From a virus, in IMG/VR virus record IMGVR_UViG_3300006923_000070, positions 1 to 35,380 of that record: a stretch of DNA of 35,380 nucleotides. One strand, 5' to 3'. Positions 1 to 35,380 of the stretch are shown piece by piece. The stretch's first letter is position 1. Each line of letters begins with the position of its first letter. The notes beneath the pieces are model-generated. The model ran no database searches. It saw only the letters and a list, made by a program, of their open reading frames with translations, and had not been told where the DNA came from. Made by a program: the position numbers and the translations under genes.

Positions 1-12
1 CCGCGACCGCGG
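1..12. repeat. 12-bp terminal direct repeat, left copy (candidate cos overhang)
   Basis: CCGCGACCGCGG opens the window and also closes it (35369-35380). It is a near-palindrome with only the two central bases breaking symmetry, as expected for a terminase nicking site. Twelve bases is the length of the lambda cohesive end, and the small terminase gene follows after a non-coding stretch, as in lambda. A filled-in 5' overhang would give exactly this picture. An assembly overlap or a short terminal repeat remains possible. Confidence 0.5.
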
Positions 13-481
13 TTTTTACAAAGCGAGGTTGTGCCCTGCTGGCCCGGGTTGCACCCTAGGAGGCTCTGAGAGGCGTTTTAGTGGGTCGAGGCTCGCAGAC
101 CGCTCCAAGCCCTCTGAGCGCATCCTAGGGAGATTTTCGGCCACTCTGGTCAGGGATCGCGGTTGCAGATTGAAAAAAAAGTTATTAAAAACTCTTGACA
201 TTTAAACACAAAGCCGAGCGGGAAAAACTTTAAACAACTTTAAAACTTGCTTTAAAGTTTGCAAAGCTGTTTCGCTTTTAAACTTTAAAGCTTTAAAAAT
301 TATTTTTTGTTACAAAACCGAGAATGATTTTTGTTTTTGCGTTTTAAAAAATGAAATTCTGAAACTTTTAAAAGGCCAAAAACAGCGTTTTTACGTTGAA
401 AAAGTGCATTTTTTTGTTTCGCGTGAATAAAATTCGGTTGCGTGGTAGCTTTGTATAGTGGAAAAAGTTTTTTTAAAGTAA
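13..481. other. Non-coding left end (possible cosB or origin-like region)
   Basis: No convincing gene lies here. Bases 13-165 are GC-rich and contain an interrupted inverted repeat: CCCTAGGA (54-61) pairs with 123-130, and inside it GCTC/AGAGG (63-73, with a 2-base bulge) pairs with CCTCTGAGC (111-119). Bases 166-481 are AT-rich. They carry AACTTTAAA at 226-234, 236-244 and 281-289 and its inverse at 251-259; the first two copies start 10 bp apart. In lambda the equivalent place holds terminase-binding sites, which is an inference here. A TATAGT at 454-459 could be a -10 box for the packaging genes, but no good -35 stands at the right distance. Confidence 0.45.
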
Positions 482-1087
482 ATGCGAAGCTTACAAGCAG
501 ACGAGGCAAAGACGGTTCTCATCAAAAACCAAGAGAACATTGTCAGAAAAGCGGCAAGCGGAAAAGTTTTGACCGCTCCAGAAAAAGCAATTTTAGAAAG
601 TATCGTTTCAAAATCGTTGACCGCTCAAGAATTGGCCGACGAGCTCGGGATTAGTCGCCGAACAATTTTTTATTTAAGGCGCAACGCTGACGGCCCCGCG
701 GGAACAAACTTGGAGGAATGGCAAGAATTTTTGGAAGCTCGCGCAATCCTTGACGACTCAGGGCAAAACGATAATTTGCTGCCCGAGGAATTGCAAAAAA
801 CAAAAGCACGACTTTTGCGGGCTCAAGCGGGCAAAGAGGAGGCTTTGAGAAAGCTGAAAGAGCTTGAGCTTGAGCAGCAGGAAAAGCAACTCGTTCCATC
901 GTCGGCGGCGCAAGAGGTTATCAAAAAAGTTCTCGGCCCCGTTCGCTCGTCGCTTGACAGCTTGCCAAAATTAGTTGCCCACACGGCAAACCCATCCGAC
1001 CCGTTGCTTGCAGAGTCGGCAATTGAGGAGGGTCTTGATTCAGTTTTCAGACAAATAGAAAAACATGCAAAAGCAAAAAGAGAATAA
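482..1087 (+). CDS. terS: Terminase small subunit (Nu1-like architecture)
   Basis: This 201-residue protein should recognise the packaging site and hand the genome to the large terminase. A helix-turn-helix lies at about residues 48-66 (TAQELADELGISRRTIFYLR). It is followed by a charged coiled-coil stretch (about 100-140) and a C-terminal helical part. That order of DNA-binding helices, coiled coil and large-subunit contact region is the one known for lambda Nu1-type small terminases, at similar length. The first gene after the genome end and two genes upstream of the large subunit is the expected place. There is no clear ribosome binding site before the ATG at 482. The last 23 bp overlap the next gene. 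The assignment rests on architecture and position; sequence similarity to Nu1 was not tested. Confidence 0.75.
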   Translation: MRSLQADEAKTVLIKNQENIVRKAASGKVLTAPEKAILESIVSKSLTAQELADELGISRRTIFYLRRNADGPAGTNLEEWQEFLEARAILDDSGQNDNLLPEELQKTKARLLRAQAGKEEALRKLKELELEQQEKQLVPSSAAQEVIKKVLGPVRSSLDSLPKLVAHTANPSDPLLAESAIEEGLDSVFRQIEKHAKAKRE

Positions 1088-1568
1088 ACCGCCGATCCAT
1101 TGCGCCCACAGCAAGATGATGCCTTTGGGGGAAATGGTCGAGCACCCCAAGAACCCCAACCAACACAGCCCCGCGCAAATTATGTTGCTGGCAAAAATAA
1201 TTGGAGGCCAAGGCTGGCGGGCTCCCATTGTTGTGAGCAAGAGGAGCGGCTACATTGTCGCGGGTCACGCTCGCCTTAGAGCTGCAAAACTTTTGGAGCT
1301 TGAGAAAGTTCCTATCAGCTTGCAGGAATTCAAGACAGAGGCCGACGAGCTTGCCCATTTGATTTCTGACAATCGAATTGCAGAGCTTGCCGAAATGAAT
1401 ACGCGAGCCCTAAAAGATTTGCTCATTGAGCTGGACACAGGAGAAATTGACATGGAGTTTACAGGATACACAAGCAATTCCCTCGGTCAGTTGATGCGCG
1501 AGCTAGACGGGCCAGACCCCGCAAAACCCCAAATCAGTTGCCCCCATTGTGGAGAAAAAATTAATTGA
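1065..1568 (+). CDS. ParB/Srx-fold protein between the terminase subunits
   Basis: This is a 167-residue protein with a ParB N-terminal-type domain. The tell-tale segment is GYIVAGHARLRAAKLL at residues 62-77, in which the G-x-x-AGHxRxxA signature forms the nucleotide-binding loop of the ParB/sulfiredoxin fold. A CPHC pair (159-162) near the C-terminus could bind metal with the help of a partner. Genes of this type often sit beside phage terminases or DNA methylases, where they are thought to act on nucleotides or DNA ends; their role in packaging is not established. It overlaps the small terminase gene by 23 bp and the large terminase gene by 20 bp, so the three are likely translationally coupled. 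Confidence 0.75.
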   Translation: MQKQKENKPPIHCAHSKMMPLGEMVEHPKNPNQHSPAQIMLLAKIIGGQGWRAPIVVSKRSGYIVAGHARLRAAKLLELEKVPISLQEFKTEADELAHLISDNRIAELAEMNTRALKDLLIELDTGEIDMEFTGYTSNSLGQLMRELDGPDPAKPQISCPHCGEKIN

Positions 1569-3345
1569 CCCAAGCCCAGCCTTGACCCGTGAGGCGTGGT
1601 CACTTTTTAAACGCAAGAAAAAAATCGGCGTTTTAGATTGGGCAGAGGAGAGCGTTGAGCTGAGTTCACGGGTCACAGAGCAGCCGGGGCCATACAGCAC
1701 CCGAATGTACCCCTATGTGAACGAGGTTCTTGAAACCTTAACCGATCCAAAGGTGAGCCGCGTCGGGCTTTGCTGGGGGTCGCAGACGAGCAAGACAACA
1801 AGTTTTTATATAATGCTCGGCTATACAATTGACCGCCGCCCTCGCCCCATTCTGTGGGTTTTTCCGAACGATAACCTTTGCCGATCTTTTGCCTCTGATC
1901 GCTGGCTGCCTTTTTGCCGTGAATCAAAAGTGATCGAAAAACATTTGCCGCGCTTCACTGATGGTTCCATCAATATCGAAAAATTTACTTTAAAAAAGCA
2001 GGAGTTTAAAAGCTGCACAATGAACTTGGTTGGGGCTGGGTCGGCTGCCAACATTCGCTCTTACCCTGTCTCGATTCTTGTTCTCGATGAAATCGACGTA
2101 ATCCCAGAGCAGACGCGCAGAGAATGCCTTGACCGAATTAAAGGGCGGGCCGATTATAAAATTTTCCAATCATCAACACCCATCGAGGAATTCGGCGGCA
2201 TCTGGCAAGTTTTCAACGAGGGCGACAGGCGGCGTTTTTATATGCCGTGCCCGCATTGTAAAAAGGAAATAATTTTTCGGCTCAAGAATGATGCTGGCGA
2301 GCTCAATTTAAAATGGTCAGACAAGGCAGAGCTTGAGGGCGATTGGGATTTGCCCAAGGTTCTTAAAACGGCTTTTTATCAATGCGAGTTTTGCGGCAAA
2401 AAAATAAACGACTCGCACAAATTTAAAATGCTTAAAAAAGGCAAGTGGATCGCGACAAGCTCAACCTCAGAGGAGGGCTCTCGCACTTACCATCTGAACA
2501 GCTTTTATTCTCCCATTATTACTTTCGGCAGGATGGCGGTCGAGCACTTGAAAGCCACGCGCTCAGTTCCCGCAATGCGGGCTTTTGTCAACGGCTGGCT
2601 GGCGGAGCCTTACAAGGTAGACGCGGGAGAGGTTGACCCCTCCGCTTTTCAGTCACTCGAAAAGGAGGGCATTGAGCGCGGGGATATTGTCGGAAAATAT
2701 CGAATCATTTCCGCAGATGTTCAGCGCGATTATTTTGTTTGGATCGTTCGCGGGTTCGACAGGGACGGCACAAGCTACTTGATCGACAATGGGACGGTTC
2801 CCGCTTTTGACGATTTAAAAAACATCGTTGCGCGGTATGAGGTCAATTATGGGGTGGTTGATACTGGCTACCGAACGCAGGAGATATATGAGCAAATTTT
2901 CCCCGAGCGTCATTTCTGGTTCGGCGCGAAAGGCTGGGCAAAAATGCCGTTGCCTTTTCGCATGACAAAAATTGACCCTTACGCAGTTTTCCAAAAACAA
3001 TCACGGCGCGGCGGGGCTCGCATAAATCTTTTCCATGTCAACAAAGACATTTGGCAACAAGAACTTTTAAAGAAAAGAAACGGCTCGGCGCACAATTGGT
3101 TTTTATATGAGGGCATTGATCGCGAATACGTTCGCCAAATGGTGACAACAAATCTTGTCGAAAAGATAAACCGCAAAGGGGCAAAAACTCGCGAATGGGT
3201 GAGCGGTCGAGATGATCATTATTGGGATTGCGAGGCCAACGCCCTTGCCCTTGCTGCGGCTTTCGGGATTGGCGCGGCAAAGGTTGAGGCAAAGGAGCTC
3301 CCAAAAAATAAGGCTCCGCAAGCAGAGCCTCAAACGATTTGGTGA
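1549..3345 (+). CDS. terL: Terminase large subunit, GpA family
   Basis: This is the packaging motor and genome-cutting nuclease, 598 residues, close to the lambda gpA family length. A Walker A-like segment GSQTSKTT lies at residues 77-84 and a Walker B segment ILVLDEID at 176-183. A CPHC (234-237) and a CEFCGKK pair form a probable zinc knuckle between ATPase and nuclease. The nuclease half shows ADVQRDYFVWIVRG, GVVDTGYRTQEIY and RDDHYWDCEANALA, which fit the acidic and histidine positions of the GpA nuclease. The start is a GTG at 1549 inside the ParB-like gene; no ATG occurs nearby. It ends 4 bp from the stop of a convergent minus-strand gene with no visible terminator between them. Confidence 0.93.
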   Translation: MEKKLIDPSPALTREAWSLFKRKKKIGVLDWAEESVELSSRVTEQPGPYSTRMYPYVNEVLETLTDPKVSRVGLCWGSQTSKTTSFYIMLGYTIDRRPRPILWVFPNDNLCRSFASDRWLPFCRESKVIEKHLPRFTDGSINIEKFTLKKQEFKSCTMNLVGAGSAANIRSYPVSILVLDEIDVIPEQTRRECLDRIKGRADYKIFQSSTPIEEFGGIWQVFNEGDRRRFYMPCPHCKKEIIFRLKNDAGELNLKWSDKAELEGDWDLPKVLKTAFYQCEFCGKKINDSHKFKMLKKGKWIATSSTSEEGSRTYHLNSFYSPIITFGRMAVEHLKATRSVPAMRAFVNGWLAEPYKVDAGEVDPSAFQSLEKEGIERGDIVGKYRIISADVQRDYFVWIVRGFDRDGTSYLIDNGTVPAFDDLKNIVARYEVNYGVVDTGYRTQEIYEQIFPERHFWFGAKGWAKMPLPFRMTKIDPYAVFQKQSRRGGARINLFHVNKDIWQQELLKKRNGSAHNWFLYEGIDREYVRQMVTTNLVEKINRKGAKTREWVSGRDDHYWDCEANALALAAAFGIGAAKVEAKELPKNKAPQAEPQTIW

Positions 3346-3349
3346 GTGT

Positions 3350-3577
3350 TTAATTTTTAATGCCGTGCCTCGCGAAAATTGCGGCTGCCTCGTCGGAGCG
3401 TTGTTTCCTGCTCCTTATCTCCTTTGCCTTTCTCAACGCCTCCTCGATAATATAAAGACCCTGTATGTCAGCCTCGCCGCTTAACGCTTCGGCAAGGTTG
3501 TTTGCTGTTTCGCCGATGGTTTCTCCCCTGTAGGCTATTGGGAGATGATGGGTTTTTGTCGTTTCGGTTGATGTCAT
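3350..3577 (-). CDS. Small unknown protein, second gene of the inverted insert
   Basis: This 75-residue protein has no family I recognise. It begins MTSTETTK, which resembles the MTTTNETK start shared by the cassette genes, and ends in a charged helical stretch rich in Lys, Arg and Glu. It follows the gene at 3595-4059 after a short linker, AACGGAGAAAACTAAA, which supplies a GGAG ribosome binding site. Nearly the same linker precedes genes at 22715, 22998 and 25343. It is therefore probably co-transcribed from the promoter at 4089-4066, against the direction of the surrounding late genes, and would produce RNA antisense to the large terminase message. Confidence 0.7.
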   Translation of the reverse strand: MTSTETTKTHHLPIAYRGETIGETANNLAEALSGEADIQGLYIIEEALRKAKEIRSRKQRSDEAAAIFARHGIKN

Positions 3578-3594
3578 TTTAGTTTTCTCCGTTT

Positions 3595-4059
3595 TTAGTT
3601 TTTTTCGGTTATGTTAAAAGAGGGTTTTGCGGTTTCCAGAAAAGCAATCTTTGCTTTTGCTTTTGCAACAACTGCGGGCTTTGCGCGGCAAGAGTAGTTG
3701 TCGAGCCAAGATTTTGCACAGCGGAGACTTCCCGCAATGCTCATTGCCGATTCGTGTAATCCAAGTTGTGCTGCCATTTTTTTTGCATCATCGAGCGAGT
3801 GGGCAAGGATTGAAAATTTTGGGCTTAGGTTAACCCCGATAAAAGTTCCGCTTTCCTCGGCGGTTGCGGTTCCTTGCTTTTTTCCAAAAGACTCAATCTG
3901 AATTTTGCGAATCTGAACCGTAACCTTTTCGGTCTGGTCATCTGTTTCCCAATGCCTAACCTCAAAGGCTGTTGACCCCTTTTTGAATTTGGAATTGTCA
4001 GACATAAGGTTTGCAAGCCCGTCGGCCTTTTGAAGTTTTGTCTCGTTCGTTGTTGTCAT
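3595..4059 (-). CDS. Cassette gene on the minus strand within the head module (moron-like)
   Basis: This is a 154-residue unknown protein beginning MTTTNETK. The middle region alternates polar and hydrophobic residues, suggesting beta structure, and the C-terminal part is Ala/Lys-rich helix. It carries a complete copy of the repeated promoter-start element on the minus strand, 15 kb away from the other eleven copies. It stands between the large terminase and the next head gene, both on the plus strand. Genes placed against the flow of a late operon with their own promoter are typical additions (morons). The function is unknown; its address suggests it is not needed for virion assembly. Confidence 0.8.
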   Translation of the reverse strand: MTTTNETKLQKADGLANLMSDNSKFKKGSTAFEVRHWETDDQTEKVTVQIRKIQIESFGKKQGTATAEESGTFIGVNLSPKFSILAHSLDDAKKMAAQLGLHESAMSIAGSLRCAKSWLDNYSCRAKPAVVAKAKAKIAFLETAKPSFNITEKN

Positions 4060-4125
4060 GGTTAGAAGTTAGTGCAAAGCGGCTGTGCTGTCAACAGAAA
4101 AAATGATTTATTTTTCTTTTTTTTT
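4036..4125 (-). promoter_or_regulatory. Cassette promoter-start element, copy 1 (inverted)
   Basis: Read on the minus strand: an A-rich then T-rich tract (4125-4095), -35 TTGACA (4094-4089), 17-bp spacer, -10 TAACTT (4071-4066), then CTAACC and ATG at 4059. It combines the TAACTT of one sub-type with the CTAACC of the other. The shared coding start runs to about 4036. Confidence 0.8.
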
Positions 4126-4176
4126 CGCCATCAATTTTCTGGCTTATTTGCCCGCAAGGCAGTATTTTAACCAACT

Positions 4177-4899
4177 ATGGCGGGCGGCGGTTTTCGCATG
4201 GACACGGGGCCATTCATGGCCTACCTCAAGAACCTTTCTACAAAGGCGAACTCTCCGCTTGGCGATACCATCGAGGTTGAGGTTGTCAAGGTGCTGCAAA
4301 GCGCAGCCAAGAAAACGGGCCGCACCACAATTGACAGAGCGGGGGGCAAGTTCAATCCGCAATCAAAATTTTTCAAAGGCTGGGTGAGGATGAACGGAAA
4401 ATTTTATTATGTCGGGAAGACTCAAGGCGGCAAAAAGGGCTTTCGCTATTCTCCGTCAATGTGGGCTCGCTTGCTGAAGCGATTAGCTGCCTTGCGTAAA
4501 CGCGCAGAAACAAGAGTTGCACTCAGCAAGGCCGCATATTATGGAGTAGGCGCATTTTTAAAGTTGCGCCGCTTTTCCACGGGGTGGGGCCGCGACGAGG
4601 GAAAACTAAAAGAGGCGTATTCCAAAAGCGGCGGCCTCGGGGTGGCGGCCAGCCGCGGCCCGAAATGGTCAAAAACTTATACCGGGAAAAAAAATCTGCG
4701 GGGCAATCACCCTTCCATTAGTTTTACTATAAGTTCAACGAATACGTTCAACCCTTTCACCAAGGGCGCGGGCGCAGTCCAAAAAGCAATGAACGGACGC
4801 ATGAGGTATTACGAGGAGGCCGTTGGCAGTCGCTGGCATTCAGTTGCCAAAGCGATTGCGGCGGCGTATCCTCATTTAAAGATTGGCCCTTTAAAATAA
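4177..4899 (+). CDS. Probable head/tail morphogenesis protein, unknown family
   Basis: This is a 240-residue basic protein, rich in Lys, Arg, Gly and aromatic residues, with no motif I can name. Its place between the large terminase and the connector-like gene is unusual for lambda-like order, where a small head-tail connector is expected next. Length and basic charge would suit a minor virion or morphogenesis protein (for example of the HK97 gp10 or virion-morphogenesis type), but that is only a guess from context. It starts 51 bp beyond the divergent cassette promoter. No ribosome binding site is visible before the ATG; TATTTT at 4163-4168 could act as a weak -10. Confidence 0.7.
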   Translation: MAGGGFRMDTGPFMAYLKNLSTKANSPLGDTIEVEVVKVLQSAAKKTGRTTIDRAGGKFNPQSKFFKGWVRMNGKFYYVGKTQGGKKGFRYSPSMWARLLKRLAALRKRAETRVALSKAAYYGVGAFLKLRRFSTGWGRDEGKLKEAYSKSGGLGVAASRGPKWSKTYTGKKNLRGNHPSISFTISSTNTFNPFTKGAGAVQKAMNGRMRYYEEAVGSRWHSVAKAIAAAYPHLKIGPLK

Positions 4900-4908
4900 A
4901 AAAATATT

Positions 4909-5154
4909 ATGGCAGCAAACTACTCAGTTGCAGATTTAACAACGGCCCGAGATAATTTGATTACGGCTTACACTACAATTTCAACGTCGCCCACAAAGCA
5001 GTACACACTGGGCGACAGGCTTTTTACTTACGAAACGCGCCACGAGCTTTGGGAGGAGATTGAGAGGTTGACGCGGCTCATACTTTTGAGGACAACGGGC
5101 AACTCGGCAAATGCTCGCGGCTATAATCGCATGGATTTTAAAAGTTGGAATTGA
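4909..5154 (+). CDS. gpW-like head-tail connector
   Basis: This is an 81-residue, mainly helical protein. The pattern is an N-terminal helix with hydrophobic spacing (VADLTTARDNLITAY), a short turn, then YTLGDRLFTYET and a second helix (HELWEEIERLTRLI). It matches the size and helix-beta-helix plan of lambda gpW and related small connectors that seal the portal after packaging. It lies directly before the portal gene, as gpW does in lambda. The stop codon is 2 bp before the portal start codon, which suggests coupling. Similarity is by pattern, length and position. Confidence 0.7.
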   Translation: MAANYSVADLTTARDNLITAYTTISTSPTKQYTLGDRLFTYETRHELWEEIERLTRLILLRTTGNSANARGYNRMDFKSWN

Positions 5155-5156
5155 TT

Positions 5157-6644
5157 ATGAAAGTAAAAGTAAACGGAAAGGCAGGATTTTTTAAGCGAGC
5201 CAAGGCGGCGGCGCAGATGTTGTTTGGTTATGATGCGGTGAAGCAAACGCGGAACAGAAAAAACCGCGGGCTGACTCCGTTGCGCGAGGAGGAAATTGAG
5301 CTCAACAGCCACGACCGCGACAAACTGATTTCGACATTGATGAATTTCAAGCGAAACAATCCCGTCGTCAAAGCAATTTCACGGCTCCGAAAAACTGACA
5401 TTGTGGGCGCGGGGATTAATCCGCAGCCGCAAACAAACGATCAAGATTTTAACGCAACAGCAACGGCCCTTTGGAGGGAGTGGGCAAAATATCCCGAGGT
5501 TACTAATTCGATGGACATGGCGACCGTTCAAAAGGAGATCATTGACAGCACTTTGTTTTATGGCGACATAGGCGTTTTATTGACCAGAAGCGGGCATCTT
5601 CAATTACTTGAGGGGAACAGGATTGGCAACGATTATTCCCGCTCCGTATGGACTGAGCAAAGCCCAGACAAAAACGGGGTCATCATAAACAAGCAAGGGC
5701 GTCCCGTTTCTTACAAGGTGGGCGAGCGCGTCAATGGGATGTTGCAAAATACTGTAAACATTCCAGCCCGCAACATGATTTTATTTTTTAAGAGGATCAG
5801 GCCGAGCCAATGGCGGGGGGTTCCCGAGCTGGCGTCTGCCGTCAATGCGTTGCAGGATTTGGACGAATACGAAACAATCGAAATGATTTCGGCAAAGGTT
5901 TCGGCGTCGCTCTCGGCGGTTGTTAAAAAGGAGGGCGCGGCGCAATTTGAGATTGTTGACCGCATGAACCCAAGCGAACAAGATACCGCCGGGAGGCTTC
6001 AGCGATTTGAGCCGGGAACTTTTCATTATCTGGAGCCGGGGGAATCAATCGAAACAATCAGCGCAGGAGGCCGCCCAAATGTGGATGGCATCGATTGGTG
6101 CATTTATAAGCTGCGCCAAGTCGGGGCGTCGGTCGGCGTTCCTGTTGAGATGATTCTTGCAACCATCGGAGAAAGTTCCTTCAGTGCCTCGCAAGGCTTG
6201 GTTCTGCAATATCAAGGAGCCGTTGAGGAGGATCAGCGGGCACTAACTCAGGTTCTTGACCGCATTTGGCAATGGAAAATTAAAAGGTGGATCGCTGATG
6301 GAAAGCTGCCAATGCCGAAAAACGAAAGCGAGATTTTTAACGTGCGCTGGCAGTTGCCCGCTTTTCGCTGGATTAACAGGGTCGCCCAAGTTGCGTCCGA
6401 TGCTAAATATTTGCAAATGGGTGCGCTCACTCTTGACGATGTGGCAAGCCAGTTTGGAGAAACGGCAGAGGCGCAGCTGCGCCGCAAGGCTCAAAATATT
6501 TTAACAGCAAAGCAGCTTGCCGAGGAATTTAATCTTGACAGTTATCTCGAACTCATGAATTTTTACAACGTGAACACATCCGCGAATTACGCTGATATTT
6601 CCAGCGCAGCGGCAGCCGACCAAGAGGAGCAAGATTTATTATGA
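5157..6644 (+). CDS. Portal protein, lambda gpB-like
   Basis: This 495-residue protein should form the dodecameric ring at the capsid vertex for DNA entry and tail attachment. Typical portal features are visible. The basic N-terminus leads to NNPVVKAISRLRKTDIVGAGINPQP, and later come PARNMILFFKRIRPSQWRGVPELASAV, the long helical segment YETIEMISAKVSASLSAVVKK, and the region with SFSASQGLVLQYQGAVEEDQR. These match the order of conserved segments in lambda-family portals. The ATG at 5157 is preferred to in-frame TTG codons just upstream because it immediately follows the preceding stop. The gene ends in an ATGA overlap with the small gene at 6641. Confidence 0.9.
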   Translation: MKVKVNGKAGFFKRAKAAAQMLFGYDAVKQTRNRKNRGLTPLREEEIELNSHDRDKLISTLMNFKRNNPVVKAISRLRKTDIVGAGINPQPQTNDQDFNATATALWREWAKYPEVTNSMDMATVQKEIIDSTLFYGDIGVLLTRSGHLQLLEGNRIGNDYSRSVWTEQSPDKNGVIINKQGRPVSYKVGERVNGMLQNTVNIPARNMILFFKRIRPSQWRGVPELASAVNALQDLDEYETIEMISAKVSASLSAVVKKEGAAQFEIVDRMNPSEQDTAGRLQRFEPGTFHYLEPGESIETISAGGRPNVDGIDWCIYKLRQVGASVGVPVEMILATIGESSFSASQGLVLQYQGAVEEDQRALTQVLDRIWQWKIKRWIADGKLPMPKNESEIFNVRWQLPAFRWINRVAQVASDAKYLQMGALTLDDVASQFGETAEAQLRRKAQNILTAKQLAEEFNLDSYLELMNFYNVNTSANYADISSAAAADQEEQDLL

Positions 6645-6778
6645 GAGAAAAAGTTTTAGCCTACTTGAAAAAGCCGAGCCCCAAGCTGCTTGCTGAACTT
6701 ACCACAATGGAGCAAAAATGGGTCAAAGGGCAGCAGGACGGCGACACCCCGGCGACCGCGAAAAATAAAAAGCCTTGA
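6641..6778 (+). CDS. 45-residue protein between portal and protease genes
   Basis: This short protein (MREKVLAYLKKPSPKLLAEL...) is Lys-rich with a helical N-terminal half and a polar, probably disordered tail. Its ATG overlaps the portal stop (ATGA), and its stop overlaps the next start (TGATG), so it is almost certainly translated as part of the head operon. Small proteins at this place in lambda-like phages can act in head-tail joining, but I cannot assign it a role. Confidence 0.65.
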   Translation: MREKVLAYLKKPSPKLLAELTTMEQKWVKGQQDGDTPATAKNKKP

Positions 6779-8433
6779 TGCGTAGCGCAGTTTTAGAGCT
6801 TCAAGCCAGCCTCAACGCAAAAGGACGCTCTCACGCGGCGTCTTTGATAAAAGCGGGAAAGGTTAGCCAATCGAAAGAATGGGACGGCCCAAGCGCGGGC
6901 GTTGAGAATTCCTATCTGGAGGCGCACTCGTTTGCCGACTACGGAAAATGGTTTCTTGGAGTTGACCCAGACGCTGACCCAGAAACTAAAGGCCATTACA
7001 AATATCCCTTCACCGATGATTTCAAAACGGTGAGCTTGAACGGCTTGCGGGCTATCAGAACGCGAGCCGCTCAAACGGGCGAAACTGAAATTTTCAATGC
7101 AGCGGGGCCGCTCTTTGACGGCGCAAAGAAAAAACTCGGCCTGAGTTCCCCGGTGAACCTTTTCGAAATGCGGGCACGGCTCGAAAACGTGCAGGAATTT
7201 CGCGGGGTTGACGTTGAGGCGGGAACCATGTCAGACGTTTCAATTTTAGAGGAGGGCGAGGCCAAGGGCCACGGCGTTTTGATTACGCGCAAAACTCTTG
7301 AAGGGGCCGCGCAAGCGTTACAAGGGAAATCCTTGCCCGCGTACATCACTCACACAAATGCGCAGGACGACCGCCTTAATACTGAGGTCGGGTTTTTCTC
7401 TGGCTTTTATCTTGATGGCGGCTGTGAACACGCGCCTTACAGCTCCGATTGGTGCGAGGATCGACGCAAGACAAAGATTGACCCCGAAAGCGATATTGCG
7501 CCCGAGGATCGCAAGCAAGCGAAAGAGGATGCGAGAGCGGAGCGAGCCGCCAAGATTCAACGCGCAAAAGAACGCGAGGAGGCGGGGTTAAAGCAGACGG
7601 GGCCGAAAAGAAAATATAAATTGAAGGCGCGGCAGTTTCAAGCTTTTAATTCTTTCCGAAATTATCAGCCAGAGGCGTTTTCCCGGCTTTTTGAAATGGC
7701 CGAAATATTGCCCGAAAATTTTGGGGTGTCTCTTGTTTTCGAGGCGCGGCTATTTTGGCAGATGAGCGACGACACCGAGCTAGAGTTTGATGGATGGGAC
7801 GAAAGGCCCGAGGGCTCGCAATACGAATTGCCCACGGTTGAAGTTGTGCGGGTTATGTCTGCGGATTTCGTAGACAATCCAGCCGCCAACAGCAGCCTTT
7901 TTTCAGAAATAAAAACCACACAAAAAATAATGAAAACAGAGTTCACAACTGCGGCAAGCGAGGAGCTTGAGCGACAAAAAATAGAAGCGGGGGAAATGGA
8001 GCAAGCGCAAAAAGCGAAAGCGGATGCCTCAGAGCCCAAAAAGAAAAAGCGCAAAAAGCTTTCGATTCCTGTCGAGGTGCTAGAGGAGGACGCCGAATTT
8101 ACCGAGCCAGCCGAGGAGGCTGTTGGGGCAACGGCTGACAACGCCGTTATTGCCGAGCTTGAGGGAAGGCTGAGTGAACGCGATCAACTGATTGCCAAAA
8201 TGAGCGAGCAGCTTCAGAGCCATTCGGAGCAAATCGCAACGCTCAAGGAGTTGCTTGCTGGCGAGGAGCCAATTGCTGAAGATGCCGCCGACGAGGAAAT
8301 TTCCGAGGAGCAAAACACAAAAGCTCTCAAGGAAAAGGCTGTAAAAGAGGTTTTGGAGCTCAATGAAACCATGACCAGATCAAGCGCGTTGCTTGAGGTT
8401 GGGAAAAAGCATCCAGAATATTTTAACAACTAA
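6778..8433 (+). CDS. Prohead protease fused to a scaffold domain
   Basis: This is a 551-residue protein in the protease-scaffold position, between portal and capsid. The N-terminal part carries HSFADYGKWFLGVD and KTVSLNGLRAIRTRAAQTG, which I recall from phage head-protein N-termini. The middle (about 110-380) alternates strand-like segments with a charged insertion at about 235-285. After residue 384 the protein turns into a Lys/Glu-rich scaffold-like tail with a coiled coil (AELEGRLSERDQLIAKMSEQ). No catalytic triad could be fixed by eye. The ATG at 6778 is chosen over a TTG one codon earlier because it overlaps the upstream stop. An internal ATG at 7930 may yield the scaffold alone. Confidence 0.75.
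   Translation: MRSAVLELQASLNAKGRSHAASLIKAGKVSQSKEWDGPSAGVENSYLEAHSFADYGKWFLGVDPDADPETKGHYKYPFTDDFKTVSLNGLRAIRTRAAQTGETEIFNAAGPLFDGAKKKLGLSSPVNLFEMRARLENVQEFRGVDVEAGTMSDVSILEEGEAKGHGVLITRKTLEGAAQALQGKSLPAYITHTNAQDDRLNTEVGFFSGFYLDGGCEHAPYSSDWCEDRRKTKIDPESDIAPEDRKQAKEDARAERAAKIQRAKEREEAGLKQTGPKRKYKLKARQFQAFNSFRNYQPEAFSRLFEMAEILPENFGVSLVFEARLFWQMSDDTELEFDGWDERPEGSQYELPTVEVVRVMSADFVDNPAANSSLFSEIKTTQKIMKTEFTTAASEELERQKIEAGEMEQAQKAKADASEPKKKKRKKLSIPVEVLEEDAEFTEPAEEAVGATADNAVIAELEGRLSERDQLIAKMSEQLQSHSEQIATLKELLAGEEPIAEDAADEEISEEQNTKALKEKAVKEVLELNETMTRSSALLEVGKKHPEYFNN
7930..8433 (+). CDS. Possible separate scaffold from an internal start
   Basis: An in-frame ATG at 7930 (MKTEFTTAAS...) would give a 167-residue highly charged, coiled-coil protein equal to the C-terminal third of the protease fusion. 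Just upstream lies AAAACCACACAAAAAATA, an A/C-rich stretch resembling the leaders used between genes in the accessory region. Lambda makes its scaffold Nu3 from inside its protease gene in the same way. This is inferred; the product has not been shown. Confidence 0.45.
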   Translation: MKTEFTTAASEELERQKIEAGEMEQAQKAKADASEPKKKKRKKLSIPVEVLEEDAEFTEPAEEAVGATADNAVIAELEGRLSERDQLIAKMSEQLQSHSEQIATLKELLAGEEPIAEDAADEEISEEQNTKALKEKAVKEVLELNETMTRSSALLEVGKKHPEYFNN

Positions 8434-8454
8434 ACCACAGGGAGAAATTAAAAA

Positions 8455-8835
8455 ATGGGTTCAACAACATCACAAGCCAGTGGCCGCACGTTTCAAGCGA
8501 CGGCTGCCGCAATAGACGCCTACAGCCTAGTGGCTCTTGATTCGTCAGGAACGATTAGTGTTGCGGGCGATAACGCCACCGATCATGTGATTGGGGCCGT
8601 CACTGAAGACGTAGCCGCCAGCGGTTATGGTAATGTTCAGCTAATCAATTCGGGCGGCACAATGGAGTGCCTTTGCGGCGGCGATACGATTGCCGTAGAT
8701 GCCATCGTTTATACAAACGGCACCGGAAAAATCGGAACCGATAACACTAATGTTAAAATCGGCTATGCGCTTCAAGCCTCATCCGCTGATGGTGATGTGA
8801 TCGAGGTTCTGATTCACAATCACGTTTTTGCTTAA
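8455..8835 (+). CDS. Capsid decoration-type protein
   Basis: This 126-residue protein is rich in Ala, Gly, Thr and Val, with a pattern of short beta strands and no long helices. Motifs such as YSLVALDSSGTISVAG, DHVIGAVTEDVAASGYGNVQLINSGG and GYALQASSADGDVIEVLIH fit the DUF2190-like beta-barrel proteins that commonly precede the major capsid gene and bind the capsid surface or its threefold sites. A GGAGAAATTAAAAA leader gives a good ribosome binding site, in keeping with high expression. It lies directly between scaffold and capsid genes. Confidence 0.75.
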   Translation: MGSTTSQASGRTFQATAAAIDAYSLVALDSSGTISVAGDNATDHVIGAVTEDVAASGYGNVQLINSGGTMECLCGGDTIAVDAIVYTNGTGKIGTDNTNVKIGYALQASSADGDVIEVLIHNHVFA

Positions 8836-8859
8836 CCCATTAAACGGAGAAAATAAATT

Positions 8860-9786
8860 ATGAGTATGTTCGCATCATCCGCCGCCTCATTTCAGCCAGT
8901 GATTTCAGAGGTGGTCAACGCGGTAGACCGGCAAGTGTATGCTGGGCCACAAATCTTACCGTTCCAACCTGTCAATATTCGGCAAGGCAAATATGTAAAA
9001 GTTGAGTCAGCGCAATATGACAACGACGCATCCAAGCCAAGGGCCGCGGGTTCAAACTTTGCTCAAGTGTCTGGTGAGTATACCTCTGCCACATTTTCTT
9101 GCCTAGAGTACGGTGTTGAAAATTCCTTGGACGACATCAACACCGCCGAGGCCGAGACAGATGCCCTTTTGGATATTGTTTCAGTTGCCGCGAATCAGCT
9201 TGCCGACGATCTAATGGTTGGGCACGAAATTCGCGTTGCCAGTGCCTTATCGGGATCGGGATTCAATTCTACCGCAGCAACCGCGGCCATGTCAGTAGTT
9301 GCCAGCGCGACACCTATTGCGGATATTGGCAACGCTGTGCTGCGGCTAAACGCTGACGGCATCACAAAAAATATTCAGCTAATTATAGAGGCATCTCTTT
9401 ATCAAGAGATGACGCAAACCGATGACATGCGGAATCTCATCAACGGCAGCGGTGCGTTTTTCTGGTCACAGGATCAAGTTGCCCGCGTGCTTGGTGTTAA
9501 TGGCATTGTGATTTGCAACAGCCGCTATAATTCTGCAATGAAAGGACAAACCGCCAGCCGCTCCGCAATATGGCCGACAACGAGTTTTTACGTTGCGTCC
9601 ATTGCTGATGGCCCGCTGAGTAATGGCGGCATCGGTCGCACGATGTGTTACACCGAGCGCGGCGGCGATTTTGTTTCCGAAACTTATCGCACGGAACAAC
9701 CGCCAGCCAATGTGATCCGCGTCCGCAATTCGTGCGACGAGATAATTATTAATGCGAACGCTGGTGAAATAATCTCAGGCGCATAA
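8860..9786 (+). CDS. Major capsid protein (probable HK97 fold)
   Basis: This is a 308-residue protein in the capsid slot, after scaffold and decoration genes and before head-tail joining genes. It begins with a helical arm (FQPVISEVVNAVDRQVYAG). A beta-rich stretch (RQGKYVKVESAQYDND) and a long helix (ALLDIVSVAANQLADDLMVGHEIRVASAL) follow. The later portion includes LIIEASLYQEMTQTDDMRNLI and an ending in ERGGDFVSETYRTEQPP, typical of phage coat proteins. The leader AACGGAGAAAATAAATT holds a strong ribosome binding site. A terminator-like hairpin follows the gene at 9811. A second ATG at 8866 is possible but less well spaced. Confidence 0.85.
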   Translation: MSMFASSAASFQPVISEVVNAVDRQVYAGPQILPFQPVNIRQGKYVKVESAQYDNDASKPRAAGSNFAQVSGEYTSATFSCLEYGVENSLDDINTAEAETDALLDIVSVAANQLADDLMVGHEIRVASALSGSGFNSTAATAAMSVVASATPIADIGNAVLRLNADGITKNIQLIIEASLYQEMTQTDDMRNLINGSGAFFWSQDQVARVLGVNGIVICNSRYNSAMKGQTASRSAIWPTTSFYVASIADGPLSNGGIGRTMCYTERGGDFVSETYRTEQPPANVIRVRNSCDEIIINANAGEIISGA

Positions 9787-9808
9787 GGCTACCGTTTGGG
9801 GGGGAATA

Positions 9809-9862
9809 ATCTTCCCTCACCCTAGAGCTTGGCTATTGCTTTAGAGGTGAGGGAAGTCTTTT
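9809..9862 (+). terminator. Terminator-like hairpin after the capsid gene, overlapping the next ribosome binding region
   Basis: CTTCCCTCACC (9811-9821) pairs with GGTGAGGGAAG (9846-9856) in an 11-bp stem, partly extended by CTA/TAG and GAGC/GCTT pairings, and TCTTTT follows. This has the form of a rho-independent terminator. The 3' arm also contains GAGGTGAGGG, the only purine-rich ribosome-binding sequence before the next ATG at 9866, so the stem could hide it. Confidence 0.7.
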
Positions 9863-9865
9863 AAG

Positions 9866-10207
9866 ATGGCAAGCTACACAACCGCAATGCTTTCGGCGGA
9901 TATGGATTTCGCCTTAAATGATTTCCAAGTAACGCTGACAGTTATTTCGCCCGCTTCAAGTGCTGATGTGGAATTCACCGCAACCAAGAGAGCTTTGCAG
10001 GACGCTTTTGCGGTTCAGGAAAACGGGCGGGAGGTGACGCTTGACACCCGCTTTTATCTTAACATCAATGGCGTTTCTACCTATCCGAAAAAGGGCTGGG
10101 TTGTGAGCGACGGCACAAACAGTTTTAAAGTCGAGTCAACTTTCATCGGTCACGGAAATGTGTCGTTGACGCTTGATTGTGTTTCTCGATATTCGCGGGG
10201 CAGATAA
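9866..10207 (+). CDS. Head-tail joining-type protein
   Basis: This is a 113-residue, mostly beta-structured protein (DFQVTLTVISPASSADVEFTATKR, then REVTLDTRFYLNINGVS and KGWVVSDGTNSFKVESTF). It follows the capsid gene, where lambda-like phages place gpFII-type or ATP-binding-sugar-transporter-like head-tail joining proteins, and its length fits them. The start codon lies 3 bp beyond the T run of the terminator-like hairpin, so its expression may be set by read-through. The stop overlaps the next start (TAATG). No signature motif is visible; the assignment is from position and size. Confidence 0.65.
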   Translation: MASYTTAMLSADMDFALNDFQVTLTVISPASSADVEFTATKRALQDAFAVQENGREVTLDTRFYLNINGVSTYPKKGWVVSDGTNSFKVESTFIGHGNVSLTLDCVSRYSRGR

Positions 10208-10689
10208 TGGCCGCAAGCTCCTTGCATGACCTTCTGGATTTTGAGGTGCATTTTGAGGGTGCCGCCGCCACCTTTCTTAACACGGCGACGAGCATTGACG
10301 TTTTCACGACCGTAAACGCAACCGACCTTGTTGCCCCGCGGCTTGAGGTTCAGTTTGTGGCAGACCAATCCGACCCAGTGACATCACTGCGCGGGGGCGG
10401 CGCGTCACCGAATACAAAAGATTTTGTTGACCTCAATGCAACTTTTAATGTGCGTGTTGTTACAGACAACGCGGCAGGAGGCGCAAGCGATCACGCAACC
10501 TACAGATCAAAAGTCAGGGCCGAGCTTTTATATAGCGGGGCAAATTGGGGCAGTTCAAACTTGCCTTATTATGATTTAAAATGGCTTCAGCCGGGGGGCT
10601 GTTCTTACTTGACAGACGCCGACTTTAATATTAGTGAACTCTCTTGGAATGTTCGGTTTGCTATTCGGGACGACGCTTGGCCTAGCTGA
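10207..10689 (+). CDS. Tail terminator/completion-type protein
   Basis: This is a 160-residue protein with an N-terminal helix (SLHDLLDFEVHFEGAAATFLNTATS) and then alternating strands, for example LEVQFVADQ, ATFNVRVVTD and SKVRAELLYSG. The position just before the tail tube gene and the mixed fold are those of tail-terminator proteins (lambda gpU/gpZ class), which cap the growing tail and join it to the head. The ATG at 10207 is used because it overlaps the preceding stop as TAATG; the upstream in-frame TTG lies inside the earlier gene. The call is by order and size only. Confidence 0.6.
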   Translation: MAASSLHDLLDFEVHFEGAAATFLNTATSIDVFTTVNATDLVAPRLEVQFVADQSDPVTSLRGGGASPNTKDFVDLNATFNVRVVTDNAAGGASDHATYRSKVRAELLYSGANWGSSNLPYYDLKWLQPGGCSYLTDADFNISELSWNVRFAIRDDAWPS

Positions 10690-10746
10690 TAAAATACGCG
10701 CCGAAAGGCCGACTGTTTAATATAAAAAAACAAGGAAAACTAAAAT

Positions 10747-11115
10747 ATGGCAATCACCTCAGACGGAACCCAAAGTTTTGGAATCCAAGATTCTCCTGTC
10801 ACCATCAACTCAATTACCTACGTTATGGAAAACGCGACTTTTACTTACGGGTCAAACCGCGTTGACATAAATGACAGCAATGGTGAGCCGCTAGGTTCGA
10901 CTCTTGTGCCGAACAGGATTGAGGGATCGGCAACATTGCAATACTCAACTGATTCAGACGCAACGGCACCCAACCCGTCCATCGGGCATGAGATCGTGAC
11001 GTCAACAACCAACGGGCGCAACAATGGGACTTATGTGATCACCGAAATCGGCGACGCGCAGAGTCAAGGCGACTACGCGAAATGCAGCGTTTCGTTTTAT
11101 GAGAAAATAAATTAA
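10747..11115 (+). CDS. Major tail tube protein
   Basis: This is a 122-residue beta-rich protein with strands such as SPVTINSITYVMENATFTYG, NRIEGSATLQYST and DYAKCSVSFYEKIN. It sits two genes before the tape measure and directly before the assembly-chaperone slot, which is the standard place for the tail tube subunit. The leader AACAAGGAAAACTAAAAT gives an AAGGA ribosome binding site at suitable distance, and the preceding 57-bp gap is longer than its neighbours', consistent with a highly expressed subunit. It is short for a tube protein but within the range of minimal single-domain versions. Confidence 0.65.
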   Translation: MAITSDGTQSFGIQDSPVTINSITYVMENATFTYGSNRVDINDSNGEPLGSTLVPNRIEGSATLQYSTDSDATAPNPSIGHEIVTSTTNGRNNGTYVITEIGDAQSQGDYAKCSVSFYEKIN

Positions 11116-11125
11116 GGCTCGGCAA

Positions 11126-11767
11126 ATGAAAACCTCCGCGCAATTGTGGGAGGAGTACAAGCCGAAACTTGCGGCAGCTAAAAAGCTAGACCAAAAAGAG
11201 GCGTCTTTGGTTTTCCTCGTTCAACCCGTTAAGGTTGGGAGGTTCCAAGTAGCCCCTTTCTCGATTCGGCGGCTCCTCTTTTTGGATGCCGTCGAATCTC
11301 CTTTCATTGGGGGCTCGTCACCCATTGGCCGCGAGTCGGTTTTGCGAGCCCTCTGGGTGTTGAGCCCAAAATTCACGCCGTCAATTTTTTTGGGGCGGTT
11401 TTTTGCTTTTAAATATTTTTGGATTAAATGGGAATGGTACGCCGAGGAGCTGGCAGAATTAATTTCAGAAAGTATGGAGCTAATGAGTCAGGGGGCACGC
11501 TCTGACGATGCCGACGAAAATTCTGTTCTTTGGGTTTCCTCCATGGTGGATGTTTTTGCCTCTCAATACCATTGGCCTCTTGATCAGATTCTTGATGTTC
11601 CGTTGCTCGTCACCAGTTCCCTTGGCAGCGCAATGGGGCGGCGCATGGAGGCAAGCTCGGGAAAGGGCGCAAAAAATCCCCTCTTTAGCCGTCACGCCGA
11701 CGCTTGCAAAAAGCAGTATTTAGCTGAGTCGAATAAAGCAGCAGAAAGGAGCCGAGCGCATGGCTAA
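11126..11767 (+). CDS. Tail assembly chaperone-position protein
   Basis: This 213-residue helical protein (SAQLWEEYKPKLAAAKKL..., later WAEELAELISESMELM-type helices) stands between tail tube and tape measure. Siphophages place tail assembly chaperones here, which coat the tape measure during tail growth. The usual programmed frameshift product is not evident; the single frame is open throughout and overlaps the tape measure start by 8 bp. It also contains Trp- and Phe-rich stretches (FFAFKYFWIKWEWY). Function is inferred from position. Confidence 0.6.
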   Translation: MKTSAQLWEEYKPKLAAAKKLDQKEASLVFLVQPVKVGRFQVAPFSIRRLLFLDAVESPFIGGSSPIGRESVLRALWVLSPKFTPSIFLGRFFAFKYFWIKWEWYAEELAELISESMELMSQGARSDDADENSVLWVSSMVDVFASQYHWPLDQILDVPLLVTSSLGSAMGRRMEASSGKGAKNPLFSRHADACKKQYLAESNKAAERSRAHG

Positions 11768-14700
11768 GTTTTCAATAACGGGGCTGCTTGGCCTCGATAC
11801 CTCGGGATCAGAAAAAAGCGTCGGGAAGCTTGGCTCTGCCCTCTCTAGTTTCGGAAAGGTTGGAGCGGCGGCTGTGGCCGCTGTCGCGGCGGCGTTGGGG
11901 GCGTTAATGGTCAAGTCGGCGCAGACATTCGTTGAGTTCGAAAAAGGGATGGCCGAAGTTTTTACGTTGATGCCGGGAATATCTAAAGAGGCGATGGGCA
12001 AAATGGAGGAGGATGTTTTGAAGCTGTCAAAAACGATGGGGATTTTGCCCGAGGAGGCGGTTCCCGCTCTCTATCAAGCCATTTCTGCGGGCTACCCTGC
12101 AGAGAATGTTTTTGAGTTCATGGAAGTTGCCTCAAAGGCGTCAATTGGCGGCGTGACTGATTTAGAGACAGCGGTGGACGGAATTACCTCGGTTATCAAT
12201 GCGTATGGGCGGGAAAACGTCTCAGCAGCTCAAGCGGCTGATGATATGTTCACGGCGGTGAAGCTCGGCAAAACAAATTTTGAGCAATTATCTCAGAGCA
12301 TTGCGGTCGTCACGCCCGTGGCAAAAGCTGCCGGGGTTTCTTTCAAGGATGTGATGGCATCAGTTGCCGCGTTGACGGCGACAGGGGTTCCAACCTCGGA
12401 GGCAATGACCCAAATTTCTTCCGCAATAGTTTCGATCAATACGCCGACAAAGAAAGCTGAAGGGTTGGCGAGGTCGCTCGGGGTCAATTTTGAAAAGCTC
12501 CAAAAGGACATGAAAAAGCCGGGAGGCATCCTAAATGTTTTCATGGAGTTGAAAGAAAAAACGGGGGGCAATGTTGGTCAAATGAAAACTTTACTGGGCA
12601 GAATGGAGGGAGCCAAGGCGGTTCTCTCAATGACAGCTGACGGAGGGAAAAAGCTGAGTGCAGCGATCAAGGAAATGGCCGATAATTCTGGCGCAGCCGG
12701 GGAGGCGTTTGAGACTATGGAAAACACTTTCGATTTCCAGATTAAAAAAATGGGATCACGGTGGGAGGCTTTCAAGATAATGGTTGGGAAAATGTTGGTG
12801 CCAATTCTCAAGGCCATTGGCCCAATCATCGACGAAATATTTACAATGATCGAGAAACTCCCGTGGGATGAGTTTAAGGAGGGAGTTGAGAGGGTTGCCG
12901 TTGCCATGAAAAAAGCATTTGAGGGAGAAGGCAAATCGGCGGTGAGCGATTTCCTAGACATTCTCTTTGACTTTCTGATGGTGCTGCTTGACATGGGAAA
13001 AGCAACGGCGATTTGGTATGCGGCACTTTCCAAGATGGGAGTTTTTAAGATTCTTAATACGGTTCTCAAATCTCTGGTCAAGTTGCTGTCAACAGTGGTT
13101 GACGGGTGGGCTCGGATCGGGGATGCACTGGCGGCCATCGGGCTAACCGCCGAGCGTTCAATTGAGCGAGTCGCTGCCGCTGAAGCTAAAGCCGCCGTTG
13201 CCAAGGCAAAGAGAGAGGGCCGAGCCAAGGAACTGACCAAAACAGAGGAGGAGCTGAAAAGGATTGCCAGCGGCGGGATAACCGCAACGGCCTTGGAGCG
13301 GATGGCTCAATTATTAAGCGACGAACGGAAGCGGATGAAAAAGCAATCGCCTCACTTGAAATTTGCTGGCGGTACCGATGTTTCAGCAAAAGAATTGATG
13401 GAGCTTTTCAGATCAAATCAGATGGGAGAATCGGGCGTAGGAAAAGCAATCTCAAGCACGCTTCAAGGGCTCCTCCAAAAGTCAGAGGAGGAAATTTCCA
13501 CTTTCGGCAAGGAGGGCCGCGAACTTCTAATGAAAGGCGGCATCAATAGGGAGCAGCTTGAAAAGCTGATGAAAACGGGCGGCATAGATTCTTTCGAAAA
13601 ATTTTATGTTGAGCTCGGCAAGGGGAATATTGATCTTTTCAAGCTCATGGAGAAAACTTTTGGCACTGATTTCGCCAACGAGGTTCAAGCGAAGCTCGGG
13701 CAATTGGGCAAGGGGTTGCCAGCGGAGCAAGCGGCCCAAGAGGCGGCAGCGCGAGCAGCAGCCGAGGCGGCGGCGGTGGCAGCGCACGCGAGCGGCCAGC
13801 GGAGCGACCTAGAAAAGAAATTTGCAAAGGGAGCCGAGGACGCCAAAAAAATGCACGAGGAGAATTTAAAAATTGGCGAACGGCAGATTGCAAAAATCAA
13901 CGCAGGAAATCCATCGGAGCAAATGGCCCAGCTCGCTCAAGCAATGGGCAATTTTCAAATCCCTTTGCCCGTCGTCATAGTTGACGAGAGCCTCAAAAAA
14001 ATGTCAGATTTTTGGGGAAAGACAAAGTTGACGGCGACAGTCTCGGAGAAAGATTCAAAGGAAGCGGGGGAGAGTTATAACAAAACAGTCAAGGACGACA
14101 CGGGCAAGCCATTTATCAACATCAAGACGGGCAAGCCGTTAACGGGGCAAGAGCTGAAGGACGCCCAACAAAAAGCTCTCGACAATGCCAAGTCTCAAAA
14201 AGCGATTAAAAAGATGGCCGAAGAGGCGACCAAGAAAGGCAGCATTTTCACTCATGACGAAAAAACTCAGGGCGTCCTTGAGCAGCTTTTGAGCGTGATG
14301 AGCGCAGATGATTGGGAGTCGGTGAAGGCGGGGACAACGCTCACGGGGAGGAGCCTTGCAACCGAGGAGGAGATTCTTGAAGCCATCAAGTCGGGGAGGT
14401 TGTTTGAGAGTGAGCTTGGCTCTATCTCAAAAGAGCTTGAGGAGTTTTCCCGAACTGGCGGCATGGGCAAGGGCACAGGGGGCAATGTCTGGTCGCATCT
14501 CGCACAGTTACTTGGAGAGGAAAAGGCAATTGCCATTATGAAAAAAATGGCAGAGAAAGAAAAGCAACTTGCTGTTGATGCCAAGAGGCAGCGGGAGGAA
14601 ACTAAAGTGGAGGTTTCGAAAGTAGAAAAGGCCGTCAAAAAATTAAGCGAGGCGGGCGGCATCGCACGACGCAGCGCGGGGGGAGGCTTGGACATGGACA

Positions 14701-14771
14701 TTTTTAACAGCATGGATAAAAAGCTCGGCAGCATTGACAGGACGGTCAAAGGGTATTTCACAAATCAATAA
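11760..14771 (+). CDS. Tail tape-measure protein, TP901 core
   Basis: This 1003-residue protein sets tail length. Residues about 60-350 hold the TP901-type core: FEKGMAEVFTLMPGIS, EAVPALYQAISAGYP, the segment around ASKASIGGVTDLETAVDGI, and SFKDVMASVAALTATGVPTSEAMTQI. Hydrophobic stretches lie near residues 32-54 and again around 395-430 (LDILFDFLMVLLDM). The rest is long charged helix with many Ala, Lys and Glu, typical of a coiled rod. From the usual rule of about 0.15 nm per residue a tail near 150 nm can be expected. It overlaps the preceding gene and ends 3 bp before the next start. Confidence 0.93.
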   Translation: MAKFSITGLLGLDTSGSEKSVGKLGSALSSFGKVGAAAVAAVAAALGALMVKSAQTFVEFEKGMAEVFTLMPGISKEAMGKMEEDVLKLSKTMGILPEEAVPALYQAISAGYPAENVFEFMEVASKASIGGVTDLETAVDGITSVINAYGRENVSAAQAADDMFTAVKLGKTNFEQLSQSIAVVTPVAKAAGVSFKDVMASVAALTATGVPTSEAMTQISSAIVSINTPTKKAEGLARSLGVNFEKLQKDMKKPGGILNVFMELKEKTGGNVGQMKTLLGRMEGAKAVLSMTADGGKKLSAAIKEMADNSGAAGEAFETMENTFDFQIKKMGSRWEAFKIMVGKMLVPILKAIGPIIDEIFTMIEKLPWDEFKEGVERVAVAMKKAFEGEGKSAVSDFLDILFDFLMVLLDMGKATAIWYAALSKMGVFKILNTVLKSLVKLLSTVVDGWARIGDALAAIGLTAERSIERVAAAEAKAAVAKAKREGRAKELTKTEEELKRIASGGITATALERMAQLLSDERKRMKKQSPHLKFAGGTDVSAKELMELFRSNQMGESGVGKAISSTLQGLLQKSEEEISTFGKEGRELLMKGGINREQLEKLMKTGGIDSFEKFYVELGKGNIDLFKLMEKTFGTDFANEVQAKLGQLGKGLPAEQAAQEAAARAAAEAAAVAAHASGQRSDLEKKFAKGAEDAKKMHEENLKIGERQIAKINAGNPSEQMAQLAQAMGNFQIPLPVVIVDESLKKMSDFWGKTKLTATVSEKDSKEAGESYNKTVKDDTGKPFINIKTGKPLTGQELKDAQQKALDNAKSQKAIKKMAEEATKKGSIFTHDEKTQGVLEQLLSVMSADDWESVKAGTTLTGRSLATEEEILEAIKSGRLFESELGSISKELEEFSRTGGMGKGTGGNVWSHLAQLLGEEKAIAIMKKMAEKEKQLAVDAKRQREETKVEVSKVEKAVKKLSEAGGIARRSAGGGLDMDIFNSMDKKLGSIDRTVKGYFTNQ

Positions 14772-14774
14772 ATT

Positions 14775-15581
14775 ATGGCAATCACGTTTGACGCACCTTC
14801 AGCGAATTGGGCAACGGAAAGCCGACTCTCTAGCGAGCCGCGAATTATTTACCCCATTCAGCAAAATAAAACGGCGATTTTTTACGAGCAAGATTTTGCA
14901 ATCAATCAAGCTAATTTTGCCACGGGAACGCTTGACACCGCAATGGCATCAACGACCCTCACGGGCGGCATAGGGGCGAGCGACACGGTTCTACCCGTCG
15001 TCAGCACCGCAGGGTTTCCGAGTATCGGCAAGGTCAAGATTGATTCGGAGACGATCCCTTACACCGCAAAAACCTCGACGAGTTTTACAGGGGCAACCGT
15101 AACCGCAACCCATACCAGCTCAACCGCAGTAGATTCAATTGCCTATTTAGTAGAAGAAACAATGCCCAGAGCCTTGGGCGGTGAGATGGTGGAATGGACA
15201 AAAAAATTTGCAACGATTCCCGATTCTTGGTCAGATTACAATGAAGGCGTTTTTACGTTTCCCGGTTATTACAATGATGACGCGGTGGGAAATTTTCGCA
15301 GCCCTCAATCCCTGAACGCCACCATAAAATCCACGACAGCATATGCCTTGACCACTGACCCTTACACCGATCTTGATGTTGCAAATCAAATGTTTAGGGT
15401 CGTGAACGATGCTACCGACCTGACGGTTTTACAATACGTTGACGCGAGCTCAATTCCGACCTATACAACTTATACGGGCTATGTGAGCGGCGGAACCTTG
15501 ATTTATGTGGCGCAATCAACCCTTGAAAGATTTGCGGGTAATATTTGGGGGCGCACCCAGTTCCAAACCAAAGCACAATAA
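14775..15581 (+). CDS. Tail tip/distal tail-position protein
   Basis: This is a 268-residue protein rich in Thr, Ser and Ala with many short strands. A small Gly/Val domain at about residues 62-125 (TLTGGIGASDTVLPVVSTAGFPSIGKVKID and the following strands) resembles beta-sandwich repeats found in tail proteins. It is the first gene after the tape measure, where distal tail proteins are normally found, and its length suits that class. No enzyme motif is visible. Its stop codon shares a base with the start of the fibre gene (TAATG). Confidence 0.55.
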   Translation: MAITFDAPSANWATESRLSSEPRIIYPIQQNKTAIFYEQDFAINQANFATGTLDTAMASTTLTGGIGASDTVLPVVSTAGFPSIGKVKIDSETIPYTAKTSTSFTGATVTATHTSSTAVDSIAYLVEETMPRALGGEMVEWTKKFATIPDSWSDYNEGVFTFPGYYNDDAVGNFRSPQSLNATIKSTTAYALTTDPYTDLDVANQMFRVVNDATDLTVLQYVDASSIPTYTTYTGYVSGGTLIYVAQSTLERFAGNIWGRTQFQTKAQ

Positions 15582-17917
15582 TGGGCTCATCTGGAAAAAT
15601 TGCGATTGAAGATCGATCACACGGAAATAATCCGGCCACGGGGAACCTTGGCACAAAGATTGATTTTTCCATCAACGGCCTTTCTTTTCCTCGGTTGCCC
15701 AGTTTTAATCAAGGAACATTCCCGACGTTTTTGCATAGCGTCACGGCGCAAAAGGTTAAGACGTTCATTGAGAATATTTTAATGCGAACAAGTGGCCGAC
15801 TGATTACAGGGAGCCCGACAGCCAACCGCATTGACATAGACATGAGCGAGGGCGGGAATTTCATGGAGCTTTGGCTTCAAACGGATTTAGTTTGGGACAG
15901 GTCGCCGCAGCTCGGCGCATGGCTCGACACAAATCAAAATCTAATATATTCGCATTTGTCTGAAGTTTTCTTGGCGTCCACCAAAGGCATCGCAATACAA
16001 TCATTCGACGGGAATTCTGGATTGCTCAAGCTGGCCCGAGGCATGGCAGGGAATGACGTTGGCGGTTTTATCGGTCATCAGTGCAATGCGACACCGGACA
16101 GCACCACCTATGTCTGGCCGAATGATGGAGCAAGTGGGCGCGTCCTGAGCACCGACGGTGCTGGGGTTTTGAGCTGGATCGCCAGCGGCGGCGGTGGTGG
16201 TGGCGTTGACAATCTTCTAGTTGAGGCAAACTCGAATGGCTCAATTGCCGCCGATACGGTGGTCGATTTCTCGAACAACTCTGGAACCAATCGAATGACT
16301 TGGGTTGCGGGGAAAAATATTTATCTGCACGGAGACGACAGCACCGGGAAAATTACAATCGAAACCATCAAATCTATTTTTTATATTCGCGGAGCTGACT
16401 CGGCGTCGCAAGAGGCTGTGGATATTCTGGGCAGCACGAAAGGAACGGGGCCAGCGACTTTCCAAATTGCGGGAGGGCAAAAGTATTCCCACGGCCAAAC
16501 TTTCGTGGGGTGCATGAATCCCGTTGACAATACAACTTACAAGACGCTGCCCGTCTATTTGAACTATCTTGTGCCGTGTCGGTTTCAAGTTCCAGACGGC
16601 TCTGGCGGAAATGATTTGATTCAAGGAACAGCCGCCGACCCTCACAACGTCTATTTTACGGAGGGAACAGGGATCAGCATTCGGGACAATGGCGGCGGGA
16701 ATGGAATGGTGATCTCGGCGGCCAATAACGGCACCGTGACATCAATCGATGTCGCAGGGGGGACGGCATTGTCGGCAACGGGCGGCCCCGTGACGGCATC
16801 CGGAACAATCACGCTGAAGCTCGACGATACCTCGGTATCTGCTGGCACTTACGGAAGCGCGACAAAATCCGCAGTTGTCGCGATTGACGCCCAAGGCCGA
16901 ATCACCTCCGCGAGTGAGGCCACGATTAGCGGCGGCGGGGGAATGACCTCGTTTGATTTTTCTGACGGCGGCAATACGTTCACGGTTTCTGATTCTGATA
17001 CGGTGCTGCTCACCTCTAGCGACGGGACGGTAGTAATTGATTGCTCAACTCCCGACACGCTTGATTTTTCCGCCAGCGGCGGCGGCGGGGGAATGACCTC
17101 GTTTGACGTTGATGGTGACAGCGGCCCCGCTCAGACGATTGAGAACGGCAATACCTTAAATATTCTGGGAGGGACTGACCTCGCCAGCGTGGCGAGCGCG
17201 ACGGATACGGTTACGCTCAACCATTCCGCGAGCGGCGTCAGTGCGGCAACCTATGGCGACGCCACCCACGTTGCCCAAATTGCGATCAATGCCCAAGGCC
17301 ATGTCACCTCAGCAAGTGAGGTGGCAATTTCTGGTGGCGGCGGGGGGATGACTTCGTTTGATGTTGATTCCGATTCTGGGTCGGTAACAATTGAGGACTC
17401 GGACACGCTGACGGTGGCAGGAGGGACGAACGTGACCACGGCAATTGTGGGAGACACGTTGACGATAAATTCCAGCGGCGGCGGCGGCGGCGGCGGGGTG
17501 ATCTTGCAAGTTTTAGGGAATTCGCTCGGGTCTACATCCAGCACCACCGACACCAGTTATGCCACTTGCATTTCACAGGCGATTACTCCGGACGCGACGA
17601 GCAACAAGGTTTTAATCGGGGGCAATATCAATATCGTCGTGCCTTATGATGCCAATTCTTATTCGGAGGGGCAGTGTGATGCTCAATTGTTTAGAGACTC
17701 AACTGAAATCGGTCTTGTCAAAACAATCATGTCGGACGATTTCGGTAACATGGGTGATGGCTCTTATGCATCGCTTTCTTGGAATTATTTAGACTCCCCA
17801 AATACTACCTCGTCCGTGACTTATTATATTAAATATAAAACTTACGATGAATCCACTATGGGAGCACCTGAGATCACCCTTTTGGATGCTCAAATTACAG
17901 TTCAAGAGGTCGATTAA
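15581..17917 (+). CDS. Tail fibre/receptor-binding protein with glycine linkers
   Basis: This is a 778-residue fibre-like protein. The N-terminal 200 residues would attach to the tail tip. Poly-glycine hinges occur near residue 203 and then repeatedly towards the C-terminus. Two copies of a unit of the form VSA.TYG.AT...I.AQG.(I/V)TSASE(A/V).ISGGGG are visible, and three copies of GGGGMTSFD. The final ~135 residues (VILQVLGNSLGS... ITPDATSNKVLIGG...) look like a beta-sandwich head domain common in environmental phage fibres. The ATG at 15581 is chosen over an upstream TTG inside the previous gene. Glycine linkers and repeats suggest domain exchange. Confidence 0.8.
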   Translation: MGSSGKIAIEDRSHGNNPATGNLGTKIDFSINGLSFPRLPSFNQGTFPTFLHSVTAQKVKTFIENILMRTSGRLITGSPTANRIDIDMSEGGNFMELWLQTDLVWDRSPQLGAWLDTNQNLIYSHLSEVFLASTKGIAIQSFDGNSGLLKLARGMAGNDVGGFIGHQCNATPDSTTYVWPNDGASGRVLSTDGAGVLSWIASGGGGGGVDNLLVEANSNGSIAADTVVDFSNNSGTNRMTWVAGKNIYLHGDDSTGKITIETIKSIFYIRGADSASQEAVDILGSTKGTGPATFQIAGGQKYSHGQTFVGCMNPVDNTTYKTLPVYLNYLVPCRFQVPDGSGGNDLIQGTAADPHNVYFTEGTGISIRDNGGGNGMVISAANNGTVTSIDVAGGTALSATGGPVTASGTITLKLDDTSVSAGTYGSATKSAVVAIDAQGRITSASEATISGGGGMTSFDFSDGGNTFTVSDSDTVLLTSSDGTVVIDCSTPDTLDFSASGGGGGMTSFDVDGDSGPAQTIENGNTLNILGGTDLASVASATDTVTLNHSASGVSAATYGDATHVAQIAINAQGHVTSASEVAISGGGGGMTSFDVDSDSGSVTIEDSDTLTVAGGTNVTTAIVGDTLTINSSGGGGGGGVILQVLGNSLGSTSSTTDTSYATCISQAITPDATSNKVLIGGNINIVVPYDANSYSEGQCDAQLFRDSTEIGLVKTIMSDDFGNMGDGSYASLSWNYLDSPNTTSSVTYYIKYKTYDESTMGAPEITLLDAQITVQEVD

Positions 17918-17918
17918 A

Positions 17919-18152
17919 ATGACAACAGAGCAATTATTTATGGTGGTGGTGGGATTATCGATAGCCGTTGGCGGTTGGTTTTTTAAAAGAATCTTCAAGC
18001 TCCTTGACGACGGAGCCTCTAAAATGTCAACTCTTGAGGTCGATGTTGCGAAGCTGAAAACAACCTCTTGCGAGACCCACGCAAGACTTGACAGGATTGA
18101 GGAAAAGCTTGACCGTTTACTTACCTGTTCCGCGAGGCCGCGAGAAAGATAA
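17919..18152 (+). CDS. Small membrane protein with coiled coil (holin- or i-spanin-like)
   Basis: This is a 77-residue protein with one membrane segment (residues about 6-22, LFMVVVGLSIAVGGWFF). A heptad-patterned stretch (LEVDVAKLKTT...LDRIEEKLDRLL) follows. The plan of an N-terminal anchor followed by a coiled coil fits inner-membrane spanins and some holins. AAGAGGT ahead of the ATG gives a ribosome binding site. It opens a run of five very small, tightly packed genes, three more of which encode membrane or lipid-anchored proteins, which I read as the lysis cluster. Confidence 0.65.
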   Translation: MTTEQLFMVVVGLSIAVGGWFFKRIFKLLDDGASKMSTLEVDVAKLKTTSCETHARLDRIEEKLDRLLTCSARPRER

Positions 18153-18157
18153 AAAGG

Positions 18158-18316
18158 ATGGACGTCGTTATTGCATTTGTCATTGGCATGATTGTTGGAT
18201 CAAGCGCAACCTTCGTTTTTGTGCTGCTGGGCTTTATGGCCTACAAGGCAAGCGAGGAGCGCGATGAACCTCTAATGCGCCAATTTTTAGATCAAATAAA
18301 TCCGGACAAAAAATAA
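18158..18316 (+). CDS. 52-residue membrane protein
   Basis: One membrane segment covers residues 3-28 (rich in Val, Ile, Phe and Gly), followed by a charged tail of about 24 residues (KASEERDEPLMRQFLD...). AAAAAGG stands just before the ATG. The size and N-terminal anchor fit a minor holin or an inner-membrane lysis accessory. It is too short for any firm family call. It ends 1 bp before the next start. Confidence 0.6.
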   Translation: MDVVIAFVIGMIVGSSATFVFVLLGFMAYKASEERDEPLMRQFLDQINPDKK

Positions 18317-18317
18317 C

Positions 18318-18536
18318 ATGACAGCAAAAAAACAAACATCACGACGCGGGCCAGCAACAACAGAATTTTGGCTGACGGCAGCCGCTTCAATTCTGGGCCT
18401 CTGCCTCATGGCGGGCTGGATAAATCCCGAGGGCGTCTCGACGATTGACAAGTTGAGTGGGCTGGCCGTTGCCGCCTTGGCTAGTCTTGGGTATTCGGTT
18501 AGTCGCGGCCTTGCCAAGTCGGGGGAAAAAAAATAA
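18318..18536 (+). CDS. Holin-like protein with two membrane segments
   Basis: This is a 72-residue protein with a basic N-terminus (MTAKKQTSRR) and a first membrane segment at about residues 17-34 (WLTAAASILGLCLMAGWI). A short loop (NPEGVSTIDK) leads to a second segment at about 46-60 (SGLAVAALASLGYSVSRG), and the tail is basic. This two-span plan with charged ends is that of class II holins, which open the inner membrane at lysis time. The gene shares a base with the next start (TAATG). The call comes from topology and context. Confidence 0.7.
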   Translation: MTAKKQTSRRGPATTEFWLTAAASILGLCLMAGWINPEGVSTIDKLSGLAVAALASLGYSVSRGLAKSGEKK

Positions 18537-18691
18537 TGCTCTCAGCCTTTTTTAAGGCATTGGCCGAGGTCATCGCGGAGCTGCTTTCGGGTGAGATCAA
18601 AAAAGATGTTAAAGCCACTAATGCTGACCCAGTTCCCAAAACTTTGCGCGACCGTTTTCGCGCTAAGTATGACCGCTTGCGGGACAAGTAG
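18536..18691 (+). CDS. 51-residue helical protein in the lysis cluster
   Basis: This protein (MLSAFFKALAEVIAELLSGE...) has an amphipathic N-terminal helix that could lie on the membrane. The C-terminal half is strongly basic (LRDRFRAKYDRLRDK). Its start overlaps the preceding stop, and its second half is overlapped in another frame by the lipoprotein gene at 18606. Such nesting is characteristic of spanin gene pairs, but this protein lacks a clear transmembrane span, so it may be an amphipathic accessory instead. Confidence 0.55.
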   Translation: MLSAFFKALAEVIAELLSGEIKKDVKATNADPVPKTLRDRFRAKYDRLRDK

Positions 18692-18854
18692 AGTTGTCTT
18701 TCTCGATACGTCACAAGATATGGTCAGGATTGGGCCAGACTTTCCTGCTGGCACTGTTTACTTTTTTAAAGATGGGGAATGGGTGAGGAGTCGAAACAAA
18801 GTGAAGTTGCCCGAGGGGTGGTTTGCGGGGCCAATTTCAGAGAACGATAACTAA
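18606..18854 (+). CDS. Small putative lipoprotein (Rz1/o-spanin-like candidate)
   Basis: This 82-residue protein has a signal-like hydrophobic segment (KLCATVFALSMTAC) ending in Cys 27. That cysteine can serve as a lipobox cysteine, although Met at -3 is not ideal. The mature part contains RVVFLDTSQDMVRIGPD and SRNKVKLPEGWFAGP, a pattern I recall from small phage lysis-cluster lipoproteins. It begins inside the preceding gene in a different frame, as outer-membrane spanins often do. A GTG at 18591 is an alternative start. If right, the host has an outer membrane. Confidence 0.65.
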   Translation: MLKPLMLTQFPKLCATVFALSMTACGTSRVVFLDTSQDMVRIGPDFPAGTVYFFKDGEWVRSRNKVKLPEGWFAGPISENDN

Positions 18855-18858
18855 AAAA

Positions 18859-18972
18859 ATGAAAGTGTTTGGAAAATTTTTAATTTGGCTGATTGTTCTG
18901 GGGATACCCCTTTCGCTGATTAGCTTTTTAATTATGGGGTCAATTTGGCTTTGGAAACAGTCGTTTAAATAA
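18859..18972 (+). CDS. 37-residue membrane peptide
   Basis: This peptide is almost entirely a single membrane span (residues about 7-32, FLIWLIVLGIPLSLISFLIM) with short basic ends. The ATG comes 4 bp after the lipoprotein stop and the stop codon overlaps the next start (TAATG), so it is translated in line with its neighbours. Possible roles are pinholin-like or antiholin-like; nothing in the sequence decides. Confidence 0.55.
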   Translation: MKVFGKFLIWLIVLGIPLSLISFLIMGSIWLWKQSFK

Positions 18973-19649
18973 TGGAGCCCGATTGGAGCATCAACGAGTT
19001 TTTTGCGCCTGTTTGGTTATCGGAAAAAATTTGCACTTGCGCGGAGGGTGTTGAGGTGCCCTCCCATGACGGCACGCTTGCAATTGAGCTTTCAAGCTCC
19101 AATTCATTTGGGAGCGGCGGCCACCCTGCAACAAAAGCCGCGTTTGACTTGCTTTATCAAGAGCTCCTGTCTCAGAAAGCAAGCAATTTGTTTTTTAACA
19201 CTAAAGGAAAAATCAGATATCTATTAGACATCGACAGCGGCACGGGCCTTTTTCCTATCTTTGCGAAGATCGTCAATCCTGAGATCAAAACGGTTGCCGT
19301 CATCCATCGAAAAGATCGGCCAGCAATAATTTCTAACATGATAAGGAACAAAGTGCAGATTGATCAGATTGTTTTATTTGATGAGTTTTGCGACAGGGAT
19401 TATTTGGAATTTCACAGAAAATTTTTTGATGTTGTCATTACTCAGCGAGGAACTCAACGCGCTGGAATTTCTCCCGCGCAAGCCTTTTCCATAATTTTTG
19501 ATTTATTAAAAGATGATGGCCGCGTTATTTTTTCGGGCTACCCGACCAAAGCGCAACGGTATGTGTCTCACATTATGGGCGAGTTTTTCCGGGATGAAAA
19601 AATTAGCATTGCGCAAGGCTGGCCCGCGATAACGGGCGAACGCTTCTAG
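18972..19649 (+). CDS. PrmA-like SAM-dependent methyltransferase
   Basis: This is a 225-residue protein resembling the catalytic part of ribosomal protein L11 methyltransferase (PrmA). The match has three parts in order: FGSGGHPAT at residues 46-54 (PrmA has FGTGTHPTT), a motif I-like YLLDIDSGTGLFPIFAKI at 83-100, and the closing GRVIFSGYPTKAQRYV near the C-terminus (PrmA has G-x-hydrophobic-SG). The usual first glycine of motif I is replaced by Asp, and the catalytic-loop motif after strand 4 reads VVITQRG, so substrate or activity may have changed. It is coupled to the membrane-peptide gene upstream. L11 or another translation component is a possible target; this is inference. Confidence 0.65.
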   Translation: MEPDWSINEFFAPVWLSEKICTCAEGVEVPSHDGTLAIELSSSNSFGSGGHPATKAAFDLLYQELLSQKASNLFFNTKGKIRYLLDIDSGTGLFPIFAKIVNPEIKTVAVIHRKDRPAIISNMIRNKVQIDQIVLFDEFCDRDYLEFHRKFFDVVITQRGTQRAGISPAQAFSIIFDLLKDDGRVIFSGYPTKAQRYVSHIMGEFFRDEKISIAQGWPAITGERF

Positions 19650-19699
19650 TTTTCGCTTTATTTTTCCTTTTTACCATCAGGGGCACTTGATGCACTGAA

Positions 19700-19722
19700 A
19701 AATGGCCCGAGGTTGCCCTGTG
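19700..19722 (+). repeat. 23-bp direct repeat, copy 1 (second copy at 29829)
   Basis: AAATGGCCCGAGG followed by TTGCCCTGTG occurs identically at 29829-29851, about 10.1 kb away. Both copies are between genes, and both begin a short reading frame with MARGCPV. The two copies bracket the accessory gene array. Confidence 0.85.
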
Positions 19723-19809
19723 GCGCGTTTTCTTTCGGAATCAATATCAGCACAGCCCAGAGCACCAAAAGCCGCCACAGGGCCGCAGGGTGCCAAATCC
19801 AGCTTTTAG
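19702..19809 (+). CDS. Possible 35-residue peptide starting MARGCPV
   Basis: This short frame (MARGCPVARFLSESISAQ...) starts within the 23-bp repeat; the same seven residues start the frame at 29831. No ribosome binding site precedes it. The frame also contains an 11-bp perfect inverted repeat (19715-19725 with 19773-19783), so the stretch may instead act as RNA or DNA structure. A leader peptide is one reading. Confidence 0.3.
   Translation: MARGCPVARFLSESISAQPRAPKAATGPQGAKSSF
19715..19783 (+). other. Inverted repeat (possible hairpin) before the cassette array
   Basis: GCCCTGTGGCG (19715-19725) is an exact inverted match to CGCCACAGGGC (19773-19783), separated by 47 bases. The left arm overlaps the 23-bp repeat. 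There is no T run after it, so a simple terminator is unlikely. Confidence 0.5.
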
Positions 19810-19830
19810 CCCTGTTTTGCTGGGGGTAAG

Positions 19831-19919
19831 AAAAAAAATAAAAAAAAATCACTTTTTCTGTTGACAGCACAGCCGCTTTGCACCATCCTCTAACCATGAC
19901 AACAACGAACGAGACAAAG
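19831..19919 (+). promoter_or_regulatory. Cassette promoter-start element, copy 2
   Basis: A/T tract from 19831, -35 TTGACA (19861-19866), 17-bp spacer, -10-like CATCCT (19884-19889), CTAACC, ATG at 19896. No ribosome binding site lies in the 30 bp before the ATG. The shared coding start extends to 19919. Confidence 0.8.
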
Positions 19920-20207
19920 ACGACGAAAGCCAGCATCCAGAAACAGTTTAACGTCACCATAGAAACAAAGCTCCGCAAAGAGGGCGACCAGCTCGAGATT
20001 TATGCCAGCGTCTACCCGGGCCAGTTTAAATCAGTTGCCGCTCGCAGGGCCGCAAAGGTCGGAACGCTGATGTGCGCCCCAGAGAATAAGCCGGTGCTGG
20101 AGACTTGGGAAATTGGCCCTCGCGTCGGGTTGTTCGAGAACGGCGGTGTTCCTAGCTTGATGAATACCCTCCTCCGCAACATCAAAGCCGAGCTAGAAAC
20201 CCGCTAG
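19896..20207 (+). CDS. Cassette gene, unknown 103-residue protein
   Basis: This is the first plus-strand member of the array, beginning MTTTNETKTTK. After the shared tag comes a strand-rich segment (FNVTIETKLRKEGDQLEIYASVYPG) and a C-terminal helix (MNTLLRNIKAELETR). No family is recognised. A TTG at 19878 would add six residues (MHHPLT), but it falls inside the promoter spacer and would not be transcribed from this promoter, so the ATG is preferred. The next promoter element follows within 10 bp of its stop. Confidence 0.75.
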   Translation: MTTTNETKTTKASIQKQFNVTIETKLRKEGDQLEIYASVYPGQFKSVAARRAAKVGTLMCAPENKPVLETWEIGPRVGLFENGGVPSLMNTLLRNIKAELETR

Positions 20208-20214
20208 CTGGCAG

Positions 20215-20304
20215 AAAAAAAAATAAAAATAAATCATTTTTTCTATTGACTACACAGCAGCTTTGCACTAACTTAGAACCATGAAAACGAACGAGACAAA
20301 AACC
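20215..20304 (+). promoter_or_regulatory. Cassette promoter-start element, copy 3 (TAACTT type)
   Basis: A/T tract from 20215, -35 TTGACT (20246-20251), 17-bp spacer with CAGCAG in place of CAGCCG, -10 TAACTT (20269-20274), AGAACC, ATG at 20281. The coding start is the shorter form ATGAAAACGAACGAGACA. Confidence 0.8.
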
Positions 20305-20697
20305 GAAACCAAAATCCGCAAGCTCAGGGCCAAGGCTTACCGCATCGCAAAATCTATCCTCGCCAAGCACAACAGGAGCTACAGAAAAAATGAGCTTGGC
20401 AATATTGAGTCATATAACAGGGAGAGCCATGAGTTTTACTCTTTCAGCCTGACCGTAGATCGGGTTTCGTCAAGATACCGCAAGCCCACCGATCAGCTTA
20501 GGTTGTTTGTAAGCGTGACCGTGGGATATAAAAAAGAGTATCGCCCTGCCCTCTGGCTTTCGGGCCGTGAGCAGACCGTTTTTACGGTCGGCAATAACGG
20601 CGGCGTCACGCTTTGGAATGCAGCAAAGAAAAACGGCAAAGCCGCCAAGACAACTCCCAAGGGAACATGGAACGTAATCCATCACCCCAAGTGCTAA
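20281..20697 (+). CDS. Cassette gene, unknown 138-residue basic protein
   Basis: It begins MKTNETKTETK, the shorter tag form. A basic helix (KIRKLRAKAYRIAKSILAKHNRSYRK) is followed by strands (SFSLTVDRVSS, LRLFVSVTVGYKKEYRPALWLSG). The composition suits a nucleic-acid binder but there is no signature. It heads a likely four-gene unit (20281-21931) whose later genes are reached through CA-rich linkers rather than new promoters. Confidence 0.75.
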   Translation: MKTNETKTETKIRKLRAKAYRIAKSILAKHNRSYRKNELGNIESYNRESHEFYSFSLTVDRVSSRYRKPTDQLRLFVSVTVGYKKEYRPALWLSGREQTVFTVGNNGGVTLWNAAKKNGKAAKTTPKGTWNVIHHPKC

Positions 20698-20718
20698 CCA
20701 CCCAACCAAAACCAAAAA
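20698..20718 (+). other. CA-rich intergenic linker
   Basis: The gap between stop and next ATG is CCACCCAACC then AAAACCAAAAA, almost without G or T and without a ribosome binding site. Similar linkers precede genes at 21052, 23372, 26489 and 26951. Confidence 0.6.
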
Positions 20719-21021
20719 ATGAACATAATCAAAATGAACCTTGAAAAAATAAATATCCACGACTTCAACAGGGCCGCCCGTTACACAATCGCCACCAAGG
20801 GCAGCCGATACGATTGGAAGAAAACCGCCGCCAATATTCGGGAGGCAATCAGCAGGGCGATAGAACACGGCTGGTTTGGCGCGGAGGACGCAAATCATTT
20901 TTTCGATTTTGAAATCAAGTCTGCAAAAAGATACGTCACCAAGAGCGACGGCACTTTGATCGGCATGGAAACGACCAAGTGCCTTGATGAGTGGTATATT
21001 GACCGCCGCAGATTTTATTAA
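20719..21021 (+). CDS. Unknown 100-residue protein
   Basis: No family is recognised. The sequence is mixed helix with basic and aromatic residues (TIATKGSRYDWKKTAANIRE, AISRAIEHGWFGAEDANHFF, CLDEWYIDRRRFY). A second ATG 15 bp downstream (MNLEKINIHDF) is an alternative start. It follows the CA-rich linker at 20698 and is presumably read from the promoter at 20246. Confidence 0.7.
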   Translation: MNIIKMNLEKINIHDFNRAARYTIATKGSRYDWKKTAANIREAISRAIEHGWFGAEDANHFFDFEIKSAKRYVTKSDGTLIGMETTKCLDEWYIDRRRFY

Positions 21022-21051
21022 ACCAACAACAACCAAAAACGAACAAAAAAA
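21022..21051 (+). other. CA-rich intergenic linker
   Basis: ACCAACAACAACCAAAAACG followed by AACAAAAAAA. The first 22 bases recur exactly in the linker at 26909. It contains no Shine-Dalgarno sequence. Confidence 0.65.
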
Positions 21052-21531
21052 ATGGCAACAAAAAAACAAATCGAACAGGAACACCAAGCCGAGGTCAAAA
21101 GGCTTGAGTCAAAAATAAACGAACTAGAGAACCACATGATCACGCTCGTTCAAACTGGCGAGCTGATAAATTCTAGCCCGCCTCAAGCAATTGGGCATGA
21201 GTGGAGCGTTTCCGCGTGGAGATCGAACCACCTAGATTTTAGCCATACCGGGGTGAACATGATTTTTGACGATCAGAGTCAATATGGGCAACTGGATGAG
21301 GCCGCAAAAGAAATGCAGGAAAATGTCGTGAAGTGTTTAAAGAAAACAGTTTACACAATCGGGCAAAATGTCGTGAACCTTGCCGCCATAAAGGCCGAGG
21401 GCCACATTGGCGACCATGCTCAAGAGGAACTTGACGAGTCTCTAGTTGTGAACGCCTCCGCCGTGCGGGTTTATAAGGCGGTTGCGGAAACCGCAGCAAT
21501 TATTCAACGCCGTCACACCGCGGGAAACTAA
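21052..21531 (+). CDS. Unknown 159-residue protein with N-terminal coiled coil
   Basis: Residues 4-33 form a heptad-like coiled coil (KKQIEQEHQAEVKRLESK...). A middle part with Trp and His (HEWSVSAWRSNHLDFSHTG) and helical C-terminal sections follow. Function is unknown. It is joined to its upstream neighbour by a CA-rich linker and to the SleB-like hydrolase downstream by a 22-bp gap with a GGAG ribosome binding site. Confidence 0.75.
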   Translation: MATKKQIEQEHQAEVKRLESKINELENHMITLVQTGELINSSPPQAIGHEWSVSAWRSNHLDFSHTGVNMIFDDQSQYGQLDEAAKEMQENVVKCLKKTVYTIGQNVVNLAAIKAEGHIGDHAQEELDESLVVNASAVRVYKAVAETAAIIQRRHTAGN

Positions 21532-21553
21532 AACCAAAAACAAAAGGAGAACG

Positions 21554-21931
21554 ATGAACACACTGATGATTGTTGCGCTCACCATATTAGGCGAGGCGAG
21601 GGGCGAGGGCAGCGGCGGGATGTATCGCGTTGCTTGCGTAATTCAGCAGCGGGAAACCAACCGCGGATTGTCGGCAAAAAAAGTTTGCTTGCAGCGTCGG
21701 CAATTTTCTTGCTGGAACAAGGCCGCGCCGTCGAGGGCTTTACTCAATACGGATCAAGGCAAGTATGCGCTCAAGCTCGCGGCTCTAATCGTTGCGGGCA
21801 AAGACTTGAACCGCGGCATCATTTCAAACGCTGACCATTATTGCACCTTGCGAACGCGGCCAAAATGGGCCAAGGGCCAAAAGGCCGTTGCAGTTTATGG
21901 CAACCATAAATTTTATAAGCTCAAAAAATAG
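21554..21931 (+). CDS. SleB-like cell wall hydrolase (probable endolysin)
   Basis: This is a 125-residue compact Hydrolase_2 (SleB) domain. The family landmarks are present in order: ILGEARGEGSGGMYRVACVI at residues 11-30 with the conserved Glu, QFSCWN at 50-55, NADHYC, and PKWAKGQKAVAVYGNHKFY at the end. SleB-type enzymes are lytic transglycosylases that cut the glycan strands of peptidoglycan, so this is the best endolysin candidate. There is no signal peptide; the N-terminal hydrophobic residues belong to the domain. The leader AAAAGGAGAACG before the ATG at 21554 decides the start. It lies 3 kb from the holin-like genes, inside the small-gene array. Confidence 0.85.
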   Translation: MNTLMIVALTILGEARGEGSGGMYRVACVIQQRETNRGLSAKKVCLQRRQFSCWNKAAPSRALLNTDQGKYALKLAALIVAGKDLNRGIISNADHYCTLRTRPKWAKGQKAVAVYGNHKFYKLKK

Positions 21932-21946
21932 GGGTTTTCTGGGCAG

Positions 21947-22036
21947 AAAAAAAAAGAAAAATAAATCACTTTTTCTGTTGACAGCACAGCCGCTTTGCAC
22001 CATCCTCTAACCATGACAACAACGAACGAGACAAAA
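21947..22036 (+). promoter_or_regulatory. Cassette promoter-start element, copy 4
   Basis: A/T tract from 21947, -35 TTGACA (21978-21983), 17-bp spacer, CATCCT (22001-22006), CTAACC, ATG at 22013, shared coding start to about 22036. Confidence 0.8.
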
Positions 22037-22378
22037 ACCGAAAAAATCCAATCCGCCACAATCCTCAAGCTCGGGGAATTCATCGGGGAAACAGTTATTA
22101 TTTTTGTAAATGGCAAGTATATGCGCCATTGCCGCACGTTTTCCGATTCGGCGGAATACGGCAATGCTCACCAAGACGACACTTTCGGAGAGTGGGAAAC
22201 TGGCGCGTTTCTTTTAATGGAGCGCGTTGAGCAAGCTCGGCGCGTGAACCTTTGGCACTGGAGAGAGCTTGACGCCTCTGAAGCGCAGACGCTAAAGGAG
22301 CAAGGCGAGGAGATGTTGGCCGACGATATGGCCGAGCAGCTACGGCACACCGAGGCTCTCAAGATGGCAGGGGTTTAG
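22013..22378 (+). CDS. Cassette gene, unknown 121-residue protein
   Basis: It begins MTTTNETKTEK. The middle contains GETVIIFVNGKYMRHCRTF and the C-terminal half is acidic helix (RELDASEAQTLKEQGEEM, LADDMAEQLRHTEALKMAGV). No family is recognised. It stands alone between two promoter elements, so it is a single-gene cassette. Confidence 0.75.
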   Translation: MTTTNETKTEKIQSATILKLGEFIGETVIIFVNGKYMRHCRTFSDSAEYGNAHQDDTFGEWETGAFLLMERVEQARRVNLWHWRELDASEAQTLKEQGEEMLADDMAEQLRHTEALKMAGV

Positions 22379-22382
22379 TGCC

Positions 22383-22472
22383 AAAAAAAAATAAAAATAA
22401 ATCACTTTTTCTATTGACTACAAAGCAGCTTTGCACTAACTTAGAACCATGACAACAACGAACGAGACAAAA
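22383..22472 (+). promoter_or_regulatory. Cassette promoter-start element, copy 5 (TAACTT type)
   Basis: A/T tract from 22383, -35 TTGACT (22414-22419), 17-bp spacer, TAACTT (22437-22442), AGAACC, ATG at 22449. It resembles copy 3 most closely but has the long MTTTNETK coding start, as if two element types had recombined. Confidence 0.8.
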
Positions 22473-22676
22473 ACAAACCAAGCCGAGCCAACAGTTGATC
22501 AAGCCTTTGATGCGTTTGACGAAAAACTAGCCAAGGCTCTTGAGGCACTTCAGCAATTTCAAAAAATGGATTTAGACCAGATCGCCGCCGAGGGCGCGAG
22601 GCTCGACAGCTACCAGAGCCGCGAGGAGTTTCTTGCTGACACGAGCAGCGCAGACGCTCATTGGGGCAACGAGTAG
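22449..22676 (+). CDS. Cassette gene, 75-residue acidic protein
   Basis: It begins MTTTNETKTNQAEP. The rest is an acidic helical protein (DQAFDAFDEKLAKALEALQQFQKM, then LDQIAAEGARL). Acidic helical proteins of this size include DNA mimics, but no evidence beyond charge supports that here. It heads a unit that continues through 22715-23863. Confidence 0.75.
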   Translation: MTTTNETKTNQAEPTVDQAFDAFDEKLAKALEALQQFQKMDLDQIAAEGARLDSYQSREEFLADTSSADAHWGNE

Positions 22677-22714
22677 AGATTTAAAAACCAAAGGCAAAAA
22701 CGGAGAAAATTAAA
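22677..22714 (+). promoter_or_regulatory. Linker with GGAGAAAA ribosome binding site
   Basis: The gap ends in AACGGAGAAAATTAAA directly before ATGGAAATCA. The same 26 or so bases recur at 22982-23007, in front of the next gene. Confidence 0.65.
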
Positions 22715-22996
22715 ATGGAAATCAAGCTGGAGAAAATCAAAGAGGCCCAATGGAACGGCAACGGGTTCGGGAATTCAAGTGCGGTTTACAGAGTCAATGG
22801 AACCGAGATTGAAATATGGTCTGACAATCCCGCGTTGCACAGTTGGCGTGCCGTTGATAGGGCAGTCGCTTTTAATAATAAAGAGGAATTTGACGGCGAG
22901 GTTTTTACATGGAAAAGCAATTATACAATCGCCACGGCCCCAACTCGCAAGATGTTGCTGGGAATTGTGTCGGACTACATAAACGGAGAAAATTAA
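22715..22996 (+). CDS. Unknown 93-residue protein
   Basis: This protein shows beta strands around VYRVNGTEIEIWSDNP and a Trp/Lys-rich middle. It ends IVSDYINGEN; the last residues are encoded by the ribosome-binding linker of the following gene (ACGGAGAAAATTAA), so the stop codon is part of that linker. No family is recognised. The start follows a strong GGAG site. Confidence 0.7.
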   Translation: MEIKLEKIKEAQWNGNGFGNSSAVYRVNGTEIEIWSDNPALHSWRAVDRAVAFNNKEEFDGEVFTWKSNYTIATAPTRKMLLGIVSDYINGEN

Positions 22997-22997
22997 A

Positions 22998-23342
22998 ATG
23001 GAAATCATAATCAAACTACAGAAGCGGCACCTTGAGGAATTCAAGTGGTGCGAGTTGGGTGCGATGGAGGATGATATGCGAGGCCCATCACCGCACACCA
23101 CTTGGGAAATTCTTGAGCGGCATGAACGCAACATTGAGTTACGCACACCGGAGGAGGCGGCACAGGTCGCCGATGCGGCAAGGTACGGGACGTTACGGCT
23201 GCACACAAGTGACGCAATCGCTGATCGCATCGTGTCGGAGTGCCTCCGAATTGATGGTGCGCGGCCAATTCACACATCGTGGGACAAGAAGTGTTGGGCG
23301 GCCTTGGCTGACCGCATATCAGTGCTCCGCTCGGCCAACTAA
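22998..23342 (+). CDS. Unknown 114-residue protein
   Basis: It begins MEIIIKLQKRHLEEFKWCELGAMEDD and is mostly helical, with several Trp and Cys residues near the C-terminus (HTSWDKKCWAALADRI). The first four codons and leader match those of the preceding gene (both ATGGAAATCA), a trace of duplication of the linker. The protein bodies do not look alike. Function is unknown. Confidence 0.7.
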   Translation: MEIIIKLQKRHLEEFKWCELGAMEDDMRGPSPHTTWEILERHERNIELRTPEEAAQVADAARYGTLRLHTSDAIADRIVSECLRIDGARPIHTSWDKKCWAALADRISVLRSAN

Positions 23343-23371
23343 CCAACAACACACATCAACAGGAAAAAATA

Positions 23372-23566
23372 ATGAGCGCACGCCGATTGATTGAACTCAG
23401 AAAATTTCAAAATTGGAACGAGCCGCCCGCGGCTACCGAGGAGCCCGTTGATCTTTGTGATTGCTGCGGCGGCCCTCGCAACTCGCATCTTGACAATGAC
23501 GCTTGCGACACTTGCAAGATTTGTCTGGACGAAAGCGAAAGGTTAAAAAATGAAAAGCGAAACTAA
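23372..23566 (+). CDS. Small Cys-rich, zinc-finger-like protein
   Basis: This 64-residue protein has two Cys clusters, CDCC (residues 29-32) and CDTCKIC (45-51), separated by a short loop. The spacing suits a treble-clef or ribbon-type zinc knuckle as found in many small phage regulators. The basic C-terminus (RLKNEKRN) could touch nucleic acid. It follows a CA-rich linker (23343-23371) and overlaps the next gene by 17 bp. Confidence 0.7.
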   Translation: MSARRLIELRKFQNWNEPPAATEEPVDLCDCCGGPRNSHLDNDACDTCKICLDESERLKNEKRN

Positions 23567-23756
23567 GTTTGACGCCCAAGCATTCAGTGCCTTGAAAAAG
23601 CGAGTGGAGCGACTTGAGCGCGAATCTGTTATGCACGCGAATATCTCAATGAAAAACAGAATCATTTGCCGCAATTATGTTGAGGTTTTTAATATATGCA
23701 GACAGCACGCATTAGAATTCTTGGAATGGTATGAGCTAAAGAAAGGTAAAAAATGA
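23550..23756 (+). CDS. Unknown 68-residue helical protein
   Basis: An N-terminal helix with coiled-coil spacing (FSALKKRVERLERES) is followed by a Cys- and aromatic-containing helix (NYVEVFNICRQHALEFLEWYELKKGKK). The ATG lies inside the preceding gene after AAAGCGAAAGGTTAAAA, and the stop overlaps the ATG at 23753. No family is recognised. Confidence 0.65.
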   Translation: MKSETKFDAQAFSALKKRVERLERESVMHANISMKNRIICRNYVEVFNICRQHALEFLEWYELKKGKK

Positions 23757-23863
23757 TTTATTTTTTTATCCCACAAAAAGCGCAACTAAGTTGTGAAAAA
23801 AAGGCTGGCTCCGAATTCTGGAACAAGGCAGAATTGGCTGCGGTTTATTACGGTGCCGCTTGA
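23753..23863 (+). CDS. Possible 36-residue peptide
   Basis: This frame (MIYFFIPQKAQLSCEKKAGS...) begins in an ATGA overlap with the preceding stop, after AAAGGTAAAAA. Translation coupling makes it plausible, but length and composition give no further support. It is followed by 190 bp without a gene. Confidence 0.4.
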   Translation: MIYFFIPQKAQLSCEKKAGSEFWNKAELAAVYYGAA

Positions 23864-24053
23864 TTTGGGTAACTCTCGCGGGCGGTGAGGGGTTTCCTCG
23901 TTCGTTTCCCCGCGCCCCCCCGCAAGAGCTTGCGAGGCATGGCTTTTTAATTTTAGCCATGCCTCGGCCCATTTTTGAGCGGCTAATTCTTTTGCCAATC
24001 ATTTTTTGTATTTTTTGAGCGACAAAGTATTTTGCTGCTCATTTATGATCGGC
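23864..24053. other. Non-coding, hairpin-rich stretch
   Basis: No gene is convincing on either strand. The stretch contains a GC-rich tract (23880-23925) and a 6-bp palindromic hairpin CGCAAGAGCTTGCG (23921-23934). A 12-bp perfect inverted repeat at 23933-23966 follows. It could hold a terminator for the unit started at 22449 or a small RNA. Confidence 0.5.
23933..23976 (+). terminator. Terminator-like perfect inverted repeat
   Basis: CGAGGCATGGCT (23933-23944) and AGCCATGCCTCG (23955-23966) form a perfect 12-bp stem with a 10-base T/A loop. ATTTTT follows 5 bases later. The T run is a little far and short, so termination is likely but not certain; it would close the 22449-23863 unit. Confidence 0.6.
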
Positions 24054-24143
24054 AAAAAAAAAGAAAAATAAATCACTTTTTCTGTTGACAGCACAGCCGC
24101 TTTGCATCATTCTCCAAGCATGACAGCAACGAACGAGACAAAA
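24054..24143 (+). promoter_or_regulatory. Cassette promoter-start element, copy 6
   Basis: A/T tract from 24054, -35 TTGACA (24085-24090), 17-bp spacer ending GCAT, CATTCT (24108-24113), CCAAGC, ATG at 24120. It is the most diverged copy in the -10 to ATG part, and its tag reads MTATNETK. Confidence 0.75.
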
Positions 24144-24572
24144 AGAAACATAGTTTTAAACGATCACATCACCCACGGCAGCGGCCAGCGGAAAACGGTT
24201 TGTGTTTCCACTTGTTTGAGCTTTTTCGGCGTTCCCGTAAATGCTTACAACTACACTTGTAAAGGAATCATCAAGCGCGGGAAGTATGGAACCGACAATA
24301 GGCGCGGTTCCATCTTGCGCCGTTTCGGGTATGCCGTTCGCTCGCGCCTTTCATCGGTTGGCGGTTACGATTCGACCGTTGGCAGCGTTCGCCGCAAAGT
24401 GGCGCAGCTCGGCGACCCCAAAGGCACCAATTATATTGCAATTGTACACGGTCACAATACCGCGCATTGCATTGTGATTGATGACAAGGGGGGCACTGTG
24501 ATTGATACCGACCCCCGAAAGAATGACCGCCGCAGGGTCGCCGAAATACACGCGGTTTTTCCCTCAAATTAA
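24120..24572 (+). CDS. Cassette gene, papain-like cysteine protease-type protein
   Basis: This is a 150-residue protein starting MTATNETKRN. After the tag comes TVCVSTCLSFFGVPV (Cys 28 and Cys 32 at the start of a helix). Near the C-terminus stand YIAIVHGHNTAHCIVID (His 112 and His 116 before a strand) and GTVIDTD (Asp 129). The order Cys-helix, then His-strand, then Asp is that of papain-fold proteins such as C39-like peptidases and their inactive phage relatives. Activity cannot be judged from sequence alone. The start is fixed by the promoter geometry. Confidence 0.55.
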   Translation: MTATNETKRNIVLNDHITHGSGQRKTVCVSTCLSFFGVPVNAYNYTCKGIIKRGKYGTDNRRGSILRRFGYAVRSRLSSVGGYDSTVGSVRRKVAQLGDPKGTNYIAIVHGHNTAHCIVIDDKGGTVIDTDPRKNDRRRVAEIHAVFPSN

Positions 24573-24657
24573 AAAAGAAAAATAAATCATTTTTTCTGTT
24601 GACAGCACAGCCGCTTTGCACTAACTTAGAACCATGACAACAACGAACGAGACAAAA
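24571..24657 (+). promoter_or_regulatory. Cassette promoter-start element, copy 7 (TAACTT type)
   Basis: A/T tract starts inside the preceding stop codon (24570-24572). -35 TTGACA (24599-24604), 17-bp spacer, TAACTT (24622-24627), AGAACC, ATG at 24634. Confidence 0.8.
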
Positions 24658-25011
24658 ACCACCCACACGGTAAAAAAGGCTCTTAGCGGCTCATATGTTT
24701 ATCAAATCGAGGATGTTCAGATTACTCTCGAATATGACGCCGAGCAAACAAACGGAATGGTGTCAGGCGGTTACGGGATGTGGAAAGCCTACCCCATGCT
24801 GGACGGCGAAATTCTTTGGAGTGCGCCTTTTATCTCAGACATGGAACGGTGGTATGACCGCAAAAAAGAATTTGCCAACGATGTCAAAAACCACCCGCAA
24901 ATCCTAATTGCCGATGCGCGGGAGATGATAGCTCGGGAGCTTAAAGACAGAGAGGCTTACAAGGCAGCGAGCGAGAACCTCAATGTTAAAAGCGTCGTGG
25001 ATCACACATAA
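24634..25011 (+). CDS. Cassette gene, unknown 125-residue protein
   Basis: It begins MTTTNETKTTHTVKK. A strand-rich first half (SGSYVYQIEDVQITLEYDAE, then GYGMWKAYPMLDGE) is followed by an acidic and basic helical second half (MERWYDRKKEFANDVKNH, AREMIARELKDREAYK). No family is recognised. It is a single-gene cassette; the stop codon belongs to the next promoter element. Confidence 0.75.
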   Translation: MTTTNETKTTHTVKKALSGSYVYQIEDVQITLEYDAEQTNGMVSGGYGMWKAYPMLDGEILWSAPFISDMERWYDRKKEFANDVKNHPQILIADAREMIARELKDREAYKAASENLNVKSVVDHT

Positions 25012-25097
25012 AAAAATAAAAATAAATCATTTTTTCTGTTGACAGCACAGCCGCTTTGCACTAACTTAGAACCATGACAACAACGAACGAGAAAACA
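25010..25097 (+). promoter_or_regulatory. Cassette promoter-start element, copy 8 (TAACTT type)
   Basis: A/T tract from 25010 overlapping the previous stop, -35 TTGACA (25039-25044), 17-bp spacer, TAACTT (25062-25067), AGAACC, ATG at 25074. From the T-rich tract to the tag it is identical to copy 7. Confidence 0.8.
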
Positions 25098-25307
25098 GCA
25101 GACATCAAAGTAACACAAGAGCCCAACGGCAGCTTTACCATTGAGGCCGCGACCGAGGCCGGGGTTGCGTACCTAGAAAAGCAAATTTGCTTTGGTGCCG
25201 TCGCCGTCAATGTGAGTCACTGGAGTGAAGCTCTGAAGCACATCATTGCTGCCCGTGCATGGAAATTGAGCGTAAACGACCGCGGGCATTTGATCGCTGG
25301 CGCATAG
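25074..25307 (+). CDS. Cassette gene, unknown 77-residue protein
   Basis: It begins MTTTNEKTAD; the tag has lost one codon step relative to MTTTNETK. The remainder alternates strand (DIKVTQEPNGSFTIEAAT) and helix (HWSEALKHIIAARAWKL). Function is unknown. A linker with a GGAG-type site leads to the next gene, which also carries the tag. Confidence 0.75.
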   Translation: MTTTNEKTADIKVTQEPNGSFTIEAATEAGVAYLEKQICFGAVAVNVSHWSEALKHIIAARAWKLSVNDRGHLIAGA

Positions 25308-25342
25308 ATTTAAAAACCAAACCAAAAACGGAGAAACATAAA

Positions 25343-25819
25343 ATGAAAACGAACGAGACAATCATTTACCACATAACCTTAACTTTCAAGGACACCCCAA
25401 GCGCAGACATTGCAAGGCATGATGGGCCGCACAGATGGGACAATTATAACAAGAGCGCAACTTTTGAGGGCGACGACATTTTTGGAACCTTTTTTCTCTC
25501 AGTCTCCGAGCGCGACCGCCAAAAGGTTTCCGAAATTAGCATATCTCGGCACAACAGAAAGACGCGCAGTGAAAAGCTTGCTGGGCATTGGAAAAGGTCA
25601 GCGGCATCAATAGGAGAGGGCGGCACCGAATTGCCCGAAATGATTCGCGACGTTCTTTTTTTTGAGGAGGCAACCCAGTGCCCCCACACCCTCAAGCGAT
25701 GGGCTGCCGCAATTGCTGACATTAACGAGTCTGGGCTTGCTAGGCACCTCACAGAGCGCACCTACTCCTTGGAGAGTTCTAACTATGTTTTTAAGGGCAA
25801 ACTGGTTTGGGTATCTTGA
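25343..25819 (+). CDS. Tagged gene with a Shine-Dalgarno leader, unknown 158-residue protein
   Basis: It starts MKTNETIIYH, with the same codons as the short tag of copy 3 (ATGAAAACGAACGAGACA). Yet there is no promoter element in front, only the leader AAAAACGGAGAAACATAAA with a GGAG site. The start codon lies 35 bp after the preceding stop. The protein has an N-terminal strand pair (IIYHITLTFKD) and a long polar middle. A start at 25259 in the same frame would run through the preceding gene and is rejected. No family is recognised. Confidence 0.75.
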   Translation: MKTNETIIYHITLTFKDTPSADIARHDGPHRWDNYNKSATFEGDDIFGTFFLSVSERDRQKVSEISISRHNRKTRSEKLAGHWKRSAASIGEGGTELPEMIRDVLFFEEATQCPHTLKRWAAAIADINESGLARHLTERTYSLESSNYVFKGKLVWVS

Positions 25820-25823
25820 GCCG

Positions 25824-25912
25824 AAAAAAAATAAAAATAATTCACTTTTTCTGTTGACAGCACAGCCGCTTTGCACCATCCTCTAACCATGACAACAACG
25901 AACGAGACAAAA
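25824..25912 (+). promoter_or_regulatory. Cassette promoter-start element, copy 9
   Basis: A/T tract from 25824, -35 TTGACA (25854-25859), 17-bp spacer, CATCCT (25877-25882), CTAACC, ATG at 25889. Confidence 0.8.
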
Positions 25913-26137
25913 CTTCAAAAAATGATTGCAGATTTTCCGCAATATAATCCCGACGCACTTCGCCAATTGCATGACCTGAAAAGCAAACGCGAATCTTTGG
26001 CGCACGAGCTTGCCACTAATAGCGTTCCCGGAAATAGCGCATGGGCCAAAAAGACAGAACGCAAAATAAGTGGCCTGAAAGCAGCGGCGACACGAATAAA
26101 GAAACAGCACGGAATTTACCCTTTTAACCAAAATTAA
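25889..26137 (+). CDS. Cassette gene, 82-residue helical protein
   Basis: It begins MTTTNETKLQK, as does the inverted cassette gene at 4059, so these two share eleven N-terminal residues. The remainder is basic helix (ALRQLHDLKSKRESLAHEL, then TERKISGLKAAATRIKKQ). No family is recognised. The last codons run into the next promoter element. Confidence 0.75.
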   Translation: MTTTNETKLQKMIADFPQYNPDALRQLHDLKSKRESLAHELATNSVPGNSAWAKKTERKISGLKAAATRIKKQHGIYPFNQN

Positions 26138-26222
26138 AAAAGAAAAATAAATCATTTTTTCTGTTGACAGCACAGCCGCTTTGCACCATCCTCTAACCAT
26201 GACAACAACGAACGAGACAACG
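26136..26222 (+). promoter_or_regulatory. Cassette promoter-start element, copy 10
   Basis: A/T tract from 26136 inside the previous stop codon, -35 TTGACA (26164-26169), 17-bp spacer, CATCCT (26187-26192), CTAACC, ATG at 26199. Confidence 0.8.
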
Positions 26223-26456
26223 AAAATCACCGGCCTCACCCTCAACCCCGCTCAGGTGCTCGCCGCTGCCAAGGCCACGCCCGCCACTCCCCAACGCACG
26301 AGCAACGACTTGCTTGCGCTCAACAATATGCCCCGCAAGGAGCAAGAGGCATATCGCCGCGTTTTGCGTGGCAGTCTCAAGCATTGCGTCATTAGCGCCC
26401 ACGACCGAGCAATTGACGAGCGCCACCTAGCAATACTTGACGCGCTTCTTGGCTAA
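26199..26456 (+). CDS. Cassette gene, unknown 85-residue protein
   Basis: It begins MTTTNETTKITG, followed by a Pro/Ala-rich stretch (AAAKATPATPQRTSNDLLAL) and a basic C-terminal helical part (RKEQEAYRRVLRGSLKHC, then AIDERHLAILDALLG). No family is recognised. It heads a three-gene unit (26199-27730) closed by the terminator at 27754. Confidence 0.75.
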   Translation: MTTTNETTKITGLTLNPAQVLAAAKATPATPQRTSNDLLALNNMPRKEQEAYRRVLRGSLKHCVISAHDRAIDERHLAILDALLG

Positions 26457-26488
26457 ACCAACCAACCAAAACCAAAACACACACGACA
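26457..26488 (+). other. CA-rich intergenic linker
   Basis: ACCAACCAACCAAAACC followed by AAAACACACACGACA. It has repeated CCAA and CA units and no Shine-Dalgarno sequence before ATG 26489. Confidence 0.6.
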
Positions 26489-26908
26489 ATGAACAACCAA
26501 AAAAATTTCGCCAGCCTCTCGGTTAAAGAGAAGCGAGCCAACCCGCCAATCACCGAATCAAAAAAGCTGGGCCGCACACTATCCGCAACTATCCGCATTG
26601 AGCTGCACCCGACGCCCCGAGTTGATGGCTGGGCGCAAGACCCTACCTTTCGTTGTGCGGTTCTTTTTCGCGGTTCGGTTGTCGCCCAATTCAAGCCCAC
26701 CCGATCCACCAGCGAGCGCACCCGCAAGGCGTTGCTTAAAAAGGCCCGCGCTTTTATTTTCAAGGTGGCCGCCGCCCATAATTGCGCGGCCTTTTTGGCA
26801 TACGAGGAAACCTTATTTCATAATTTCGCCCCCGATAAAATGGACGAAAAATATGTTCTTGGCGCATACGCCCCCGAGCGCGTGCCAATGCCGACTTTTG
26901 AAAACTAA
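26489..26908 (+). CDS. Unknown 139-residue protein
   Basis: A basic N-terminal half (SVKEKRANPPITESKKLGRT) precedes strands (LSATIRIELHP, FRCAVLFRGSVVAQFKP). A Lys/Arg helix (SERTRKALLKKARAFIFKVAAAH) then leads to an aromatic C-terminus. No family is recognised. It is the second gene of the unit from the promoter at 26164. Confidence 0.7.
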   Translation: MNNQKNFASLSVKEKRANPPITESKKLGRTLSATIRIELHPTPRVDGWAQDPTFRCAVLFRGSVVAQFKPTRSTSERTRKALLKKARAFIFKVAAAHNCAAFLAYEETLFHNFAPDKMDEKYVLGAYAPERVPMPTFEN

Positions 26909-26950
26909 CCAACAACAACCAAAAACGAAACCATAAAAAAAAGGAATAAA
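26909..26950 (+). other. CA-rich linker ending in a weak ribosome binding site
   Basis: CCAACAACAACCAAAAACGA then AACC and an A run ending AAGGAATAAA before ATG 26951. With the preceding A, the first 22 bases equal those of the 21022 linker. Confidence 0.6.
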
Positions 26951-27730
26951 ATGAAAGGACTATGCTTAGATTCTGCAACAAAAATTCGCTCATACGAATA
27001 TATGCAGAAAATTAAAACTCCAGAGGCCGTGGGCCGCTGGAACCCTCAGCCATACATCAACTCAATTGATCGAGTTGTCAAAAAATGCACTGATCACGGC
27101 TGGCAAATTGTCGAGCAACAATTTGCGACGACCGACGATGATCGCAAATTTTTCGGGCTCATCAATATGGAGCACCCCGAATTCAAAAACCCAGAATACG
27201 GAACCATGATCGGCTTGCGGAATTCTTGGACAAAGCAATTTGCGGATCGGGTTGTTATTGGCAACGATGTTTTCGTTTGCGCCAATATGATGTTTTGCGG
27301 CGAGATGCAAATTGGCCGCCGCAACACAACCAACGCGGCAAAAGATATGGACGACCGTCTTGCCCTTTTGATTGATAACATGGCGGGCTCCTATATCAAC
27401 CAAGGTCAGCGCGTAGCTGCTTACAAAGAGCGCGAGCTTTCGCGCATGGAAATGCACGACGCGGTATGCGAGGCAATGAAAGAGGGAATTCTGCCCAGCT
27501 CAAAAATTGACTCGGTGCTCAATGAGTACAACACCCCGCGCCATGCAGAGCACAAGGGCGAAACCCTTTGGACATTGCTCAACGCTTTCACCGAGGTGGG
27601 CAAAGCTTGGCCCGTGTCCACGCTTGCAGGGCGCACGATTGAGCTACAAAAGCAGCTCGATACCATTTGCCGCCATGAGCCTTACCAGATGAAAGAGGCC
27701 GCGGCTGAGGTGTTGGAGGTTGCCGAATAA
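26951..27730 (+). CDS. DUF932-like protein
   Basis: This is a 259-residue protein. The segment MIGLRNSWTKQFADRVVIGN followed by DVFVCANMMFCGEMQIGRRN matches the DUF932 hallmark of an N-S/D-x-(S/T) stretch, then G-x-x-VFVC-x-N-x-x-F-x-G-E, and a downstream helical portion. DUF932 proteins are common on plasmids and phages; their biochemical role is not settled, and their frequent place near early or leading genes has led to suggestions of a role against host defences. The C-terminal third is helical and Glu/Lys-rich. A strong terminator follows the gene. Confidence 0.65.
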   Translation: MKGLCLDSATKIRSYEYMQKIKTPEAVGRWNPQPYINSIDRVVKKCTDHGWQIVEQQFATTDDDRKFFGLINMEHPEFKNPEYGTMIGLRNSWTKQFADRVVIGNDVFVCANMMFCGEMQIGRRNTTNAAKDMDDRLALLIDNMAGSYINQGQRVAAYKERELSRMEMHDAVCEAMKEGILPSSKIDSVLNEYNTPRHAEHKGETLWTLLNAFTEVGKAWPVSTLAGRTIELQKQLDTICRHEPYQMKEAAAEVLEVAE

Positions 27731-27753
27731 ACAACCCAGAGACAAAGGCAGGG

Positions 27754-27778
27754 GGGGGGCTAACAACCCCCCTTTTTT
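27754..27778 (+). terminator. Rho-independent terminator
   Basis: GGGGGG (27754-27759) and CCCCCC (27767-27772) form a stem with a short CTAACAA loop, followed at once by six T residues. It ends the unit 26199-27730 just before the next promoter element. Confidence 0.85.
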
Positions 27779-27784
27779 GTGGGA

Positions 27785-27873
27785 TAAAAAAATAAAAATA
27801 ATTCACTTTTTCTGTTGACAGCACAGCCGCTTTGCACCATTCTCTAACCATGACAACAACGAACGAGACAAAC
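27785..27873 (+). promoter_or_regulatory. Cassette promoter-start element, copy 11
   Basis: A/T tract from 27785, -35 TTGACA (27815-27820), 17-bp spacer, CATTCT (27838-27843), CTAACC, ATG at 27850. It lies straight after a strong terminator, so its gene must have its own promoter. Confidence 0.85.
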
Positions 27874-28146
27874 AACGAGACAAACAACGAGCAACCTGAC
27901 TTTTTTCTTTTTCGCGGGATCGCAAAGCCCGTCAAGACATGGGGCAAAGACCGCGGCGCAACCGTGTTTGGCGATTTCGTCGGATACAAGCGCAAGGAGT
28001 GGGTTGAGTATTGCAACGGTGATTGTGATTGGGCCTACATGGTGGAGCTTCCCGGCGGGGAACGCTTTGCGATTAGTGAGCAAAATTGGCAAGCCGCCCG
28101 ACAGGCAACAAAATGCGACTTGTTGAGGGCGCGAATTAAAAAATAA
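27850..28146 (+). CDS. Cassette gene with duplicated tag, unknown 98-residue protein
   Basis: It begins MTTTNETNNETNNEQPD: the four-codon unit AACGAGACAAAC is repeated in tandem, an extension of the tag by slippage. The body contains FFLFRGIAKPVKTWGKDRGA and a Trp/Tyr/Cys-rich portion (KEWVEYCNGDCDWAYMVELP), ending in a basic helix. No family is recognised. The stop codon falls in the following promoter element. Confidence 0.75.
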   Translation: MTTTNETNNETNNEQPDFFLFRGIAKPVKTWGKDRGATVFGDFVGYKRKEWVEYCNGDCDWAYMVELPGGERFAISEQNWQAARQATKCDLLRARIKK

Positions 28147-28224
28147 AAATAATTCACTTTTTCTGTTGACAGCACAGCCGCTTTGCACCATTCTCTAACC
28201 ATGACAACAACGAACGAGACAAAA
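28138..28224 (+). promoter_or_regulatory. Cassette promoter-start element, copy 12
   Basis: A/T tract from 28138 overlapping the previous stop, -35 TTGACA (28166-28171), 17-bp spacer, CATTCT (28189-28194), CTAACC, ATG at 28201. From the A tract to the tag it is nearly identical to copy 11. Confidence 0.8.
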
Positions 28225-28725
28225 ACACTCACAGAAGGCACAGCAGGAACCTTACGCGCCAAAGCATTTAACATTTCCGCCGCCAGCACGGAACACGGAA
28301 ACCGGATAGCAATGGCAATCGACGAGCGTCCCGCGTGCTTGAACCCAGCAGAGTCAGGGGCGACGGTGCTAGGTGAAAGCATAGTGGGCACTGGCTCCGT
28401 CCGGTTGTTCTACTCACGGGAAACGTGGCAAGATTGGCAAGAGGCGCAGGACGCGGTGGAGGCGGTCAAAGGCATTAAAAACGGTAAACATGACCCTGAA
28501 TTCCCCGAGGATGCTTTTGCAGTAGGCTTGGAAATGGTCGAAGTGTCAAACGAGTGGTATGAGGCCGCCGAAAATTACCGCAAAAAGGCAACAATAGTTA
28601 CCTACATTGGCACAGGTGGACGCACCCTCACTCACGGCCAAAAATCGGCGCGGGCCAATAAAAAAATTACGGACGCTTGCGCCAACGCCCAAGCAAATTT
28701 CTTTAATTCGCTTTATAAAAAATAA
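28201..28725 (+). CDS. Cassette gene, unknown 174-residue protein
   Basis: This is the longest protein of the array, beginning MTTTNETKTLTEG. The middle contains strands (IAMAIDERPACLN, GSVRLFYSRETW) and acidic helices (DWQEAQDAVEAVKGIK, then EVSNEWYEAAENYRKKA). No family is recognised. It is the last full cassette and is probably the first gene of a long unit running into the replication genes, since no terminator is seen after it. Confidence 0.75.
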   Translation: MTTTNETKTLTEGTAGTLRAKAFNISAASTEHGNRIAMAIDERPACLNPAESGATVLGESIVGTGSVRLFYSRETWQDWQEAQDAVEAVKGIKNGKHDPEFPEDAFAVGLEMVEVSNEWYEAAENYRKKATIVTYIGTGGRTLTHGQKSARANKKITDACANAQANFFNSLYKK

Positions 28726-28740
28726 AAAAAAATCACTTAA
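28717..28740 (+). repeat. Truncated cassette element
   Basis: The first part of the element (A-rich tract to ATCACTT) is present after the 28725 stop, but T-tract, -35, spacer and -10 are missing and AA-ATG follows directly. It looks like a deletion remnant of a thirteenth copy. Confidence 0.6.
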
Positions 28741-28962
28741 ATGAACCCCACAATGAAAGCTTTAAACTTGTATCTTCAAGCCAAGGAGCCCGCGCTTGAG
28801 CTGGTTAAGGGCCGCGGATATTTTTATTTTGCAAACTCGGACGGATTCGATTGCACCAATTTGCCGCCGTCAATTTGTATTTATGCATTGCGCTCGCAAT
28901 CGCTTGAGGATTGGAAACACGACATTGACAACGCCCTGCTTTGGCATCGGGCAAACAACTGA
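28741..28962 (+). CDS. Unknown 73-residue protein after a truncated element
   Basis: It begins MNPTMKALNLYLQAKEP and includes an aromatic stretch (GRGYFYFANSDGFDCTN) and Trp-containing C-terminal helices. It lacks the MTTTNETK tag, in line with the loss of the promoter-start part in front of it. An internal ATG 12 bp downstream is possible. No family is recognised. Confidence 0.65.
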   Translation: MNPTMKALNLYLQAKEPALELVKGRGYFYFANSDGFDCTNLPPSICIYALRSQSLEDWKHDIDNALLWHRANN

Positions 28963-28970
28963 AAATAAAA

Positions 28971-29249
28971 ATGGGCAAGCTAGTCGCAAAAATTTATCAC
29001 AACAAATTTTTCGGGCAAGGTGATCCCGTTGCAAAATCTGCCAGCCCCCACCCCTTGAGCGAGCCAAGTCTTTCGGCAATGCGGCAAGCAATTTTAAAGG
29101 CTGGATTTGTGGCGCATCCTTGCGGGCAGTTTGCAAAAAATTTTGATGGCTACACGCACACGGCGTCAGTTTATACAAGTAAAGATGGAAAATCTAGGTG
29201 CGGGTCAAGCAGCTACCGAATCCCGTGCCACAATAAAGAAAACAACTGA
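28971..29249 (+). CDS. Unknown 92-residue protein
   Basis: A basic first part (MGKLVAKIYHNKFFGQGDP) is followed by a Ser/Pro stretch and a helix (SAMRQAILKAGFVAHPCG). A polar end holds three Cys in all. The sequence around its end (AACAACTGAAAATAAAAA) is the same as around the end of the preceding gene, another repeated junction. Function is unknown. Confidence 0.65.
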   Translation: MGKLVAKIYHNKFFGQGDPVAKSASPHPLSEPSLSAMRQAILKAGFVAHPCGQFAKNFDGYTHTASVYTSKDGKSRCGSSSYRIPCHNKENN

Positions 29250-29270
29250 AAATAAAAAAGGAGGTAAAAA

Positions 29271-29555
29271 ATGAACGAATACACCAACGTGCAAATCTGG
29301 GTATATGATCAGGATTGGGTTGACCGAGAGGCGGGCAGGGGCCGAGGCACAAGCATTTTGTGCAATCGCCAAAACTTTTGGCTTGCCGATAAAATTGGCG
29401 GCGGCCCCTTTAGGCTTTCGCGTGAAGTCGAGGTGAAGCCGGGACGCTTTGAGCTGATTGCCCTCGGCCCCATCAAGGCCAGCGGGCACAATGTTGCAAT
29501 CGGTCGCGCCCTTACAAAGATTTTTAAATTCATGGAGGGCAAGCGTGAAAGTTGA
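29271..29555 (+). CDS. Unknown 94-residue protein
   Basis: This protein begins MNEYTNVQIWVYDQDWVDRE and shows alternating strands and Gly-rich turns. A strong leader, AAAAGGAGGTAAAAA, is identical to that of the DnaA-like gene at 30931. It overlaps the next gene by 11 bp. No family is recognised. Confidence 0.7.
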   Translation: MNEYTNVQIWVYDQDWVDREAGRGRGTSILCNRQNFWLADKIGGGPFRLSREVEVKPGRFELIALGPIKASGHNVAIGRALTKIFKFMEGKRES

Positions 29556-29790
29556 AAAAAAATATTACTGGCTCGCCATCGACGGCGAAAGCAAGCCGCA
29601 ATGGAAAAAGCCGTTTACCCCAGCGGGCAAGAGTGCCGTCTTTAAATTGATGCGCAAGAAATCACGGGAGCCAATCCCAAGCAAGTCGGGTTCAACCTGT
29701 GGCCCTGTTAAGTTTGAAATTTATTCTAGTCGCCATGATAAACCAATCTGGGAATCGGGCCGTTTTAATCTTATTTTTGACATGTCCTGA
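29545..29790 (+). CDS. Unknown 81-residue basic protein (GTG start)
   Basis: A GTG at 29545 follows GGAGGGCAAGC within the preceding gene and gives VKVEKKYYWLAIDGESKPQW..., a Lys/Arg-rich protein with strand-like ends (GPVKFEIYSSR, GRFNLIFDMS). A longer frame from 29458 would overlap the previous gene by almost 100 bp and is less likely. No family is recognised. Confidence 0.6.
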   Translation: MKVEKKYYWLAIDGESKPQWKKPFTPAGKSAVFKLMRKKSREPIPSKSGSTCGPVKFEIYSSRHDKPIWESGRFNLIFDMS

Positions 29791-29828
29791 GCATTGATGA
29801 TCACAAAAAGGGAAACGACGCCCCCCAT

Positions 29829-29851
29829 AAATGGCCCGAGGTTGCCCTGTG
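29829..29851 (+). repeat. 23-bp direct repeat, copy 2
   Basis: This is identical to 19700-19722. Here the repeat lies in a 150-bp gap and again starts a short frame with MARGCPV. GTTGCC within it can pair with GGCAAC at 29880-29885. Confidence 0.85.
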
Positions 29852-29899
29852 CGGCCTTTTGATTGGCTGCGGGCTATGTTGGCAACGGGTGTTGTATAA
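29831..29899 (+). CDS. Possible 22-residue peptide starting MARGCPV
   Basis: This frame (MARGCPVRPFDWLRAMLATG...) shares its first seven residues with the frame at 19702. No ribosome binding site is visible. It could be a leader peptide upstream of the gene at 29943, or the repeat may act at DNA or RNA level instead. Confidence 0.3.
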   Translation: MARGCPVRPFDWLRAMLATGVV

Positions 29900-29942
29900 C
29901 TCGGCATTGACGAAACGGCTTTGCAGGGAGAAAATTAAAAAA

Positions 29943-30119
29943 GTGAACGCGGAACTAAAAAAATATTTTGCAGAGATTGGGCGAAAGGGCGGCCTTGCTG
30001 GAAAGGGAAAATCAAGTGAGAAATGCCGCAAAGCTGCATTGGCTCGCTGGGCCAGAACAAAAAGAGACGGGGAAAAGGATGCCGCGCAAGCCGATCAAGT
30101 GGCGAGCGGAAAGCCTTAA
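29943..30119 (+). CDS. Small basic protein, GRKGG type (GTG start)
   Basis: This 58-residue protein contains KKYFAEIGRKGGLAGKGKSS and then CRKAALARWARTK. The pair of an A-x-x-GRKGG turn and an AA-x-ARW helix is common in small phage and bacterial proteins of unknown role, probably nucleic-acid binding. The GTG at 29943 is selected because CAGGGAGAAAATTAAAAAA before it matches the ribosome binding linkers used elsewhere in this genome. It overlaps the next gene. Confidence 0.6.
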   Translation: MNAELKKYFAEIGRKGGLAGKGKSSEKCRKAALARWARTKRDGEKDAAQADQVASGKP

Positions 30120-30336
30120 ACGGCAAAAGCTGCTAGGGTTTGCCGATCTTGCGGCAAGGGAAATTGTCGTTGACGTAAATGCGCACGGCAGCGAGAGGGA
30201 ACTACTTGACACTATTTGCCACGAAGTGCTTCACGTTTCGTCGGGCGATATGTTGAGCGAAAAAGCCGTTGACCTAATGGCTCAAGATTTGGCAAGCGTC
30301 CTTTATCGGATGAAATGGCGGCGGGTTCTGGACTGA
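30079..30336 (+). CDS. Small HExxH metallopeptidase-like protein
   Basis: This 85-residue protein has HEVLH at residues 48-52 within LLDTICHEVLHVSSGD, the zinc-binding helix of small phage metallopeptidase-like proteins. It lies on a helix with strand-like REIVVDVNAHG before it. A third ligand cannot be fixed with confidence; Glu 61 in LSEKAVDLMAQ is a candidate. The ATG at 30079 with AAAAGG before it gives this start; longer frames would overlap the GRKGG gene. A role in processing host or phage proteins is only inferred. Confidence 0.6.
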   Translation: MPRKPIKWRAESLKRQKLLGFADLAAREIVVDVNAHGSERELLDTICHEVLHVSSGDMLSEKAVDLMAQDLASVLYRMKWRRVLD

Positions 30337-30359
30337 GAATAACCCGCCAACAAGTTAAG

Positions 30360-30418
30360 CGAGACAAGCAAAGCCGTTGTGCTAGTGTCTCGGGCCGTTG
30401 CGGAGGTCGCGACGGTTT
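30360..30418 (+). promoter_or_regulatory. Two adjacent hairpins before the SSB-like gene
   Basis: CGAGACA (30360-30366) pairs with TGTCTCG (30386-30392), with inner AGCA/TGCT. CCGTTGCG (30395-30402) pairs with CGCGACGG (30408-30415), one G-U pair included, and TTT follows. They may end upstream transcripts or shape the SSB leader; the T run is short. Confidence 0.5.
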
Positions 30419-30445
30419 AAAAATGAAAAGGAGAAAGGAAAAAAA

Positions 30446-30826
30446 ATGTTAATGTCTGAGGCATTCCCGTCTGCATATTTTACGGCGGCGGATATTATGG
30501 CCGAACCAAATTCACAGATCACCTTGCAAGTTGAGTCATGCGAAAAAGAGGCGGTCGGGGAGCAGGGAAAAATGCAACCCGTTTTAAGGTTCAGCGGCAA
30601 GCAATCGGGTCTGGTTATCAATAAAACAAATTCGTCAACCCTCGTTGCCGCGTTTGGAAATGACTCGCTAAACTGGAGAGGCCGCAATTGCACCCTATAC
30701 GCGACAAAGACAACCTTTAAAGGAGAGCTCACGGATTGTATTCGCGTCCGTGTCTCTGATCAGCCAGAGCAAAAGCCAGAGGCCGCCGCTCAGGTTGTCA
30801 ATGTTGATGATGATGTGCCGTTTTAA
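30446..30826 (+). CDS. SSB-like single-stranded DNA binding protein
   Basis: This is a 126-residue protein. The first 100 residues are strand-rich (ITLQVESCEKEAV, QPVLRFSGKQSGLVINKTNS, NCTLYATKTTFKGE), as expected of an OB fold. A flexible Glu/Gln/Ala stretch follows, and the protein ends in VNVDDDVPF. An acidic tip ending DDD-hydrophobic-PF is the partner-docking tail of bacterial SSB (DDDIPF). The start at 30446 follows AAAGGAAAAAA; an in-frame extension to 30398 is less likely. It is placed just before the DnaA-like and nuclease genes. I infer it coats single strands during phage replication or recombination. Confidence 0.7.
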   Translation: MLMSEAFPSAYFTAADIMAEPNSQITLQVESCEKEAVGEQGKMQPVLRFSGKQSGLVINKTNSSTLVAAFGNDSLNWRGRNCTLYATKTTFKGELTDCIRVRVSDQPEQKPEAAAQVVNVDDDVPF

Positions 30827-30833
30827 GAAATAA

Positions 30834-30907
30834 TTTTGTCGGGGCTGGCAACTCGCACCCCCGTGCAGTAACTCCACCCTTGGACTGCAATGCTGGCCCC
30901 GGCAAAA
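30834..30907 (+). ncRNA. Structured leader RNA candidate before the DnaA-like gene
   Basis: TTTTGTCGGGGCTGGCA (30834-30850) pairs along its whole length with TGCTGGCCCCGGCAAAA (30891-30907), 17 pairs with three G-U. Inside, GCAC-CCCC-GTGC (55-66 of 308xx) and TGCAGT/ACTGCA (30864-30869 with 30884-30889, plus CCA/TGG) can form; they share three bases, so they exclude each other in part. There is no T run after it, so it is not a plain terminator. It could be a cis-acting regulatory RNA for the gene at 30931. Confidence 0.6.
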
Positions 30908-30930
30908 CTTTAAAAAAAAGGAGGTAAAAA

Positions 30931-31281
30931 ATGAAAGAGACAGAACAAGAAATTAAGGGGTCGCGTTTTGAGTCGCATATCGACAGGGCAACGCTCGACG
31001 TTGTTGAGGTTTGCGGAATTGATGAGGGATTGATTTTAAGCCCATCGCGCCAAGAGCACGTTGTGGTGGCAAGGTTTTTTCTTTATACGATTTTGCGAAA
31101 CTCGGGTTTTACTTGGACGCACATTGGGGAAATGATGAACCGCGATCACGGGGCCGTTTATATGGGATATAAGCGGCTGCAAATGCGTTTGCTTTGCGGC
31201 GAGAAAAAGCTTTCATGGATGCGCGACAATCTGCAAGAGCGCGGCTGGATTTTTAAGGAGCACGACCCGAATGATATTTGA
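30931..31281 (+). CDS. DnaA domain IV-like DNA-binding protein
   Basis: This is a 116-residue protein whose middle (residues about 40-85) reads SRQEHVVVARFFLYTILRNS, then GFTWTHIGEMMNRDHGAVYM. This has the helix-turn-helix and the R-D-H-x-x-V signature by which bacterial DnaA domain IV reads DnaA boxes. No AAA+ ATPase part is present. Such lone domains in phages may bind origin sites or compete with host DnaA; either is inference. The leader AAAAGGAGGTAAAAA is a very strong ribosome binding site. It overlaps the nuclease gene by 11 bp. Confidence 0.7.
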   Translation: MKETEQEIKGSRFESHIDRATLDVVEVCGIDEGLILSPSRQEHVVVARFFLYTILRNSGFTWTHIGEMMNRDHGAVYMGYKRLQMRLLCGEKKLSWMRDNLQERGWIFKEHDPNDI

Positions 31282-32140
31282 AACAAGCGACAACCCCGAG
31301 AAAGCTGCCGCCCGCGCATTGATGCGGGAGGTTCAATCAGCTCATTTTTATACGCCGCAGGGCGAGCCGCGATATATTCGGGAGGACGGCAAGCCTGTCA
31401 CCCTGCGGGAAGCAAGAAAGGAAAATTTCTTTCCCTCCATTACTCACATTATGGGAATTCTTGAAAACCGCGCCTTGCGTGTTTATCTAGACAAGCATTT
31501 ACTTGCCGCGTCCTTTAATAACCGCCCTCTTGAGGGTGAGCAAATGGACGATTATTTTTCCCGCGTCATTTTGTTGGCCCGCTCTGACGGGAGAAAGGCG
31601 GCGGAATTCGGCACGGGAATTCACGACGGCATTGAATCCATTTTGAAGGGAGAAAGATGGGACAAGGAAAATCCACTTTTAAAAATTGCCGCGGATTGGG
31701 TGCAGGAAAACGTCGAGCTTGTTCACTGGCTAGAGCAAAGCCTTGTGGATGAAAATATTGGGGTTGCTGGTCGGTGCGATGCTTTTTTGAAACTAAAGGG
31801 CTACGGCAATTCTGTTGTTGATTGGAAAACTCGGCGGTTCAAAAAACTTAAAAGCCGCTGGCGGGTTAATTGGTATAAAAAAGATATGCGTCAAATTTCT
31901 TTTTATGCTGCGGCAGTTGAGCGCGGCCTTGAGGCCGTTGGCATCGGGCAAGAGGTTGCGGCCATAAATATTGCGCTTAACACTTGCGAGCCCTCCCCCA
32001 TTGAGGTCAAGGAGTGGAGCAGCGACGAAAGGCAGGGAGCTCTTGAAATGGTCGAGTGCATCAACGACCTGTGGCAAGATGAAAACAATTTTCACCCGTC
32101 CGCAAAAGACCATTATTACTTGGGGAGCAAAATGCCATGA
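31271..32140 (+). CDS. PD-(D/E)XK nuclease, RecB/Cas4-like phage exonuclease
   Basis: This is a 289-residue protein with the order of PD-(D/E)XK exonuclease motifs. They are GTGIHDGIES (His 118), GRCDAFL (Asp 170), VVDWKTRR (Asp 184 and Lys 186) and RQISFYAAA (Gln 208). The set matches RecB-family single-strand or end-processing nucleases found in phage recombination modules. The start overlaps the DnaA-like gene and the stop overlaps the next (ATGA). Together with the SSB-like protein and the RuvC-like resolvase it would form a recombination system, which could also recombine the repeated cassette elements. Confidence 0.75.
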   Translation: MIFETSDNPEKAAARALMREVQSAHFYTPQGEPRYIREDGKPVTLREARKENFFPSITHIMGILENRALRVYLDKHLLAASFNNRPLEGEQMDDYFSRVILLARSDGRKAAEFGTGIHDGIESILKGERWDKENPLLKIAADWVQENVELVHWLEQSLVDENIGVAGRCDAFLKLKGYGNSVVDWKTRRFKKLKSRWRVNWYKKDMRQISFYAAAVERGLEAVGIGQEVAAINIALNTCEPSPIEVKEWSSDERQGALEMVECINDLWQDENNFHPSAKDHYYLGSKMP

Positions 32141-32379
32141 CAGACCATGACCGTTCACAGCTTGGAGAAATTCTCGGGGGGTACGGAAACCATTTCACCG
32201 CGGAGCTTTTGCGGCTTATCTCAAAGGCCGACTCGGGGAACAGGGCAAAACTTTCCTCTGTTTTCCCCGAGGAGGTTGAGGCCGTCAATTTATTCCAAAG
32301 GGGCGCGGGTGATGATTCCGACAGCCGCGGCCCATTGTTTAACGCAATGACAAAACATTTGCGCCGCAAAAAAGAATAA
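32137..32379 (+). CDS. Unknown 80-residue protein
   Basis: It begins MTDHDRSQLGEILGGYGNHF, with a helical first half and an acidic then basic end (EEVEAVNLFQRGAGDDSDSR...HLRRKKE). It is coupled to the nuclease gene by ATGA. No family is recognised; the position suggests a replication or recombination accessory. Confidence 0.65.
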   Translation: MTDHDRSQLGEILGGYGNHFTAELLRLISKADSGNRAKLSSVFPEEVEAVNLFQRGAGDDSDSRGPLFNAMTKHLRRKKE

Positions 32380-32386
32380 AAATAGC

Positions 32387-32620
32387 ATGAGAAAAATTTT
32401 GGAAAAATTAGACTCGGGCAAGTGGTGGAGCAATTACCCTTTTAACACCCGTTGCAAGAATGCCCTGCGCCGACTCGACCAAGTGAAAAACGAAGATTTT
32501 AAAAACGAATCAGTCGAGGATTTTAAAAAAATTCTTGAGTCGGGCAGGATGAGGCATTTTAGAGAGGTGGGGGCGGGTACGGAAAACGCCTTTAAAAAAG
32601 TTCTAGGGATGGCCGAATGA
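32387..32620 (+). CDS. Unknown 77-residue basic helical protein
   Basis: MRKILEKLDSGKWWSNYPFN is followed by charged helices (NALRRLDQVKNEDFKN, VEDFKKILESGRMRHFREV). Two adjacent Trp and many Lys/Arg are visible. It overlaps the next start as ATGA. No family is recognised. Confidence 0.65.
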   Translation: MRKILEKLDSGKWWSNYPFNTRCKNALRRLDQVKNEDFKNESVEDFKKILESGRMRHFREVGAGTENAFKKVLGMAE

Positions 32621-33429
32621 TTTACGGGGTCACAAATTGGCGGGCACTTTATGAGAACTCTGAAACGAGGCGGCGCAAGAATCTTGGATGGGTATTAACG
32701 CCCAACCGCCACGACTCGATTGCTTTTGGCCGCTTGATGGCTCGCGGGAGCGACGGGCTGAAAATCTTTGGCGCGTGGATGGTTTTGCTTCAGCTATCCA
32801 GCCGGGGAGGATATGAGCACCGCGGGATTTTATGCGACACGGACGGGCGAGAATATACGGTTGAGGATATGGCCGTGAAAACTCGCGTTCTTGTTGATGA
32901 CTTAAAACTCTCAATTCCTGTGCTGATAGATATTGGCTGGCTGTTCAAAACAAATTCCGAGTTGCTAACGATTTACGGAGGAGAGGGGGGAATTTCCGTA
33001 GATACTGCCGCCGCATCCGTAGAGCCGCAGGAAAAAAACGAACAAACCGAAATTGATCCGCAAAACTCTTGGTCTAAGTATAAGAATAAGAATAAGAGTA
33101 AGAATAACACACACCCCGAAGCCATTAAGGGGGGTGGGGTTCTTTTCCCTTCTCATTTAAAAAATAAAATATTTTTGTCGGCTTGGGAAATGTGGGTTGT
33201 TCATTTGACCGAAAAGCTTGGGAGGGTTTCAGTGAGTCAATTGCAGTCGCACATAAGCGAGCTTGAAAAAAACGACGCGCCAATTGCGGCTGAAAGGTTG
33301 GTGAGGGCCATCGAGCTCGGCTTTCGTTTCCCTGCCAATGCCGAGGAGGCCGCTGTTTCAGTTTCTAAAAGTGCGGTTGATGAATTAGCTCAAAAAATAG
33401 AAAATGAAATCCGAATCCCTGCCAAATAA
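32617..33429 (+). CDS. Phage replication initiator/helicase-loader-like protein
   Basis: This is a 270-residue protein. The N-terminal ~110 residues (from the MIYGVTNWRALYENSETRRR segment to DMAVKTRVLVDDLKLSIPVL) have the plan of phage replication proteins in which a winged-helix domain sits first. A Lys/Asn-rich linker (residues about 147-160, SKYKNKNKSKNN, encoded by AAGAATA repeats) separates it from a C-terminal helical domain (FLSAWEMWVVHLTEKLGRVS). Two-domain replisome organisers of this size with such a linker often load the host helicase. The call rests on architecture and on its place in the replication block. Confidence 0.55.
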   Translation: MIYGVTNWRALYENSETRRRKNLGWVLTPNRHDSIAFGRLMARGSDGLKIFGAWMVLLQLSSRGGYEHRGILCDTDGREYTVEDMAVKTRVLVDDLKLSIPVLIDIGWLFKTNSELLTIYGGEGGISVDTAAASVEPQEKNEQTEIDPQNSWSKYKNKNKSKNNTHPEAIKGGGVLFPSHLKNKIFLSAWEMWVVHLTEKLGRVSVSQLQSHISELEKNDAPIAAERLVRAIELGFRFPANAEEAAVSVSKSAVDELAQKIENEIRIPAK

Positions 33430-33823
33430 AATTTTGAAAAAGAGGTGCCCGCGGTGCGCGTCTGAAATTATTTCCCACGCACCCGATGACGATTTTTTAA
33501 AGGTAACAATAAAAGTTTTTAAACTAATAATTTGCACGGCTTGCGGTAGCTTTCAGAGCGAATTAAACCGCGTTGAGGAGCTTGAACGTGAATCTTGGAC
33601 GGTTATTGGGCGGCTTGATAAGTCAATTTATAATATAAAAAAGGCGCGGGGGGGCGGCTCCAGAGATTCAACCTTGAGCATTAAAATCGCAAAAAAAGAG
33701 GAGGAAAGAAAAACCGCCCGTGCAGGATTGCAAAAATTAACAGAAAAAAAAGAGGATATTCTAAACCGCCGTGCCCTGCACGAGCAGCAACTTAAAAAAA
33801 TAACCACCCCATTCCAGCCATGA
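33404..33823 (+). CDS. Zinc-ribbon and coiled-coil protein, unknown
   Basis: This 139-residue protein has CPRC (15-18) and CTAC (44-47) forming a probable zinc ribbon. A long basic/acidic coiled coil follows (VEELERESWTVIGRLDKS, KKEEERKTARAGLQKLTEKK). The plan is seen in small phage DNA-binding or scaffold-like factors. It overlaps the replication protein gene by 26 bp and the next gene by 4 bp. Function is unknown. Confidence 0.65.
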   Translation: MKSESLPNKILKKRCPRCASEIISHAPDDDFLKVTIKVFKLIICTACGSFQSELNRVEELERESWTVIGRLDKSIYNIKKARGGGSRDSTLSIKIAKKEEERKTARAGLQKLTEKKEDILNRRALHEQQLKKITTPFQP

Positions 33824-34131
33824 CGCAACATTATTTTGGATTTATAAGCCCCCTTGAGCGCACTTTTAGGAATTTTCACGACAAAAATCCAGAGGTGTAT
33901 GCCGAGCTTGTGGCCCATGCTTTGAAATTAAAAAGGGCAGGGCGCGACGTTTACGGCATTAATTCGCTGATTGAGGTGGTTCGCTGGCATCGCAATATTC
34001 AGACCCGCGGCGATGAATTTAAAATAAACAATAATTATGCGCCTTTTTATTCGCGCTTGATTATGCAGAAAGAGCCCCGGCTTGACGGGTTTTTTAATTT
34101 GAGAAAACAACGGGTGCAGTCTACTTTTTAA
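33820..34131 (+). CDS. Conserved phage-type 103-residue protein
   Basis: The run YAELVAHALKLKRAGRDVYG, INSLIEVVRWHRNIQTRGDE, FKINNNYAPFYSRLIM and LDGFFNLRKQR is one I recall from phages of several hosts, always of unknown function and often in replication blocks. It has the look of a helical DNA-binding or nuclease-accessory protein. Its ATG overlaps the previous stop. Confidence 0.6.
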   Translation: MTQHYFGFISPLERTFRNFHDKNPEVYAELVAHALKLKRAGRDVYGINSLIEVVRWHRNIQTRGDEFKINNNYAPFYSRLIMQKEPRLDGFFNLRKQRVQSTF

Positions 34132-34132
34132 A

Positions 34133-34300
34133 ATGAACACGCTTGGAGAGCTTGAGAAAAAGGCCGCAGTTTTAAAAGCGTTGCGGAAAAAACTTGCCAA
34201 TGAGTCGAATATGAAGAAAATCGAAAGACTCAGGGAGAGAGAACGCGAGTTGCGGCAACAAATCAAAATCATGGGGCTCAGTGTTAAACTAGATTTTTAA
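34133..34300 (+). CDS. 55-residue coiled-coil protein
   Basis: MNTLGELEKKAAVLKALRKK followed by Glu/Arg-rich heptads (KIERLREREREL) makes almost the whole protein a charged coiled coil. The start lies 1 bp after the previous stop. No family is recognised. Confidence 0.6.
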   Translation: MNTLGELEKKAAVLKALRKKLANESNMKKIERLRERERELRQQIKIMGLSVKLDF

Positions 34301-34392
34301 TTTCCACGGGTGCGGGTGCGGCGTTTTACCTTTCCGCCGCGGGGTTTCTTGCCTCCTTGCCCTTTGCCCGCGCCCGTTTCCTTTAAAAAATT
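34301..34392. other. GC-rich gap before the resolvase gene
   Basis: These 92 bp contain GGTGCGGGTGCGG followed by a C/T-rich tract. No promoter or hairpin is convincing. A minus-strand basic frame runs through here into the resolvase gene and is treated as chance. Confidence 0.4.
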
Positions 34393-34875
34393 ATGGTTGT
34401 TCTTGGAATTGATCCCGGTGCCTCTGGCGGTTTTGCTTGGGCGTATTACAAAACAGTTGAGCCAAGAAAAAGAATAAAGAAAATTTATTCTATTAAAATT
34501 CCTCAATCAGATTCAGAGATCATTGATCAGCTAAATTATTTGAGTGATTTAAGTTTCCCCGATACTCCTGTTTGCTGTCTCGAAAAAGTTTCTGGCTTTA
34601 TAGGCAAGCCACAACCGGGGTCGGCAATGTTTAAGTTTGGCAGGAATTTTGGCTTTTTGCTGGGTGTTTTGATGGTTTTAAAGTTTGAGATTCACCTTGT
34701 GAGCCCTCAAAAATGGCAAAAGGGTTTAAGCCTTGGGAAAAAGGGAGAGAGAAGCCAAACCGAATGGAAAAGGTTTTTAAAGGATGAGGCACAGCGATTG
34801 TTTCCAGATCAGAGAGTCACTTTGGCAACTTCTGACGCTTTGCTGATCTTGAGATTTCAGCTTGATAAAAATTGA
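34393..34875 (+). CDS. RuvC-like Holliday junction resolvase
   Basis: This is a 160-residue protein of the RNase H-like RuvC fold. VVLGIDPGASGGFAW at residues 2-16 supplies the first catalytic Asp (7). CLEKV supplies Glu 64. FKFGRNFGFLLGVLMVL and LVSPQKWQKGL are typical middle segments, and ATSDALLILRF supplies Asp 148. It should cut four-way junctions, clearing branched DNA before packaging. No ribosome binding site is visible at ATG 34393. It is the last gene before the gene-free right end. Confidence 0.85.
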   Translation: MVVLGIDPGASGGFAWAYYKTVEPRKRIKKIYSIKIPQSDSEIIDQLNYLSDLSFPDTPVCCLEKVSGFIGKPQPGSAMFKFGRNFGFLLGVLMVLKFEIHLVSPQKWQKGLSLGKKGERSQTEWKRFLKDEAQRLFPDQRVTLATSDALLILRFQLDKN

Positions 34876-35368
34876 TTTAAATTTTGAAGATAAAATCTGA
34901 TGATTTAGTTTGGCTTTTCATTTTGTTCTCTTTCTTTTTGTTTCTGAGGTTTGTTTTTTTGTTTTGTTTTTAATTTTCTTTGGTTTTCTTTTGCTTTCTT
35001 TGGTTTTTTTCTCTTTCTTTTTGTAAGTTTTCTTTGATTTCTTTTTCTTTTTTATTTTTATTTTAATTTTCTTTTGCTTTCTCTCTTTGTTTTCTCTTTG
35101 TTTTTTTTCTTTGTTTTTTTTTCTTTGGCTTTCTTTGGTTTTTTCTCTCGGGGCTTCTTTCTTTCTTTCCGTTCTTTTGCTTTTTGTTTTCTTTTGTTTC
35201 TTTCTTTCTTTCTTTTTCCTCCGTCTTTCTCCTTTTATTTTCTTTTTGTTTTCCTTTTATTTTCTTTTGTTTCTTTCTTTCTTTCTTTCTCTTTGTTTTC
35301 TTTCTTTCTTTTTTCGGGGGGTTGCTGCCGGGGTAAAAGGTTCTCTCTATTAATAAAAAAGAAAAGCA
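34876..35368. other. Gene-free pyrimidine-rich right end
   Basis: From about 34900 to 35310 the plus strand is mostly T with C and scattered G, in runs such as TTTC and TTTG repeats (for example TTTCTTTCTTTCTTTC near 35270). Such asymmetric purine/pyrimidine tracts can form triplex or single-stranded structures. A hydrophobic Phe/Leu/Ser frame at 35087-35353 is a by-product of base composition. The tract ends in a G-rich patch (35316-35334) and AT-rich sequence next to the terminal repeat. Confidence 0.6.
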
Positions 35369-35380
35369 CCGCGACCGCGG
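35369..35380. repeat. 12-bp terminal direct repeat, right copy
   Basis: CCGCGACCGCGG, identical to positions 1-12; see the left copy. Confidence 0.5.

Follow-up and report, generated by a model that had tools for sequence, protein, structure and literature searches.

Promoter early stem-loop (PeSL) cassettes of T4-like phages were reportedly described by Arbiol 2010 and Comeau 2014. PeSLs are composites of a promoter and a terminator stem-loop that mediate modular shuffling by recombination (PMC4503421). Cluster K mycobacteriophages harbour start-associated sequences (SAS), a 13-bp motif at the position of the RBS (GGGATAGGAGCCC-like) found 3-7 nt upstream of the start codon (PMC3203893), together with ESAS, which are promoter motifs of 46-47 bp with a 17-18-bp spacing, an imperfect inverted repeat and a subcluster-specific consensus (PMC3203893, PMC11373665). 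Repeats of the SAS/ESAS type also occur in cluster EF Microbacterium phages (PMC7302621). Cluster O mycobacteriophages possess leaderless SigA promoters, with +1 on the first base of the start codon, as well as more than 30 copies of a 17-bp dyad, with indels arising from recombination between dyads (PMC4351075). Finally, in archaeal viruses such as SIRV2, a virus-specific promoter/operator is common to many singly promoted, dissimilar small early genes predicted to be involved in anti-defence, the inverted repeats being proposed as repressor sites (PMC11065993).

Here, we analysed a viral contig of 35,380 bases (this whole stretch is hereafter designated as the window) in which a block of 88 bp occurs in 12 copies, 11 forward and 1 reverse. 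Its genes for head and tail, including terminase, portal, major head protein and tape measure, are those of a siphovirus-like marine phage. Eleven of the 12 copies lie to the right of the tail and lysis region, and one is found between TerL and portal on the opposite strand. The array region (19896-28725, + strand) comprises 11 element-driven small ORFs of 75-174 aa, with leadered ORFs between them. The nearest relatives are uncultivated viral contigs. With tblastn, none of 50,697 phage records matched the major head protein; the array region had no DNA match in phage records, and alignments of TerL and MCP against genome contigs revealed no relative. A tRNA search of the window detected none, and the element-driven genes gave no significant Pfam or PHROG match. 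The reading that we favour, with a probability of about 0.68 based on comparative sequence analysis, is that the element would be a start-fused promoter cassette serving both regulated leaderless expression and recombinational gene exchange.

Anatomy of the twelve copies

In each copy, an A-tract precedes TTGACA/T, which a 17-nt spacer separates from a -10-like hexamer; after a further 6 nt comes ATG, followed by an A/C-rich tag. Counted from the start of TTGAC, ATG is reached after 35 nt in 12/12 copies (6 + 17 + 6 + 6). The first-pass annotation had placed 11 copies on the + strand (19831-28224) and one on the - strand (4036-4125), with a fixed spacing of 17 bp and of 6 bp to ATG, and both claims were confirmed. 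The reverse copy (4036-4124), with its A-tract, TTGACA at 4094, TAACTT, ATG at 4059 and tag, drives the gene 3595-4059. The forward copies are located at 19831-19918 (-35 at 19861, ATG 19896), 20216-20301 (TTGACT at 20246, ATG 20281), 21948-22035 (-35 at 21978, ATG 22013), 22384-22471 (TTGACT at 22414, ATG 22449), 24055-24142 (-35 at 24085, ATG 24120), 24569-24656 (-35 at 24599, ATG 24634), 25009-25095 (-35 at 25039, ATG 25074), 25824-25911 (-35 at 25854, ATG 25889), 26134-26220 (-35 at 26164, ATG 26199), 27785-27872 (-35 at 27815, ATG 27850) and 28136-28223 (-35 at 28166, ATG 28201). A 24-base core matched 12 times in the window and 0 times in 100 shuffles, with a chance expectation of nil. 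Ungapped pairwise identity over the 88 bp averaged 88% among window copies, the minimum of 70% being due to a 3-nt indel in the copy with its -35 at 20246, where MKTNETK stands in place of MTTTNETK. The coding bases common to the copies extend about 21-24 nt after ATG, close to the 18-24 initially claimed, the tag of copy 20246 being 3 nt shorter.

Behind the elements, the ORF bodies are unrelated, as had been noted, and blastp matches among them are almost confined to the shared tag MTTTNETK. Tandem duplication of a single gene followed by divergence of the bodies would account for the 5' ends in common, but the bodies have no mutual similarity, and orthologues of four of them occur in another phage (42-82% aa identity). 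Since total divergence of the bodies cannot give such orthologues, this origin was rejected and retains hardly any credibility. The element was also said to begin in the stop codon of the preceding gene in many copies, which holds for 4/12 (24599, 25039, 26164 and 28166, the stop codon lying inside the A-tract of the latter), and three others begin no more than about 10 nt from it. Terminator-like hairpins do not accompany the copies in general: only the copy at 27785 has one just upstream, a G7/C6 hairpin followed by a T-run at 27742-27780 on the + strand (MFE -21.1, z -2.4). Moreover, the terminator count of the array region equals that of shuffles, and the promoter-terminator pairing of PeSLs is thus not found here.

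The -10-like hexamer agrees with the initial description in its position, less so in its sequence. The window hexamers TAACTT, CATCCT and CATTCT match TATAAT at 3/6 positions and represent the most variable part among the copies, and a generic promoter scan of the window did not flag the element promoters. A -10 this weak and variable is odd for a strong promoter and speaks against the reading that we favour. As relatives have stronger hexamers at the same place, the failure of the scan is a warning on the weak -10 and no refutation.

Conserved features in related phages

A self-comparison of 30 relative contigs, complemented by directed scans, brought the number of start-fused elements to 31 in 6 genomes of four lineages, window included, with a 17-nt spacer in 31/31. 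Counts in the relatives are lower bounds because many contigs are fragments, and amount to at least 5 in G009, 2 in G031 and 4 in each of G032, G026 and G034. G027 and G032 seem to be one and the same phage. When viral contigs were scanned with lineage-specific element patterns, no additional element contigs emerged, and the remaining hits were coding-sequence coincidences. Across lineages, identity of the element with that of the window drops to 38% in G009 and 56% in G031. The -10 is separated from ATG by 6-7 nt in the window, G031 and G009, and by 9 nt in the G032 group. The relatives have TATGCT, TATAAC, TATTTT and TAGAGT, and several of these phages thereby have a better hexamer than the window; A at position 2 is kept across lineages, as is T at position 6, except for TATAAC in G031. 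By reading the sequence, a hairpin-like upstream block was also noticed in the G031 copies. Leaderlessness is not universal, since a comparable promoter precedes a leadered gene in G021 and at one element of G032. These sequences suggest that the promoter may be older, the fusion to the start having come later as a refinement, or that the order was the opposite. The first-pass annotation had proposed a dual role in expression and gene exchange. For the expression half, it is the comparative anatomy that argues, with the 17-nt spacer, the -10-like hexamer and the position of ATG fixed in every lineage.

In the standard sigma-70 geometry, with 6 nt between the -10 and ATG, +1 falls on the A. The bases ahead of ATG in the element leaders are CTAACC, AGAACC or CCAAGC, and an SD-like motif occurs in 0/12 element genes versus 8/13 other starts in the array region. 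The elements thus display the layout of leaderless sigma-70-type promoters, with a -10 about 6 nt before the start codon, no SD and a 17-nt spacer. Because ATG coincides with the predicted transcription start and the element genes have no SD, their mRNAs are probably leaderless. The 24 nt after ATG contain on average 0.39 T in element genes versus 4.53 in 117 other genes, and 90% of the former have at most one T in the tag versus 8% of the latter. For nearly all window 5' ends, no fold was predicted around the start.

The near invariance of MTTTNETK in the window, and the occurrence there of one gene with the tag and without the promoter, might indicate that the block is conserved for a protein-level signal, such as a targeting, stability or packaging peptide. 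This is improbable in our view, as the tag peptides differ in other lineages (MTNDNNSNQ, MNERNKTNQ and MTANTTTK), which have only T-free, A/C-rich codons in common. Since the amino acids differ, the shared property belongs to the RNA, and the tag probably acts at that level. In E. coli, CA repeats downstream of AUG raise both leadered and leaderless translation (PMC9031893).

Every copy further carries a dyad of about 15 bp within the spacer, whose sequence shifts between lineages while its symmetry is kept. In the window, the common form GCACAGC-C-GCTTTGC, illustrated by positions 19867-19881 (+ strand) between -35 and -10, has one mismatch, and the most symmetric version is CAAAGC-A-GCTTTG at copy 22414. 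Elsewhere, the dyad reads GCAAAGC-G-GGTTTGC in G031, a perfect ACGAGGC-G-GCCTCGT in G009 and GGCAAGC-G-GCTTGCG in the G032 group. With four lineage representatives, 21-23 of the 24 scored pairs are formed, which 0/100,000 base shuffles reached, and pairs 3, 5 and 6 exhibit two-sided compensatory changes between lineages. Some G032-group copies are far less symmetric (3-4/7 pairs), and others have it displaced towards the -10. Lying upstream of the predicted start, the dyad should act as DNA, as the binding site of a dimer, and is probably an operator; a protein bound there, between the hexamers, would repress the promoter or remodel it. The window yielded a single HTH-like protein, 30931 (DnaA domain IV-like), which was considered as the regulator and proved unconvincing because the element-bearing relatives have no homologue. 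HTH proteins are also encoded by G009 and G006, and no link to the dyad was established.

Exchange of element segments and genes

The element core of the window copies contains 14 informative sites, with 26 four-gamete pairs and an Rmin of 3, which indicates that the copies have exchanged segments; the four-gamete signal could in part reflect recurrent mutation. In the orthologous pair formed by the window gene at 26199 and the G009 gene at 12123, the bodies are 79% identical at the nucleotide level and the elements only 39%; with a mean identity of 88% among window copies, this points to concerted evolution within genomes. Association of a gene with the element also varies. The 154-aa ORF at 3595-4059 (- strand) lies inverted beside the terminase in the window, and its G009 orthologue (67-68% identical) is inside the array, behind a leader. 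The gene at 24120 is placed behind an element in both the window and G032, and has none in G009. For the gene at 27850, an element is present in the window, whereas those of G032 and G009 have none. Two half-elements on the + strand represent frozen breakpoints. The left half, at 28718-28738, consists of the A-tract and TCACTT abutting another gene start (28741), without promoter, ATG or tag, and the right half, at 25343-25361, is the ATGAAAACGAACGAGACAA tag placed after an SD-type leader (ACGGAGAAACATAAA), without the promoter block.

Breakpoints were compared among G032, G026 and G034, which share stretches at about 91-93% nucleotide identity. Of five junctions in the array or at the left locus, four were inside an element, either +20 to +32 nt past its ATG or within the -35/spacer, and the remaining one was at +79. 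Homology ended at +21/+23 after ATG in the first array element, at +20/+22 in the second, at +22 in the left-locus element (block 2567-3401, ATG at 3379) and at -25 from the nominal start in the last one, and beyond these ends the three genomes have different genes. Element windows represent 3.3% of the compared region, and the probability of finding 4/8 ends there is about 7e-5, an indicative value only, as 8 is a hand count of 3' block ends and events are few. The check for breakpoints within the element that accompanied the first-pass annotation thus came out in its favour, and the junctions support the exchange half of the dual role. RecT-like annealing proteins, exonucleases and RusA are encoded by the relatives, and an exonuclease and a RuvC-like resolvase by the window; these enzymes could drive exchange at about 80 bp of homology.

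Single-gene units with a common sequence between them are also what an integron-like, site-specific cassette array would look like, with the element as recombination site. However, no integrase was seen among the window proteins tested, breakpoints range from -25 to +79 in mosaic copies with no single cut point, and the putative site contains a promoter and codons. Integron-type cassettes were rejected on the first two grounds, and we consider them very unlikely.

A far stronger competitor, which we place slightly below even odds, is that the copies are SigA-like promoter repeats with an inverted-repeat operator of the known SAS/ESAS type, recombination being a mere by-product of their identity, as with repeats of any kind. 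The length, spacing, imperfect inverted repeat and subcluster-dependent consensus of cluster K ESAS speak for it, yet the SAS/RBS motif is missing here, and the start codon and following codons are inside the repeat. An excess of breakpoints is also predicted by this explanation, which differs from the start-fused cassette mainly in whether exchange is selected.

Proposed mechanism and comparison with known systems

In the start-fused cassette that we propose, the A-rich UP-like tract, the -35, the 17-bp spacer and the -10 would set the transcription start at or next to ATG, and each small gene would be transcribed as a leaderless mRNA. The initial codons, A/C-rich and free of U, would provide an unstructured translation-initiation sequence replacing the Shine-Dalgarno. 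The fixed spacer would carry a putative dimer-type operator, and one lineage-specific DNA-binding regulator, equally putative, might govern every copy, the scattered genes forming one regulon of singly promoted and probably early or accessory genes. Since the copies are nearly identical over about 88 bp, homologous recombination among them, in one genome or across genomes, would convert them to one sequence, and an incoming gene would land pre-fused to a start and a promoter that already function. The sequences themselves show the repeats, their geometry, the lack of an SD, the conserved dyad, the T-free tags, the homogenisation inside each genome and the breakpoints at the element; where transcription starts, whether the operator is occupied, how translation is affected and which enzyme recombines the copies are the parts of this scheme that we infer.

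More tentatively, the cassette might be a dedicated gene-capture socket, its within-genome identity being selected for exchange as well as expression, a possibility that we regard as rather unlikely. As promoter, operator, start and N-terminus move as one block, a captured gene would at once be transcribed, translated and included in the regulon; if this is true, a landing gene needs neither leader nor Shine-Dalgarno to join the phage regulon. The element unites start-associated repeats whose role was obscure, leaderless promoters and gene-shuffling recombination cassettes, which have been encountered separately in phages. With gene replacement ending at the element, how phages wire new small genes into their regulation becomes directly testable. 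The element may also be used as bait, the genes behind it in these uncultivated marine phages being candidate accessory genes for host takeover or anti-defence, an approach already taken with archaeal viruses (PMC11065993).

The ESAS of cluster K are the nearest known system in anatomy. As with SAS/ESAS, repeated start-associated blocks precede unrelated small genes in the non-structural part of the genome, and some orthologous genes have no element; as with ESAS, -35 and -10 are separated by 17-18 bp and associated with an imperfect inverted repeat and a lineage-specific consensus. In contrast, the 13-bp RBS motif of SAS, whose genes are leadered, is absent (0/12 with an SD-like motif), and assignment to the SAS/ESAS family fails because of this missing RBS-position SAS. 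Unlike in SAS/ESAS, ATG follows the -10 by 6-9 nt, the repeat takes in the first 7-8 codons, the dyad is inside the 17-bp spacer and identity extends over about 88 bp. PeSLs resemble the element in being repeated promoter cassettes of a variable small-gene region, with exchange at the cassette as in G032, G026 and G034; the window element differs by having no stem-loop and by including the start codon, and the phage is unrelated. Cluster O phages also have both leaderless promoters and recombination at dyads, but there the two are separate, the dyads being mostly off promoters and the leaderless promoters not near-identical repeats. The SIRV2-type viruses similarly place one virus-specific regulatory sequence before many dissimilar small genes; their promoter is archaeal, and the accessible portion of the source describes no start-codon tag.

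The initial claim of novelty has to be narrowed, since blocks combining promoter, inverted repeat and start (SAS/ESAS) and shuffling cassettes (PeSL) are known. What looks new is the start-fused form, as no description of a repeat including ATG and the first codons was found in the limited collection of literature searched. By analogy, the element, which also contains ATG and the codons that follow, would work like an ESAS plus a PeSL.

Genes carried in and around the array

The array of promoter-start elements is immediately preceded by a gene (18972-19649) encoding a PrmA-like methyltransferase, which matches the ribosomal protein L11 methyltransferase family with an E-value of 1.7e-10 and has homologues in the relatives as well. 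Among the element-driven genes, the one located at 24120-24572 encodes a protein in which C28, H116 and D residues are conserved. The best PDB matches to its low-confidence structural model (pLDDT 69) were the C39 peptidase domains of PCAT1 and ComA, with weak scores (E ~0.03), and this product is possibly a papain-like cysteine protease. Further downstream, a small protein (30931-31281) displays an HTH resembling domain IV of DnaA, its match to PF08299 (E 9e-7) falling slightly short of the curated cut-off; no homologue of this protein was found in the relative contigs compared.

A second class of gene start

A/C-rich leaders devoid of a Shine-Dalgarno (SD) sequence (AACCAACAACAACCAAAAACG) form a second class of gene start in the window, where they occur at 21021-21052, 26907-26938, 20700-20718 and similar sites. 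Leaders resembling this type are recurrent in the relatives, and are also found near the edges of homology blocks. The cell wall hydrolase gene (21554-21931, PF07486) lies inside the accessory array and has a normal SD leader.

Element repeats and contig ends

The near-identical sibling contig G001 (sequence L094) terminates at 19690, partway through the first element of the array. Assemblies of short reads are interrupted by these repeats, and element arrays of this kind are thus probably under-reported. The right end of the window contig is occupied by a long low-complexity, T-rich stretch (34905-35353).

Sequences upstream of the elements in relatives

In the related contig G031, the repeat units (L058, 780-1044 and 1445-1712), of about 270 bp each, include a GC-rich, hairpin-like block 5' of the promoter, so that each unit, judging from its sequence, combines something terminator-like with a promoter and a start. 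Unlike the window, from which it is absent, other relatives repeatedly exhibit a short inverted repeat, CCCTGAAAAAACAGGG / CCCACAAAAACAGGG, located some 50 nt 5' of the -35 of their elements (L061 and L062 in G032, L059 in G009 and L073 in G034). This inverted repeat may form a stem-loop like that found in the promoter early stem-loop (PeSL) cassettes of T4-like phages.
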